Assembly: GCA_029851415.1 (NCBI GenBank)
Contig: CM056742.1
Location: 100,670,976 to 100,734,975, forward strand
Length of the DNA stretch: 64,000 bases
Direction of reading: 5' to 3'
DNA from: Eretmocerus hayati
Lineage: Eukaryota > Arthropoda > Insecta > Hymenoptera > Aphelinidae
Shown here: piece after piece, positions 1-64,000 of the stretch
Position numbering within the stretch: position 1 is the first letter of the stretch
Layout of the letters: every line of letters begins with the position of its first letter
Translations under genes and position numbers: made by a program
Notes under the pieces: model-generated
Database searches by the model: none
Seen by the model: only the letters and a program-made list of their open reading frames with translations
Told to the model about the DNA's origin: nothing

Positions 1-677
1 TATGAGCATTGACGCATTCATTCATCGTCCTTAATCGATTTCAATGCTGAATATGAGTATTGGGAACTTGAAATCCTATCTGCCCAGTCGATTTCAGTAC
101 TGTTTTCTAGTATTGGGAACATCGAGATCTCAACCCACTTTAATCGATCTCAATACTGACTGTGGGTATTCTAGCCCTTATATCCTAATAACCTGAATCG
201 AATTCAGTGCTGTCTCTCAGTATTAGGTAGATCGCTAACTCAATCCACTTCAATCGATCTCAATACTGAAAGTAAGCATTAGAAACCTTATATCCTATCT
301 ACTTGAATCGATTTGAATGCTGGATATCAGTATTCAGGACTTGCAATCCTATCTGCTCCAATCGATTTCAGTACTGTTTTCCAGTATTGGGAACATCTAG
401 ATCTCAATCCGCTTCAATCGATCTCAATACTGCTTTTCAGCATTAGAAACCTTGTATCATATTCATCTGGGTAGGATCTCTGACATTGGAGACCGTATAT
501 TCTATCTACGTCAATATATCTGAATCATGATTGTTAGTATTCAGGACTTGAAATCCTATCTGCCCCAATCGATTCCAGTATCGTCTTCCAGTATTGGGAA
601 CATCGAAATCTCAATCCGCCCCGATCGAATTCAATACTGATTTTTAGCATTGCAGACCTTATAACCCATTCACCTGA
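1..677 (+). repeat. A2 tandem array (55-60 bp subunits)
   Basis: Imperfect subunits, often in groups of three, are built around ATCGATYYNAATRCTG followed a few bases later by CAGTATT. Each subunit holds a short inverted repeat such as TCAATACTG...CAGYATTGA. The same array recurs at 37,875-38,486 and 40,516-41,533. The switch to the A1 family lies at about 677, at a sequence shared with the switch near 41,533. No coding potential is seen. Confidence 0.8.
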
Positions 678-3600
678 CCAATAGCAAAACTCATCTTCAG
701 GCCGTTCCAATTCTGCCCAGCAATATTGAATTAGATTAATATATATGAAATTAGGAAGAGTTCAATACTGATTGTGAGTATTGAGAGGGATAGAATAACC
801 ATGCACCCACGATTTCAATTCGATTCTGTAGTATCTATCTCCATTGGCCAATGACGCAAAGAGTGATTGGGTCATCATTGGAGTCGATTGACGCAGTCAC
901 TTCAATGCTGCCTGGCATGCTTCAGACCGATAGCAAAACTCATCTTCAGGCCGTAACAATCCTTCTCAAGAGTATTGAATCCGATTCAGATATATGGATT
1001 CTAGAAGAGTTCAATACTAATTGTGAGTATTGAGAAGGATGGGGTATCCATGCACCCACGAATTCGATTCGATCTAATAGTATCCATCTTAATTGGTCAA
1101 TCAAGCGATGAGTGATTGGGTCATCATTGGAATCGATTAACAGAGTCGATCCAATGTTGAGTGGCAGGAATGAGATCGATGGGATAACTTATCCTCAGGC
1201 CTTACCAATCCCGCTTAGCAGTATTGAATTTGATTCAAATACATGAAATCTAGGGGAGTTCAATACTGATTTTGAGTATTGGGAAGGATAGAACAACCAT
1301 GCACACGGGATTCCAATCCAATTCTGTAGTATTCATCTCGATTGGTGAATCACGCAATGAGTGATTGGGTCATCATTGAAATCGATTCACACCGTCAATT
1401 CAGTGCTACCTGGCAGGATTCAGACCGATAGCAAAACTCATCCCCAGGCCGTTCCAATCCGGCTCAGCAGTATTGAATTCGATTGAAACATATGAAATCT
1501 AGAGTAGATGAATGCTGATTGTGAGTATTGAGGAGGATAGAATAACCATGCACACGGGATTCCAATCCGATTCTATAGTATTCATCTAGATTGCTCAATC
1601 ACGCAATAAGCGATTGGGTCTTCTCTGGAATCGATTGGAGCAGTCGACTCAATGCTCCCTGGCAGGATTAGACCGATAGCGAAACTTATCCTCAGTCCAT
1701 ACCAATCTTACCTATCAGTATTGAATCCGATTCAAATATATGAGGACTAGAGGAGTTCAATACTGATTGTAAGTATTGAGGAGGATAGAGAACATGCTTC
1801 CACGATTTGGAATCCATCCTATAGTATTCAGCTCGATCGGTCAATGACGCAACGAGTGATTGCGTTATCATCGGAATCGATTCACACCGTCAACACAGTG
1901 CTACCTGGCAGGATTCAGACCGATAGCAAAACTCATCTCCAGGCCGTTCCAATCCTGCTCAGCAGTATTGAATTCGATTGGGATATATATTATCTAGAGT
2001 AGTTGAATGCTGATTGTGAGTATTGAGAATGATAGAATAACCATGCACCCGCGATTCCAATCCGATTCTGTAGTATTCATCTCGATTGGTCAATTACGCA
2101 ATGAATGATTGGGTCATCATTGGAATCGATAACGAAGGCGACTCGATGCTACCCGGCAGGAATGAGATTAATGGGATAACTTATCCTCAGGCCTTACCAA
2201 TCCCGCTCAGCAGTATTGAATTCGATTCGAATACATGAAATCTAGCGGAGTTTAGTACTGATTTTGAGTATTGAGAAGGATAGAATAACCGGGCACACGG
2301 GATTCCGATCGAATTCTATAGTATTCATCTCGATTGGTCAATCACGCAATGAGTGATTTGGTTATCATTGGAATTGATAACGAAGTCGACTCGATGCTAC
2401 CCGGCAGGAATGAGATTGATGGGATAACTCATCCTCAGGCCTTACCAATCCCGCTCAGCAGTATTGAATTCGATTCGAATATATGAAATCTAGCGAAGTT
2501 TAATACTGATTTTGAGTATTGAGAAGGATAGAATAACCATGCACACGGGATTCCGATCGAATTCTATAGTATTCATCTCGATTGGTCAATCACGCAATGA
2601 GTGATTTGGTTATCATTGAAATTGATAACGAAGTCGACCCGATGCTACCCGGAAGGGATGAGATTGATGGGATAACTTATCCCCAGGCCTTACCAAACGC
2701 GCTCAGCAGTATTGAATTCGATTCGAATACATGAAATCTAGCGAAGTGTAATACTGACTTTGAGTATTGAGAATGATAGAATCACCATGCACCCGCGATT
2801 CCAATCCAATTCTGTAGTATTCATCTCGATTGGTCGTTGACGCAATGAATGATCGGGTCATCATTAGAATCGATAACGATGTCGACTCGATGCTACCCGG
2901 CAGGAATGAGATTGATGGGATAACTTATCCTCAGGCCTTACCAATCCCGCTCAGCAGTATTGGATTCGATTCGGATACATGAAATCTAGCGAAGTTTAGT
3001 ACTGATTTTGAGTATTGAGAAGGATAGAATAACCGTGCACACGGGATTCCGATCGAATTCTATAGTATTCATCTCGATTGGTCAATCACGCGATGAGTGG
3101 TTGGGTCATCATTGGAATCGATAACGAAGTCGACTCGATGCTAGCCGGCAGGAATGAGATTGATGGGATAACTTATCCTCAGGCCTTACCAATCCCGCTC
3201 AGCAGTATTGAATTCGATTCGAATATATGAAATCTAGCGAAGTTTAATACTGATTTTGAGTATTGAGAAGGATAGAATAACCATGCACACGGGATTCCGA
3301 TCGAATTCTTCAGTATTCATCTCGATTGGTCAATCAAGCAATGAGTGTTTGGGTTATCATTGAAATCGATTGACGCAGTCGAGACGATGCTGCCCGGCAG
3401 GATTCGGACCGATAGCAAAACTCATCTCAAGTCCGTTCCAATCCTGCTCAGCAGTATTGAATTCGATTGAAATCTATGAAATCTAGAGGGGTTGAATACT
3501 GAAGGGAGTATTGAGAAGAATAGAATAACCATGCATCTGCGATTCCAATCCGATTCTGTAGTCTTCATCTCGATTGGTGAATCACGCAATAAGTGATTGG

Positions 3601-6144
3601 GTCATCATTGAAATTGATTAACGTCGTCACCTCATCGGTGCCTGGCAGGACTCAGACCGATAGCGAAACTCATTCTCAGAGCGTACCAATCCTGCCGAGC
3701 AGTATCAAATTCGATTAAAATACATGGAAATCAGATGAGTTCGATACCGGTTGTAAGTATCGAGGAGGATAGAGACCACGCTTCCACGATCCGTATTCCA
3801 TTCCATAGGATTCATCCCGATTGGTCGATCACGCAATAAGTGGTTGGGTCATCATTGGAATCGATAACAAAGTCGACTCGATGCTAGCCGGCAGGAATGA
3901 GATTGATGGGATAACTTATCCTCAGGCCTTACCAATCCCGCTCAGCAGTATTGAATTCGATTCGAATACATGAAATCTAGCGAAGTGTAATACTGACTTT
4001 GAGTATTGAGAATGATAGAATCACCATGCACCCGCGATTCCAATCCAATTCTGTAGTATTCATCTCGATTAGTCGTTGACGCAATGAATGATCGGGTCAT
4101 CATTAGAATCGATAACGATGTCGACTCGATGCTACCCGGCAGGAATGAGATTGATGGGATAACTTATCCTCAGGCCTTACCAATCCCGCTCAGCAGTATT
4201 GAATTCGATTCGAATATATGAAATCTAGCGAAGTTTAATACTGATTTTGAGTATTGAGAAGGATAGAATAACCATGCACACGGGATTCCGATCGAATTCT
4301 TCAGTATTCATCTCGATTGGTCAATCAAGCAATGAGTGATTGGGTTATCATTGAAATCGATTGACGCAGTCGAGACGATGCTCCCCGGCAGGATTTGGAC
4401 CGATAGCAAAACTCATCTCAAGTCCGTTCCAATCCTGCTCAGCAGTATTGAATTCGATTGAAATGTATGAAATCTAGAGGGGTTGAATACTGAAGGGAGT
4501 ATTGAGGAGAATGTCATAACCATGCATCCGCGATTCCAATCCGATTCTGTAGTATTCATCTGGATTGGTCAATCACGCAATTATTGATTGGGTCATCATT
4601 GAAATTGATTAACGCAGTCACCTCAACGGTGCCTGGCAGGACTCAGACCGAAAGCGAAACTCATTCTCGGAGCGTACCAATCGAGCCCAGCAGTATCTAA
4701 TTCGATTAAAATACATGGAAATCAGATGAGTTCGATACCGGTTGTAAGTATCGAGGAGCATAGAGACCACGCTTCCACGATCCGTTTTCCATCCCATAGG
4801 ATTCATCTCGATTGGTCAATCACGCAATAATGTTGGGTCATTATTGGAATTGATAACGAAGTCGACTCGATGCTACCCGGCAGGAATGAGATTGATGGGA
4901 TAACTTATCCTCAGGCCTTACCAATCCCGCTCAGCAGTATCGAATTCGATTCGAATACATGAAATCTAGCGAAGTATAATACTGATTTTGAGTATTGAGA
5001 AGGATAGAATAACCATGCACAAGGGGTCAATCGAATTCCATAGTATTCATCTCGATTGGTCAATCACGCAATGAGTGATTGGGTTATCATTGAAATTGAT
5101 AACGAAGTCGACTCGATGCTACCCGGAATAAATGAGATTGATGGGATAACTTATCCCCAGGCCTTACCAAACGCACTCAGCAGTATTGAATTCGATTCTA
5201 ATACATGAAATCTAGCGAAGTTTGATACTGATTTTGAGTATTGAGGAGGATAGAATAACCATGAAAACGGGATTCCAATCCGATTCTATGGTATTCATCT
5301 CGATTGGTCAATCACGCATAGATTGATTGGGTTATCATTGAAATCGATTGACGCAGTCGAGACGATGCTGCCCGGCAGGATTTGGACCGATAGAAAAACT
5401 CATCTCAAGTCCGTTCCAATCCTGCTCAGCAGTATTGAATTCGATTGGAATATATATTGTCTAGAGTTGTTGAATGCTGATTGTGAGTATTGAGAATGAT
5501 AGAATAACCATGCACCCGTGATTCCAATCCAATTCTGTAGTATTCATCTTGATTGGTCAATCACGCAATGAATGATTGAGTCATCATTGAAATCGATAAC
5601 GCAGTCGACTCAATACTACCCGGCAGGAATGAGATCGATGGGATAACTTATCCTTAGGCCTTACCAATCCCGTTCAGCAGTATTGGATTCGATTCAAATA
5701 CATGAAATCTAGAGAAGTTCAATACTGATTTTGAGTATTGAGAAGGATATAATATTCATGCAACAGGATTCCAATCTGACTCTGTAGTATTCATCTCGAT
5801 TGGTCAATCAGGCAATGAGTGATTGTATCATCATTGAAATCGAATGACGCAGTCGATTTAATGCTGCCCGGCTGGATTCGGACCGACAGCGAAACTCATA
5901 CTCGGAGCTTACCAATCCTGATCAGCAGTATTGAATTCGATTCAAATACACGAAATTCAGGGGAGTTCAACACTGATTGTGAGTATTGAGAGGGAGGAAA
6001 TAACAATGCACCCACGATTCCAATTCGATTCTTTAGTATTCATCTTGATTAGTCGATGATGCAAAGAGTGATTGGGCCATCATTGAAATCAATTGTTGCG
6101 GTCGATTCAATGTTGCCCGGCTTGATTCAGACAGATAGCGAATC
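678..6144 (+). repeat. A1 tandem array, 248-bp monomer, about 22 units
   Basis: The marker CAGTATTGAAT recurs at 1468, 1716, 1963, 2211, 2459 and 2707, giving a spacing of 247-248 bp. Every monomer carries the stem-loop TCAATACT-N7-AGTATTGA, the segment GATTGGGTCATCATTG and a CCCGGCAGGA core. Some multi-monomer blocks repeat about 991 bp apart (for example near 3,300 and 4,290), so four-monomer groups have been copied locally. The short frames in the array all carry monomer sequence and are not genes. The last monomer is cut at about 6,144, where the nested element starts. Confidence 0.9.
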
Positions 6145-6560
6145 TTGGGCCAATGGTACATCCAATCTGAATGAATCGGACTCTATTTCGACGTATCTCA
6201 AACTATTCCCAATATGACGCAGAGATATTAGATGAATATTGTTCTAAAGGTTTCGACGCGGCGTGTGGCTGTTGGAAGTTCCAAGTAATGTATGACAATA
6301 ATAGGGATTCACCAATCCTACTCAATTCGAGTTGATTAAATTAGATTTAGAGACGATCCAATGCTACCCAAAAGAGGCATCGACGGTAATGTTTCTCAAT
6401 GCGGAATCGTCTATTGATTCAATCGAGGGACCCTCGCGAACAACATTGATGCCACGATTGCCTAATCGTTTCTAAGGATGAAGAATGATCATTCGACCAT
6501 CCAATCATGATCAACGGACATGGATCAAATTCAATCCAATATCGTTCAGTCAGCTCCAAT
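6145..6560 (+). repeat. Left non-tandem block (L) of nested element
   Basis: About 415 bp matching 47,198-47,600 with scattered substitutions (shared GGGCCAATGGTACATCC and AATATGACGCAGAGATATT). It is not tandemly repeated. It leads directly into the first B monomers. No gene or RNA is recognised. Confidence 0.7.
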
Positions 6561-9500
6561 CGCTGACTAATTTACTTCTCAATGTCATCTAATGATGCCT
6601 ATGGCTATTCATCGCTCGGGATACGAATAAGTGAAGACAAAACAATGCCGCTATTGGGGAATCGCTCCCGAGGGCGGGAAGGTGATTGAGGAGGTGTTGA
6701 CCGGTTACTGACCTATTGCATTCATTTCTGCAATAGTATTCAATCGACATGAGTCGAATTCATCCTAATATACCTCAATCGGTTTCAACCGTCGACTAAT
6801 TTACGTCTCAATGTCATTTAATGATATCTACGGGTATTCATCGCTCGGGATACGATGGGTATAGACACAACAATGCCGCTATTGGGGAATCGTTCCCGAG
6901 GGCGGGGAGGTAATTAAGGTGTTATGACAAAATACTGACTTATTGCATTTTTTTCTGCAAAAGTACTCAATCGACATGAGTCAAATTCGTCCTAGTATAC
7001 TTAAATGGGTTTCAATCGTCGAGTAATTTACTTCTCAATGTCATTTAATGATACCTACGACTATTCATCGTTCGGGATCCGAATGAGTGAAGACGAAACA
7101 ATGCCGCTATTGAAGAATCGTTCCCAAGGGTGGAAAGATTATTTAGAAGGTGTTGACTGGATATTGCCTTATTGCATTCATTTTTGCAATAGTAATCAAT
7201 CGACGTGAGTCAAATTCGTCCTAATATACCTCAATCGGTTCCAATCGTCGACTAATTTACTCCTTTATGTCATTTAATGATACCTACGGCTATTCATCGC
7301 TCGGGATACGAATGACTATAGACAAAACAATGCCTCTATTGGGGAATCGTTCCCAGGGGCGGGGAGGTAACTGAGGTGTTATGACCGAATACTGACTTAT
7401 TGCATTTTTTTCTGCAAAGGTATTCAATCGACATGAGTCCAATTCGTCCTAGTATACTTGAGTGGGTTTCAATCGTCGACTAATTTACTCCTCAATGTCA
7501 TTTAATGATACCTACGACTATTCATCACTCGGGATCCAAATGAGTAAAGACGAAACAATGCCGCTATTGAAGAATCGTTCCCAAGGGTGGAAAGATTATT
7601 TAGGAGGTGTTGACCGGATACTGCCTTATTGCATTCATTTTTGCAATAGTGATCAATCGACGTGAGTCAAATTCGTCCTAATATACCTCAATCGGTTTCA
7701 ATCGCTGACTAATTTACTTCTCAATGTCATCCAATGATACCTACGACTATTCATCACTCGGAATACGAAGAAGTATGGACGAAACAACGCCGCTATTGGT
7801 GAATCGTTCCCAAGGGCGGGGAGGTAATTTAGGTGTTGACCGTATCCTGGCCTATTGCGTTCACTTCTGCAATAGTATTCAATTGTCATGAATCAGATTC
7901 GTCCCAATATACTTCAATTGATTTCAATCGCTGATTGATTTACTTCTCAATGTCATTCAATGATATCTACGACTATTCATCGCTCGGGATACGAATGAGT
8001 ATAGACAAAACAATGCCGCTACTGGGGAAATGTTCCCCAGGAAGGGGAGGTAATTGAGGTGTTATGACCAAATACTGACTCATTGCATTTTTTCCTGCAA
8101 AAGTATTCAATCGACATGAGTCAAATTCGTCCTAGTATACTCAAATGGGTTTCAATCGTCGACTAATTTACTTCTCAATGTCATTGAATGATACCTATGA
8201 CTATTCATCACTCGGGATCCGAATAGGTGAAAACGAAACAATGCCGCTCTTGAAGAATCGTTCCCAAGGGTGGAAAGATTATTTAGAAGGTGTTGACCGG
8301 ATACTGCCTTATTGCATTCATTTTTGCAATAGTATCAATCGACGTGAGTCATCTTCGTCCTAATATACCTCAATCGGTCCCAATCGTCGATTAATTCACT
8401 CCTCAATGTCATTTAATGATACCTACGACTATTCATCGCTCGGGATACGAATAAGTATAGACAAAACAATGCCGCTATTGGGGAATCGTTCACAAGGGCG
8501 GGGAGGGAACTGAGGTGTTATGACCGGATACTGGATAAATTGCATTTTTTTCTGCAAAGGAATTCAATCGACATGAGTCCAATTCATCCTAGTATACTTA
8601 AATGGGTTTCAATCGTCGACTAATTTATTTCTCAATGTCATTTAATGATACCTACGACTATTCATCACTCGGGATCCGAATAGGTGAAGACGAAACAATA
8701 CCGCTATTGATGAATCGTTCCTAAGTCTGCGAAGGTTATTTAGAAGGTGTTGACCGTATACTGGCCCATTGCGTTCAGTTCTGCAATAGTATTCAATCGT
8801 CATGAGTCAAATTCGTCCCAATATACTTCAATTGATTCTAATCGCTGACTAATTTACTCCTCAATGTCATCCAATGATACCTCCGACTATTCATAGCTCG
8901 GAATACGAAAGAGTATAAACAAAACAATGCCGCTATTGGGGAATCGTTCCCAAGGGCGGGGAGGTCATTTAGGTGTTGACCGTATACTGGCCTATTGCGT
9001 TCACTTCTGCAATAGTATTCAATCGCCATGAATCTGATATATCCCAATATACTTCAATTGATTTCAATCGCTGATTGATTCACTTCTCAATGTCATTCAA
9101 CGATATCTACGACTAATCATCGCTCGAGATTCGAATGAGTATAGACACAACAATGCCGCTATTGGGGAATCGTTCCCAAGGGCGGGGAGGTAATTAAGGT
9201 ATTCTGACCGGATACTGACTTATTGCATTTTTCGCTGCAGGAGTATTCAATCGACATGAGTCAAATCCGTCCTAATATACTTCAATGGGTTTCAATCGTC
9301 AACGAATTTACTTCTTGATGTCATTGAATGAACCCCACGGCTATTCATCGCTCAGAATACGATGAGTATAGACAGAACGATGCCGCTATTGGGGAATCGT
9401 TTCCAAGGGCGGGAAGTTAATTGAGGAGGTGTTGACCGGATACTGACCGATTGCATTCATTTCTGCAATAGTATTCAATCGACATGAGTCAAATTCGTTC

Positions 9501-12500
9501 TACTATACCTCAATCGGTTTCAATCGTCGACTAATTTACGTCCCAATGTGATTTAATGATACCTACGGGTATTCATCGCTCGGGATACGAATGAGTATAG
9601 ACGAAACAATTTCGCTAATGGGGAATCGTTCCGAAGGGCGGGGAGGTAATTGAGGTGTTATGACCGGATACTGACTTATTGGATTCTTTTCTGCAATAGT
9701 ATTCAATTGGGATGAGTCAAATTCGTCCTGGTATACTTCAATGAGTTCCAATCGTCGACTAATTTACTTCTCAATGTCATTGAATGAACCCTACGGCTAT
9801 TCATCGCTCAGAATACGATGAGTTTAGACAGAAGGATGCCGCTATTGGGGAATCGTTTCCAAGGGCGGGAAGGTAATTGAGGAGGTGTTTACCGGATACT
9901 GACCTATTGCATTCATATCTGCAAGAGTATTCAATCGACATGAGTCAAATTCGTCCTAATATACTTCAATGGGTTTCAATCGTCGACTGATTTACTTCTC
10001 AATGTCATTTCATGATACCTACGACTATTCATCATTCGGGATCCGAATAAGTGAGGACAAAACAATGCCACCATTGAAGAATCGTTCCCAAGGGTGGAAA
10101 GGTTATTAAGAAGGTGTTGACCGTATCCTGGCCTATTGCGTTCACTTCTGCAATAGTATTCAATTGACATGAGTCAAATTCGTTCTACTATACCTCAATT
10201 GGTTTCAATCGTCGACTAATTTACGTCCCAATGTCATTTGATGTTACCTACGACTATTCATCGCTCGAGTTACGGATCGGTATAGACGAAACAATGCCGC
10301 TATTGGGGAATCGTTCCCCAGGGCGGGGAGGTTATTAAGGTGTTATGACCGGATACTGACTTATTGCATTCATTTTTGCAATAGTGATCAATCGACGTGA
10401 GTCAAATTCGTCCTAATATACCTCAATCGGTTTCAATCGCTGACTAATTTACTTCTCAATGTCATCCAATGATACCTACGACTATTCATCACTCGGAATA
10501 CGAAGAAGTATGGACGAAACAACGCCGCTATTGGTGAATCGTTCCCAAGGGCGGGGAGGTAATTTAGGTGTTGACCGTATCCTGGCCTATTGCGTTCACT
10601 TCTGCAATAGTATTCAATCGTCATGAATCAGATTCGTCCCAATATACTTCAATTGATTTCAATCGCTGATTGATTTACTTCTCAATGTCATTCAATGATA
10701 TCTACGACTATTCATCGCTCGGGATACGAATGAGTATAGACAAAACAATGCCGCTACTGGGGAAATGTTCCCCAGGAAGGGGAGGTAATTAAGGTGTTAT
10801 GACCAAATACTGACTCATTGCATTTTTTCCTGCAAAAGTATTCAATCGACATGAGTCAAATTCGTCCTAGTATACTCAAATGGGTTTCAATCGTCGACTA
10901 ATTTACTTCTCAATGTCATTGAATGATACCTATGACTATTCATCACTCGGGATCCGAATAGGTGAAAACGAAACAATGCCGCTCTTGAAGAATCGTCCCC
11001 AAGGGTGGAAAGATTATTTAGAAGGTGTTGACCGGATACTGCCTTATTGCATTCATTTTTGCAATAGTATCAATCGACGTGAGTCAAATTCGTCCTAATA
11101 TACCTCAATCGGTCCCAATCGTCGATTAATTCACTCCTCAATGTCATTTAATGATACCTACGACTATTCATCGCTCGGGATACGAATAAGTATAGACAAA
11201 ACAATGCCGCTATTGGGGAATCGTTCACAAGGGCGGGGAGGGAACTGAGGTGTTATGACCGGATACTGGATAAATTGCATTTTTTCCTGCAAAGGAATTC
11301 AATCGACATGAGTCCAATTCATCCTAGTATACTTAAATGGGTTTCAATCGTCGACTAATTTACTTCTCAATGTCATTTAATGATACCTACGACTATTCAT
11401 CACTCGGGATCCGAATAGGTGAAGACGAAACAATACCGCTATTGATGAATCGTTCCTACGTCTGCGAAGGTTATTTAGAAGGTGTTGACCGTATACTGGC
11501 CCATTGCGTTCAGTTCTGCAATAGTATTTAATCGTCATGAGTCAAATTCGTCCCAATATACTTCAATTGATTCTAATCGCTGACTAATTTACTCCTCAAT
11601 GTCATCCAATGATACCTCCGACTATTCATAGCTCGGAATACGAAAGAGTATAAACAAAACAATGCCGCTATTGGGGAATCGTTCCCAAGGGCGGGGAGGT
11701 CATTTAGGTGTTGACCGTATACTGGCCTATTGCGTTCACTTCTGCAATAGTATTCAATCGCCATGAATCTGATATATCCCAATATACTTCAATTGATTTC
11801 AATCGCTGATTGATTCACTTCTCAATGTCATTCAACGATATCTACGACTAATCATCGCTCGAGATTCGAATGAGTATAGACACAACAATGCCGCTATTGG
11901 GGAATCGTTCCCAAGGGCGGGGAGGTAATTAAGGTATTCTGACCGGATACTAACTTGATGCATTTTTCGCTGCAGGAGTATTCAATCGACATGAGTCAAA
12001 TCCGTCCTAATATACTTCAATGGGTTTCAATCGTCAACGAATTTACTTCTTGATGTCATTGAATGAACCCCACGGCTATTCATCGCTCAGAATACGATGA
12101 GTATAGACAGAACGATGCCGCTATTGGGGAATCGTTTCCAAGGGCGGGAAGTTAATTGAGGAGGTGTTGACCGGATACTGACCGATTGCATTCATTTCTG
12201 CAATAGTATTCAATCGACATGAGTCAAATTCGTTCTACTATACCTCAATCGGTTTCAATCGTCGACTAATTCACGTCCCAATGTGATTTAATGATACCTA
12301 CGGGTATTCATCGCTCGGGATACGAATGAGTATAGACGAAACAATTTCGCTAATGGGGAATCGTTCCGAAGGGCGGGGAGGTAATTGAGGTGTTATGACC
12401 GGATACTGACTTATTGCATTCTTTTCTGCAATAGTATTCAATTGGGATGAGTCAAATTCGTCCTGGTATACTTCAATGAGTTCCAATCGTCGACTAATTT

Positions 12501-15190
12501 ACTTCTCAATGTCATTGAATGAACCCTACGGCTATTCATCGCTCAGAATACGATGAGTTTAGACAGAACAATGCCGCTATTGGGGAATCGTTTCCAAGGG
12601 CGGGAAGGTAATTGAGGAGGTGTTTACCGGATACTGACCTATTGCATTCATATCTGCAAGAGTATTCAATCGACATGAGTCAAATTCGTCCTAATATACT
12701 TCAATGGGTTTCAATCGTCGACTGATTTACTTCTCAATGTCATTTCATGATACCTACGACTATTCATCATTCGGGATCCGAATAAGTGAGGACAAAACAA
12801 TGCCACCATTGAAGAATCGTTCCCAAGGGTGGAAAGGTTATTAAGAAGGTGTTGACCGTATCCTGGCCTATTGCGTTCACTTCTGCAATAGTATTCAATT
12901 GACATGAGTCAAATTCGTTCTACTATACCTCAATTGGTTTCAATCGTCGACTAATTTACGTCCCAATGTCATTTGATGTTACCTACGACTATTCATCGCT
13001 CGAGATACGGATCAGTATAGACGAAACAATGCCGCTATTGGGGAATCGTTCCCCAGGGCGGGGAGGTTATTAAGGTGTTATGACCGGATACTGACTTATT
13101 GCATTCTTTTCTGCAATAGTATCCAATCGACATGAGTCAAATTCCTCCTAATATACTTCAATGGGTTTCAATCGTCGACTATCCTACGTCTCAATGTCAT
13201 TTGATGATACCTACGCCTATTCATCGCTCGGGATCCGAATAAGTGAAGACAAAACAATGCCCCTATTGCAGAATTGTTCCCAAGGGCGGGGAGGTAATTA
13301 AGGTGTTATGACCGGATACTGACTTATTGCATTCTTTTCCGCAATAGTATTCAATCGACATGAGTCAAATTCGTCCTAATACACTTCAAGGGGTTTCAAT
13401 CGTCGACTCATTCACTTCTCGATGTCATTGAATGAACCCCACGGCTGTTCATCGCTCAGAATACGATGAGTTTAGACAGAACAATGCCGCTATTGGGGAA
13501 TCTTTTCCAAGGGCGGGAAGGTAATTGAGGAGATGTCTACCGGATACTGACCTATTGCATCCATTTCTGCAACAGTATTCAATGGACATGAGTCGAATCC
13601 GACCTAGTATACTTCAATGGGTTTCAATCGTCGACTATCCTACGTCTCAATGTCATTTGATGATACTTACGACTATTCATCGCTCGAGATACGGATGAGT
13701 ATAGACGAAACAATGCCGCTATTGGGGAATCGTTCCCCAGGGCGGGGAGGTTATTAAGGTGTTATGACCGGATACTGACTTATTGCATTCTTTTCCGCAA
13801 TAGTATTCAATCGACATGAGTCAAATTCGTCCTAATATACTTCAAAGGGTTTCAACCGTCGACTAATTTACTTCTCGATGTCATTGAATGAGCCCCACGG
13901 CTATTCATCGCTCAGAATACGATGAGTTTAGACAGAACAATGCCGCTATTGGGGAATCGTTCCCAAGGGCGGGAAGGTAATTGAGGAGGTGTTTGGTGGA
14001 TACTGACCTATTGCATTCATTTCTGCAAAACTATTCAATCGACATGAGTCAAATCCGACCTAATATACTTCGATGGGTTTCAATCGTCGACGATCCTACG
14101 TCTCAATGTTATTTGATGATACCTACCACTATTCATCGCTCGAGATACGGATGAGTATTGACAAAACAATGCCGCTATTGGGGAATCGTTCCCCAGGGCG
14201 GGGAGGTTATTAAGGTCTTATGACCGGATACTGACTTATTGCATTCTTTTCTGCAATAGTATCCAATCGACATGAGTCAAATTCCACCTAATATACTTCA
14301 ATGGGTTCCAATCGTCGATTAATTTACTTCTCAATGTCATTGAATGAACCCTACGGCTATTCATCGCCCAGGATACGATGAGTATAGACACAACAATGCG
14401 GCTATTGGAAAATCGTTCCCAAGGGCGGGGAGGTGATTAAGGTGTTATGACCGGGTACTGACTTATTGCATTTTTTTCTGCAAAAGTATTCAATCGACAT
14501 GAGTCAAATCCGTCCTAATATACTTCAATGGGTTTCAATCGTCGACTAATTTACGTCTCAATGTCATTTGATGATACCTACGACTATCCATCGCTCGGGA
14601 TCCGAATAGGTAAAGACAAAACAATGCCGCTATTGCAGAATCGTTCCCAAGGGTGGAAAGGTTATTTAGAAGGTGTTGACCGTATACTGGCCTATTGCGT
14701 TCACTTCTGCAATAGTGTTTCATTGACATGAGTCAGATTCGTTCTAATATACTTCAATCGGTATCAATCGTCGACTAGTTTACTACTCAATGTCACGCAA
14801 TGATACCTACGGCTATCTATTGCTCGGGATACCAATAAGTATAGACAAAACAATGCCGCTATTGGGGAATCGTTCCCAAGGGCGGAGAGGTATTTTAGGT
14901 GTTGACCGGACTCTGACTTATTGCATTTGTTTCTGCAATAGTATTCAATCGACATGAGTCGAATTCGTCCTAATTTACCTCAATCGGTTTGAATCGTCGA
15001 CTAATTCACTTCTCGATGTGATTCAATGATACCTACGACCATTCATCGCTTGGGATACGAATAAGTATAGACAAAACATCGCCGCTATTGGGGAATCGTT
15101 CAAAAGGGCCTGGAGGTAATTTAGGTGTTGACTGGATACTGACTTATCGCATTTGTTTCTGCAATAGCTTTCAATTGACATGAGTCAAGT
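6560..15190 (+). repeat. B satellite array, about 228-bp monomer, about 38 units
   Basis: The marker CAATGCCGCTATTG recurs at 6643, 6871, 7099 and onward at about 228-bp steps. The monomer contains TCGTCGACTAATTTACTTC, CTATTCATCGCTCGGGAT and GAATCGTTCCCAAGGG. Monomers in the middle are very similar, while those at the right edge diverge. Frames of 60-72 codons recur on both strands because monomers lack stops in some frames; their identical spacing shows they are repeat sequence rather than genes. Confidence 0.9.
7612..13110 (+). repeat. Two copies of a 2,735-bp, 12-monomer higher-order block
   Basis: Segments at 7,698, 8,145, 8,838, 9,563 and 9,976 each recur 2,735 bp downstream (10,433, 10,880, 11,573, 12,298, 12,711) with almost no differences. 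2,735 is 12 x 228. The two blocks lie head to tail with the junction at about 10,360. The pattern fits a recent duplication by unequal exchange or replication slippage. Confidence 0.85.
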
Positions 15191-16980
15191 TCGCACCAAT
15201 CGACTTCAATCGGTTTCAATGACTGACTAGGTGACTCTTCAATGTCGATCAATGGTACGCACGGCCATCCATGGCACCATCTTTAGGCTACGAACTAAAC
15301 GACGCCGCTATCGGTCATTCGTCCCCAAGGATATTCATTATATTAGACAGTACTGACGAGTACTGACCTGATCACGTTCATTTTTCCAATAATATTCAAT
15401 CGACATGGATCAAATTCGTACCCATCGACTTCAATCGGTTCCAATGACTGACTAGGTGACTCTTCAATGTCGTTCAATGGCATGTACGGCCATTCATGAC
15501 GCTGATCAGACATGGCTATGAGCCGCTACTGGTCAATCGTTCCCAAGGGTGTTCATGATATTAAACAGTATTCGACGCTTGTCGACCTGATTGCGTTCAT
15601 TTTCCCAATAATATCCAATCGACATGAAACAGAATCAATACAATTGACTTCAATCGGCGTCGATTGCTGACTAGTTCATTCTTCAATGCCATTGAATGGT
15701 ACACAGGGCTTTTTATGTCTCTGATTACGAATGGTTATCGATGATACGATGTCGCTATTGGTCGATTGTTTCTAAGAGTGCTCATGATATTAGACAGTAC
15801 TCTACGGGTACTGGCCTATCGCATTCATTTTCCCAATAATATTTGATCGACATGAATCAAAATCGTTCCAATCGACTCCAATCGGCGTCAATCGCTGACT
15901 AGTTCACTTTCTTCGGGGAACACCCACATAGCCGATTGAATGATATTAAGGAGTGGTGAAGTTGGAAATTGGAAGATATTGAAGTGTTCGGATTCGATTC
16001 TTGTTTTTTGATGATGGTTCATCGGATCAACTCCATTAGGTTGACTTCTGTTGCATAAAGATTATAAAGTTGCATGATTACCCGTAGAGGCGGTAAATGA
16101 TACTTGAAAGTGAGCAAGTTGTCGATTGAAGCCATTCAATTGAGTGAATTCAAGAGTCGATTGAATTCAATAAATCGACTTTGACTCATGACAATTGGAT
16201 AGAAATGTGATTGGTTGAGGGCAATTGAGCTCATGGTCGTGTAGAAGATTTGATAATACTAAGGTGTAAACAAATTGGTGACTGGAACTGATTGAAAGCG
16301 ATTGAGGGCGATTGGGCCGAACTTGGTTCATGTCAATTGGATATTATTGGTCACCTGAAATAATTTGGTTTGATTTCTATTGCACGAAGATTAATGTTAC
16401 TTTTGACAGCTGCGAACGATGGGCCGGTAGTGGCATCATTCTGTTCGTGGTAATTTGTGAATCGAGTGTTGAAGAAGCGGTATGGATGGTTGGATAATAT
16501 TAAGGAAATACCATTGGTACGTCTTCCACTTGTTCCGAATATAGTTGAATGCAATCACATCACTTCACGTCGCACATAGAACAGTGTCATTTCTTTCCTT
16601 TGGGAGCGGTTGGCCAATATAGCGCCACCATTCAGTTTGCGACATTTGGTTATGCACGAAGTGAATAGTCGCGCAGGCGATTGGATAATATTAAAGAGCG
16701 AGTGACTTGGGGATTGAAACCATTTGGAGTCGATTAAACCGGAGTTGATTCATATCAATTTGATCTGATTGGTTGTATGAACTCCTTGATTCACATTATT
16801 GCATAGAGTCCGAAGTCACTTTTCACCATTGGAAGCGATTGGCCATTACCACCATCATTCTGTTCTCGTCGTCAAGTAATGCAAGAAACAAATAGCCGTA
16901 TAGGCGATTGAATGATGTTGCGGAGTAAGCGACTTGGGGATTATTTAGATTGATTCCTATTCCATGGATTTCATTGTCGA
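15190..16980 (+). repeat. Diverged centre of the foldback with strand switch near 15,912
   Basis: From 15,190 the monomers still have a period of about 226 bp but differ strongly from B (GACTGACTAGGTGACTCTTC, CCAATAATATTYAATCGAC). At about 15,912 the sequence changes from B-orientation monomers to monomers in the reverse orientation (CCGATTGAATGATATTAAGG). The same join is at about 50,110 in copy 2. No gene is seen. Confidence 0.7.
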
Positions 16981-19900
16981 TTATGACTATTGGGATCGAT
17001 TTGCCAATAGCGGTTTGATTCTGTTCGTGACATTTCGAATTTCAGGGAGTGGACAGCATCATAGGTGATTGGATAATATTGTCAGAGTCTTATCAGCGAT
17101 TGAAACCGATCGAGCTCGATTGAATTGAACATGTACTATGTCGATCGGATATGATTGGTCATCATATGCACTCATTTGGCTCAATTTCAGTTGCATGAAT
17201 TTCAATGTCACTTTTCACCATTGGGAGCGATTGGCCAATGAACCAACATCATCTTATTGGCAACTTTCAGTAATGCATGAATGGAATAGCCGAGCAGGCG
17301 ATTGAATAATATTGAGGAGTGAGCGAGTTTGCGATTGGAACCGACTAAAGTCGATTGAATTGGACGTGCTCTATGTCGACTGGATATGATTGATTATCAT
17401 ATGCACTTTTTTGGTCGATTCCAGTTGCACGAGTTTCAATGTCTTTTTTCGCCATTGGAAGCGATTTGCCATTACCACCATCATTCTGTTCTCGTCATCG
17501 AGTACTGCAAGAAACAAATAGCCGTATAGGCGATTGAATGATATTGCGGAGTAAGCGACTTGGGGATTATTTAGATTGATTCCTATTCCATGAATTTTAT
17601 TGTCGCTTTGGACTATTGGGATCGATTTGCCAATAGCGGTTTGATTCTGTTCGTGACATTTCGAATTTCAGGGAGTGGACAGCCTCATAGGTGATTGGAT
17701 GATATTGTGAGAGTCTAATCAGCGATTGAAACCGATCGAGCTCGATCGAATTGAACATGTACTATGTCGATCGGATATGATTGGTCATCATATGCACTCA
17801 TTTGGCTCAACTTCAGTTGCATGAATTTCAATGTCACTTTTCACCATTGGGAGCGATTGGCCAATACCCCCATCATTCCGTTCGACTCATCGAGCAATGC
17901 AAGAGATGAATAGCCGTTGAGGTGATTGAATAATATTGAGGGGTGAGCGAGTTAGCAATGGAAACCGATTGAACTCGATTCAAACGGACTTGGTCCATGC
18001 AATTGTTTACGATTGATCGTATGAACTCATTTTGATTGATTCCTAATGTATGGAGTTCAATGTCACGTTCGAACATTGGAAGCAATTGGCCGATGAACCA
18101 ACATCATCTTATTATCAACTTTCAGTAATGCATGAATGGGATAGTCAAGCAGGCGATTGAATAATATTGAGGAGTGAGCGAGTTTGCGATTGGAACCGAC
18201 TAAAGTCGATTGAATTGGACGTGCTCTATGTCGACTGGATATGATTGATTATCATATGCACTTTTTTGGTCGATTCCAGTTGCACGAGATTCAATGTCTT
18301 TTTCCGCCATTGGAAGCGATTTGCCATTACCACCATCATTCTGTTCTCGTCATCAAGTAATGCAAGAAACAAATAGCCGTATAGGCGATTGAATGATATT
18401 ACGGGGTAAGCGACTTGGGGATTATTTAGATTGATTCCTATCCCATGAATTTCATTGTCACTTTTGACTATTGGGATCGATTTGCCAATAGCGGTTTGAT
18501 TCTGTTCGTGACATTCCGAAATTCAGGGAGTGGACAGCCTCATAGGTGATTGGATGATATTGTGAGAGTCTAATCAGCGATTGAAACCGATCGAGCTCGA
18601 TTGAATTGAACATGTACTATGTCGATCGGATATGATTGGTCATCATATGCACTCATTTGGCTCAATTTCAGTTGCATGAATTTCAATGTCACTTTTCACC
18701 ATTGGGAACGATTGGCCAATACCCCCATCATTCCGTTCGCATCATCAAGCAATGCAAGAGATGAATAGCCGTTGAGGTGATTGAATAATCTTGAGGGGTG
18801 AGCGAGTTGGCAATGGAAACCGATTGAAGTCGATTCAAACGGACTTGGTCCATTCAATTGTTTACGATTGATCGTATGAACTCATTTAGATTGATTCCTA
18901 CTGTATGAAGTTCGATGTCACGTTCGACCATTGGAAGCCATTGGCCAATGAACCAACATCATCTTATTGGCAACTTTCAGTAATGCATGAATGGGATAGT
19001 CAAGCAGGCGATTGAATGATATTGAGGAGTGAGCGAGTTTGCGATTGGAACCGACTAAAGTCAATTGAATTGGACGTGCTCTATGTCGACTGGATATGAT
19101 TGATTATCATATGCACTTTTTGGTCGATTCCAGTTGCACGAGTTTCAATGTCTTTTTTCGCCATTGGAAGGGATTGGCCATTACCACCATCATTCTGTTC
19201 TCGTCATCAAGTAATGCAAGAAACAATGGCCTTATAGGCGATTGAATGATATTACGGAGTAAGAGACTTGGGGATTATTTAGATTGATTCCTATCCCATG
19301 AAGTTCATTGTCACTTTTGACTATTGGGATCGATTTGGAAATAGCGGTTTGATTCTGTTCGTGACATTTCGAATTTCAGGGAGTGGACCCCCTCATAAGT
19401 GATTGGATAATATTGTGAGAGTCTAATCAGCGATTGAAACCGATCGAGCTCGATTGAATTGAACATGTACTATGTCGATCGGATATGATTGGTCATCATA
19501 TGCACTCATTTGGCTCAATTTCAGTTGCATGAATTTCAATGTCACTTTTCACCATTGGGAACGATTGGCCAATACCCCCATCATTCCGTTCGCATCATCA
19601 AGCAATGCAAGAGATGAATAGCCGTTGAGGTGATTGAATAATCTTGAGGGGTGAGCGAGTTGGCAATGGAAACCGATTGAAGTCGATTCAAACGGACTTG
19701 GTCCATTCAATTGTTTACGATTGATCGTATGAACTCATTTAGATTGATTCCTACTGTATGAAGTTCGATGTCACGTTCGACCATTGGGAAGCCATTGGCC
19801 AATGAACCAACATCATCTTATTGGCAACTTTCAGTAATGCATGAATGGGATAGTCAAGCAGGCGATTGAATGATATTGAGGAGTGAGCGAGTTTGCGATT

Positions 19901-21110
19901 GGAACCGACTAAAGTCAATTGAATTGGACGTGCTCTATGTCGACTGGATATGATTGATTATCATATGCACTTTTTGGTCGATTCCAGTTGCACGAGTTTC
20001 AATGTCTTTTTTCGCCATTGGAAGGTATTGGCCATTACCACCATCATTCTGTTCTCGTCATCAAGTAATGCAAGAAACAATGGCCTTATAGGCGATTGAA
20101 TGATATTACGGAGTAAGAGACTTGGGGATTATTTAGATTGATTCCTATCCCATGAAGTTCATTGTCACTTTTGACTATTGGGATCGATTTGGAAATAGCG
20201 GTTTGATTCTGTTCGTGACATTTCGAATTTCAGGGAGTGGACCCCCTCATAAGTGATTGGATAATATTGTGAGAGTCTTATCAGCGATTGAAACCGATCG
20301 AGCTCGATTGAATTGAACATGTACTATGTCGATCGGATATGATTGGTCATCATATGCACTCATTTGGCTCAATTTCAGTTGCATGAATTACAATGTCACT
20401 TTTCACCATTGGGAGCGATTGGCCAATACCCCCATCATTCCGTTCGCATCATCAAGCAATCCAAGAGATGAATAGCCGTTGAGGTGATTGAATAATCTTG
20501 AGGGGTGAGCGAGTTGGCAATGGAAACCGATTGAAGTCGATTCAAACGGACTTGGTCCATTCAATTGTTTACGATTGATCGTATGAACTCATTTAGATTG
20601 ATTCCTACTGTATGAAGTTCGATGTCACGTTCGACCATTGGAAGCCATTGGCCAATGAACCAACATCATCTGATTGGCAACTTTCAGTAATGCATGAATG
20701 GGATAGTCAAGCAGGCGATTGAATAATATTGAGGAGTGAGTGAGTTTGCGATTGGAACCGACTAAAGTCGATTGAATTGAACGTGCTCTATGTCGATTGG
20801 ATATGATTGATCATCATATGCACTTTTTTGGTCGATTCCAGTTGCACGAGTTTCAATGTCTTTTTTCGCCATTGGAAGGGATTGGCCATTACCACCATCA
20901 TTCTGTTCTCGTCATCAAGTAATGCAAGAAACAAATAGCCGTATAGGCGATTGAATGATATTGCGGAGTAAGCGACTTGGGGATTATTTAGATTGATTCC
21001 TATTCCATGAATTTTATTGTCACTTTTGACTATTGGGATCGATTTGCCAATAGCGGTTTGATTCCGTTCGTGACATTCCGTGACGCAAGAGATGAACAGT
21101 CTCATGGGCG
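16980..21110 (-). repeat. C satellite array, four-monomer 854-bp higher-order repeat
   Basis: The marker TTCAGGGAGT occurs at 17,041, 17,667, 18,522, 19,375 and 20,229. The last three intervals are 853-855 bp and the first is 626 bp (three monomers). Each higher-order unit holds four distinct monomers of about 214 bp. Read on the minus strand the monomers align with B (TCGACAT start, GGTTYCAATCG, CTCAATRTYATT, CTATTCATC, TATTGGSSAATCGYTCCCAA), so C is an inverted, diverged relative of B. Confidence 0.8.
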
Positions 21111-21199
21111 ATCAACGTCGATTCGTCCCGATTCAGTTAACTGTTTCAGAGCCCATTGAATCACATTTAACTAGCCCACGTTGATCTTATGCGTGACAT

Positions 21200-21273
21200 T
21201 AGCAGAATGGTCGAGTGGTCAACGTCGCTGTCCCGTAATCCAGAGGTCGCAGGTTGAAACCCCGTCAAAGGTA
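21200..21273 (+). pseudogene. tRNA-like sequence, box B mutated (copy 1)
   Basis: The sequence has a box A-like TGGTCGAGTGG and, at the usual distance, GGTTGAAACCCC in place of a canonical box B GGTTCRANYCC. The 5' and 3' ends do not pair as an acceptor stem, so it is unlikely to make a tRNA. Copy 2 at 52,790 retains an intact box B. It sits between the C array and block D. Confidence 0.5.
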
Positions 21274-22724
21274 AAAATTATTCATCGATTTTTCCATTAA
21301 TTAATAAAAATTGATTAATAACATTTCTTTCAGAGTAAATATCTCCATGAATAACCGATGATTAAAAACTATCTTGAAAAATTGATAGAGTATATGAACG
21401 AATGATGATCAATAAGATATATAACATGAAAATGATCACCCGTAAGCATACTAACCGAAATAAAAATCAAAAACAAAGTACAGAAATTTTTTTTTCCCGA
21501 TTCAATAGAACGTACGTTATTAGATTCGATTCGATCTAATTGGATCTCACCGTAGATTGGAACCCATTGGGAAACATTCAACAGTTATCCACTAATAGTG
21601 CAACGGTTGGTTAGCTCCAATTGACTGACATTGATGCATCTGCGAGGGACCCGGTCGAATTTTTTCGCAATTGATGACGATTGGATTGCCCTTCGATAAT
21701 CCCTGAATTCCTTTTAAGAACGATTGGTTCATATTTTACAATTGAAACCGATTGAGGAGGATTGAATACAATTAATTGAGCTTCTCTTGTGCCATTGGAA
21801 TACACTGATTCCCCAATCCAACGGTCGATTGAAACCAATTGAGAAACGTAGCGCAATTGTACTTGTGGCCACTCAAGGCAATTGGAGGAGTATTCAACAA
21901 CTCCTAATTCCCGCTTGAGGCCGATTGATTCCCATAGCTATATGTAGAGTCAATTGGCGAAATAAGATCGAATCGACTGAATTTCATACGCGCTTTTCAG
22001 GTCTATTGAAATCTCTCTCTCTCTCTCAACTCATTGGTTAACTCACCTCCTATCGAATTCGATTGAGTGACATTAGATTCCATTGACCGCACTTGAACCT
22101 GGTCCGAATAGAACGGCGTCTTTCTGTCCCAAGAGATTGAAGCCAATTGAAAACTATGCGGGAATCCTTAGTCAATAGTGTGAGGGTCGATTGGCCCTAT
22201 TGGAAGATATTAGATGACATTCACCAACTCCTAGATTTCTCTTGGATCCGATTAAATCATATAGCTTCATTCGGAATCGATTGAGCGAAATTAGATCCAA
22301 TTGATTGAACTTCAAACATGCTTTTCAGATACATTGAAACACCTCTCTCAATGCTTCGGAACAGATTGAGAATCACTCGATCCCTTAATCTCTCGAATGT
22401 GATAGATATTCAATAGCAGTCCCGTGATTGAAGCGCATTGGAAGAGTATTCGTCAATCCCCAGAAGTCTATTCAAGCGCATTAATCAATATAGCAAGGAG
22501 CATGAACCATCACAAAGAAGCATTCATCTCAATTGCAATGAAGCAATTGGAATTACTTGGTTGAAGTAGGCCCTCCACCTTTCATTACTATTGAGCTCCA
22601 TTCACGTTGGAAATTCATCAATGAACACCAAGGTCAAAGTTGCATTTCGGATATCTAATTGAAATCACATTCAGGAGTATTGACTATGAAGCAATTGTTT
22701 TCAATAGAATATTTCTAGCAGGGA
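21274..22724 (+). repeat. Right non-tandem block D of nested element
   Basis: About 1.45 kb, not tandem, matching 52,863-54,301 nearly end to end, including a short (CT)n tract near 22,014. Frames of 70-81 codons on the minus strand are unlike known proteins and are interrupted in the other copy. It ends with the inverted terminus CTAGCAGGGA. Confidence 0.75.
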
Positions 22725-25700
22725 AGTGATCGGGTCATCATTGAAATTGATTAACGCAGTCGACTCAACGCTGCCCGGCAGGATCCACATCGATAGCGAA
22801 ACTTATTCTCAGAGCGTACCAATCCTGCTCAGCAGTATTGGATTCGATTGAAATATATGGAATTCAGAAGAGTTCAATACCGATTGTAAGTATTGAGGAG
22901 GATAGAGACTATGCTTCCACGATCCGTATTCCATCCCATAGTATTCAGCTCGATGCGTCAATCACGCAATGAGTGATTGGGTCTTCTCTGGAATCGATTG
23001 AAGCAGTCGACTCAATGCTCCCTGGCAGGATTTAGACCGATAGCGAAACTTATCCTCAGTCCATACCAATCTTGCCTACCAGTATGAATCCGATGCGAAT
23101 GTATGAGAACTAGAGGAGTTCAATACTGATTACAAGTATTGAGGAGGATGGAGACCATGCTCCCACGATTTGAATTCCATCCTATAATATCCAGCTCAAT
23201 TGATCGATGACGCAACGAGTGATTGGGTTATCATTGAAATCGATTCACACCGTCAACTCAGAGCTACCTGGCAGGATTCAGACCGATAGCGAAACTCGTC
23301 TGCAGGCCGTTCCAATCCTGCTCAGCAGTATTGAATTCGATTGGAATATATAAAATCTAGGGGAGTTGAATACTGATTGTGAGTATTGAGCGGGATAGAG
23401 TAACCATGCACACACGATTTCAATTCGCTTCTCTAGTATTCATCTCGATTGGTTGAACACGCAATGAGTGATTGGGTCATCATTGAAATCGATTGACGAG
23501 GTCGATTGAATGTTGCCCGGTAGGATTTAGACCGATAGCGAATTTTATCCTGAGCTCATACCGATCCTGCTCAGAAGTATTGAATCCGATTCACATATAT
23601 GAGAACTAGTGACATTCATTACTGATTACAAGTATTGAGGAGGATAGAGACCATGTTTCCACGATTTGAATTATATCCTATTTTATTCAGCTCGATTGGT
23701 CAATGATGCGAAGAGTGATTGGGCCATCAATGAAATCGATTGACGGAGTCGATTCAATGTTGCCCGGCAGGATTCAGACCGATAGCGAAACTTACGCTGA
23801 GTCCATACCGATCCTGTCCAGAAGTATTGAATCCGATTCACATATATGAGAGCTAGTGACATTCAATACTGATTACAAGTATTGAGGAGGATAGAGACCA
23901 TGCATCCACGATTTGGATTTAATCCTATTGTATTCAGCTCAATTGGTCAATGACGCAACGAGTGATTGCGTTATCATTGAAATTCGTTCACAACGTCAAT
24001 TCAATGCTACCTGGCAGGATTCAAACCGATAGCAAAACTCGTCTCCAGGCTGTTCCAATCCTGCTCAGCAGTATTGAATTCGATTGAAATATATGAAACC
24101 TAGAGAAGTTCAATACTGATTTGGAGTTTCGAGAAGGATAGAATAACCATGCACACGGGGTTCCAAGTCGATTCTATAGTATTCATCTCGATTGGTCAAT
24201 CACGCAATAAGTGATTGGGTCATCATTGAAATCGATAACGCAGTCGACTCAATACTGCCCGGCAGGAATGAGATCGATGGGATAACTTATCCTCAGGCCT
24301 TACCAATCCCGCTCAGCAGTATTGGATTCGATTCAAATACATGAAATCTAGAGAAGTTCAATACTGATTCTGAGTATTGAGAAGGATATAATATTCATGC
24401 AACGGGATTCCAGTCCGACTCTGTAGTATTCATCTCGATTGGTCAATCAGGCAATGAGTAATTGGGTCATCATTGAAATCAATTGACGCAGTCGACTCAA
24501 TGCTGCCCGGCAGGATTCGGACCTACAGCAAAACTCATCCTCGGAGCGTACCAATCCTGATCAGCGGGATCAAATTCGATCCAAATACACGAATTTCAGG
24601 GGAGTTCAATACTGATTGTGAGTTTTGAGAGGGAGAGAATAACCATGCACCCACGATTCCAATTCGATTATGTAGTATTCATCTCGATTAGTCGATGGAG
24701 CAAAGAGTGATTGGGTCATCATTGAAATCAATTGTTGCGGTCGATTCAATGTTGCCCGGCAGGATTTAGACCGATAGCGAATCTTATCCTGAGTACCGAT
24801 CTTGCGGAGAAGTATTGAATCCGAATCACATGTATGAGAACTAGTGACATTGAATAATAATCACGGATATTGAGGAGGATAGAGACCATGCTTCCACGAT
24901 TTGAATTCCATCCTATTGTATTCAGCTCAATTGGTCAATGCCGCAACGAAGGATTGGGTTATCATTGAAATCGATTCACACCGTCAAGTCAGTGCTACTT
25001 GGAAGGATTCAGACCGATAGCAAAACTCGTCTCCAGGCCGTTCCAATCCTGCTCAGAAGTTTTCAATTCGAATGAAATATATGGAAAGTAGAGGAGTTCA
25101 ATACTGATTGTGGGTTTCGAGAACGATAGAATGACCATGTACCCACGATTCCAATCCGATTCTGTAGTATTCATCTCGACTGGTCAATCACGCAACGAGT
25201 GATTGGGTCATCATTGGAATCCATACCGCAGTCAACTCAATACTGCCCGGCAGGATTCAGGCGATAGCGAAACTTATCCTAAGGCCGTACCAATCCTGCT
25301 CAGCAGTACTGGATTCGATTTCAAATACATGGAATTCAGAGGAGTTCAATACCGATTGTAAGTATCAAGGATGATAGAGACCATGCTTCCATGATCTGTA
25401 TTCCATTCTATAGTATTCAGCTCGATTGGTCAAATACGCAATGAGTGATTGGGTCTTCGCTGGAATCGATTGGAGCAGTCGATTCAATGCTCCCTGGCAG
25501 GATCTAGACCGATAGCAAAACTCATCTTCAGGCCGTTCCAATCCTGCTCAGCAGTATTGAGTTCGATCGAAATGTATGAAATCTAGAGGAGTTCAATACT
25601 GATTGTGAGTATTGAGAACGACAGAATGACCATGTACCCACGATTTAGATCCGATTCTGTAAAATTCATCTCGATTGATCAATCACGCAATCAGTGATTT

Positions 25701-26693
25701 GGTCATTATTGAAATCGATCGACGGAGTCGACTCAATGCTGCCTGGCAGGATCCAGACCGATGGTGAAACTTATCCTCAGTCCATGCCAATCCTGCTCAG
25801 CAGTATCGAATCCGATTCAAATAGATGAGAACGAGAGGAGTACAATACTGATTGAAAGTATTGAGGAGGATAGAGACCATGCTTCCACGATTTGGATTCC
25901 ATCCTATAGTATTCAGCTCGATTGGTCAATGCTGCAAGGAGTGATTGGGTTATCATTGAAATCGATTAACACCGTCAATTCAGTGCTACCTGGCAGGATT
26001 GCAACCGATAGCAAAACTCATCGCCAGTCCGTTCCAATCCCGCTCAGCAGTATTGAATTCGGATGAAATGTATGAAATCTAGAGGAGTTGAATACTGAGG
26101 GGCGTATTGAGAAGAACAATTTAACCATGCACCCGCGATTCCAATCCGATTCTGTAGTATTCATTTCGATCGGTCAATCACGCAATGAGTGATTGGGTCA
26201 TCATTGGAATCGATAACGCAGTCGACTCAATACTGCCCGGCAGGATTCAGACCGATAGCGAAACTTGTCCTCAGAGCGTACCAATCCTGCTCAGCAGTGT
26301 TCAATTCGATTACAATACATGGAATTCAGAGGAGTTCAATACCGATTGTAAGTATTGAGGAGGATAGAGACCACGCTTTCACTATCTGTATTCCATCCCA
26401 TAATATTCAGCTCGATTAGTCAATCACGCAATGAGTGATTGGGTCATCATCGGAATAGATTGACGCAGTCGACTCAATCCTTCCTGGCGAATTCAGACCG
26501 ATAGCAAAACTCATCTTCAGGCCGTTCCAATCCTCTTCAGCAGTATCGAATTCGATTGAAATATATGAAATATTGAGGAGTTAAATACTGATTGTGAGTA
26601 TTGAGAGGGATAGAATAACCATGCACCCACGATTTCAATTCGATTCTTTAGTATTCATCTCGATTGGTCAATCACGCAGTAGGTGATTGGGGG
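22725..26693 (+). repeat. A1 array, right portion (about 16 units)
   Basis: 248-bp A1 monomers resume immediately after the nested element, in the same orientation as at 678-6,144. Monomers vary in the segment after the stem-loop (GAGGAGGATAGAGACCATGC or GAGAAGGATAGAATAACC types). The array ends in TAGGTGATTGGGGG, the site hit by the element at 26,694. No gene is seen. Confidence 0.85.
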
Positions 26694-26905
26694 CATAGAC
26701 ATAGAAGACATAGACAGCGAGTCCCGTATACCGGCCGTGGTCATCGAGGCCTCCAATGAGAGTGAGAGAGACACAACATAGGATCTGTGTGTTGAAAGGC
26801 CTGTGTCTTAGAGCATGCTGTCTCTCTCGCTCCCACGCAAAATCCTATCCCTCGATAACCCCAGCCGGTATACGAGACCCGCTGTCTACTCCTTCTATGT
26901 CTATG
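26694..26905. mobile_element. Short P-superfamily-like MITE (212 bp)
   Basis: Ends are CATAGACATAGAAG and the inverse (CTTCTATGTCTATG). Flanks are ATTGGGGG on the left and ATTGGGGA on the right, an 8-bp target duplication with one mismatch. The terminus fits CANRG and the 8-bp duplication fits the P superfamily (known family features); hAT is the main alternative. The same terminal sequence bounds the longer element at 44,253-46,154. Confidence 0.65.
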
Positions 26906-27513
26906 ATTGGGGAATGATTGAAATCGATCCTGGGCTAATGCCTCGAATCTCTCCATTCATGATTGAGACAGATAGGAATTAGTAAGGCTATCATATACCA
27001 GTACAGCAGAGAAGTATCTGGTTCCATTGAGGAATGTTGTAACAATAGTGTTCAAAATGTGAAATTCAATCCTGTCATCCGGGATTGGTTAGGATAGACA
27101 ATTAGTATCGTTTCGCAGATTGAATCACTTTCTGAAGCATTGATCTCGATAGAGCAGTGGGAGACGGGATCCATCATTCATTAGATTGATTTCAATACTG
27201 TATTGGTTCATTCAAACATATTGAACCAGCAAAGATCTTTCATCCATCCATCCGGATCCTATCCTATGCTGAATACTAGTATCGAATTATATTCGCTAAC
27301 ATCAATCCTCATCAACAGTATAGATTTCGATTGGCATTTGTGATCTCAAATCTACAATTCAGGATTCAGCTAGATTGGGTCTATGTTCAATTGATCTGCA
27401 TTGAATTCCAATACTGCTCTCGGCGGTTGAATGATAGAACCGATTCAAATGTATTCATCCCGATAGGATTCGATTGGTTTTCAATCTATTCCAATCGATA
27501 TTTTGCAGCAGAG
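26906..27513 (+). repeat. E block, right-end sequence of giant element (copy 1)
   Basis: Non-tandem sequence of about 600 bp that matches 54,302-54,917 with few differences (CATTCATGATTGAGACAG, CATCCATCCGGATCC). It runs into the right terminus TTTTGCAGCAG. No coding signal. Confidence 0.7.
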
Positions 27514-27514
27514 T

Positions 27515-27712
27515 GCATCCGAGCCATCTATCCGCCCATCCCATCCATTTAATCATCCCATCCATCTTTCTCATCCATGCAACCCATCCATCCAACCATC
27601 GCATACATCCATCTCATCCATTCCATCCACCCAACTCGTTCAATCATCCCACCCATACCATCCATCCATCCATCCCATCTACGTATCCGTCCATTCATCA
27701 ATTCATCCAGCT
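27515..27712 (+). repeat. Degenerate (CATCC)n/(CCAT)n microsatellite
   Basis: About 200 bp of imperfect CATCC, CATCCATC and similar units. It lies exactly at the right end of giant element copy 1. The three overlapping His/Pro/Ser-rich frames here are products of the simple repeat and not genes. Confidence 0.85.
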
Positions 27713-28002
27713 TCAATACTTGCATTCAACCCCTGCAGGACAGGCAACGCGCTCCGTCATTCATAAAAAATTGTTACTTTTCGCCGTTCATAAGGAAATG
27801 TGTTAGTCTCCGTCGTTGATAAAAAGTTACTCTTCGTAGGAGCCGTCGATATGATCGAATACGATAGTGTTACTGCACAATGTATTTGATAAATTCAGAG
27901 GTTGGGGTAGTCTTCTGGAACAGCGCGACTTCTTCGGAGAATGATTTGCTGAATTCGAGTCGGCTCCGGTATTATAGCTGTTTGAAATACAAGTGTCCGT
28001 AA
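27713..28002. other. Unassigned 290-bp spacer
   Basis: Contains a short imperfect direct repeat (CGTCATTCATAAAAAATTGTTACT and related CGTCGTTGATAAAAAG). I see no gene or recognised element. Confidence 0.4.
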
Positions 28003-28532
28003 AAATATTTTTTGCAACTGTGTGCGCGAAGTTGTAAAAAAATGAGACTTCTCTTCATTATTTACAGTGCGAGAAGTAATGCGTGAATGACTTCTCGCAC
28101 AGTTTTACATTTACGCACTGGTGGAGTGTGCGTGAATGTAACTTCTTGCTCTAATGCATTTTCATTCACGCACAGTTCCAAAATGTGATGTCACGTCATC
28201 CCTCTGAATTTGGCCTTTCTTGAAAACTTCGTTCTCAAGATGATATTGCTCGGACAGTGGTGCATTTAATTACAACTTCGCGCACAGTTGCAAAAAATAG
28301 TATACGCAACACGTGCGAGAAGTTTCCGCACACGTTGCCAACTCGCGCGAGAAGTAACATTCACGCACACTTCGAAACTTCTCGCACACCCAGAAGTACA
28401 TATTCACGCACGCTTGTTCTTCTGGCTGTGCGAGAAGTTCCAAAATGTGCGTGAATATTAACTCCTCGCACTCGTTTGGCAACTTGTGCGGAAATTGACC
28501 TTCTCGCACTTGTTGCGTAATATACTATTTAT
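28003..28532. repeat. Two adjacent foldbacks rich in GTGCGAGAAG/CTTCTCGCAC
   Basis: First palindrome: TTGCAACTGTGTGCGCGAAG near 28,012 pairs with CTTCGCGCACAGTTGC near 28,278. Second: TATACGCAACACGTGCGAGA near 28,301 pairs with the inverse near 28,505-28,525. GTGCGTGAAT and CTTCTCGCAC occur many times on both strands throughout. Both 65- and 79-codon frames here are palindrome shadows. Likely a compound foldback MITE; family unknown. Confidence 0.65.
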
Positions 28533-28862
28533 CAATAGATTTTGAGCGTGTCCCGAAGGCTCTTCTGGATGATCTGAGAATTATCACTCTTTTTATATTG
28601 TATGAGTAGAAACCGGGCAAGAAATCACCTCAGAAGCGCTCGAATATGTGAGCTCCATACAACTTTTCTCTTCAATTTTTGAGCATTACAATTACGTATG
28701 ACTTACAAGGAAAGTCCGGAGTCTCCGGGTCATGAAATCTCACCAAATTTTTTTCATAGTTTCGTACCACCTAGAGTATGAAGAACCCAAAGCAACTCTG
28801 TCAAATGGGCCTTCTGTTATGAGCTACAGCCAGAAACGTCAACATTGCTAGTATGTGTATAT
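28533..28862. other. Unassigned 330-bp spacer
   Basis: AT-rich sequence between the foldbacks and the 8.7-kb element. No gene, tandem repeat or terminal repeat is recognised. Confidence 0.4.
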
Positions 28863-28864
28863 TA

Positions 28865-29983
28865 GGGTGTCCGTTATTTCCCAAGTTGGACGCAAGGCTT
28901 AGGTCGCCCCCTAGATCGTCTTGTTATCACCAAAAAATGATATCCCAACCGCAACCGGTGCAAAAATCGACCTTTAAACCGTGCCTCTAGAGACAGGGGC
29001 TTTTCCATATGGATAGTCCAGCATAGCTTTTTTGAGGTGCTCGGACACTCGTAGCTATTGGCCACCAACATCTCAATACGAGTCTAAACGGCATCAAAGG
29101 TACTGTTCCCGACGTAAAATTTCATGTTGAATTCGAATGCTCTGTCAGTTTTACCCTAAACGAGTCACCAGACTAGTTATTTGATGCTTTTCAAGGAGAA
29201 AGCGGGACGTCTCTACGCGAAAACGCCCTCATTTTTGTTGTTTCCGACCTCCTGAGAGCTAGGGGTGTTTTGGATTGATTATTTTTCACGTGAAATTGTA
29301 TGCAGGATTTGAATTGGTTGTTAATTTTAACCTAGGGGAGTCACCAGACTAGCTGATTAAAGTTTTTTGAGGAGTAAGAAGTGTTCTCCACGCAAAAAAG
29401 CTCCCATTATACCATCTGAAAGCTACGGATATCTTACAACAATCATCTATCACGTGAAATTGTACGCTCAATCGACATTCGTTGTTATTTTGCTTTTAGA
29501 AAAGTCTCCAGACTAGCTAATTGATGATTTTCGAGGAAAGAACGAATTTTCCGGCGCGTAAGACCCTACCTTACTGATATTTCTGACCTCTTGAGAGCTA
29601 CCGACATCTCATAAGGATCGTCTCTGAAGTAATGAGTGAATGCTGGATTCCAATTCATTGTTAATTCAGGTCTAGAAAAATGACTAGAGCAGCCAAATGA
29701 TGATTTTCGAGGAGAAAATGCATTCTTCCGCCTAGAAGACTAGCTGATCAATGTTTTTCGAGAAGTAAGAGGTGTTCTCCACGCAAAAAAGCTCCCATTA
29801 TAGCTGTTTCCGACCTCCTGAAAGCTACGGATATCTCGAAACAATCATCTCTCACGTGAAATTGTACGTTAAATCGATAATCATTGTCATTTTCTCCCTA
29901 GAAGAGTAGCCAAACTATCTAATTCATGATTTTCGAGGGAAGAATGGATTCTCCCGCGTGGTAAACCCCACTTCAATGGTATT
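28865..29983 (+). repeat. Left inverted arm with 160-180 bp internal tandem repeats
   Basis: The motif CCAGACTAGYT or a variant recurs at about 29,168, 29,346, 29,508, 29,744 and 29,905. It is accompanied by CGACCTCCTGARAGCTA and CACGTGAAATTGTA, giving units of about 160-180 bp. The reverse complement of this arm is at 36,650-37,601. Frames of 65-80 codons here occur in mirrored form in the other arm and are not genes. Confidence 0.7.
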
Positions 29984-31322
29984 TGATGGATTCCGTTTGA
30001 AAACGACACATGGAAAATAGTGATGTCTCGGATAGGTATCTCGTAGTTTTGACTCGATTCTGTGGTCCAAAATATGGAGTTTCTACCCACCGTGTGGTCC
30101 CAAAAAATTTCGGAGACGCCTGCGGAGCTATTTCTGTTTCGCTTTTTGATTCCACCGAAGCATAAAAATCATGATCTTTCGTCACTAAATTGAATATATC
30201 TCGAGCTTGGGTCAAGATAATGCAACGCGGTTTGCACCATTCGAAAGATCTTGAAAAATCCTATCGAAAATGACCTCAAAAATTTTCGTCCAGCTTTTTC
30301 AGGCCCTGATCAGAAAAAATCCAGAAAAATCAGGCAAACCTGATTATCTCAAACAGCCATTTTTTCAATTTCTCAAAAATATGATTTCTCATGAAAAATC
30401 GCACGATCTTTGCGATGGAACTAGTCCGAAGTTGTTTTTTCACGGTGATATGCATTTGTGGTCAATTTTCTGATTTTTCATCCTCCAACCAATCAGAAAA
30501 CAGATATTTCTGCGCATGCACGTGGTTTGCCAAATTTTTAAGTAGTTCCAATCGGAAGCTGAGGGGATTTTCATGGAGATGACCCCTGGCAAAAGTCAAT
30601 TCCATGTTCCCAGTCAGAAACTACGGCAACTTGATTGAAAAAGAAGAATGGCCAGAGCGAGATGACCTATCTATCGTGAACCAGAGAATTGACGCTTTCT
30701 CTTGCATCAATGCTGTCAGTTGTGTTAATGATCTCGATGTCTGAAGAATCGTGTATCTTCAGTTCCAGTCGATTAAATGGAGTTCTGCACTAGGTCATTT
30801 TGAAGGGAATTTCTTCAGCTTTTGATTGAAACTACTTAGAAAATCCGGCGAACCACGCGCATGCGCAGAAATCTCTGTTTTCTGATTGGTCGGAGAATAA
30901 ACCATCAGAAAATTGACCAAAAACGCATAACAATGAAATATCAACTTCGGGCTAATAAGAAATTAGTTTGCCTGATTTTTCCGGATTTTGCCTGATCAGG
31001 GCCAGAAAAAGCTGAAAAAGAATTTTCAAGGTCATTTTCGATAGGATTTTTTAAGATCTTTTGAATGGTGCGAACCGCGTTGCATCATCTTGAGCCAAAC
31101 TCGAGATATATTCAATTTAGTAGAATAAGATCATGATCTTGATGCTCCGGTAGAATCAAGAAGCGAGATAGAAATAGCTCCGCAGGCGTCTCCGAAATTT
31201 TTTTGGGATCTCCTGGTGGGTAGAAACTTCATATTTTGGTCGACAGAATCAAACTAAAACCACGAGAAACCGATCCGAGACATCACTATTTTTCATCTGT
31301 CGTTTTTACATGGAATCTATGA
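29984..31322. mobile_element. 1.3-kb foldback element nested in left arm
   Basis: About 390 bp at each side are inverted repeats: TGATGGATTCC near 29,985 pairs with GGAATCTATGA near 31,312, and CTCCGCAGGCGTCTCCGAAA near 31,179 pairs with its inverse near 30,110. Insertion splits the tandem unit of the host arm between TGGTAT and TTCCTGACCTCC. No transposase is seen. The frames at 30,270-30,582 are not recognised. Confidence 0.65.
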
Positions 31323-31894
31323 TTCCTGACCTCCTGAGAGCTACCGACATCTCACAAGGATCATCTCTAACGTAATAATTGTATGCTGGATTCAAGTTCA
31401 TTGTTAATCACCAGAAAATTCACCAGAGCAGCTCGTTCATGAGTTTCGAGGAGAAGATGCAATCTTCCACCTGGAAGTCCCCATGTTACCCCAATTCTCG
31501 ACCTCCTAAGTCCTAGAGCCGTCTCAACAATCTCCTTTTCAACATGAAATTGTACTCTAGGTGCAAATCTATTATCAGTTGACCCTCGAAGAGGCCAACA
31601 GATTAGCTCATCAATGTCATCTCACGCGAAAATGGAACTTCCCGTATTGAAACTACAAAATTGTTACTGTCCGTAGACAACTGACAGCAACGGGTGGCTT
31701 GAGGCGACCACTTGAGGTTGAAGATATTCAAGTTGATCCGAATACTTGCCCATCATCCATCATGAACGTGACCTGATCAAATCATTTTCCGAAAAGTAAA
31801 ATTCTGTACCGAACCATTTCCCACTCATTCTCGGCATCGGAATATTTTCCACAGTGAGAAACTAATACAGATGTGATCGCTGAGGACCTAGATA
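31323..31894 (+). repeat. Inner part of left arm of the 8.7-kb element
   Basis: It continues the arm's tandem units (CGACCTCCTAAG at 31,500) and then a non-tandem part whose inverse occurs near 35,440-35,560 (TACTGTCCGTAGACAACTGA against TCAGTTGTCTGCGGACAGT). Nothing coding is recognised. Confidence 0.55.
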
Positions 31895-34213
31895 ATTGAG
31901 GGGGTGGGTGGAAAAAGGGCGTAATTGCAAAACGGTCATTTTGAGAAAATCAATAAAAACTTGATAGAAACCGCTACAGACATAATTGGACGAGATGACT
32001 TGACTTATTTCGAAGAAAATAGCATTTCCGAAATAGCCCAACCCGAGCCGGGGTTTAAATTTGGTTTTGAGCTCTTTTCAGCAATTTCAAGAAATGCAAT
32101 TACGCCCTTTTTCCGAATACAGGGTCAAATTTCGGCTTTCTTTCCTCACAAAAAGTGGAATCAAATCTCGCGAAGTCCAATCGCCCCGAAATTTCTTGAG
32201 AAAGTTCCTGGGCATGTTTTGAAAGATACAGGCAGCCCCCGCTATCCGCGGTTAATGTGTATGAAGAAAATGTCGCGAATACCGAAACCGCGAATACCAG
32301 GACCTTGGCCTTGTGGGAAAAGGGGGGTTACGTATACATATGTGGATCTTTGAGTAAGCAAAAAATCCACACATCATCTTCAATCAACAAATTCATGTAA
32401 GAGGCTCAGCAAGTTGACTCAATATGTGGAAGATACAGAGTAACAGTATGATACGATTGAAGAACTACTGGAATCCACCCGGGAATCAGTCGGGAAAATC
32501 TATTCACGAGCGTGCGGATGGAGAGCTCAGACACTTTTGACTAGCAAGATTGACAAACATACAATCTCTGGGGAGTGGCCATGGGTAGTTCTAAGAACTT
32601 CGGCCATTTTTTCTAGTGGCAAGCAAATTCGACAAGCCTTCCGAAAGCCTCAAAGTTCATTGTCACGTTTTTTAACTGACGAATATGCGTTCTTTCTACA
32701 CACGATGCCATGAGTAGAATTCAGATAGTACACAGGTACACTGATAACTGTGTCGTATACCGAATTAATCAGTTTTGGGGAACAATAATAATATCAACAT
32801 CCTCGAAATGGTGAACACTCAATCACAAAATTGGTTTGGAAGAACACATTCGGATGAAATCTATCGAAAATTCACGCTTCATGAGCTAACTTATCTCGAA
32901 GATCCAGATCCAAACCGCGAATAAGCGAGTCAGGGCACCGCAAACACCGGGGAATGCCACAAATCAGATACCGCGAATAAGCGAATACCGCGAATACCGG
33001 GACCGCGAATAGCGGGGGCTGCCTGTATCTGATTGCTAGGGGGTGGTTCGATTAATGCTCCACGGTTCTATGGCCACGAAAAGCTTCCATCAGTCGTGTG
33101 AGAATGACGAGAAATTTTTTTCACTAGGGAAGGGTAAAAACACTCAATTCGGAGTCGAAACAACATGTTTCCATCGTTATATTGGGTGAAAAAGCGTTTC
33201 CGGACTCTGGAGAATTTTTATAGAACTTTTCCTCGGTAAGTAGGCCCTTTTTCCAGATCCGCCCTCACTTACGCCCTGTTACAGAGTGATTACGCCCTTT
33301 TGAATCTTCTTAGTCAGGGACTTAGGCCCTTTTTCCAAATCCTGTTGGGCTGAGCAATAAAGGAAGCCCTACTTTTGAAATTTTATCACAGCAGTTACGC
33401 CCTTACAACATCTTATCATAGCAGTTACGCCCTAACAACATTCTATCATTGCACTTACGCCCTTTCATTGTGCAGATGAAAGGCGTAAGTGCAATGATAG
33501 GATGATAAAAGGGCGTAACTGCTGTCAAAAGCAGGGCTTCCTTTTTTGCTCAGCCCAACAGGATTTGGAAAAAGAACTTAAGTACCTGACTAAAAAGATT
33601 CAAAAGGGCGTAATCACTCTGTAACAGGGCGTAAGTGAGGGCGGATCTGGAAAAAGGGCCTAATTACCGAGGAGAAATTGTTTAAAAATTCTCCAGAGCC
33701 TGGAAACGCTTTTTCACCTAATATAACGATGAAAACATGTTGTTTTGACTTCAAATTGAATTTTTTTACCAATCTCTAGTGAAAAAAATCTCTCATCATT
33801 TCCACACGACTGATGAAAGCTTTTCGTGTCCATAAAACCGTGGAGCATGAATCGAAACAGCCCCTAGCAATCAGATATCTTCAAAAAAATGCCCAGGAAC
33901 ACTCTCAAAAAATTTGGAGATGACTGGACTTGATCTCGAGATTTGATTCCACTTTTTGTGAGGAAGAAGGACCGAAATTCGACCCTGTACCCGGAAAAAG
34001 GGCGTAATTGCATTTTTTGAAGTTGCTGAAAAAAGCTCGAAATCAAATTCCATTCCCCGGCTCGGGTTGGGCTATTTCGAGAATGCCATCTTCTTCGGAA
34101 TGAGTGAGCTCAACTCGTCCAATTATGTCTCTAGCGGTTTCCATCAAGTTTTCATTGATTCCCTCAAAATGACCATTCTGCAGTTACGCCCTTTTTCCAC
34201 CCACCCCGTCAAT
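31895..34213. mobile_element. Foldback element rich in TTACGCCCTTTTTCCA
   Basis: The left end ATTGAGGGGGTGGGTGG and right end CCACCCACCCCGTCAAT are inverted. The whole element folds on a centre near 33,476 once the insertion at 32,229-33,025 is ignored (arms about 780 and 730 bp). TTACGCCC or GGGCGTAA occurs about 20 times on both strands, including three closely spaced copies at 33,390-33,460. The 142-codon frame at 31,925-32,353 runs across arm and insertion and is not a gene. Exact ends are uncertain because the flanks are partly palindromic as well. Confidence 0.65.
32229..33025. mobile_element. pogo/Tigger-like MITE (797 bp)
   Basis: The terminal inverted repeat CAGGCAGCCCCCGCTATYCG is flanked on both sides by TA. 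This matches the known style of pogo/Tigger elements (CAG start, G/C-rich ends, TA duplication). Inside, short CGCGAATACCGGGAC-like units repeat near both ends. No transposase frame. It sits in the left arm of the TTACGCCC foldback, so it is younger than that element. Confidence 0.7.
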
Positions 34214-34737
34214 CGCAATCCTCAGTGCAATCTTCAGTGATAGATATCCAAGCACACCGCCACGCCCCATTTACTTTCCCCGATCTGATGCGTCTTGATG
34301 CGTCGACGATGAAGGGCCATTGTTGCAAATACGTGGGTCTATTGTAGATTCACCTTCATGAAATAAACTCTAACAGAAGATTCAAATTCAACCGTATTAG
34401 TCGCCAATCGATATTCTTACTTGTTACTCGATACAACAAATAGTCCTTGATGAATAAAAGCGATGAACACAGTTGACTATGTCTCAATCTCATCAGTTAC
34501 GTGGTGATCTGCCCTGGTAAAAATATTTGACTCTAAATTCGACTCGAATATTAGACTCAAGTATTAGACTCAGGATTTGGGTCCTTTTTCGAGTCAAATA
34601 TTAGAGTCAATTTTTTGGGGAATTAAAGGAACCGACTCAGCCTTATTAATAACTTTTCTCGATATTTTTGAGCCATTATATGGACGGAAAATGAATGGAA
34701 AAAATAAAAAAAAAAGTTCAATCATGACATATCGGGT

Positions 34738-34806
34738 GCCGACATCGGGATTTGAACTGACAACCTTTCGATTCAAAGTCCAACTCTCTACGTCCGTAGC
34801 CAGCGA
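34738..34806 (-). pseudogene. tRNA-like segment in left arm
   Basis: This is the inverted counterpart of 35,030-35,101. On the minus strand it has GGACTTTGAATCGAAAG in the anticodon-arm position and CAGTTCAAATCC as box B. No acceptor stem is visible. Confidence 0.45.
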
Positions 34807-35029
34807 GACGAGATAACCTAATTGACGTAAAAGGCTTACTTCAAATGTGGGCAGCCGTATGGAGAATATAGCGTTATTCCGAATGGGTCACTCACTGTGA
34901 AACATTTCAACAAACATTTCAACAGTACATGTATTATCGTGAAATGAGCGAATGAGTAGCAGGATGCTATATTCTCCATACGGTGACTTGCAGTTCAAGT
35001 ACGCCTTTTAGGCCATTATCCGTATCTCG

Positions 35030-35101
35030 TCTCGCTAGCCACGGACGTAGAGTGTTGGACTTCGGACCGAAAGTTTGTGAGTTCGAATCCCGGTATCGGC
35101 A
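35030..35101 (+). pseudogene. tRNA-Arg-like segment in right arm
   Basis: A box A-like TAGCCACGG is followed by GTTGGACTTCGGACCGAA, which resembles the anticodon arm of tRNA-Arg(TCG), and by box B GAGTTCGAATCC. The ends do not pair as an acceptor stem. Likely a tRNA fragment captured by the element, or a SINE head. Confidence 0.5.
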
Positions 35102-35585
35102 CCCGAAATTCCAATGTTAGTTTTTTTTCCTTTTTTCCAATCATTTTTCGGCCATATAATGGATTAGGAATATCGAGAAAAGTTATTAATAAGGCTGAGT
35201 GGCTTATTTTAATTCCCCAAAAAATGACTCTAATATTCGACTCGAATATCCGACTCGAATAAAGGACCCAAATCCTGAGTCTAATACTTGAGTCTAATAT
35301 TCGAGTCGAATTTAGAGTCAAATATTTTTACCAGGGTGTATTTGCTAGAAAATTATTCACCTCAGATTTTGGGTTATAAGTTACCCACAAAGAAGCAAGT
35401 CCTTGAAGTTTACTTCTTCAACTGAAGATGGTCAAGAAAGAAATTGCCACCCGTTACTGTCAGTTGTCTGCGGACAGTGCCTATTTTGTAGTTCCAATAC
35501 GGGAAATTCCATTTTTGCGTGAGAGGACATTGATTAGCATATCTGGTCGCCTCGAGAGGAAACTGATAATAGATTTGAATCTATA

Positions 35586-36646
35586 GGGGAGAGCGGGGTA
35601 TGTCGGGCATAGCTAATTAAAACCCGCTTGGCAACTACGATTTTTACTTTAATCGGATCTGCGAGTGCGCATTCGAAAGAGAAACATCTCAGGAATGATG
35701 GAATATTTTTTTAAAAATTTTTTCACTCGCACATTTTCATAGAAATGCTATTTTCTAAACCTCAATCATTGGGGCACGATGGGCAATCGCGGGGTATAGC
35801 GGACAGTCGTGTAGGGTATGATGGACACTCACGATTTTCAAGTAAAATGATAACACTACACATACAGAATTGTTGTCATTAGCATATTTGAACATTTTTC
35901 CACCTAATCTGATGCCTCAGGTCTATGACATGCCGTATTATGTTGGTAAAACTCGATTATTCAACAAAAAGATGTCACAGCTCGGATCTCACTCGCTCGC
36001 ACACACGAGTTTATGATGCATGGCACGAATCTGGTGGTCATATTATGTGATACAGCTTCTAATCCACCACCCACAGCATTGATAGCACTCACTTTTTACT
36101 CACATCGAGGTGAAATTATCAATAATATCGATAAACAATCACATCCGTGGTGCAGCTGGAGCAGAATATCAACAACACGAGGCGACGCGGAGGTTAGGTT
36201 AGGGGTGGCGCCACGCAGCTCGTGTGCTGAGGCTGTATGTTGGAACTGGTCAACGCGCCCCGCTTTTCGTGTCCATTATACCCCGTTCCATTCATCTTCG
36301 TATTACTATTATTGCTCAAAAACTACTCATCGGATCACTTCGATTCAAATTGGAGATTGAAGCTAACGAACAGAGCTACCGATGAGAGATGGGTAGCCAA
36401 GTATTTTCGATCGAATTGGCGCACGAACGGTAGAGTGCATACAGGCGTGACAAGCGATATTTTACCTCGAATTTCGACCTACGCTTTTGAAGGGTCAAAA
36501 CATATTGAAATTTTTTGTAACTCTCCAGGGAAAAACTAGGTGATACACTGATGCGAATTCATGAACATTTGGGTTTTTAAATATTTTTTTGTATTTCATA
36601 ACTGGGATGCCGAAATTTTCGAGCTGCCCACCATACCCCGCTCTCC
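35586..36646. mobile_element. 1.06-kb MITE with GGGGAGAGCGGGGTA termini
   Basis: Ends GGGGAGAGCGGGGTATG and the inverse TACCCCGCTCTCC. Near the left end GGGGTATNNCGGACA and GGGCACGATGGGCA repeat as subterminal motifs. It splits the right arm of the 8.7-kb element, whose left counterpart near 31,560 is continuous there. The frames at 36,013-36,360 and 36,237-36,539 resemble no protein I know. Confidence 0.65.
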
Positions 36647-36649
36647 TCT

Positions 36650-37601
36650 AGTACAATGTCATGTTGGAAAAGAGATGGCTGAGACGACTCTAACACTTAG
36701 GGGGCCGAGAATTGCGGTAACATGAGGATTTCTAGGCGAAAAAATGCATTTTCTCCTCGAAAATCATCAACTCGCTGCTGTAGTAATTTTTCTAGACTTG
36801 AATTAACAATGAATTTGAATCCAGAATACACTTATTACTTGAGAGATGATCCTTATGAGATGTCGGTAGCTCTCAAGAGGTCAGAAATATCAGTAAGGTA
36901 GGGTCTTATGCGCGGGAAAATCCGTTCTTTCCTCGAAAATCATCAATTAGCTAGTCTGGAGACTCTTCTAAGAGCAAAATAACAACGAATGTCGATTGAG
37001 CGTACAATTTCACGTGATAGATGTTTGTTGTAAGATATCCGTAGCTTTCAGATGGTATAATGGGAGCTTTTCTGCGTGAAAAACACTTCTCACTCCTCAA
37101 AAAACTTTAATCAGCTAGTCTGGTGACTCCCCTAGGTTAAAATTAACAACCAATTCAAATCTTGCATACAATTTCGCGTGGAACATGATCAATGCGAAAC
37201 CCCCCTAGCTCTCAGGAGGTCGGAAACAACAAAAATGAGGGCGTTTTCGCGTGGAGAAGTCCATTTTCTCCTTGAAAAGCATCAAATAACTAGTCTGGTG
37301 ACTCGTTTAGGGTAAAACTAACAATGAACTAGAATTCAACATGAAATTTTACGTCGGAAACAGCACCTTTGATGCCGTTTAGACTCGTATTGAGATGTTG
37401 GTGGGCAATAGCTACGAGTGTCCGAGCACCTCAAAGAAGCTATGCTGGACTATCCATATGGAAAAGCCCCTGACTCTAGAGGCACGGTTCAAAGGTCGAT
37501 TTTTGCACCGGTCGCGGTTGGGATATCATTTTTTGGTGATAACAAGACGATCTAGGGGGCGACCTAAGCCTTGCGTCCAACTTGAGAAATAACGGACACC
37601 C
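36650..37601 (-). repeat. Right inverted arm of the 8.7-kb element
   Basis: Reverse complement of the left arm, including the 160-180 bp units (CTAGTCTGGWGACTC at about 36,951, 37,118 and 37,291) and the terminal 240 bp, which match 28,865-29,100 almost perfectly. The 65-codon frame at 37,395 mirrors the one at 28,874. Confidence 0.7.
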
Positions 37602-37603
37602 TA

Positions 37604-37874
37604 CTGAGTATGGAATGGAATCGGACGGATACCGTATGGTATCTCATTGGTAGGTCACGGGATCGGATGGAGTATCGATGTGATACCCTATTGTTTCGTC
37701 ATAGTATCAGACAGGTATTCCATGATATCTCATTGGTATCCCGTAGAATCTCAAAAGTATTGTACAGTATCTTATACGTATGTCATGGCATCGGACGAGT
37801 TTCTCGTTGTACGGAATCAGTACGTCATACGATCGGGAGAGTATCGGACGGAATATCATGAGTGAGGCATGGAA
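37604..37874 (+). repeat. F repeat, left of giant element copy 2
   Basis: Degenerate short units around GTATCTCATNGGTATC and ATCGGACG. It begins ATGGAATCGGACGG and, at 37,874, is interrupted after ATGGAA by the giant element. The same repeat resumes at 54,918 with TCGGACGAG. The 72- and 83-codon frames are repeat sequence. Confidence 0.7.
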
Positions 37875-38486
37875 TCCCTGCTGCAAAAGTTCGATTGGAT
37901 TCGATTGAAATACATCCAATCATTCTGAATCTAGAATCTTATGATTAATTTGAAACATGACTCTCAGGATTGAGGAAGATTGGAGTTCAATAACGATCAA
38001 TGATGTTGATCATGATTCGAACAGTATAGACCAATCTTCACCAATGCAGACTTTTCGCATTGAAAGTGAGATTGCCAATCAATCTCAATACTTACTGCCA
38101 GTATTCGGAAGTCGATGTTTTATCTGTATGAATGCTGATTCCCTTGATAGAATATCGCGATCCCAATCTGTGTCAATGCCATAAAAAAGCATTGACATGC
38201 TATGTGTCGTATCTACTTCAATCGATTCCAACACTGTTTTGCAGTAATGGGAACATCAAGATCTCAATCCGCCTCAATCGACCTCAATACTGACTGGAAG
38301 GATTAGAGACCTTAAACCCTATTTATCTGAATCGATTTGAATGCTGGATATCATTATTAGAATTCCGAAATCCTATCTGCCTCAATCGATTTGAAAACTG
38401 TTTTTCAGTATTGGAAACATCGAGAACTCAATCCCCCTCAATCGACCTCAATACTGACTTTCAGTCATTATTGATGAATTCCACGC
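37875..38486 (+). repeat. Left terminus and A2 array
   Basis: The first 80 bp hold the terminus and GGATTCGATTGAAATACATCC. A2 subunits follow (ATCGATTCCAACACTG, AATCGACCTCAATACTG). Interrupted at 38,486 by a palindrome. Confidence 0.7.
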
Positions 38487-40242
38487 CAAAGCGACCTACG
38501 GAAAGGGGTCATCTCTCAGATTCTTTTTTAACCTTTTTCATTCGATTCTATGGCCCAAAATAGGAACTTCGGACCACCTATGGGGTCCAAAAAAAATTTC
38601 TCCTCTCCATTGCACGCATATCCGTCAACAGACCGAAAATTTATCGTGTAAAAATCGATGCTCTTTTATTCACGAAAATGGGAATATTTAGAGTTTTTGG
38701 ATAGCTATCGATTTGCGGGTTGCGGCATCTGAAAGGGCATCAAAAAACCTATCGGAAACGTTGTCGAAAATTCCTTTTCTGTGATTGGGGGGCCTCCTGG
38801 AGGCAAAAGAGTGTTTTTCACTAAAATGTTGATTTCTCAAAAAGCCATTTTTTTTATTTTTTTAAAATTACATATTTGACGTAAAATTTTGCGTTCTTTC
38901 GAAAAAAATGAGTTTCAGAGAAGTTTGGGGCGATCCAAGTGACTTATGAGCCATTTTTTGAAAATTCGATTTTCCCGGTTTCAGAAATAGGCGATTTTCT
39001 GCGCATGCGCACAAACGTAGACTTTCGGCACCACTTTCAATGGAAAGCTGACAAAATTTCCTATAAAATGACTACCCGCAAAGTTGAAATTCATGCACTG
39101 AAACGCGATCTGCAAGGATTAATTATGTCGAATCAAAATCACATGAAAATTCAGCCCATTAACGCCTTCGTGGCGCCTGCTGAGATGACACATTCACGAG
39201 ATCTTCTCGGGACTCAATTTTGAGTACGAAATTGACCTGAAAAAAATTCGGACCACATGGTTTCAACGTAAAATTGTATGAACTTTCAAAATATGCGATG
39301 AAAACCCCCGTTCGAGGTGAACCCGAGGTGCTACATCCAATTTTTTGCCAGAAAATACGATATTTCACATTCAAAATTGCGAAAAATTGAATGTAGCACC
39401 TCGGGTTCGCCTCAAACGGGGTTTTTCATCGCATATTTTGAAAGTTCATACAATTTTACGTTGAAACCATGTGGTCCGAATTTTTTTCAGGTCAATTTCG
39501 TACTCAAAATCAAGTCCCGATAAGATCTCGTGAATGTGTCATCTCAGCAGGCGCCACGAAGGCGTTAATGGGCTGAATTTTCATGTGATTTTGATTCGAC
39601 ATAATTAATCCTTGCAGATCCCGTTTCAAAGCATGAATTTCAACTTTGCGGGTAGTCATTTTATAGGAAATTTTGTCAGCTTTCCATTGGAAGTGGCGCC
39701 GAAAGTCTACGTTTGTGCGCATGCGCAGAAAATCGCCTTTTTCTGAAATCGGAAAAATCGAATTTTCAAAAAATGGCTCATAAGTCACTTGGATCGCCCC
39801 AAACTTCTCTGAAACCCATTTTTTTCGAAAGAACGCAAAATTTTACGTCAAAAATTTGAGTTTAAAAAAATAAAAAAAATGGCTTTTTGAGAAATCAACA
39901 TTTTAGTGAAAAACACTCTTTTGCCTCCAGGAGGCCCCCCAATCACAGGAAAGGAATTTTCGACAACGTTTCCGATAGGTTTTTTGATGCCCTTTCAGAT
40001 GCCGCAATCCGCAAATCGATAGCTATCCAAAAACTCGAAATATTCCCATTTTCGTGAATAAAAGTGCATAGATTTTTACACGATAAATTTTCGGTCTGTT
40101 GACGGATATGCGTGCAATGGAGAGGAGAAATTTTTTTTGGGCCCCATAGGTGGTCCGAAGTTCCTATTTTGAGCCATAGAATCGAATGAAAAAGGTTAAA
40201 AAAGAATCTGAGAGATGACCCCTTTCCGTAGGTCGCTTTGGC
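38487..40242. mobile_element. 1.76-kb near-perfect palindrome
   Basis: GCCAAAGCGACCTACGG at the left end is mirrored at the right end. The arms of about 870 bp match with only scattered differences right up to a short loop near 39,365. Flanks AATTCCAC and AATTACAA agree at 6 of 8 positions, a possible decayed 8-bp duplication. The mirrored frames at 38,939-39,223 (+) and 39,510-39,788 (-) encode nearly the same 92-94 residues. They have no recognised motif and I do not treat them as genes. Confidence 0.75.
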
Positions 40243-40515
40243 AATTACAAATCAACGTCTTACAGATACATCACTCACATTACAGCTAAGGTTTCAATAC
40301 AATCCAATACTTATTCTAATCATGATCGCATTAACATATCATCGCATTACATAACTAAACGCTATTTGGAGTTTCTGTCACTCATCAGTCTTTTACAGGA
40401 ACAGGAGAGATGGTTCGTCGCTTGCGAGAAAGCAATCCCATGATATTTGGATGCAAACTCAGATGGTCATCGAAACGCCACCTAGCGTCAGCCATTCGAA
40501 TTCATCGGCCTCAAT
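40243..40515. other. Unassigned 270-bp segment between palindrome and A2
   Basis: Non-repetitive within the window, not A2-like, no gene seen. It may be part of the giant element absent from copy 1's visible portion, or sequence brought in with the palindrome. Confidence 0.35.
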
Positions 40516-41533
40516 CGATTCCAATACTAACTTTCAGGAATGGGAATTTCGATATCTCACACGACGTCAATCGCTCCCAATACTGACTATGAGCATTGAC
40601 GAGTTCATTCATCGTCCTTGATCGATTTGAATGCTGAATAACAGTATTGAGGACTTGAAATCCTATCTGTCCCAGTCGATTCCAGTACTGTTGTCTAGTA
40701 TCGGGAACATCGAGATCTCAACCCACTTTGATCGATCTCAATACTGACTGTGAGCATTGGAGTCTTATATCCTAATAACCTGAATCGATTTCAGCACTGT
40801 CTCTCAGTATTGGGTAGATCGCTATCTCAATCCACTTCAATCGATCTCAATACTGAAAGTAAGCATTAGAAACCTTATATCCTATCTACTTGAATCGATT
40901 TTCAGCATTGCAGACTTCATATCGTATTCATCTGAAGTGGATTGAATGCTGAATATCAGTATCAAGGACTTGAGATTCTATCTTCCCCAATCGATTCTAG
41001 TACTGTTTTCCAGTATCGGGAACATTGAGTTCTCAATAAGCTTCAATCGATCTCAATACTTACTTCTAGCATTGCAGACCTCATATCATATTTACCTGAA
41101 TCGGATTGAATGCTGAATATCAGTATTCAGGACTTGAGATCTTATCTGCCCCAATCAATTCTAATACTGTATACCAGTATTGGAAACCCCGAGATCTCAA
41201 TCCGCTTCAATCGATCTCAATACTGTCTTTCAGCATTGCAGACCTTATAACCCATTCGCCTGAATCGATGAGAATGCTGTGTATCAGATTGGGGATGGGA
41301 AGTCCTATCTGCCTCAATAGATGAAGATACTGACCTCTAACATTGGAGACAATATATTCTATCTACATCAATATACCTGAATGATGATTGTTAGTATTGA
41401 GGACTTGAAATCCTATCTGCCCCGATCGATTCCAGTACCGTCTCCCAGTATCGGAAACATCGAGATCTCAATCCACCCCAGTCGATTTCAATACTGATTT
41501 TCAGCATTGCAGACCTTATAACCCATTCACCTG
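40516..41533 (+). repeat. A2 array, second part
   Basis: Subunits of 55-60 bp as at 1-677, many matching closely in the same order (for example TATCCTAATAACCTGAATCG at about 40,758 and 186). It changes to A1 at ACCAATAGCAAAACTCATC. Confidence 0.8.
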
Positions 41534-42286
41534 ACCAATAGCAAAACTCATCTACAGGCCGTTCCAATTCTGCCCAGCAGTATTCAATTTGATTCAAATA
41601 TATATATGAGATCAGGATGAGTTCAATACTGATTTTGAGTATTGAGAGGGATAGAATAACCCTGCACTCACGATTTCAATTCGATTCTGTAGTATTCATC
41701 TCGATTAGTCAATGACGCAAAGAGTGATTGGTTCATCATTGGCATAGATTGATGCAGTCAATTCAATGCTGCCTGGCATGATTCAGACCGATAGCGAATC
41801 TTATCCTCAGGCCTTATCAATCCCGCTCAGCAGTATTGAATTCGATTCAAATATATGAAACCTAGAGGAGTTCAATACTGGTGTGAGTATTGAGGATGAT
41901 AGAATGACCATGCACCCACGATTCCTATCCGATTCTGTAGTATCCATCTCGATCGGTCAATCACGCAATGAGTGATTGGGTCATCATTGGAATCGATTGA
42001 CGGAGCCAATGAATGCTGCCCGGCAGGATTCAGATCGATAGCGAAACTTATCCTCAGAGCGTACCAATCCTGCTTAGTAGTATTGAATCCGATTAGAATA
42101 CATGGAATTCAGAGGAGTTGAATACCGATTGTAAGTATCGAGAAGGAGAGAGACCATGCTTCCACAATTTGAATTCCATCCTATAGTATTCATCTCGATT
42201 GGTCAATAACGCAACGAGTGATTGGTTTATCTTTGAAATCGATCCACACCGTCACTTCAATGCTGCCTGGCAGGATTCAGACCGAT

Positions 42287-43273
42287 TGGCTATGGGACAT
42301 GTGAGTTTCAGCGCCTCCGAGCGGCGGAAAACGGCATTCCACGGGAGGTAACATTCGAAGTTTTTGAACGTGTTCAGTGCGGGCTTTGGTTTTCTTATGC
42401 AAGTAGCTCAAAAACCGTAGCTCGGATGTAGCAACAGTATGCGAGGTGATTGTAGGGTTTTCGAAAACGAAGAGTTTGAGCGCTTGTGGGTCTGAATCCG
42501 AGCACAATTGCGTAAACTAGAGCGAGTTGAAAATTTTGCCTAACGCTTTTTGCATGGGGCTATGCGGTCACCGCCCAAGCTACTGATTCTGCCCCGACTC
42601 GCTCCGATATTTTTCTCGCTTCAGGCTCTGTGAATCCCTCAATAATGGTCTGATTGACATGTGTGATAGCTCAAAATTTCCGCAATTAAAAATCTAACAA
42701 CTTTCTCGCTTACTGTTACGAGGTTTGAGCAATAGGTTCTCTCAAAAATGAAGGAAAACCCGTACCACGCGCCTAATTTGCATGCTCTATTTCTGACCTT
42801 AATTTTTGGGAAAACCGTTGCTCAAACCTCATAAGAGTACACGAAAAAGTTGTTAGATTTTTAATTGCGAAAATTTTGAGCTATCATACATGCCAATCAG
42901 ACCATTATTAAAGGATTCACGAAGCCCGGAGCGAGAAAAATATCGGAGCGAGTCGAGGCAGAAGCGGTGGTTGAGCAGTGGCCGCAACGCTCGTGCTCGC
43001 GCCCATGCAAAAAGCAATAGGCAAAATTTTCAACTCGCTCTAGTTTACTCAATTCAGCTCGGATTCAGACCCACAGGCGCTCAAACTCTTCGTTTTCGAA
43101 AACCCTACAATCGCCTCGCATACTGTTGCCACATCCGAGCTACGGTTTTTGAGCTACTTGCATGAGAAGACCAAAGCCCGCACTAAGCACGTTCAAAAAC
43201 TTCTAATGTTACCTCCCGTGGAATGCCGTTCTCCGCCGCTCGGAGGCGCTGAAACTCACATGTCCCATAGCCA
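42287..43273. mobile_element. 987-bp foldback with TGGCTATGGGACATGTGAG ends
   Basis: The arms pair nearly along their whole length around a centre at 42,780. AT lies on each side. The uninterrupted A1 monomer reads ACCGATAGC, so insertion either duplicated AT or left no duplication. Frames at 42,277-42,507 and 42,890-43,165 are mirror shadows. Family unknown. Confidence 0.7.
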
Positions 43274-44634
43274 ATAGCAGAACTCATCTTCAGGCCGTTC
43301 CAATCCTGCTCAGCAGTATCGAATTTGATTGACATATATGAAATCTAGAGGAGTTGAATACTGATTGTGAGTATTGAGAGGGATAGAATAAATATGCGAC
43401 CGCGATTCCAATCCGATTCTGTAGTATTCACCTCGATTGGTCAATCACGCAATGAGTGATTGGGTCATCATTGGAATCGATTGACGGAGTCGGCTTAATG
43501 CTGCCTGGCAGGATTCAGACCGATATCAAAACTCATCTTCAGGCCGTTCCAATCCTGCTCAGCAGTATTAAATTCGATTGAAATATCCGAAACCTAGAGG
43601 AGTGCAATACTGATTGTGAGTATTGAGGAGGATCGAATGATCATGCACCCACGATTCCAATCCGATTCTGTAGTATTCATCTCGATTGGTCAATCACGCA
43701 ATAAGTGATTGGGTCATCATTGGAATCGATTGACGGAGTCGGCTTAATGCTGCCTGGCAGGATTCAGACCGATATCAAAACTCATTCTCAGGCCGTTCCA
43801 ATCCTGCTCAGCAGTATCAAATTCGATTGAAATATCCGAAACCTAGAGGAGTTCAATACCGATTGTGAGTATTGAGGAGGATCGAATGATCATGCACCCA
43901 CGATTCCAATCCGATCCTGTAGTATTCATCTCGATTGGACAATCACGCAATGAGTGATTGGGTCATCATCGGAATCGATTGACGGAGTCGGCTCAATGCT
44001 GCCTGGCAGGATTCAGACCGATATCAAAACTCATCTTCAGGCCGTTCCAATCCTGCTCAGCAGTATCAAATTCGATTGAAATATCCGAAACCTAGAGGAG
44101 TTCAATACCGATCGTGGGTATTGAGGAGGATAGAATGACCATGCACCCACGATTCCAATCCGATTCTGTAGTATTCATCTCGATTGGTCAATCACGCAAT
44201 GAGTGATTGGGTCAACATTAGAATCGATTGACGGAGTCGGCTTAATGCTGCCCATAGACGTAGAAGTATAGACTGCTGGTCCCGTATCTTCGGCGTTGAC
44301 ATCGAGCCCTGTGAGTGCGAGAGAGAAAACATGCTCTAAGAGGAAGATTCTCGGTCTCTCTCTCGCCGCGCCTGATTGGTTGGCGCCTCTCCCCGCCGCT
44401 CGCTCCGGCAAGCGCAAGCGAGCGAGCAGCCCGTTCAATCTGCTGACTCTTCGGCTCAAAAATTATCGATAATTTGTAATAAAAGATCTGTAGACTGCCA
44501 CAACCGTCGAACATTCGATTATCTTTATAATGCCCGATTAAAACTTATTATCCGCCCACTCCTTGAGTATAACCCAAACCCCTACAGGGGGCAGCAACTC
44601 AAGTGTAAGTATTAGGGATTCAATTTCCGAATAG

Positions 44635-44720
44635 TCGGTAGCTGTGCAAGGTAAAGCGCGTGACAGAGCTTTTTGTCGTCCGCGGAAAGCAGCAAAGGTT
44701 CAAATCCCGGCGATGTCAGG
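44635..44720 (+). pseudogene. tRNA-like segment in left inverted repeat
   Basis: TAGCTGTGCAAGG resembles box A and GGTTCAAATCC is a canonical box B. The spacing of about 50 bp would fit a tRNA with a long variable arm. The ends do not pair well. An inverted copy is at 45,681-45,769. Confidence 0.45.
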
Positions 44721-45680
44721 TTTTTTTTCTTTTATTTTGCAACTTAGGTAGCGATTGTTATTGTTTGAATTCTAACTAATTGAGACCCGTGGCGAATGAA
44801 TGATTTGCAAGCAGAATACTCTGCACAATTCTATATCTTTTTTCATCAGATCATGAGTGTTAACGGATCTGCGTATTACATGGGGTGCTTTTCCTTATCG
44901 AATTTATTTCTCCTTTCGAAAACTAAACGTGTGATGAACGACGTTTACGTGGGCAGTTTTGGCGCATACTTCTGTAGAGTTTGCATCTAAACAGAGTTTC
45001 AGCTGAAAAGTGCGAGGTCTGCCAGCTTTGAGTTGGAGTAATAATGAAGTCAAGTATATACTTCTGAATTTGTTCTACTTATGTGTCTTTTGAGAAATAC
45101 GGATCAAACTGACCACGCGGAGGCATAATGTCAAATTATGCTCGGCAGAATATGTTCGAAATATCGGACAAAGGTGATAAATCGATTTTTGATGATTATT
45201 TCACCTTGTCTGCTTGAATGCAGAATGCAACTGGTGAACTTGGCCTTCTTTGTGGATGCATCGGCGCCCCATCTCTGTTACCCTTATGATAACATTCCCG
45301 GCCGTGACTTTTGCGAAACCATTGTAACTCGCAACTCAACATTAGTAACGAGGACTTTTCTATGATAGACATTGCAGATTATTGGTACTAATCACCTCAT
45401 TTCACTGCAATAGTAACACAATGAGATGAGCTATATGAATATGCATCAGTTATTCAAAAATCTTTGAATAACAAATTCATTCTTCTAAAAGCGACAACAG
45501 TAGCAATAATGAAAAATAATTTACAACATTGTTGATAACAATATTGACGATCATAATAATGAAAATTAATAATAGTTAATGTGAAGTATTGAGTCAGATT
45601 GTATGCCATTAATTCACCACGAGTCTCAATTAGCTAGAATTCAAACAATAAACAATCGCTACCTAAGTTGCAAAGAAAAA

Positions 45681-45769
45681 CCTGACGTTGCCGGGATTGG
45701 AACCCTTGCTGCTTTCCGCGGCGCAACAAAAAGCTCTGCCATGCGCTTTATCTTGCACGGCTACCGACT
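45681..45769 (-). pseudogene. tRNA-like segment in right inverted repeat
   Basis: Inverted counterpart of 44,635-44,720. On the minus strand box B reads GGTTCCAATCC. Same interpretation. Confidence 0.4.
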
Positions 45770-47100
45770 ATTCGAAAATTGAATGCCTAATACTTACACT
45801 TAAGTTGCTGCCCCTTTAGGGGTTTGGGTTATACTCAAGGAGTGGGCGGATAATTAGTTTTAATTGGGCATTATAAAGATAACTGGATATTCGACGGTTG
45901 TGGCGATCTACAGATTTTTTATTACAAATCATCGATAATTTTTGAGCCGAAGAGTCAGCAGATTGAACGGGCTGCTCGCTCGCTTGCGCTCGCCGGAGCA
46001 AGCGGCGGGGAGAGGCACCGACCATTCAAGCGCGGCGAGAGAGAGAGAGAGACCGAGAATCTTCCTCTTAGAGCATGTTTTCTCTCTCGCACTCACAGGG
46101 CTCGATGTCAACGCCGGAGATACGGGACCAGCAGTCTATACTTCTACGTCTATGATGCTGCCTGGCAGGATCCAGACCGATATCAAAACTCATCTTCAGG
46201 CCGTTCCAAACCTGCTCAGCATCATTGAATCCGATTGGAATATCCGAAACCTAGAGGAGTTCAATACTGATTGTGAGTATTGAGGAGGATAGAGACCATG
46301 CTTCCACGATTTGAATTCCATCCTGTCGTATTCAGCTCGATTGGTCAATGACGCGACGAGTGATTGGGTTATCATTGGAATAGATTCACACCGTCAATTC
46401 AATACCACCTGGCAGGATTCACACTGATACCAAAACTTATCTTCAGGCCGTTCTAATCCTGCTCAGCAGTATTGAATTCGATTGAATATATGAAACCTAG
46501 AGGAGTTGAATACTGATATCGAGTATTGAGAAGGATAGATTAACCATGCACCCGCCATCCCAATCCGATTCTGTAGTATTCATTTCGAACGGTCAATCAC
46601 GCAATGAGTGATTGGGTCATCATTGAAATCGATTGACGCAGTCGACTCAATGCTGCCCGGCAGGATTCAGACCGATAGCGAAACTCATCCTCAGAGCGTA
46701 CCAATCCTGCTCAGCAGTATTGAATTCGATTGAAATACATGGAATTCAGAGGAGTTCAATACCGATTGTAAGTATTGAGGAGGATAGAGACCATGCTTCC
46801 ACGATTCGAATTCCATCCTATAGTATTCAGTTCGATTGGTCAATGACGCAACGAGTGATTGGGTTATCATTGAAATAGATTCACACCATCAATTCAATGC
46901 CGCCTGGCAGGATTCAGACTGATAGTAAAACTCATCTTTAGGCCGGTCCAATCCTGCTCAGCAGTATTGAATTAGATTGCAATATATGAAATCTAGAGGA
47001 GTTGAATACTGATTGGGAGTATTGAGCGGGATAGAGTAACCATGCACACACGATTTCAATTCGCTTCTCTAGTATTCATCTCGATTGGTCAATCACGCAA

Positions 47101-47595
47101 TCCCTGCTAGAAACAGTTCATTGGAAACAATTGAAATCCTATCGGATTGAATTGGATCGGACGGGATCCTATCGCTCCAATAGATCGATGCGATTGGGCC
47201 AATGGTACATCCAATCAGAATGAAGCGGACTCTATTTCAAAGTATCTCGAACTGTCCCCAATATGACGCAGAGATATTGGATGAATAATGTTCTAAAGGT
47301 TTTAATGCGATGTGTGGCTGTTGGAATCTTTCAAGTAATGTATGACAATGATAGGGATTCACCAATCCTACTCAATTCGAGATGATTCAATTAGATTCAG
47401 AGACGATCCAATGCTACTCAAAAAAGGCATCGACGGTAATGTTTTCCAATGCGAAATCGTCTATTGATTCAATCGAGGGACCCTCGCGAACAACATTGAT
47501 GCCATGATTGCCTAATCGTTTCTGAAGATGAAGAATGACATTTGACCATCCAATCATGATCAACGGACATGGATCAAATTCAATCCAATATAGTT
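47101..47595 (+). repeat. Left terminus and L block
   Basis: Terminal inverted repeat followed by non-tandem sequence; from about 47,198 it matches 6,145-6,560. The first roughly 95 bp are absent in copy 1. Confidence 0.7.
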
Positions 47596-49145
47596 TAATT
47601 GGCTCCAATCGCTGACTAATTTACTTCTCAATGTCATCTAATGATACTTATGGCTATTCATCGCTCGGGATACGAATAAGTAAAGACAAAACAATGCCGC
47701 TATTGGAGAATCGTTTCCAAGGGCGGGAAGGTAATTGAGGAGGTGTTGACCGGATACTGACCCATTGCATCCATTTCTGCAATAGTATTCCATCGACATG
47801 AGTCAAATTCGTCCTAATATAACTCAATCGGTTTCAATCGTCGACTAATTGACGTCTCAATGTAATTTAATGATACCTACGGCTATTCATCGCTCGGGGG
47901 TACGAATAAGTATAGGCAGAACAATGCCGCTATTGGGGAATCGTTCCCAAGGGCGGGGAGGTAATTAAGGTGTTATGACCGGATACTGACTTATTGCATT
48001 CTTTTCTGCAATAGTATTCAATCGACATGAGTCAAATTCGTCCTAATATACTTCAATGGGTTTCAATCGTCGACTGATTTACTTCTCAATGTCATTTCAT
48101 GATACCTACGACTATTCATCATTCGGGATCCGAATAAGTGAGGACAAAACAATGCCACCATTGAAGAATCGTTCCCAAGGGTGGAAAGGTTATTAAGAAG
48201 CTGTTGACCGTATACTGGCCTATTGCGTTCACTTCTGCAATAGTATTCAATTGACATGAGTCAAATTCGTCCTAATATACTTCAATGGGTTCCAATCGTC
48301 GACTGATTTAATTCTCAATGTAATTTAATGATACCTACGACTATTCATTGCTCGGGATCCGAATAAGTATGACAAAACAATGCCGCTATTGAAGAATCGT
48401 TCCCAAGGGTGGAAAGGTTATTTGGAGGTGTTGACCGGATACTGACCTATTGCATTCATTTTTGCAATAGTATTCAATCGACATGAGTCAAATATGTCCT
48501 AATATACCTCAATCGGTTTCAATCGTCGACTAATTTACTTCTCAATGTCATTTAATGATACCTACGGCTATTCATCGCTCGGGATACGAAAAAGTATAGA
48601 CAAAACAATGCCGCTATTGGGGAATCGTTCCCAAGAGCGGGGAGGTGATTAAGGTGTTATGACCGGACTCTGACTTATTGCATTTGTTTCCGCAATAGTA
48701 TTCAATCGACATGAGTCGAATCCGTCCTAATATACCTCAATCGGTTTCAATCGTCGACTAATTTACTTCTCAATGTCATTGAATGAACTCTACGGCTATT
48801 CATCGCCCAGGATACGATGAGTATAGTTACAACAATGCCGCTATTGGGGAATCGTTCCCAAGGGCGGGAAGGTAATTAAGGTGTTGACCGGATACTGACC
48901 ACTTGCATCCATTTCTCCAATCGACATGAGTCAAATTCGTCCCAATATACTTCAATTGATTTCAATCGCTGACTAATTTACTTCTCGATGTGATTCAATG
49001 ATACCTACGACTATTCATCGCTCGGGATACGAATAAGTATAGACAAAACAATGCCGCTATTGGGGAATCGTTCAAAAGAGCGGGGAGGTAATTCAGGTGT
49101 TGACCGGATACTGACTCATTGCGTTTGTTTCTGCAATAGTTCTCA
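47596..49145 (+). repeat. B array, about 7 monomers
   Basis: The marker CAATGCCGCTATTG or a variant lies at about 47,693, 47,922, 48,150, 48,376, 48,607, 48,833 and 49,050. Monomers match those at 6,560-15,190; the one at 48,063-48,257 is nearly identical to 9,976-10,170. Confidence 0.85.
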
Positions 49146-51090
49146 ATCGATATGAGTCAAGTTTGCACCAATCGACTTCAATCGGTTCCAATGCCTGACT
49201 AGGTGACTCTTCAATGTCCATCAATGGTACGTACGGCCATTCATGGCACCATCTTTAGGCTATGAACTAAACGACGCCGCTACTGGTCAATCGTCCCCAA
49301 GGGTATTCATTATATTAGACTGTGCTGACGTGTACTGACTCGATCATGTTCATTTTTCCAATAATATTTAATCGACATAGATCAAATTCGCACCCATCGA
49401 CTTCAATCGGTTCCAATGACTGACTAGGTGACTCTTCAATGTCGATCAATGGTACGCACGGCCATACATGGCACCATCTTTAGGCTACGAACTAAACGAC
49501 GCCGCTATCGGTCATTCGTCCCCAAGGGTATTCATTATATTAGACAGTACTGACGAGTACTGACCTGATCACGTTCATTTTTCCAATAATATTCAATCGA
49601 CATGGATCAAATTCGTACCCATCGACTTCAATCGGTTCCAATGACTGACTAGGTGACTCTTCAATGTCGTTCAATGGCATGTACGGCCATTCATGACGCT
49701 GATCAGACATGGCTATGAGCCGCTATTGGTCAATCGTTCCCAAGGGTGTTCATGATATTAAACAGTATTCGACGCTTGTCGACCTGATTGCGTCCATTTT
49801 CCCAATAATATTCAATCGACATGAAACAAAATCAATCCAATTGACTTCAATCGGCGTTGATTGCTGACTAGTTCACTCTTCAATGCCATTGAATGGTACA
49901 CACGGCTTTCTATGTCTCTGATTACGAATGGTTATCGATGATACGATGTCGCTATTGGTCGATCGTTTCTAAGAGTGCTGATGATATTAGACAGTACTTG
50001 ACGGGTACTGACCCGTCGCGTTCATCTTCCCAATAATATTTAATCGACATAAATCGAAATCGTTCCAATCGACTCCAATCGGCGTCAATCGCTGACTAGT
50101 TCACTTTCTTCGGGGAACACCCACATAGCCGATTGAATGATATTAAGGTGTGGTCGAGTTGGAAATTGGAAGATATTGAAGTGTTCGGATTCGATTCATG
50201 TTTTTTGACGATGGTTCATCGGATCAACTCTATTAGGTTGACTTCTGTTGCATAAAGACTATAAAGTTGCATGATTACCCGTAGAGGCGGTAAATGATAC
50301 TCGAAAGTGAGCAAGTTGTCGATTGAAGCCATTCGAATCGAATAAACCGAATTTGACTCATGACAATTGGATAGAAATGTGATTGGTTGAGTGCAATTAA
50401 GCTCATACCCGTTACACACAGTCTGATATCACTTCTTACCATTGGGAGCAATTTGCCAATGGTGCCATTATTGCATTCTCCACATTCAGTAATGCAAGAG
50501 ATAAATGATCGTGTAGGAGATTTGATAATACTAAGGTGTAAACAAATTGGCGACTAGAACTGATTGAAGGCGATCGAGGGCGATTGGGCCGAACTTGGTT
50601 TACGTCGATTGGATATTATTGGTCACATTAAATCATTTGGATTGATTTTCATTGTACGAAGGTTAATGTTACTATTGACAGCTGAGAACGATGGGCCGGT
50701 AGTGGCATCATTCTGTTCGCGGTAATTTGTGAATCAAGTGTTGAAGAAGCGGTATGGATGGTTGGATAATATTAAGGAAAGTCGATTGGTATATCTTCCA
50801 CTTGTTCCGAATATAGTTGAATGCAATCACATAACTTCACGTCGCACACAGTACAGTGTCATTTCTTCCCTTTGGAAGCGGTTGGCCAATATAGCGCCAC
50901 CATGCAGTTTGCGACATTTGGTTATACACGAAGTGAATAGTCGCGCAGGCGATTGAATAATATTGGAGAGCGAGTGACTTGGGGATTGAAACCAATTGAA
51001 GTCGATTAAACCGGAGTTGGTTCATATCAATTTGATATGATTGGTCGTATGAACTCCTTGATTCACATCATTGCATAGAGTCCAAAGTCA
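49146..51090. repeat. Diverged centre with strand switch
   Basis: Matches 15,190-16,980, including the B-to-C orientation change at about 50,110 (ACTTTCTTCGGGGAACACCC), with one or two monomers more than copy 1. Frames of 67-75 codons are repeat sequence. Confidence 0.65.
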
Positions 51091-51099
51091 CTTTTCACC

Positions 51100-52690
51100 A
51101 TTGGAGGCGATTGGCCATTACCACCATCATTCTGTTCCCGTCATCAAGTAATGCAAGAAACAAATAGTCGTATAGGCGATTGAATGATATTGCGGAGTAA
51201 GCGACTTGGGGATTATTTAGATTGATTCCTATTGCATGAATTTCATTGTCACTTTTGACTATTGGGATCGATTTGCCAATAGTGGTTCGATTCTGTTCGT
51301 GACATTTCGAATTTCAGGAAGTGGACAGCCTCATAGGCGATTGGATAATATGGTGAGAGTCTTATCAGCGATTGAAACCGATCGAGCTCGATTGAATTGA
51401 ACATGTACTATGTCGATCGGATATGATTTGCCATCATATGCACTTATATGGCTCAATTTCAGTTGCATGAATTACAATGTCATTTTCCACCATTGGAAGC
51501 GATTGGCCAATACCCCCATCATTCCGTTCGCATCATCGAGCAATGCAAGAGATGAATAGCCGTTGAGGTGATTGAATAATATTGAGGGGTGAGCGAGTTG
51601 GCAATGGAAACCGATTGAAGTCGATTCAAATGGGATTGGTTCCCGCAATTGATTACGATTGATCGGATGAACTCATTCAGATTGATTCCTACTGTATTGA
51701 GTTCAATGTCACGTATGACCATTGGAAGCAATTAGCCAATAAACCAACATCATTCTGTTAGCAACTTTCGGTAATGCATGAAATGAATAGTCAAGCAGGC
51801 GATTGAATAAGATTGAAAAGTGAGTGAGTTTGCGATTGAAACCGACTAAAGTCGATTGAAACGTATTTGTTTTATGTCGATTGAATATGATTGGTCGTTT
51901 CAACATATTTGGATGGATTGGCATCACATAAACTTCAATGTCGCGTTTGACCATTGGAAGCGATTGGCCAATACCCCCATCATTCCGTTTGCATCATGGA
52001 GTAGTGCAAGAGATGCATAGCCGTTTAGGTGATTGAATAATATTGAGGGGTGAGCGGGTTGGCGATTGAAACCGATTGAAACCGATTGAAGTCGATTCAA
52101 ACGAGATTGGTTCTCGCAATTGATTACGATTGATCGGACGAACTCATTCAGATTAATTCCTACTGTATTAGGTTCAATGTCACGTTCGACCGTTGGAAGC
52201 AATTGGCCAATAAATCAACATCATCCTGTTAGCAACATTCGGTAATGCATGGAATGAATAGTGAAGCAGGCGATTCAATGATATTGAGGAGTGAGCGAGT
52301 TTGCGATTGAAACCGACTAAAGTGGATTGAAACGTATTCGTTTTATGTCGATTGAATATGATTGGTCATTTCAACATATTTGGATGGATCGGCATCACAT
52401 AAACTTCAATGTCGCGTTTGACCATTGGAAGCGATTGGCCAAAAATTCATTTCTTCCGCGACACTTCGTATTGCAAGAGATGAATAGCAGTGTAGGCAAT
52501 CGAATCATATTGCGGAGTGAGCGGGTTGGCGATTGAAACCGATTGAAGTCGATTAAATTGAACATGGTTCATGTCAGATGAATATATTTTTGGGTTGTTT
52601 GCACCCTTGGAAGCGATCGACCAACAGAGAGATGATTCCGTTCGTGACATTCCGTGACGCAAGAGATGAATAGTCTCATGGGCGATCAAC
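51100..52690 (-). repeat. C array, about 7 monomers
   Basis: Monomers of about 214 bp like those at 16,980-21,110, but without the homogenised 854-bp periodicity. Minus-strand frames of 70-92 codons recur because monomers are stop-poor in one frame. Confidence 0.75.
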
Positions 52691-52789
52691 GTCGATTCGT
52701 CCCGATTCAGTTGACTGTTTCAGAGCCCATTGAATCACATTCAACTCGCCCACGTTGATCTTACGCGTGTTATCGCCCAACTCTGACAT

Positions 52790-52862
52790 TAGCAGAATGG
52801 TCGAGTGGTCAACGTCGCTGTCCCGTAATCCAGAGGTCGCAGGTTCAAACCCCGTCGAAGGT
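52790..52862 (+). pseudogene. tRNA-like sequence with intact box B (copy 2)
   Basis: TGGTCGAGTGG and GGTTCAAACCCC are good matches to RNA polymerase III boxes A and B at the usual distance, and a TTTTT tract lies downstream at about 52,879. The acceptor ends do not pair, so a functional tRNA is unlikely. It could still act as an internal Pol III promoter. Confidence 0.5.
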
Positions 52863-54301
52863 AAAAATTATTCATCGATTTTTTCATTAATTAATAAAAA
52901 TTGAATAATAACATTTCTATCAGAATAAATATCTCCATGAATATCCGATGATTAAAAACTATCTTGAAAAATTGATAAAGTATATAAACGAATAATGATC
53001 AATAAGATATATAACATGAATATGATCACCCGTAAGCATACTAACCGAAATAAAAATCAAAACCAAAGTACAGAAATTTTTTTTCTCGATTCAATAGAAC
53101 GTACGTTTTTAGATCCGATTCGATCCAATTGGATCTCACCGTAGATGAAAACCCATTGGGAAACATTCAACAGTTATTCACTAATAGAGCAACGGTTGGT
53201 TAGCTCCAATTGACTGACATTGATGTATCTGCGAGGGACCCGGCCGTATTTATTCGCAATTGAAGACGATTGGATTACCATTCACTAATCCCTGAATTCC
53301 TTTTAAGAACGATTGGTTCATATTTTACAACTGAAACCGATTGAGGAGGATTGAATACAATTAATTGAACTTCTCTTGTGCCATTGAAATACACTGAATC
53401 CCCAATCTAACGGTTGATCGAAACCAATTGAGAACCGTAGCGCAATTGTACTTGTGGCCACTCAAGGTAATTGGAGGAGTATTCAACAACTCCTAATTCC
53501 CGCTTGAGGCCGATTGATTCTCATAGCTATTTGTAGAGTCAATTGGCAAAATTAGATCCAATTGACTGAATCTCATACGCGCTTTCCAGGTCTATTGAAA
53601 TCTCTCTCTCTCAACTCATTGGTTAACTCACCTCCTATCGAATTCGATTGAGTGACATTGGATTCCATTGACCGCACTTGAACCTGGTCCGAGTAGATTG
53701 GCATCTTTCTCTCCCGAGAGATTGAAGCCAATTGAAAAATATTGGGGAATCCTTAGTCAATAGTGTAAGGGTCGATTGGCCCTATTGGAAGGTATCAAAT
53801 GACATTCACCAACTCCTAGATTTCTCTTGGGTCCGATTAAATCATATAGCTTCATTCGGAATCGATTGAGCGAAATTAGATCCAATTGATTGAACTTCAA
53901 ACATGCTTTTCAGATACATTGAAACTCCTCTCTCAATGCTTCGGAACCGATTGAGAATCACTAATCTCTCGAATGTGATTAATATCCAAATAACAGTTCC
54001 GTGGTTGAAGCGCATTGAAAGAGTATTCTTCAATCCCCAGAAGTCTATTCAAGCGCATTAATCAATATAGCAAGGAGCACGAAACATCACAAAGAAGCAT
54101 TCATCTCAATTGCAATGAAGCAATTGGAAGTACTTGGTTGAAGTAGGCCCTCCACCTTTCATTACTATCGAGCTCCATTCACGTTAGAAATTCATCAATG
54201 AACACCAAGGTCAAAGTTGCATTTCAGATATCTAATTGAAATCTCATTCAGGAGTATTGACTATAGAGCAATTGTTTCCAATAGAATATTTCTAGCAGGG
54301 A
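52863..54301 (+). repeat. Right non-tandem block D and terminus
   Basis: Matches 21,274-22,724 along its length with small differences. Ends CTAGCAGGGA. No convincing gene; the 63-codon minus-strand frame at 53,842 is not conserved in copy 1. Confidence 0.75.
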
Positions 54302-54917
54302 TAGGTGATTGGGGGATGATTGGAATCGATCCAGGGCTAATGACTTGAATCTCTCCATTCATGATTGAGACAGATAGGAATGAGCAAGGCTATTATACAC
54401 CAGTACTGCAGAGAATTATTTGGTTCGATTGAGGAATGTTGCAACAATAGTATTCAAAAGGTGAAATTCAATCCTGTCATTCGGGATTGGTTAGGATAGA
54501 TGATTAGTATCGTTTCGCGAATTGAATCAGTTTCTGAAGCACTGATCTCGATAGGGCAGTGGGAGACGGGATCTATCATTCGATTAGATTGATTCCAATA
54601 CTGTATTGGTTCATTCAAACATATTGAACGAGCAAAGATCTTTCATCCATCCATCCGGATCCTATCCTATGCTGAATACTAGTATTGGATTATATTCGCT
54701 CACATCAATCCTCATCAACAGTATAGAATTCGATTGGCAGTTTTGACCTCAAATCTACAATTCAGGATTCAGCCAGATTGGCTCTATGCTCGATTGATCT
54801 GCATTGAATCCCAATACTGCTCTCGCCGGTTGGATGATAGAACCGATTGAAATGTATTGATCCCGATAGGATTCGATTGGTTTCCAATCTATCCCAATCG
54901 ATCTTTTGCAGCAGGGA
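54302..54917 (+). repeat. E block and right terminus, copy 2
   Basis: Matches 26,906-27,513. It starts with TAGGTGATTGGGGGATGATTG, so the P-like MITE present here in copy 1 is absent. Ends CTTTTGCAGCAGGGA. Confidence 0.75.
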
Positions 54918-55315
54918 TCGGACGAGTACCATATGGTATCGTGCTGTTAGGGCATGGGATCGAGTGGAGTATCAATGTGATATCCCATTGTTTCGTCATA
55001 GTATCAGACAGGTATTCCATGATATCTCCTCGGTATCTCATAGAATCTTAAAAGTATCGTACAATATCTCATATGTATGTATGTCATGGGATCAGACTAG
55101 TATCGGATAGTATCTCATGATCGTAGCATAGAAACCATTGAATACCGTATGATATCTCAGTAGTATCGTGTAGGACTACGTGAATCGTAATAGTGTCGTT
55201 TCTCCATATAGTTTAGTTCCTGCGAGTGACTCCCATGGTATCTCATAGGTTCTCCTCGACTCACAGTCCGAATACTTGTGAGATATCGTGAGATATCATA
55301 CGATATCATGCTCAT
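54918..55315 (+). repeat. F repeat, right of giant element copy 2
   Basis: Aligns with 37,618-37,870 from its first bases (shared CCCATTGTTTCGTCATAGTA-type segment, GTATCAGACAGGTATTCC). It then degenerates into GTATCTCATAGG and GATATCGTGAGATATC units. This is the last repeat before the gene-bearing part of the window. Confidence 0.7.
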
Positions 55316-55478
55316 TCACAAATTCCATCTTCTGCCGAGTCCAAACCCGAGAATCGATGTTCCTGATGCAGCTCTCCATAATATCGATGATCAGCGCGAA
55401 CGAGCATTCGATTAGAAAGCGTTGAGAGTGCTCTGAGCACTGTGAGCGCTGTGAGCGACATAATCGAATAAACCTAAA

Positions 55479-55656
55479 AAGTTTCCGCGCTGTCGGCAGT
55501 CCGCGGTGGTCGCGAAAAAATACATCGGAAGTAATGGAAAGAGTGGGGGTAGGTCTGCCCGCGGCTTGCTCCAATGTCCGCGCATGCGCGCTCCACTCCC
55601 ATTGCTTCCCATGTATTTTTTCGCGGCCACCGCGGACTGCGGAAAGCGCGGAAACT
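55479..55656. repeat. GC-rich foldback of 178 bp
   Basis: GTTTCCGCGCTGTCGGCAGT at 55,480 pairs with the inverse ending at about 55,655 (CTGCGGAAAGCGCGGAAAC), and AAAAAATACATCGGAAG pairs with CTTCCCATGTATTTTTT. Likely a MITE. Minus-strand frames of 72-92 codons here are shadows. Confidence 0.6.
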
Positions 55657-55720
55657 TCTTGTTGAGGCGCTAACTCCAGCCCTGCTGATGAGTCCGATTG
55701 GGTAAGCCATCAGCTTAGGG

Positions 55721-55851
55721 TGCGATTACATGAGCAAGACGATTGGCGGGAACGCCCATACTAGCCGTGAGTGCGACAAAGAGGTTAGAGTGCTACATCC
55801 TTGTCGCACTCACGGCTAGTATAGGCCTTCCCGCCAACATGTAATCGCGGC
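55721..55851. repeat. 131-bp hairpin MITE
   Basis: GCGATTACATGAGC and GGCGGGAACGCCCATACTAG pair with CTAGTATAGGCCTTCCCGCC and ACATGTAATCGC. The inner stem CCGTGAGTGCGACAA is perfect. Confidence 0.65.
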
Positions 55852-56626
55852 CTTATTCCTACAAAGTCAAGCCTCCATTGGAGATCTCACTTGCACCAAT
55901 GTCGCACAGTTCAAAATCGAATTAATACAACCCGCGCGAATCGTAATTCGTTTCGGTGCCGACTATCCTAATGGCACTTTTTGGATAAGATGATTGAGTG
56001 AATTATCGGTTTATTCCATCATTTTCAACTGAATCGTACGATTCGTCATCAACCCATTATTTTCTGGATGTATGGGGTAATTTTGTATTCTTATATCAGT
56101 TAGGAAACAATTTCCGTTTGTTAGTAGCTTATATTATTCAGTGTGAATTCCCTGTTATGCTGAATATTCCAGTGGGAGAAGGAAATCACGACAATGTCAT
56201 TCAAACTGGGCCCTTGTCACAGATTCCACCCTATTCTTCAGTCATCCCAATATGAACCGGCCCATCATCTCATAATAATCTCTGTGATGATAATTCTGCT
56301 ATATGAATATACTATCTAAATTGTTCCATCCGTTGGCAATGCTGCTGCACATGTTGCTGTGAATTGAGTATCATTCCCAATCGTTGAATTAGCAGTTTCC
56401 TAGGATCTTGGAGTTCACAAAGTTCTCAAGTTCTATTATTTTGAGAGACTGCTAGCATTCTTTCTTCCCATAGGGTTGATCCTGACATTTGATGCATAAT
56501 CCCATATGTTCTGACCACATACCTCTGTTTTGAGGCACACTCCTTTGGATACTTATGGAACTCATTTGATGAAATTTTCCCATCATATGCAATTTAATTC
56601 TTTGTAAATCCTGTCAACCCTTCTAG
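55852..56626 (+). other. Upstream region of the kinesin gene
   Basis: About 775 bp without repeats. It probably holds the promoter and 5' untranslated sequence. Just before the start codon stands CCCTTCTAG, which could be a 3' splice site of an untranslated-leader intron. The TAG is also an in-frame stop right before the ATG, so no coding frame continues upstream without splicing. I cannot place the transcription start. The 85-codon frame at 55,998 is not recognised. Confidence 0.4.
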
Positions 56627-59244
56627 ATGGACGGAGTGACCCAAGTTCAGCCCACTGTAAATGAACTTTTGGGAGGTGAAATGTCATACCTCTATGGAAG
56701 AGATCCAAGTATATTAGCATATGGTCAAAGGCCTATCCCATCTCATGAGTCTAGGAAAAATCTTATGTCTATGTTAGATGGAGAGAAAGAAGACAATGTT
56801 ACAAACTCAGGTACAGCCAAGATTTCAGGCACTGGACTTGAGTCTAGACCAGTGCAAACTATTAAAGTATTCCTGCGGGTGAAGCCATTACCTCCAGAGG
56901 TCAGCATTACTCCACAGCAAGCAGAAGCTTACACAATTCTGAACTCAACAACACTGTTGACTAAAGTTCCTTCTTTGGACCAAAATTCTAGTTGTTTGAA
57001 GAAAAGCAAGTGTACTGATGTAGTGTGCAAAAAATTTTTGTTCACTCAAACTTTTGGGCCAAACACAACACAGCTTCAACTGTTTGAACAAGCTGTCAAA
57101 CCTCAGATGATGGATTTTTTGAATGGTAGAAATTCCATTATAATGAGTTATGGTAATTTCAAAGAAGATTGAACTCTGAAACTTAATAGCATTCAAAGTG
57201 GATAATGTTTGTTACATACTTTACAGGCACAACAAATTCAGGGAAAACTTTTACATTACAAGGAACAGCAGAATCTCCAGGTATAATACCTCGTGGCATT
57301 GACTTTGTATTCAGCAATATCAATCCAAGGATGGTGCCATCTTTCAAACCTCACAATCAATGTGATATTATTCATCTTAATCATCATGATCGTGTCCGAG
57401 AAATGAATCTTAAAATGAAAATACTAGCATATAATTCCACTGAAAAAAATGTCCATGCTTCAACCTATAAGCAGATGCAAGAGCTATTGAAGGAAGAATC
57501 TCAGTTGGAATCTGATCATTCCAATGATTCTCACTTCTCTGTTTGGGTGTCATTTGCGGAAATTTACAATGAAGCAATATATGACCTCTTGTGGAATGAT
57601 GGAAAACAGAAACGACCTGTATTGAAGTTAGCAAATGATAGCCATGGTGGGACTTTCATCAAAGGTTTGAAAAGTATCTGCGTAAGCTCAGGAGCCGAAG
57701 CTTATCAAGTCTTCATGTCTGGACAAGAAAATTTGAAAGTTGCAGCCACTGCATTGAATTCCAGGAGTTCAAGATCACATTGTATATTCACTATAAAGTT
57801 GTTGGAATGCAAAACAAAGCATAACCCTTTTTCTGTGAGAATGAGCACGTGAGTATCTCTATTAGAAGCCACTAATGCAAATGTTTTCAGATTTCATGCA
57901 AAATGAATTTCCAGATTCACATTCTGTGATTTAGCTGGTTCTGAGCGCTTGAAAAAAACTCTCAATGTTGGAGACCGACTGAAAGAAGCTCAAAATATAA
58001 ATACTAGCTTACTTGTTTTGGGGAGATGCTTAAAAACAATCCATGAGACTCAATCTGCTGCAAGATCAAGATTGGAATCAATAGGGCCATTTCGAGAATC
58101 CAAACTCACTAGACTATTCCAGAAGGCTTTATCAGGAGGAGAACAAATTGCTCTGATTGTGAATATTAATCCTGTTCCTGATCTGTACATTGAAACCCAA
58201 AATGTTCTCAATTTTTCTGCAATTGCAAAGAAGATTGTGATTGAACATAGGAGTATTGTTGGTAGAAGACATTCACATTCAAGGTTCTCACGCTTAGTTA
58301 CCCAAAGTATGAGAACGGAGATGGATTGGGAGAACACGGATCTTGAAGATGCTTCAAGAATGAGTAAGAATCATTTTTTCTCAACTCAGTTAGTTTGATC
58401 TGCTTTTTTTCTTTGGCATATGGTGCTGCGATAACCTGGTATACATTTAGTAATATCACTATTTTGAGTAGCAAACGCTTTTTGAATGATATGAGACAGT
58501 TGGCGACATCCTCCATAAAATCACTAGCCAATGGGGTTGGATTACATCTGATAATTTACGATCTGTTCCAAAAGAGATTGGAATCTGCAGTTGTAGGTAT
58601 TTGCCTGGGGCCTTTTGCGCATCTAGAATATCTCAGAGCTGCAGTTTTTCCTCTCATTCAAAACAGATTGTAAGTTTTGTTATGCAATAAAAATTTAGAT
58701 GCATGGTTTATCGTTGGAACCCTGCCAAGTAGTTGAAACAGAGCAGTGCAGACTGACTTTGAGCGAATTCCCCGGCTTTTGAATTTTATTCACACATTAT
58801 CCTCAGCTGAAGAAGACATTGAACACGAGTCTCATGAGTTAGAAGATGCTAATGAGGAACACCAAGAGCTTCTAGTGGAAAATGAATCATTGAGGAAAGA
58901 GATTGAAGAACTCAGAGCTTCAGCTCTTGTAAGAGATCTAGAAACACGTCGAGAAATGACGAACATGTACTCAGAAATCATGGAGAAACTTGAGTCAGAA
59001 TGGAAGTAAGTCTTTGGTAAAGGTCATATTACATCAGTGGAAATATAGTGAGTCGAATCAGGTTGAATCAACTTAGACTTCCCATGATTGGACGGAAAGC
59101 TGCAACATGAAAGAGTGAAAGTTGCTCAAACATAAGATAGCCGTGTTAGATATATTTCGGGATGCTTTCAGGGGTTTTTTCGAACAAGAATCAGAAGAAT
59201 TCACTGAAGGTATTTGGGAGGAAATTGAATTTTCTAATTCTTGA
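56627..59244 (+). CDS. Kinesin-6 motor protein (Subito/KIF20-like), five exons
   Basis: Proposed exons 56,627-57,152, 57,227-57,848, 57,915-58,363, 58,747-59,005 and 59,172-59,244. They total 1,929 nt, exactly 643 codons with the TGA. All introns are GT-AG (donors GTAATT, GTGAGT, GTAAGA, GTAAGT) and phases agree. The motor domain starts near residue 79 (TIKVFLRVKPL). It has P-loop GTTNSGKT (176-183, built across exons 1 and 2), EIYNE (about 287), switch I NSRSSRSH (353-360), switch II DLAGSE (388-393), NINTSLLVLGRC and PFRESKLTRLFQ. About 75 extra residues between PSFKPH and VSFAEIYNE fit the long loop-6 insertion of kinesin-6. Exon 4 encodes an acidic coiled coil (about 552-618). The length of 642 residues is close to insect Subito and well short of vertebrate KIF20A. 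Family role: plus-end motor of the spindle midzone and cytokinesis, or meiotic spindle. Motor motifs are intact. Weakest points are the last two splice joins and a possible upstream exon. Confidence 0.85.
58395..58673 (+). other. Open frame inside kinesin intron 3 (not assigned)
   Basis: From about 58,470 one frame is open for 67 codons (KRFLNDMRQLATSS ... LIYDLFQ-like, ending PLIQNRL before TAA) within the 383-bp intron. Its phase does not fit exon 3 (one leftover base) through any AG that precedes it, so I leave it out of the coding sequence. It could be an alternative exon, an exonised fragment or chance. Confidence 0.3.
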
Positions 59245-59580
59245 TGTGTTATTATTGAGAAGAGTCGAATTCCCTTGTCAGCTTCCATTCCTCAGCTTCT
59301 CGCCTACTTCAAAAATCTATCGAGATGTTAGTTATCAACGTGAAAAAGGCCTGATCATTCTGAATGCAGGGTCAGAATTAGGATTGAGTGCAATCGCATG
59401 AGTTTATGTTTGGGAGCCAATATGGTCCTTACATCACGATCAGGGCCTCCGTTTTCTTCCTCATAAGGGTTACCCAGTGAGCTCATCCAACGTTACTGAA
59501 AAATCATAAATATGTGATAGCCCAATTCATCCACTTCTTTCCCGTGTAACCAGTAGGTGAACATTCTACCCGTACATTTC
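59245..59580. other. Region downstream of the kinesin stop
   Basis: Probably the 3' untranslated region. No canonical AATAAA close to the stop; a weak variant CATAAA is at about 59,508. No gene recognised. Confidence 0.35.
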
Positions 59581-59785
59581 TAAAACGGTTTCTTTGGAAC
59601 TTGGCACGAGATACCACAAGATACTAGGTGATACTCCGAGATTCTATGAGATACTCTGAGATACTGAGCAATGAGCGCCATTTGTTGGGAGATATACGCA
59701 AGATGTACCAAAATATACTGAGCAACCCTCCGAGACACTGATACGAGATACTCGGGGATACTGGGGGATACGCGTTCTTTGGTGG
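59581..59785. repeat. Degenerate GATACTNNGAG short tandem repeat
   Basis: Units such as GATACTCCGAGATTC, GAGATACTCTGAGATAC and GGGGATACTGGGGGATACG recur about every 10-20 bp. They resemble the GAGATAC/GTATCTC units of the F repeat and may be a distant relative. The minus-strand frames of 73 and 93 codons are artefacts of it. Confidence 0.55.
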
Positions 59786-60396
59786 GGATGCATATATGCA
59801 TTAGATGCCATGAGATTTTTAACGATAACCTTCCGCTGAAGAAGGTCAGGAAAGACGCAAAATGCTGGAGAAATCAGCTGATTCATTAGTTGAATAACTA
59901 TCCGAACAATCGAGTGATCAACCATCTGATTGAGTGACTAGAATCACCCAAAGTCCCAATTGATTAATCAGGTATGTGAGAATATGTGGGTTTCTCGGTC
60001 CAGTGTAATATCTGAATGATGGAGTAATCTCATGGGTGGGCATCACACAGACATTAGAAGAAGTGTGCACTCTTTTATGTCACATAAGAGGGAATCTAAC
60101 GAACCTATAGGCAGTACTAGTGGTACTGGATGAGTCAATTCCGGAATATATCCGCGCCTGACTTCCTTCCGCCCGCGATATAGGTATAGTGAATGCACGC
60201 AGCAGACGACAACATAACCCCGAAACAGCCAAAAAAGGCTACATTTGTCTTTGGATCTCTCTTCACAAGCACTGAACCATCAATCTGATTGTTGCTAAGT
60301 GATTTTTGTGCATTCTCCTTTCTGTTTGTCCATTCTCATGAGAATCTGAATGTCAGATATCACTGTACTCGTGATCTTCCATAAGACTCCGTGTTA
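59786..60396. other. Unassigned 600-bp interval
   Basis: No open frame, repeat or RNA recognised. A short inverted pair (ATTCTCATGAGAAT near 60,333) is too small to interpret. Confidence 0.35.
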
Positions 60397-60847
60397 GGGT
60401 AGTACCCGCACTTTCAAATAAATATGTTTCGCGTCGCAAGAGTTAGCTAGAATTGAAGCTAAAACTCTGAGTTCTCCATATCTACCAAGAAAAAAGGAGG
60501 TTGCCGATATAAATTCTGAGGAAAAAGCATCGGCATCTGACGCGCTTATACACGCGGTCTTATGGGAGCGTCACTGTTTATACCTGCTCATGCGGAAATA
60601 AATATGTTGAGTTCTGTAAAATTTTAATATACGTATAAATGCGGTCTTGGCAATTCTCTTGCCAGCAGCAGAAATGTGGCTGGCCGACCAAAATCTTGAG
60701 CAAATTGATTCCAAAGTCGGCCGGTGGGGCATTTTCGGGTTCAACGCCATGCTTTGTGGTATGCGTCGTCTGCTCCGCTCCCGCGGCAACGCTATACTCG
60801 AGCTCCGGCGCCCTCTCATTGATACGGGCCTGCACGCGGGTACTACC
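60397..60847. mobile_element. Possible PIF/Harbinger-type MITE (451 bp)
   Basis: Ends GGGTAGTACCCGC and GCGGGTACTACC are inverted over 12 bp and flanked by TTA on both sides, fitting the TTA duplication of PIF/Harbinger elements. Inside, AAATAAATATGTT occurs twice (60,417 and 60,595). The overlapping frames of 70-109 codons at 60,570-60,976 are probably shadows; none has a known motif. Confidence 0.45.
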
Positions 60848-60998
60848 TTAAATACCGGGTGGAAGCTGTGTTCAGAAATTACTCGAGGAAAATTTGCAAA
60901 AATTCATGAGGATAGCTCTTACTTTCCTCCACCCAAATCCGCTATTTGTTTATTTTCCTCCACTCTTGTTCATTAATAAAAAAATGTTAAACAAAAGC

Positions 60999-61356
60999 CA
61001 CCTTGTAGGCGGAGGTATTGACTCCAACATCCGGAGATGTTCCAAATAATTCCTCCCCGGCCAAATTAATTTTCTCCATGGACTCTTAGAATGTCTGGAA
61101 CGTAATTTGTTCATATGTAGTTATTTAAAAATATCGGAGTAGAGGCGATGCGCCCACTCATGAGGCGCGCATGCGCGGTAGACGTGTTGATCATCCCCAA
61201 AGGCGTCCAATATGTTTTCAATCAACGCCAGATAAACAAATTACGCTCCAGTCGTTCTAAGAGTGGAAGAAATTAATTTGGCCGTGGAGGAATTATTTGA
61301 AACATCTCTGGATGTTGAAGTCAATACCGCCGCTGAGATATCGAGCTTACAAGGGT
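60999..61356. repeat. 358-bp inverted-repeat MITE
   Basis: CACCTTGTAG at the left and CTTACAAGGGTG at the right. Arms pair through GGTATTGACTCCAACATCC, CAAATAATTCCTCC and GGCCAAATTAATTT with their inverses. It ends just before the LTR. Confidence 0.65.
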
Positions 61357-61361
61357 GCTAT

Positions 61362-61638
61362 TGTGTTGGGTTCATCATATGATTACATATATGCGTGCGT
61401 GTGAATGCATGAATGTGTGCGTGGACATGCGCGTATGGCAGTACCCGAGTTGCCGCGGCTGCTGCGCGAGAACAGAGACTTCGCGTCAGCACGCAGCACG
61501 AGTAACATCATATGTACAATCTCTACTGTATCATATTCAACCTCTTCAACATATTAGTTAGTAAAGTGCATAGTTATTAGTACATCACGACTTGTGCTTT
61601 CCTCCACCTAAACACCCACGTCTTTCAAATACGTAACA
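61362..61638 (+). repeat. Probable 5' LTR
   Basis: The right end is set by the primer-binding site: ...CGTAACA, then AG, then TGGCGACG. The left end is inferred at TGTGTTGGG, giving TG...CA borders and about 277 bp. ACATATATG at about 61,386 could be a TATA element. Without the 3' LTR the left border is a guess. Confidence 0.5.
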
Positions 61639-61640
61639 AG

Positions 61641-61653
61641 TGGCGACGAGGAT
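61641..61653 (+). promoter_or_regulatory. Primer-binding site, tRNA-Ser type
   Basis: TGGCGACGAGGAT is complementary to the 3' end of tRNA-Ser (…TCCTCGTCG plus CCA), starting two bases after the LTR. It would prime minus-strand synthesis. Confidence 0.75.
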
Positions 61654-61961
61654 CGTGAATTTCAATTACATCTTCGGAGTGAACAGTGCAAGTCTCGTGT
61701 CGGAGCAAAAGTGTGAGCCGGCGGCCATTAGCGCAGCAGCGTGATCAGCCGCGCACTTGTGCCAATTACAGTGGTGCAGTGCATGTACATTACAGTGCTC
61801 TTACGTTATAGCACGCGTTACAACACATTTCATTCGAATTGTCTCGTATCGACGGTAGTCTCTACGAACAAATTGTGGCTCGCGATTCAGTGCTCTTTTG
61901 AAGTGATACCTCGTGCTCGTGCATTTACATACATTTCGATTTGATTCCAACGAGACGTTGA

Positions 61962-62918
61962 TTGTCCGTTGGTAACCCTCAATTCAAATTCAAGTACTAC
62001 ATAATAGCAGAGGCTGCTACTGCCGCAGCTGCTGCTGCCGCGCAAAATTTGGCGCCTGCAAATCACTTGCAAATACAGCCATTTATGCCTGGCTCATCCA
62101 ACTGGGACAGGTGGATACAGCGTCTTGAGGGTAGTTTTGTAATTATGAAAATTACAAATGAAGAAGAAAAAGTGCCTCTCCTACTACACTACGTCGGCGA
62201 AAAAGTCTACGACACGCTGTGCGACAGTTATGGCAGTGAGGATCCGTACAAGAAAAACTACGCCGCTCTTACCGCCAAATTGAAGGAACTGTTTGCTCCA
62301 GCAACGCTTGAAATTGCGGAGTGCTTCAAATTTCACATGAGGAAGCAGCTGGATGGAGAAGGCGTTCAAGATTTTGCTAACGCAATTACAAAGTTGAGTA
62401 CTACTTGTGATTTTAGTTCGTACTCTCAAAAAGCTTTACGGAATCAATTTGTTCTTGGTCTGCGTAGTAGGCGCATGCAAAGTAAATTGCTCGAGACAGC
62501 TGATCTCACTTTTACTAAAGCGTTACAAATTGCACTCGCGATGGAACTTTCTGAAAAGAAAACTAATACAGTAAATTCAAAGCCCACGTCATCCGTGAAT
62601 TATTTACATGCAAATAAAAATGTGCGCAAGAACCAGAACAAAAATCAACCAAATAATAATACACCTCCGGGTTCGGATTGGAAGCCCGCTACGTCAAACA
62701 ATCGAAGTTCAGCAGATAAAAAGTGCTACCGGTGCGGTTCGCCCGATCATGATGCTCCAGAATGCAGAGTGCCTAGAAGTGTGGAATGTTCGTTCTGCAA
62801 ACGCAAAGGACACTTGGCGAAGGTATGCTTCAAGAAAAAATTCCAGCGTCCGTCTACTACAGGACGAGTACAAACGTTGGAGGAAGATTACAACTTCGAC
62901 TACAATAATGAAATTTAA
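61962..62918 (+). CDS. gag: Gag polyprotein of the Ty3/Gypsy element (no clear start codon)
   Basis: The frame is open from just after a TGA at 61,959 to the TAA at 62,916. No ATG occurs until residue 42 of this frame; the start codon may be lost or non-ATG. Seen: an Ala-rich N terminus, then a capsid-like region (GSSNWDRWIQRLEG, PLLLHYVGEKVYDTL), a basic Asn/Lys-rich linker, and two zinc knuckles of the form C-x2-C-x4-H-x4-C at 62,724-62,765 (CYRCGSPDHDAPEC) and 62,787-62,828 (CSFCKRKGHLAKVC). Family role: particle formation and RNA packaging. It ends at a TAA that is in frame with pol. Confidence 0.8.
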   Translation: MSVGNPQFKFKYYIIAEAATAAAAAAAQNLAPANHLQIQPFMPGSSNWDRWIQRLEGSFVIMKITNEEEKVPLLLHYVGEKVYDTLCDSYGSEDPYKKNYAALTAKLKELFAPATLEIAECFKFHMRKQLDGEGVQDFANAITKLSTTCDFSSYSQKALRNQFVLGLRSRRMQSKLLETADLTFTKALQIALAMELSEKKTNTVNSKPTSSVNYLHANKNVRKNQNKNQPNNNTPPGSDWKPATSNNRSSADKKCYRCGSPDHDAPECRVPRSVECSFCKRKGHLAKVCFKKKFQRPSTTGRVQTLEEDYNFDYNNEI

Positions 62919-64000
62919 GATATTTTACACATCGAGGAGGTTGTTGCTGTAGATGCTGCACCTCAGCTGCCTGAACAGCTGAAGCATCGAGGAAAATTCT
63001 ACACCACCGTCGAAGTCAACCGTCATCGCATCAATTTTGAGGCAGACTCTGGCTCGGCAGTGACCTTGATGGAGGTCAGCCAAGCACAACGACTCTTCAA
63101 GTCATACGAGCTGCGGTCTACAAGTCTTCAGTTGGTGTCGTATTGCGGTACAAACGTTCGAGTGATTGGGTATTTATCTGTGAATGTTATATTTGCGAAT
63201 AGAGAATTTACACTCAATCTTTACATGACTCTGGTCAAACGTTCACCCCTAATGGGACGCGAGTGGATACGTCAATTCATTCGATTCAAAAATTCTTTGC
63301 AACAAATTTTTGCCCCAATTCTTAGTATTGATACTCCAGATGTTCATGCTGAGGATATAGATTTTTTCATCGAGAGCTTATTCAAAAAGTATCAAAACCT
63401 TACTAGCAAAAAGCTTGGTAAAGTCAAAAATTCAAAAGTTAAACTTTCTCTCAAGCCAGGTGCAAAACCAGTGTTTCTCAAGCCACGTCCACTCCCTTTT
63501 AAAATCGTTCCTCTTGTTGACAAGGAGTTGGACAAATTAGAAAGCGAAGAAGTTCACGAAAAAGTTGATTCTTCTGAATGGGGTACACCCATAGTACCTA
63601 TTCTTAAAAGCGACGGCACCGTGCGCATCTGTGGGGATTATAGCGTAACTGTCAATCCTTAATTGAACGTTACAGAACATCCGCTCCCTACATCAGACGA
63701 ACTTTTTACAGATTTAGCCGGTTGTTGCATTTTTGGAAAAATTGATTTGAAATGGGCTTTCTTACAATTAGAAGTAGATGAAGAAAGTTCTAAAATCCTC
63801 ACAATTAATACTCATCGAGGGCTTCACAGGGTACTACGTTTGATGTATGGGGACGCATCTGCGCCGGCCGAATGGCAAAAAGAGATTGAGAGAATTTTAC
63901 ATAAAATCAGAGGGGTAAAATGTCTTTTGGACGACATTAGAATTGCCGCTAGAAATCTACAAGAATTCAAAGAAATTGTTGAAGCGGTGTTTCAAGTTCT
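62919..64000 (+). pseudogene. pol: Pol polyprotein (protease, start of reverse transcriptase), interrupted, partial
   Basis: Same reading frame as Gag, separated only by the TAA at 62,916-62,918. Seen: aspartic protease active site DSGSAVT near 63,044; GREWI near the protease end; then RT motifs LKPGAKPVF, SSEWGTPIVPILKSDG and RICGDYSVTVNP. A second TAA at 63,660-63,662 falls inside the RT. The frame then continues with PLPTSDELF, GKIDLKWAFLQLEVD and LTINTHRGLHR to the window edge. The catalytic YxDD box reads LLDD (63,924-63,935), lacking the tyrosine. The first stop could be a programmed read-through site; the second, within a conserved RT segment, is better explained as a disabling mutation. 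Confidence 0.8.

Follow-up and report, generated by a model that had tools for sequence, protein, structure and literature searches.

A probable foldback-like transposon with inverted, satellite-sized arrays inside another satellite of Eretmocerus hayati

A satellite of Eretmocerus hayati with monomers of 247 bp, here called satellite A, is interrupted by a block that contains two arrays of other repeats, B and C, on opposite strands. The locus raises the question whether this block is a transposon, and whether such a transposon could give rise to new satellite DNA. The window, i.e. the whole stretch of DNA analysed, comprises 64,000 nucleotides (assembly GCA_029851415.1, contig CM056742.1, positions 100,670,976 to 100,734,975), and all coordinates below refer to it. 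The block (E2) and a second block in the same window (E1) probably belong to one family of non-autonomous, foldback-like DNA transposons with terminal repeats, two unique segments and an inverted B/C core. E2 is composed as follows.

47101..54301: E2, the element under study, 7201 bp, both ends present; inverted ends 29/33, satellite A interrupted in phase
47101..47133, plus strand: left terminal inverted repeat, 33 bp
47134..47538, plus strand: left unique segment, not clearly homologous to its counterpart on the right
47539..50105, plus strand: B array; monomers of about 226 bp, 11 full and others partial (nhmmer B and C profiles, TRF)
50106..50112: B/C strand switch; C-profile matches on the minus strand end at 50105, those on the plus strand start at 50113
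50113..52745, minus strand: C array, diverged B-type monomers, inverted; 13 full or partial C-profile matches, 11 of at least 140 bp
52750..54268, plus strand: right unique segment, internal duplication 53481-53614 / 53804-53936, no recognised coding
54269..54301, minus strand: right terminal inverted repeat, 33 bp
Paired end sequences: TCCCTGCTAGAAA / TTTCTAGCAGGGA

The initial annotation had described clear inverted ends, and these lie at exactly 47101 and 54301, where 29 of 33 bases match without gaps. When the left end of E2 was compared with all minus-strand positions of the window, its own partner (29/33) was followed by the right end of E1 (28/33) and then by a score of 22/33. Random pairs of 60 bases scored as high as the E2 ends in 5 of 20000 cases window-wide and in 4 of 20000 when drawn from repeat-rich parts. 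Precise terminal inverted repeats, as in a foldback-like TIR transposon, are thus present in E2. Similarity between the two unique sides stops after 33-34 bp, apart from one more weak nhmmer match (E 0.05); beyond the 33 bp, the left side (about 405 bp) and the right side (about 1.5 kb) are unlike each other. The arms do not reach the element ends.

The TIR motif was also tested for resemblance to the satellites in 12 alignments (8 with B or C, 4 with A; 500 shuffles per alignment). Against the transposon reading, the inverted repeats bear some resemblance to A: three of the four alignments with A gave p values of 0.006-0.022 and one gave 0.24, all uncorrected, and A-profile matches overlap the left end of E2 by 34 bases and the right end of E1 by 67. 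The eight with B or C gave p values of 0.12-0.74, and a Galileo-like iteration of the motif in B/C, as extra transposase-binding sites, was rejected. A second TIR-like word that closes block X (22/33, in unit 2 only) was dropped.

Between the unique segments, the 11 full B monomers of E2 occupy 47607-50082 on the plus strand (B profile), and the C monomers match the B profile on the minus strand only. A B array on one strand with homologous C monomers on the other, meeting at a switch near 50,110, had been proposed before; both points hold, the switch being located between 50105 and 50113. On opposite strands the B and C consensus sequences are identical at 141 of 215 positions (66%), with a z of 18 against 300 dinucleotide shuffles, whereas on the same strand z is 0.2 (300 dinucleotide shuffles), so that the initial annotation's own check, an alignment of B and C on opposite strands above background, came out in its favour. 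Long inverted arms with tandem repeats are therefore present as well, and they stop short of the ends. Satellites A and C are each partly self-inverted (z 6.4 and 5.4), which does not explain the orientation of B and C. Common ancestry of A with B or C is unsupported (z 0.7-2.8). The reading that fits best is a foldback-like element bounded by TIRs and holding inverted arrays of satellite size.

The surroundings of E2 and the second copy are arranged as follows.

683..6144, plus strand: satellite A, 247 bp, left of E1 (nhmmer A profile, matches to 6132)
6145..22724: E1, about 16.6 kb, the other copy; has no left inverted repeat, as the leftmost 93 bp are absent
6489..15908, plus strand: E1 B array with 41 full monomers; tandem duplication (99.3%) of 7644-10378 and 10379-13113
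15916..21180, minus strand: E1 C array, 24 matches of at least 140 bp; 855-bp higher-order repeat
22692..22724, minus strand: E1 right terminal inverted repeat, satellite A directly after
22725..26691, plus strand: satellite A right of E1, last monomer running into block X without an element
46184..47100, plus strand: satellite A left of E2 (nhmmer A profile)
54302..54914, plus strand: block X right of E2, from 54306 on homologous to 26904-27511, 92.4%

Measured on its consensus, satellite A breaks off at position 177 on the left of E2 and is taken up again at 180 on the right side of E1; for the right side of E2 the position is 178, an extrapolation across three bases based on a weak match. 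Other A monomers carry the site uninterrupted, which bears out the claim of a recognisable empty site. The right neighbours of E1 and E2 differ at nearly equal A phase, as the right end adjoins an interior A monomer in E1 and an A/X boundary monomer in E2, and an A/X boundary monomer without an element is preserved at 26662-26693. E2 is flanked by CGCAAT and ATAGG; a target-site duplication there amounts to 'AT' at most, none is clear for E1, and neither has one of 7-10 bp, which is a trait of Tetris and Galileo but not of all foldback elements. Three further inverted-repeat insertions were found in A or A/X sequence, with duplications of 8/8 in one and 7/8 in another, and such elements thus do land in this array. 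The insertion point is the loop of a palindrome in A. Since several palindromes in A are equally strong, the palindrome as cause of the insertion point is a guess.

E1 is collinear with E2 and 89-97% identical to it over the parts compared (91.5% for E2 47219-47538, left unique segment). The B/C inversion site is common to both, with sub-arrays diverged to 66%; the left end is present in E2 only, and E1 keeps only the right one. Both copies lie within a larger duplicated block (1-27.5 kb versus 40.6-54.9 kb), in which the left unique segment, the right unique segment and block X show similar divergence (91.5%, 94.4% and 92.4% identity). E1 and this block had been overlooked in the initial annotation.

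Array growth is visible within E1. Twelve of its 41 full B monomers belong to the recent tandem duplication (2735 bp, 99.3%), and its C array carries the higher-order repeat. The best match of an E1 B monomer is another E1 monomer in 33 of 41 cases and an E2 monomer in the remaining 8, which lie at the two edges. The smaller arrays of E2 may partly reflect loss rather than growth in E1. With two copies side by side that differ greatly in array size, the step from transposon repeat to satellite becomes directly testable.

We suggest that the element was moved by a transposase encoded elsewhere, and that it would have inserted at a short palindrome of an A monomer, in the loop, with a target-site duplication of 'AT' or none at all. 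Unequal exchange, in surroundings rich in repeats and probably heterochromatic, may later have enlarged the internal arrays, and the element would thereby seed satellite DNA in the manner of Tetris. The original proposal of a foldback transposon seeding satellite DNA is thereby kept in part: the inverted satellite-sized arrays and the growth in E1 speak for it, while the arms stop short of the ends and the tRNA-like part was not found. ARAGORN found no tRNA genes in the window, and Rfam gave 10 matches in 40000-56500 with E values up to 5, none of them to a tRNA family, so the tRNA-like sequence reported beside one arm was not recovered.

No transposase was found in E2 in 10 of its 20 ORFs of at least 60 aa (four weak matches, E 0.012-0.21, were below the cut-off and did not concern a transposase), nor elsewhere in the window in 15 Pfam-scanned ORFs (10 of 37 and 5 of 19 from two ORF lists). 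A 23-base right-end pattern had no matches in collections of viral, bacterial and archaeal contigs, and neither a 20-base B pattern nor an A pattern had any among viral contigs; as these collections hold viruses, bacteria and archaea, the misses say little about copies of the element. The B pattern gave eight single cyanobacterial matches, and the eight loci contained no A, B or C profile at E 0.01, which points to chance or a conserved bacterial stretch. A search of literature text with a 10-base end returned only unrelated titles among the matches listed. The case for mobility comes from two copies in one duplicated block that come with neither a clear target-site duplication nor a transposase.

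As only two copies are known, in one duplicated block and with similar divergence, both may descend from one insertion. There is a little under an even chance that a single old insertion was copied with the whole block and that later exchange of A monomers gave the different right flanks, which would agree with the transposon reading in everything except repeated movement. As this would predict, the two units agree in the order of left block, A-array start, element and X, and these parts have diverged to a similar degree. However, the changes from element to X (E2) and from element to A (E1) come exactly where the inverted repeat ends, whereas an A/X exchange would be expected to lie within the stretch of roughly 30 bp common to A and X.

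Alternatively, E2 could be a macro-dyad, simply a B/C satellite array that changes orientation and became mingled with A through recombination between satellites; its inverted ends would then be conserved transition zones instead of transposon termini. The lack of a clear target-site duplication and of a transposase in the ORFs tested, the partial self-inversion of A (z 6.4) and the A-profile matches entering both element ends are in line with this. Like B/C and A here, Tribolium satellites form kb-sized inverted sub-arrays of one satellite amid another; the Tribolium arrays have conserved inversion sites and transition zones, and as far as the consulted part of that report describes them, they have, unlike E2, no terminal inverted repeats or precise insertion, and such symmetries are documented in the genus Tribolium only (PMC13081366). 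We consider this origin unlikely for E2, given the precise 33-bp inverted ends, the continuity of A phase across the block, the non-B/C segments (0.4 and 1.5 kb) that separate arrays from ends, and the divergence of B and C to 66%, which is unlike an inversion inside one living satellite. It is distinctly unlikely that the family targets satellite A itself, at the palindrome loop and without target-site duplication, carrying the seed of B/C, with E1 and E2 as separate insertions at the same phase; if true, one satellite would provide the place where another is born. Misassembly of the arrays or joins is highly improbable: long near-identical repeats (2735 bp, 99.3%) are hard to assemble, but E2 differs from E1 by 3-11% in the right unique segment, the switch region, the last B monomers and the left unique segment, and assemblers usually separate sequences that differ by this much.

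Among known transposons, the FB elements of Drosophila melanogaster have inverted arms made of tandem repeats, with short units and with arms far more similar to each other than B and C are here. The PHIS transposons, in the part of the source used here, include the ISL2EU group, which duplicates 'AT', and the Spy group, which makes no duplication, and either would be possible for E2 (PMC4482050). ISL2EU ends usually begin with GG at a target A/AT/T, and Spy prefers AAATTT (PMC4482050); the ends of E2, in contrast to ISL2EU, begin with TCCCTG or CCCTG and are set in CGCAA/TGAGTG, and the ORFs tested contained no ISL2EU- or Spy-type transposase.

The combination seen here had been called unfamiliar, but according to the available portions of two Drosophila studies, Tetris and Galileo already pair foldback arms with tandem repeats of 210-220 bp, and Tetris seeded a satellite. 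Galileo, of the P superfamily, has 7-bp target-site duplications, TIRs of 18-1250 bp and transposase-bearing relatives; one group of copies in D. mojavensis carries tandem repeats of about 210 bp within its long inverted repeats, their number unequal between arms, with up to three repeats per arm as described there, against tens here (PMC3573991). Tetris of D. virilis and D. americana is non-autonomous and foldback-like, with tandem repeats of about 220 bp within the inverted arms, TIRs as long as 1735 bp whose outer flanking domain reaches 866 bp, and target-site duplications of 8-10 bp (PMC4079207). Its array size differs among copies, and its internal repeats became kb-sized satellite arrays in beta-heterochromatin (PMC4079207). 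E2 differs from Tetris as described in that source: its ends share only 33 bp, its arms have diverged to 66%, an outer flanking domain (TIR-FD) common to both ends and an 8-10-bp duplication are absent, and it sits within another satellite. By description it resembles Tetris in being foldback-like, with satellite-sized tandem repeats in inverted arms and copy-dependent array size. If its ends occur at further sites in the genome, the element would add to the cases in which a foldback element becomes satellite DNA, with arms larger than in the Drosophila cases as far as these sources describe them.

The inverted ends claimed for the element E2 in the initial annotation were found at 47101 and 54301, where the outermost 33 bases are identical at 29 of 33 positions when one end is inverted. 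Among random pairs of pieces, an equal or better score was reached by 5 of 20,000 drawn from the whole window and by 4 of 20,000 drawn from its repeat-rich parts. The main features are:

6145-22724, E1, a second copy of the element, collinear with E2
47101-54301, E2, the outermost 33 bases at each end being inverted copies
~683-6144, 22725-26691, 41540-42284, 43276-44253 and 46184-47100, satellite A, a 247-bp tandem repeat

E2 holds 11 full monomers of the B repeat on the plus strand. B-type sequence stops at 50105, and the C monomers start at 50113 (13 full or partial matches, 11 of them of at least 140 bp). A B profile finds these C monomers on the minus strand only, with E-values down to 5e-18, and a C profile likewise finds the B monomers on the minus strand (E down to about 1e-28). 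The proposed homology of B and C on opposite strands was also borne out by alignment, the B consensus and reversed C agreeing at 141 of 215 positions (z 18, compared with z 0.2 on the same strand). At E 0.001 the A arrays gave no match to either profile. Past the inverted repeat, the two unique segments of E2, left and right, gave no alignment with each other except for one match at E 0.05. Since they are not alike beyond that repeat, E2 is not a strict foldback; of the satellite-armed foldback proposed earlier the inverted arrays remain, but not arms that extend to the ends. E2 has no stop-to-stop ORF of at least 150 aa, and Pfam, at its curated cut-off, matched none of the 10 scanned among its 20 ORFs of at least 60 aa.

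E1 and E2 are 91.5% identical in the left unique segment, 91.7% in the first B monomer, 96.6% in the last three, 89.4% in the switch and early C, and 94.4% in the right unique segment. The outer 13 bases of the right end are identical. The first 93 bases of E2 are absent from E1, into which A continues. The left block, the A start, the element and X (the block at 54302-54914, right of E2) follow one another identically at 1-27.5 kb and again at 40.6-54.9 kb. A block duplication is thus well supported and could explain both copies. The large duplicated block (1-27511 and 40588-54914) is collinear and 87-97% identical in the compared parts. A single insertion could have been copied along with the whole block, and the divergence of X (92.4% identity) is about equal to that of the element. 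Against a single insertion, the last element base meets interior A in E1 but an A/X monomer in E2, and unit 1, the 1-27.5 kb block, retains that monomer without the element at 26662-26693.

The two copies differ in their arrays, with 41 full B monomers in E1 against 11 in E2, and 24 C monomers of at least 140 bp against 11. Twelve B monomers of E1 are tandemly duplicated at 99.3% (7644-10378 and 10379-13113), and its C monomers form a higher-order repeat of 855 bp, whose copies reach up to 100% identity. The best match is another E1 monomer for 33 of the 41 B monomers and an E2 monomer for eight, two at the start of the array and six at its end. From this pattern we infer that the array probably grew within the element after it was in place. 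E2 may in addition have lost monomers, because some of those it has find their best match among interior monomers of E1.

A ends at consensus position 177 left of E2; the A-like beginning of X fits position 178, as extrapolated from a weak 26-base match, and A takes up at 180 directly after the right end of E1. The main rival reading takes the B/C block as a macro-dyad satellite, like that in the available text on Tribolium (PMC13081366), but the inverted ends, the unique segments and the continuous phase of A across the element argue against it. A keeps one orientation on the left side of E2 and on the right side of E1, which makes E2 an insertion rather than an inversion. The target-site duplication at E2 is 'AT' at most. 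The A profile still matches the outermost 34 bases of E2 on the left and the outermost 67 of E1 on the right, which speaks against a clean boundary.

The A consensus around one point is a short palindrome, CAATCACGCAATGAGTGATTGGG, and several more of similar strength lie within the monomer. A is also partly self-inverted, which suggests an origin from inverted subunits. The 110-bp tandem repeats at 88-339 and 40676-40907 are related to the reverse strand of A. Other inverted-repeat elements lie nearby. A foldback element inside A (44253-46154) has 550-bp arms (90.5%), termini CATAGACGTAGAAG and an 8-bp duplication, ATGCTGCC. Its end is resembled (77% over 87 bp) by a 212-bp MITE at the A/X boundary (26694-26905), with 56-bp arms, termini CATAGACATAGAAG and a 7/8 duplication. 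An element of ~990 bp (42285-43275), a single palindrome end to end (87%), interrupts A in phase with a duplication of 2 bp at most. At 28863-37603, palindromic elements, including several self-palindromes of ~0.8-1.3 kb, are nested inside 875-bp outer inverted arms (94%).

Further right, Pfam searches found a kinesin motor gene in three pieces (PF00225, ~56.6-58.4 kb) and two retrotransposon-like ORFs (61.96-63.66 kb), with a zinc knuckle over its cut-off and protease matches under theirs. On these grounds the sequence is taken to be eukaryotic and probably of insect origin. A mir-988-like candidate hairpin at 55756-55824 scores 32.7 bits, below the gathering score of 72.

According to the available text of the reports, the foldback arms of Tetris in D. 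virilis contain tandem repeats of ~220 bp, and this element has seeded a satellite (PMC4079207); in D. mojavensis, one group of Galileo copies has arms with repeats of ~210 bp (PMC3573991); and a review counts internal array growth among the known routes to satellites (PMC12628747). The combination presented as unfamiliar in the initial annotation is therefore already in print. Unusual here are other features, whose combination is undescribed in the literature searched (a text search of titles and abstract openings, covering few subscription journals): arms of this size and divergence, ends with only a short shared stretch, no clear duplication and a position inside another satellite.
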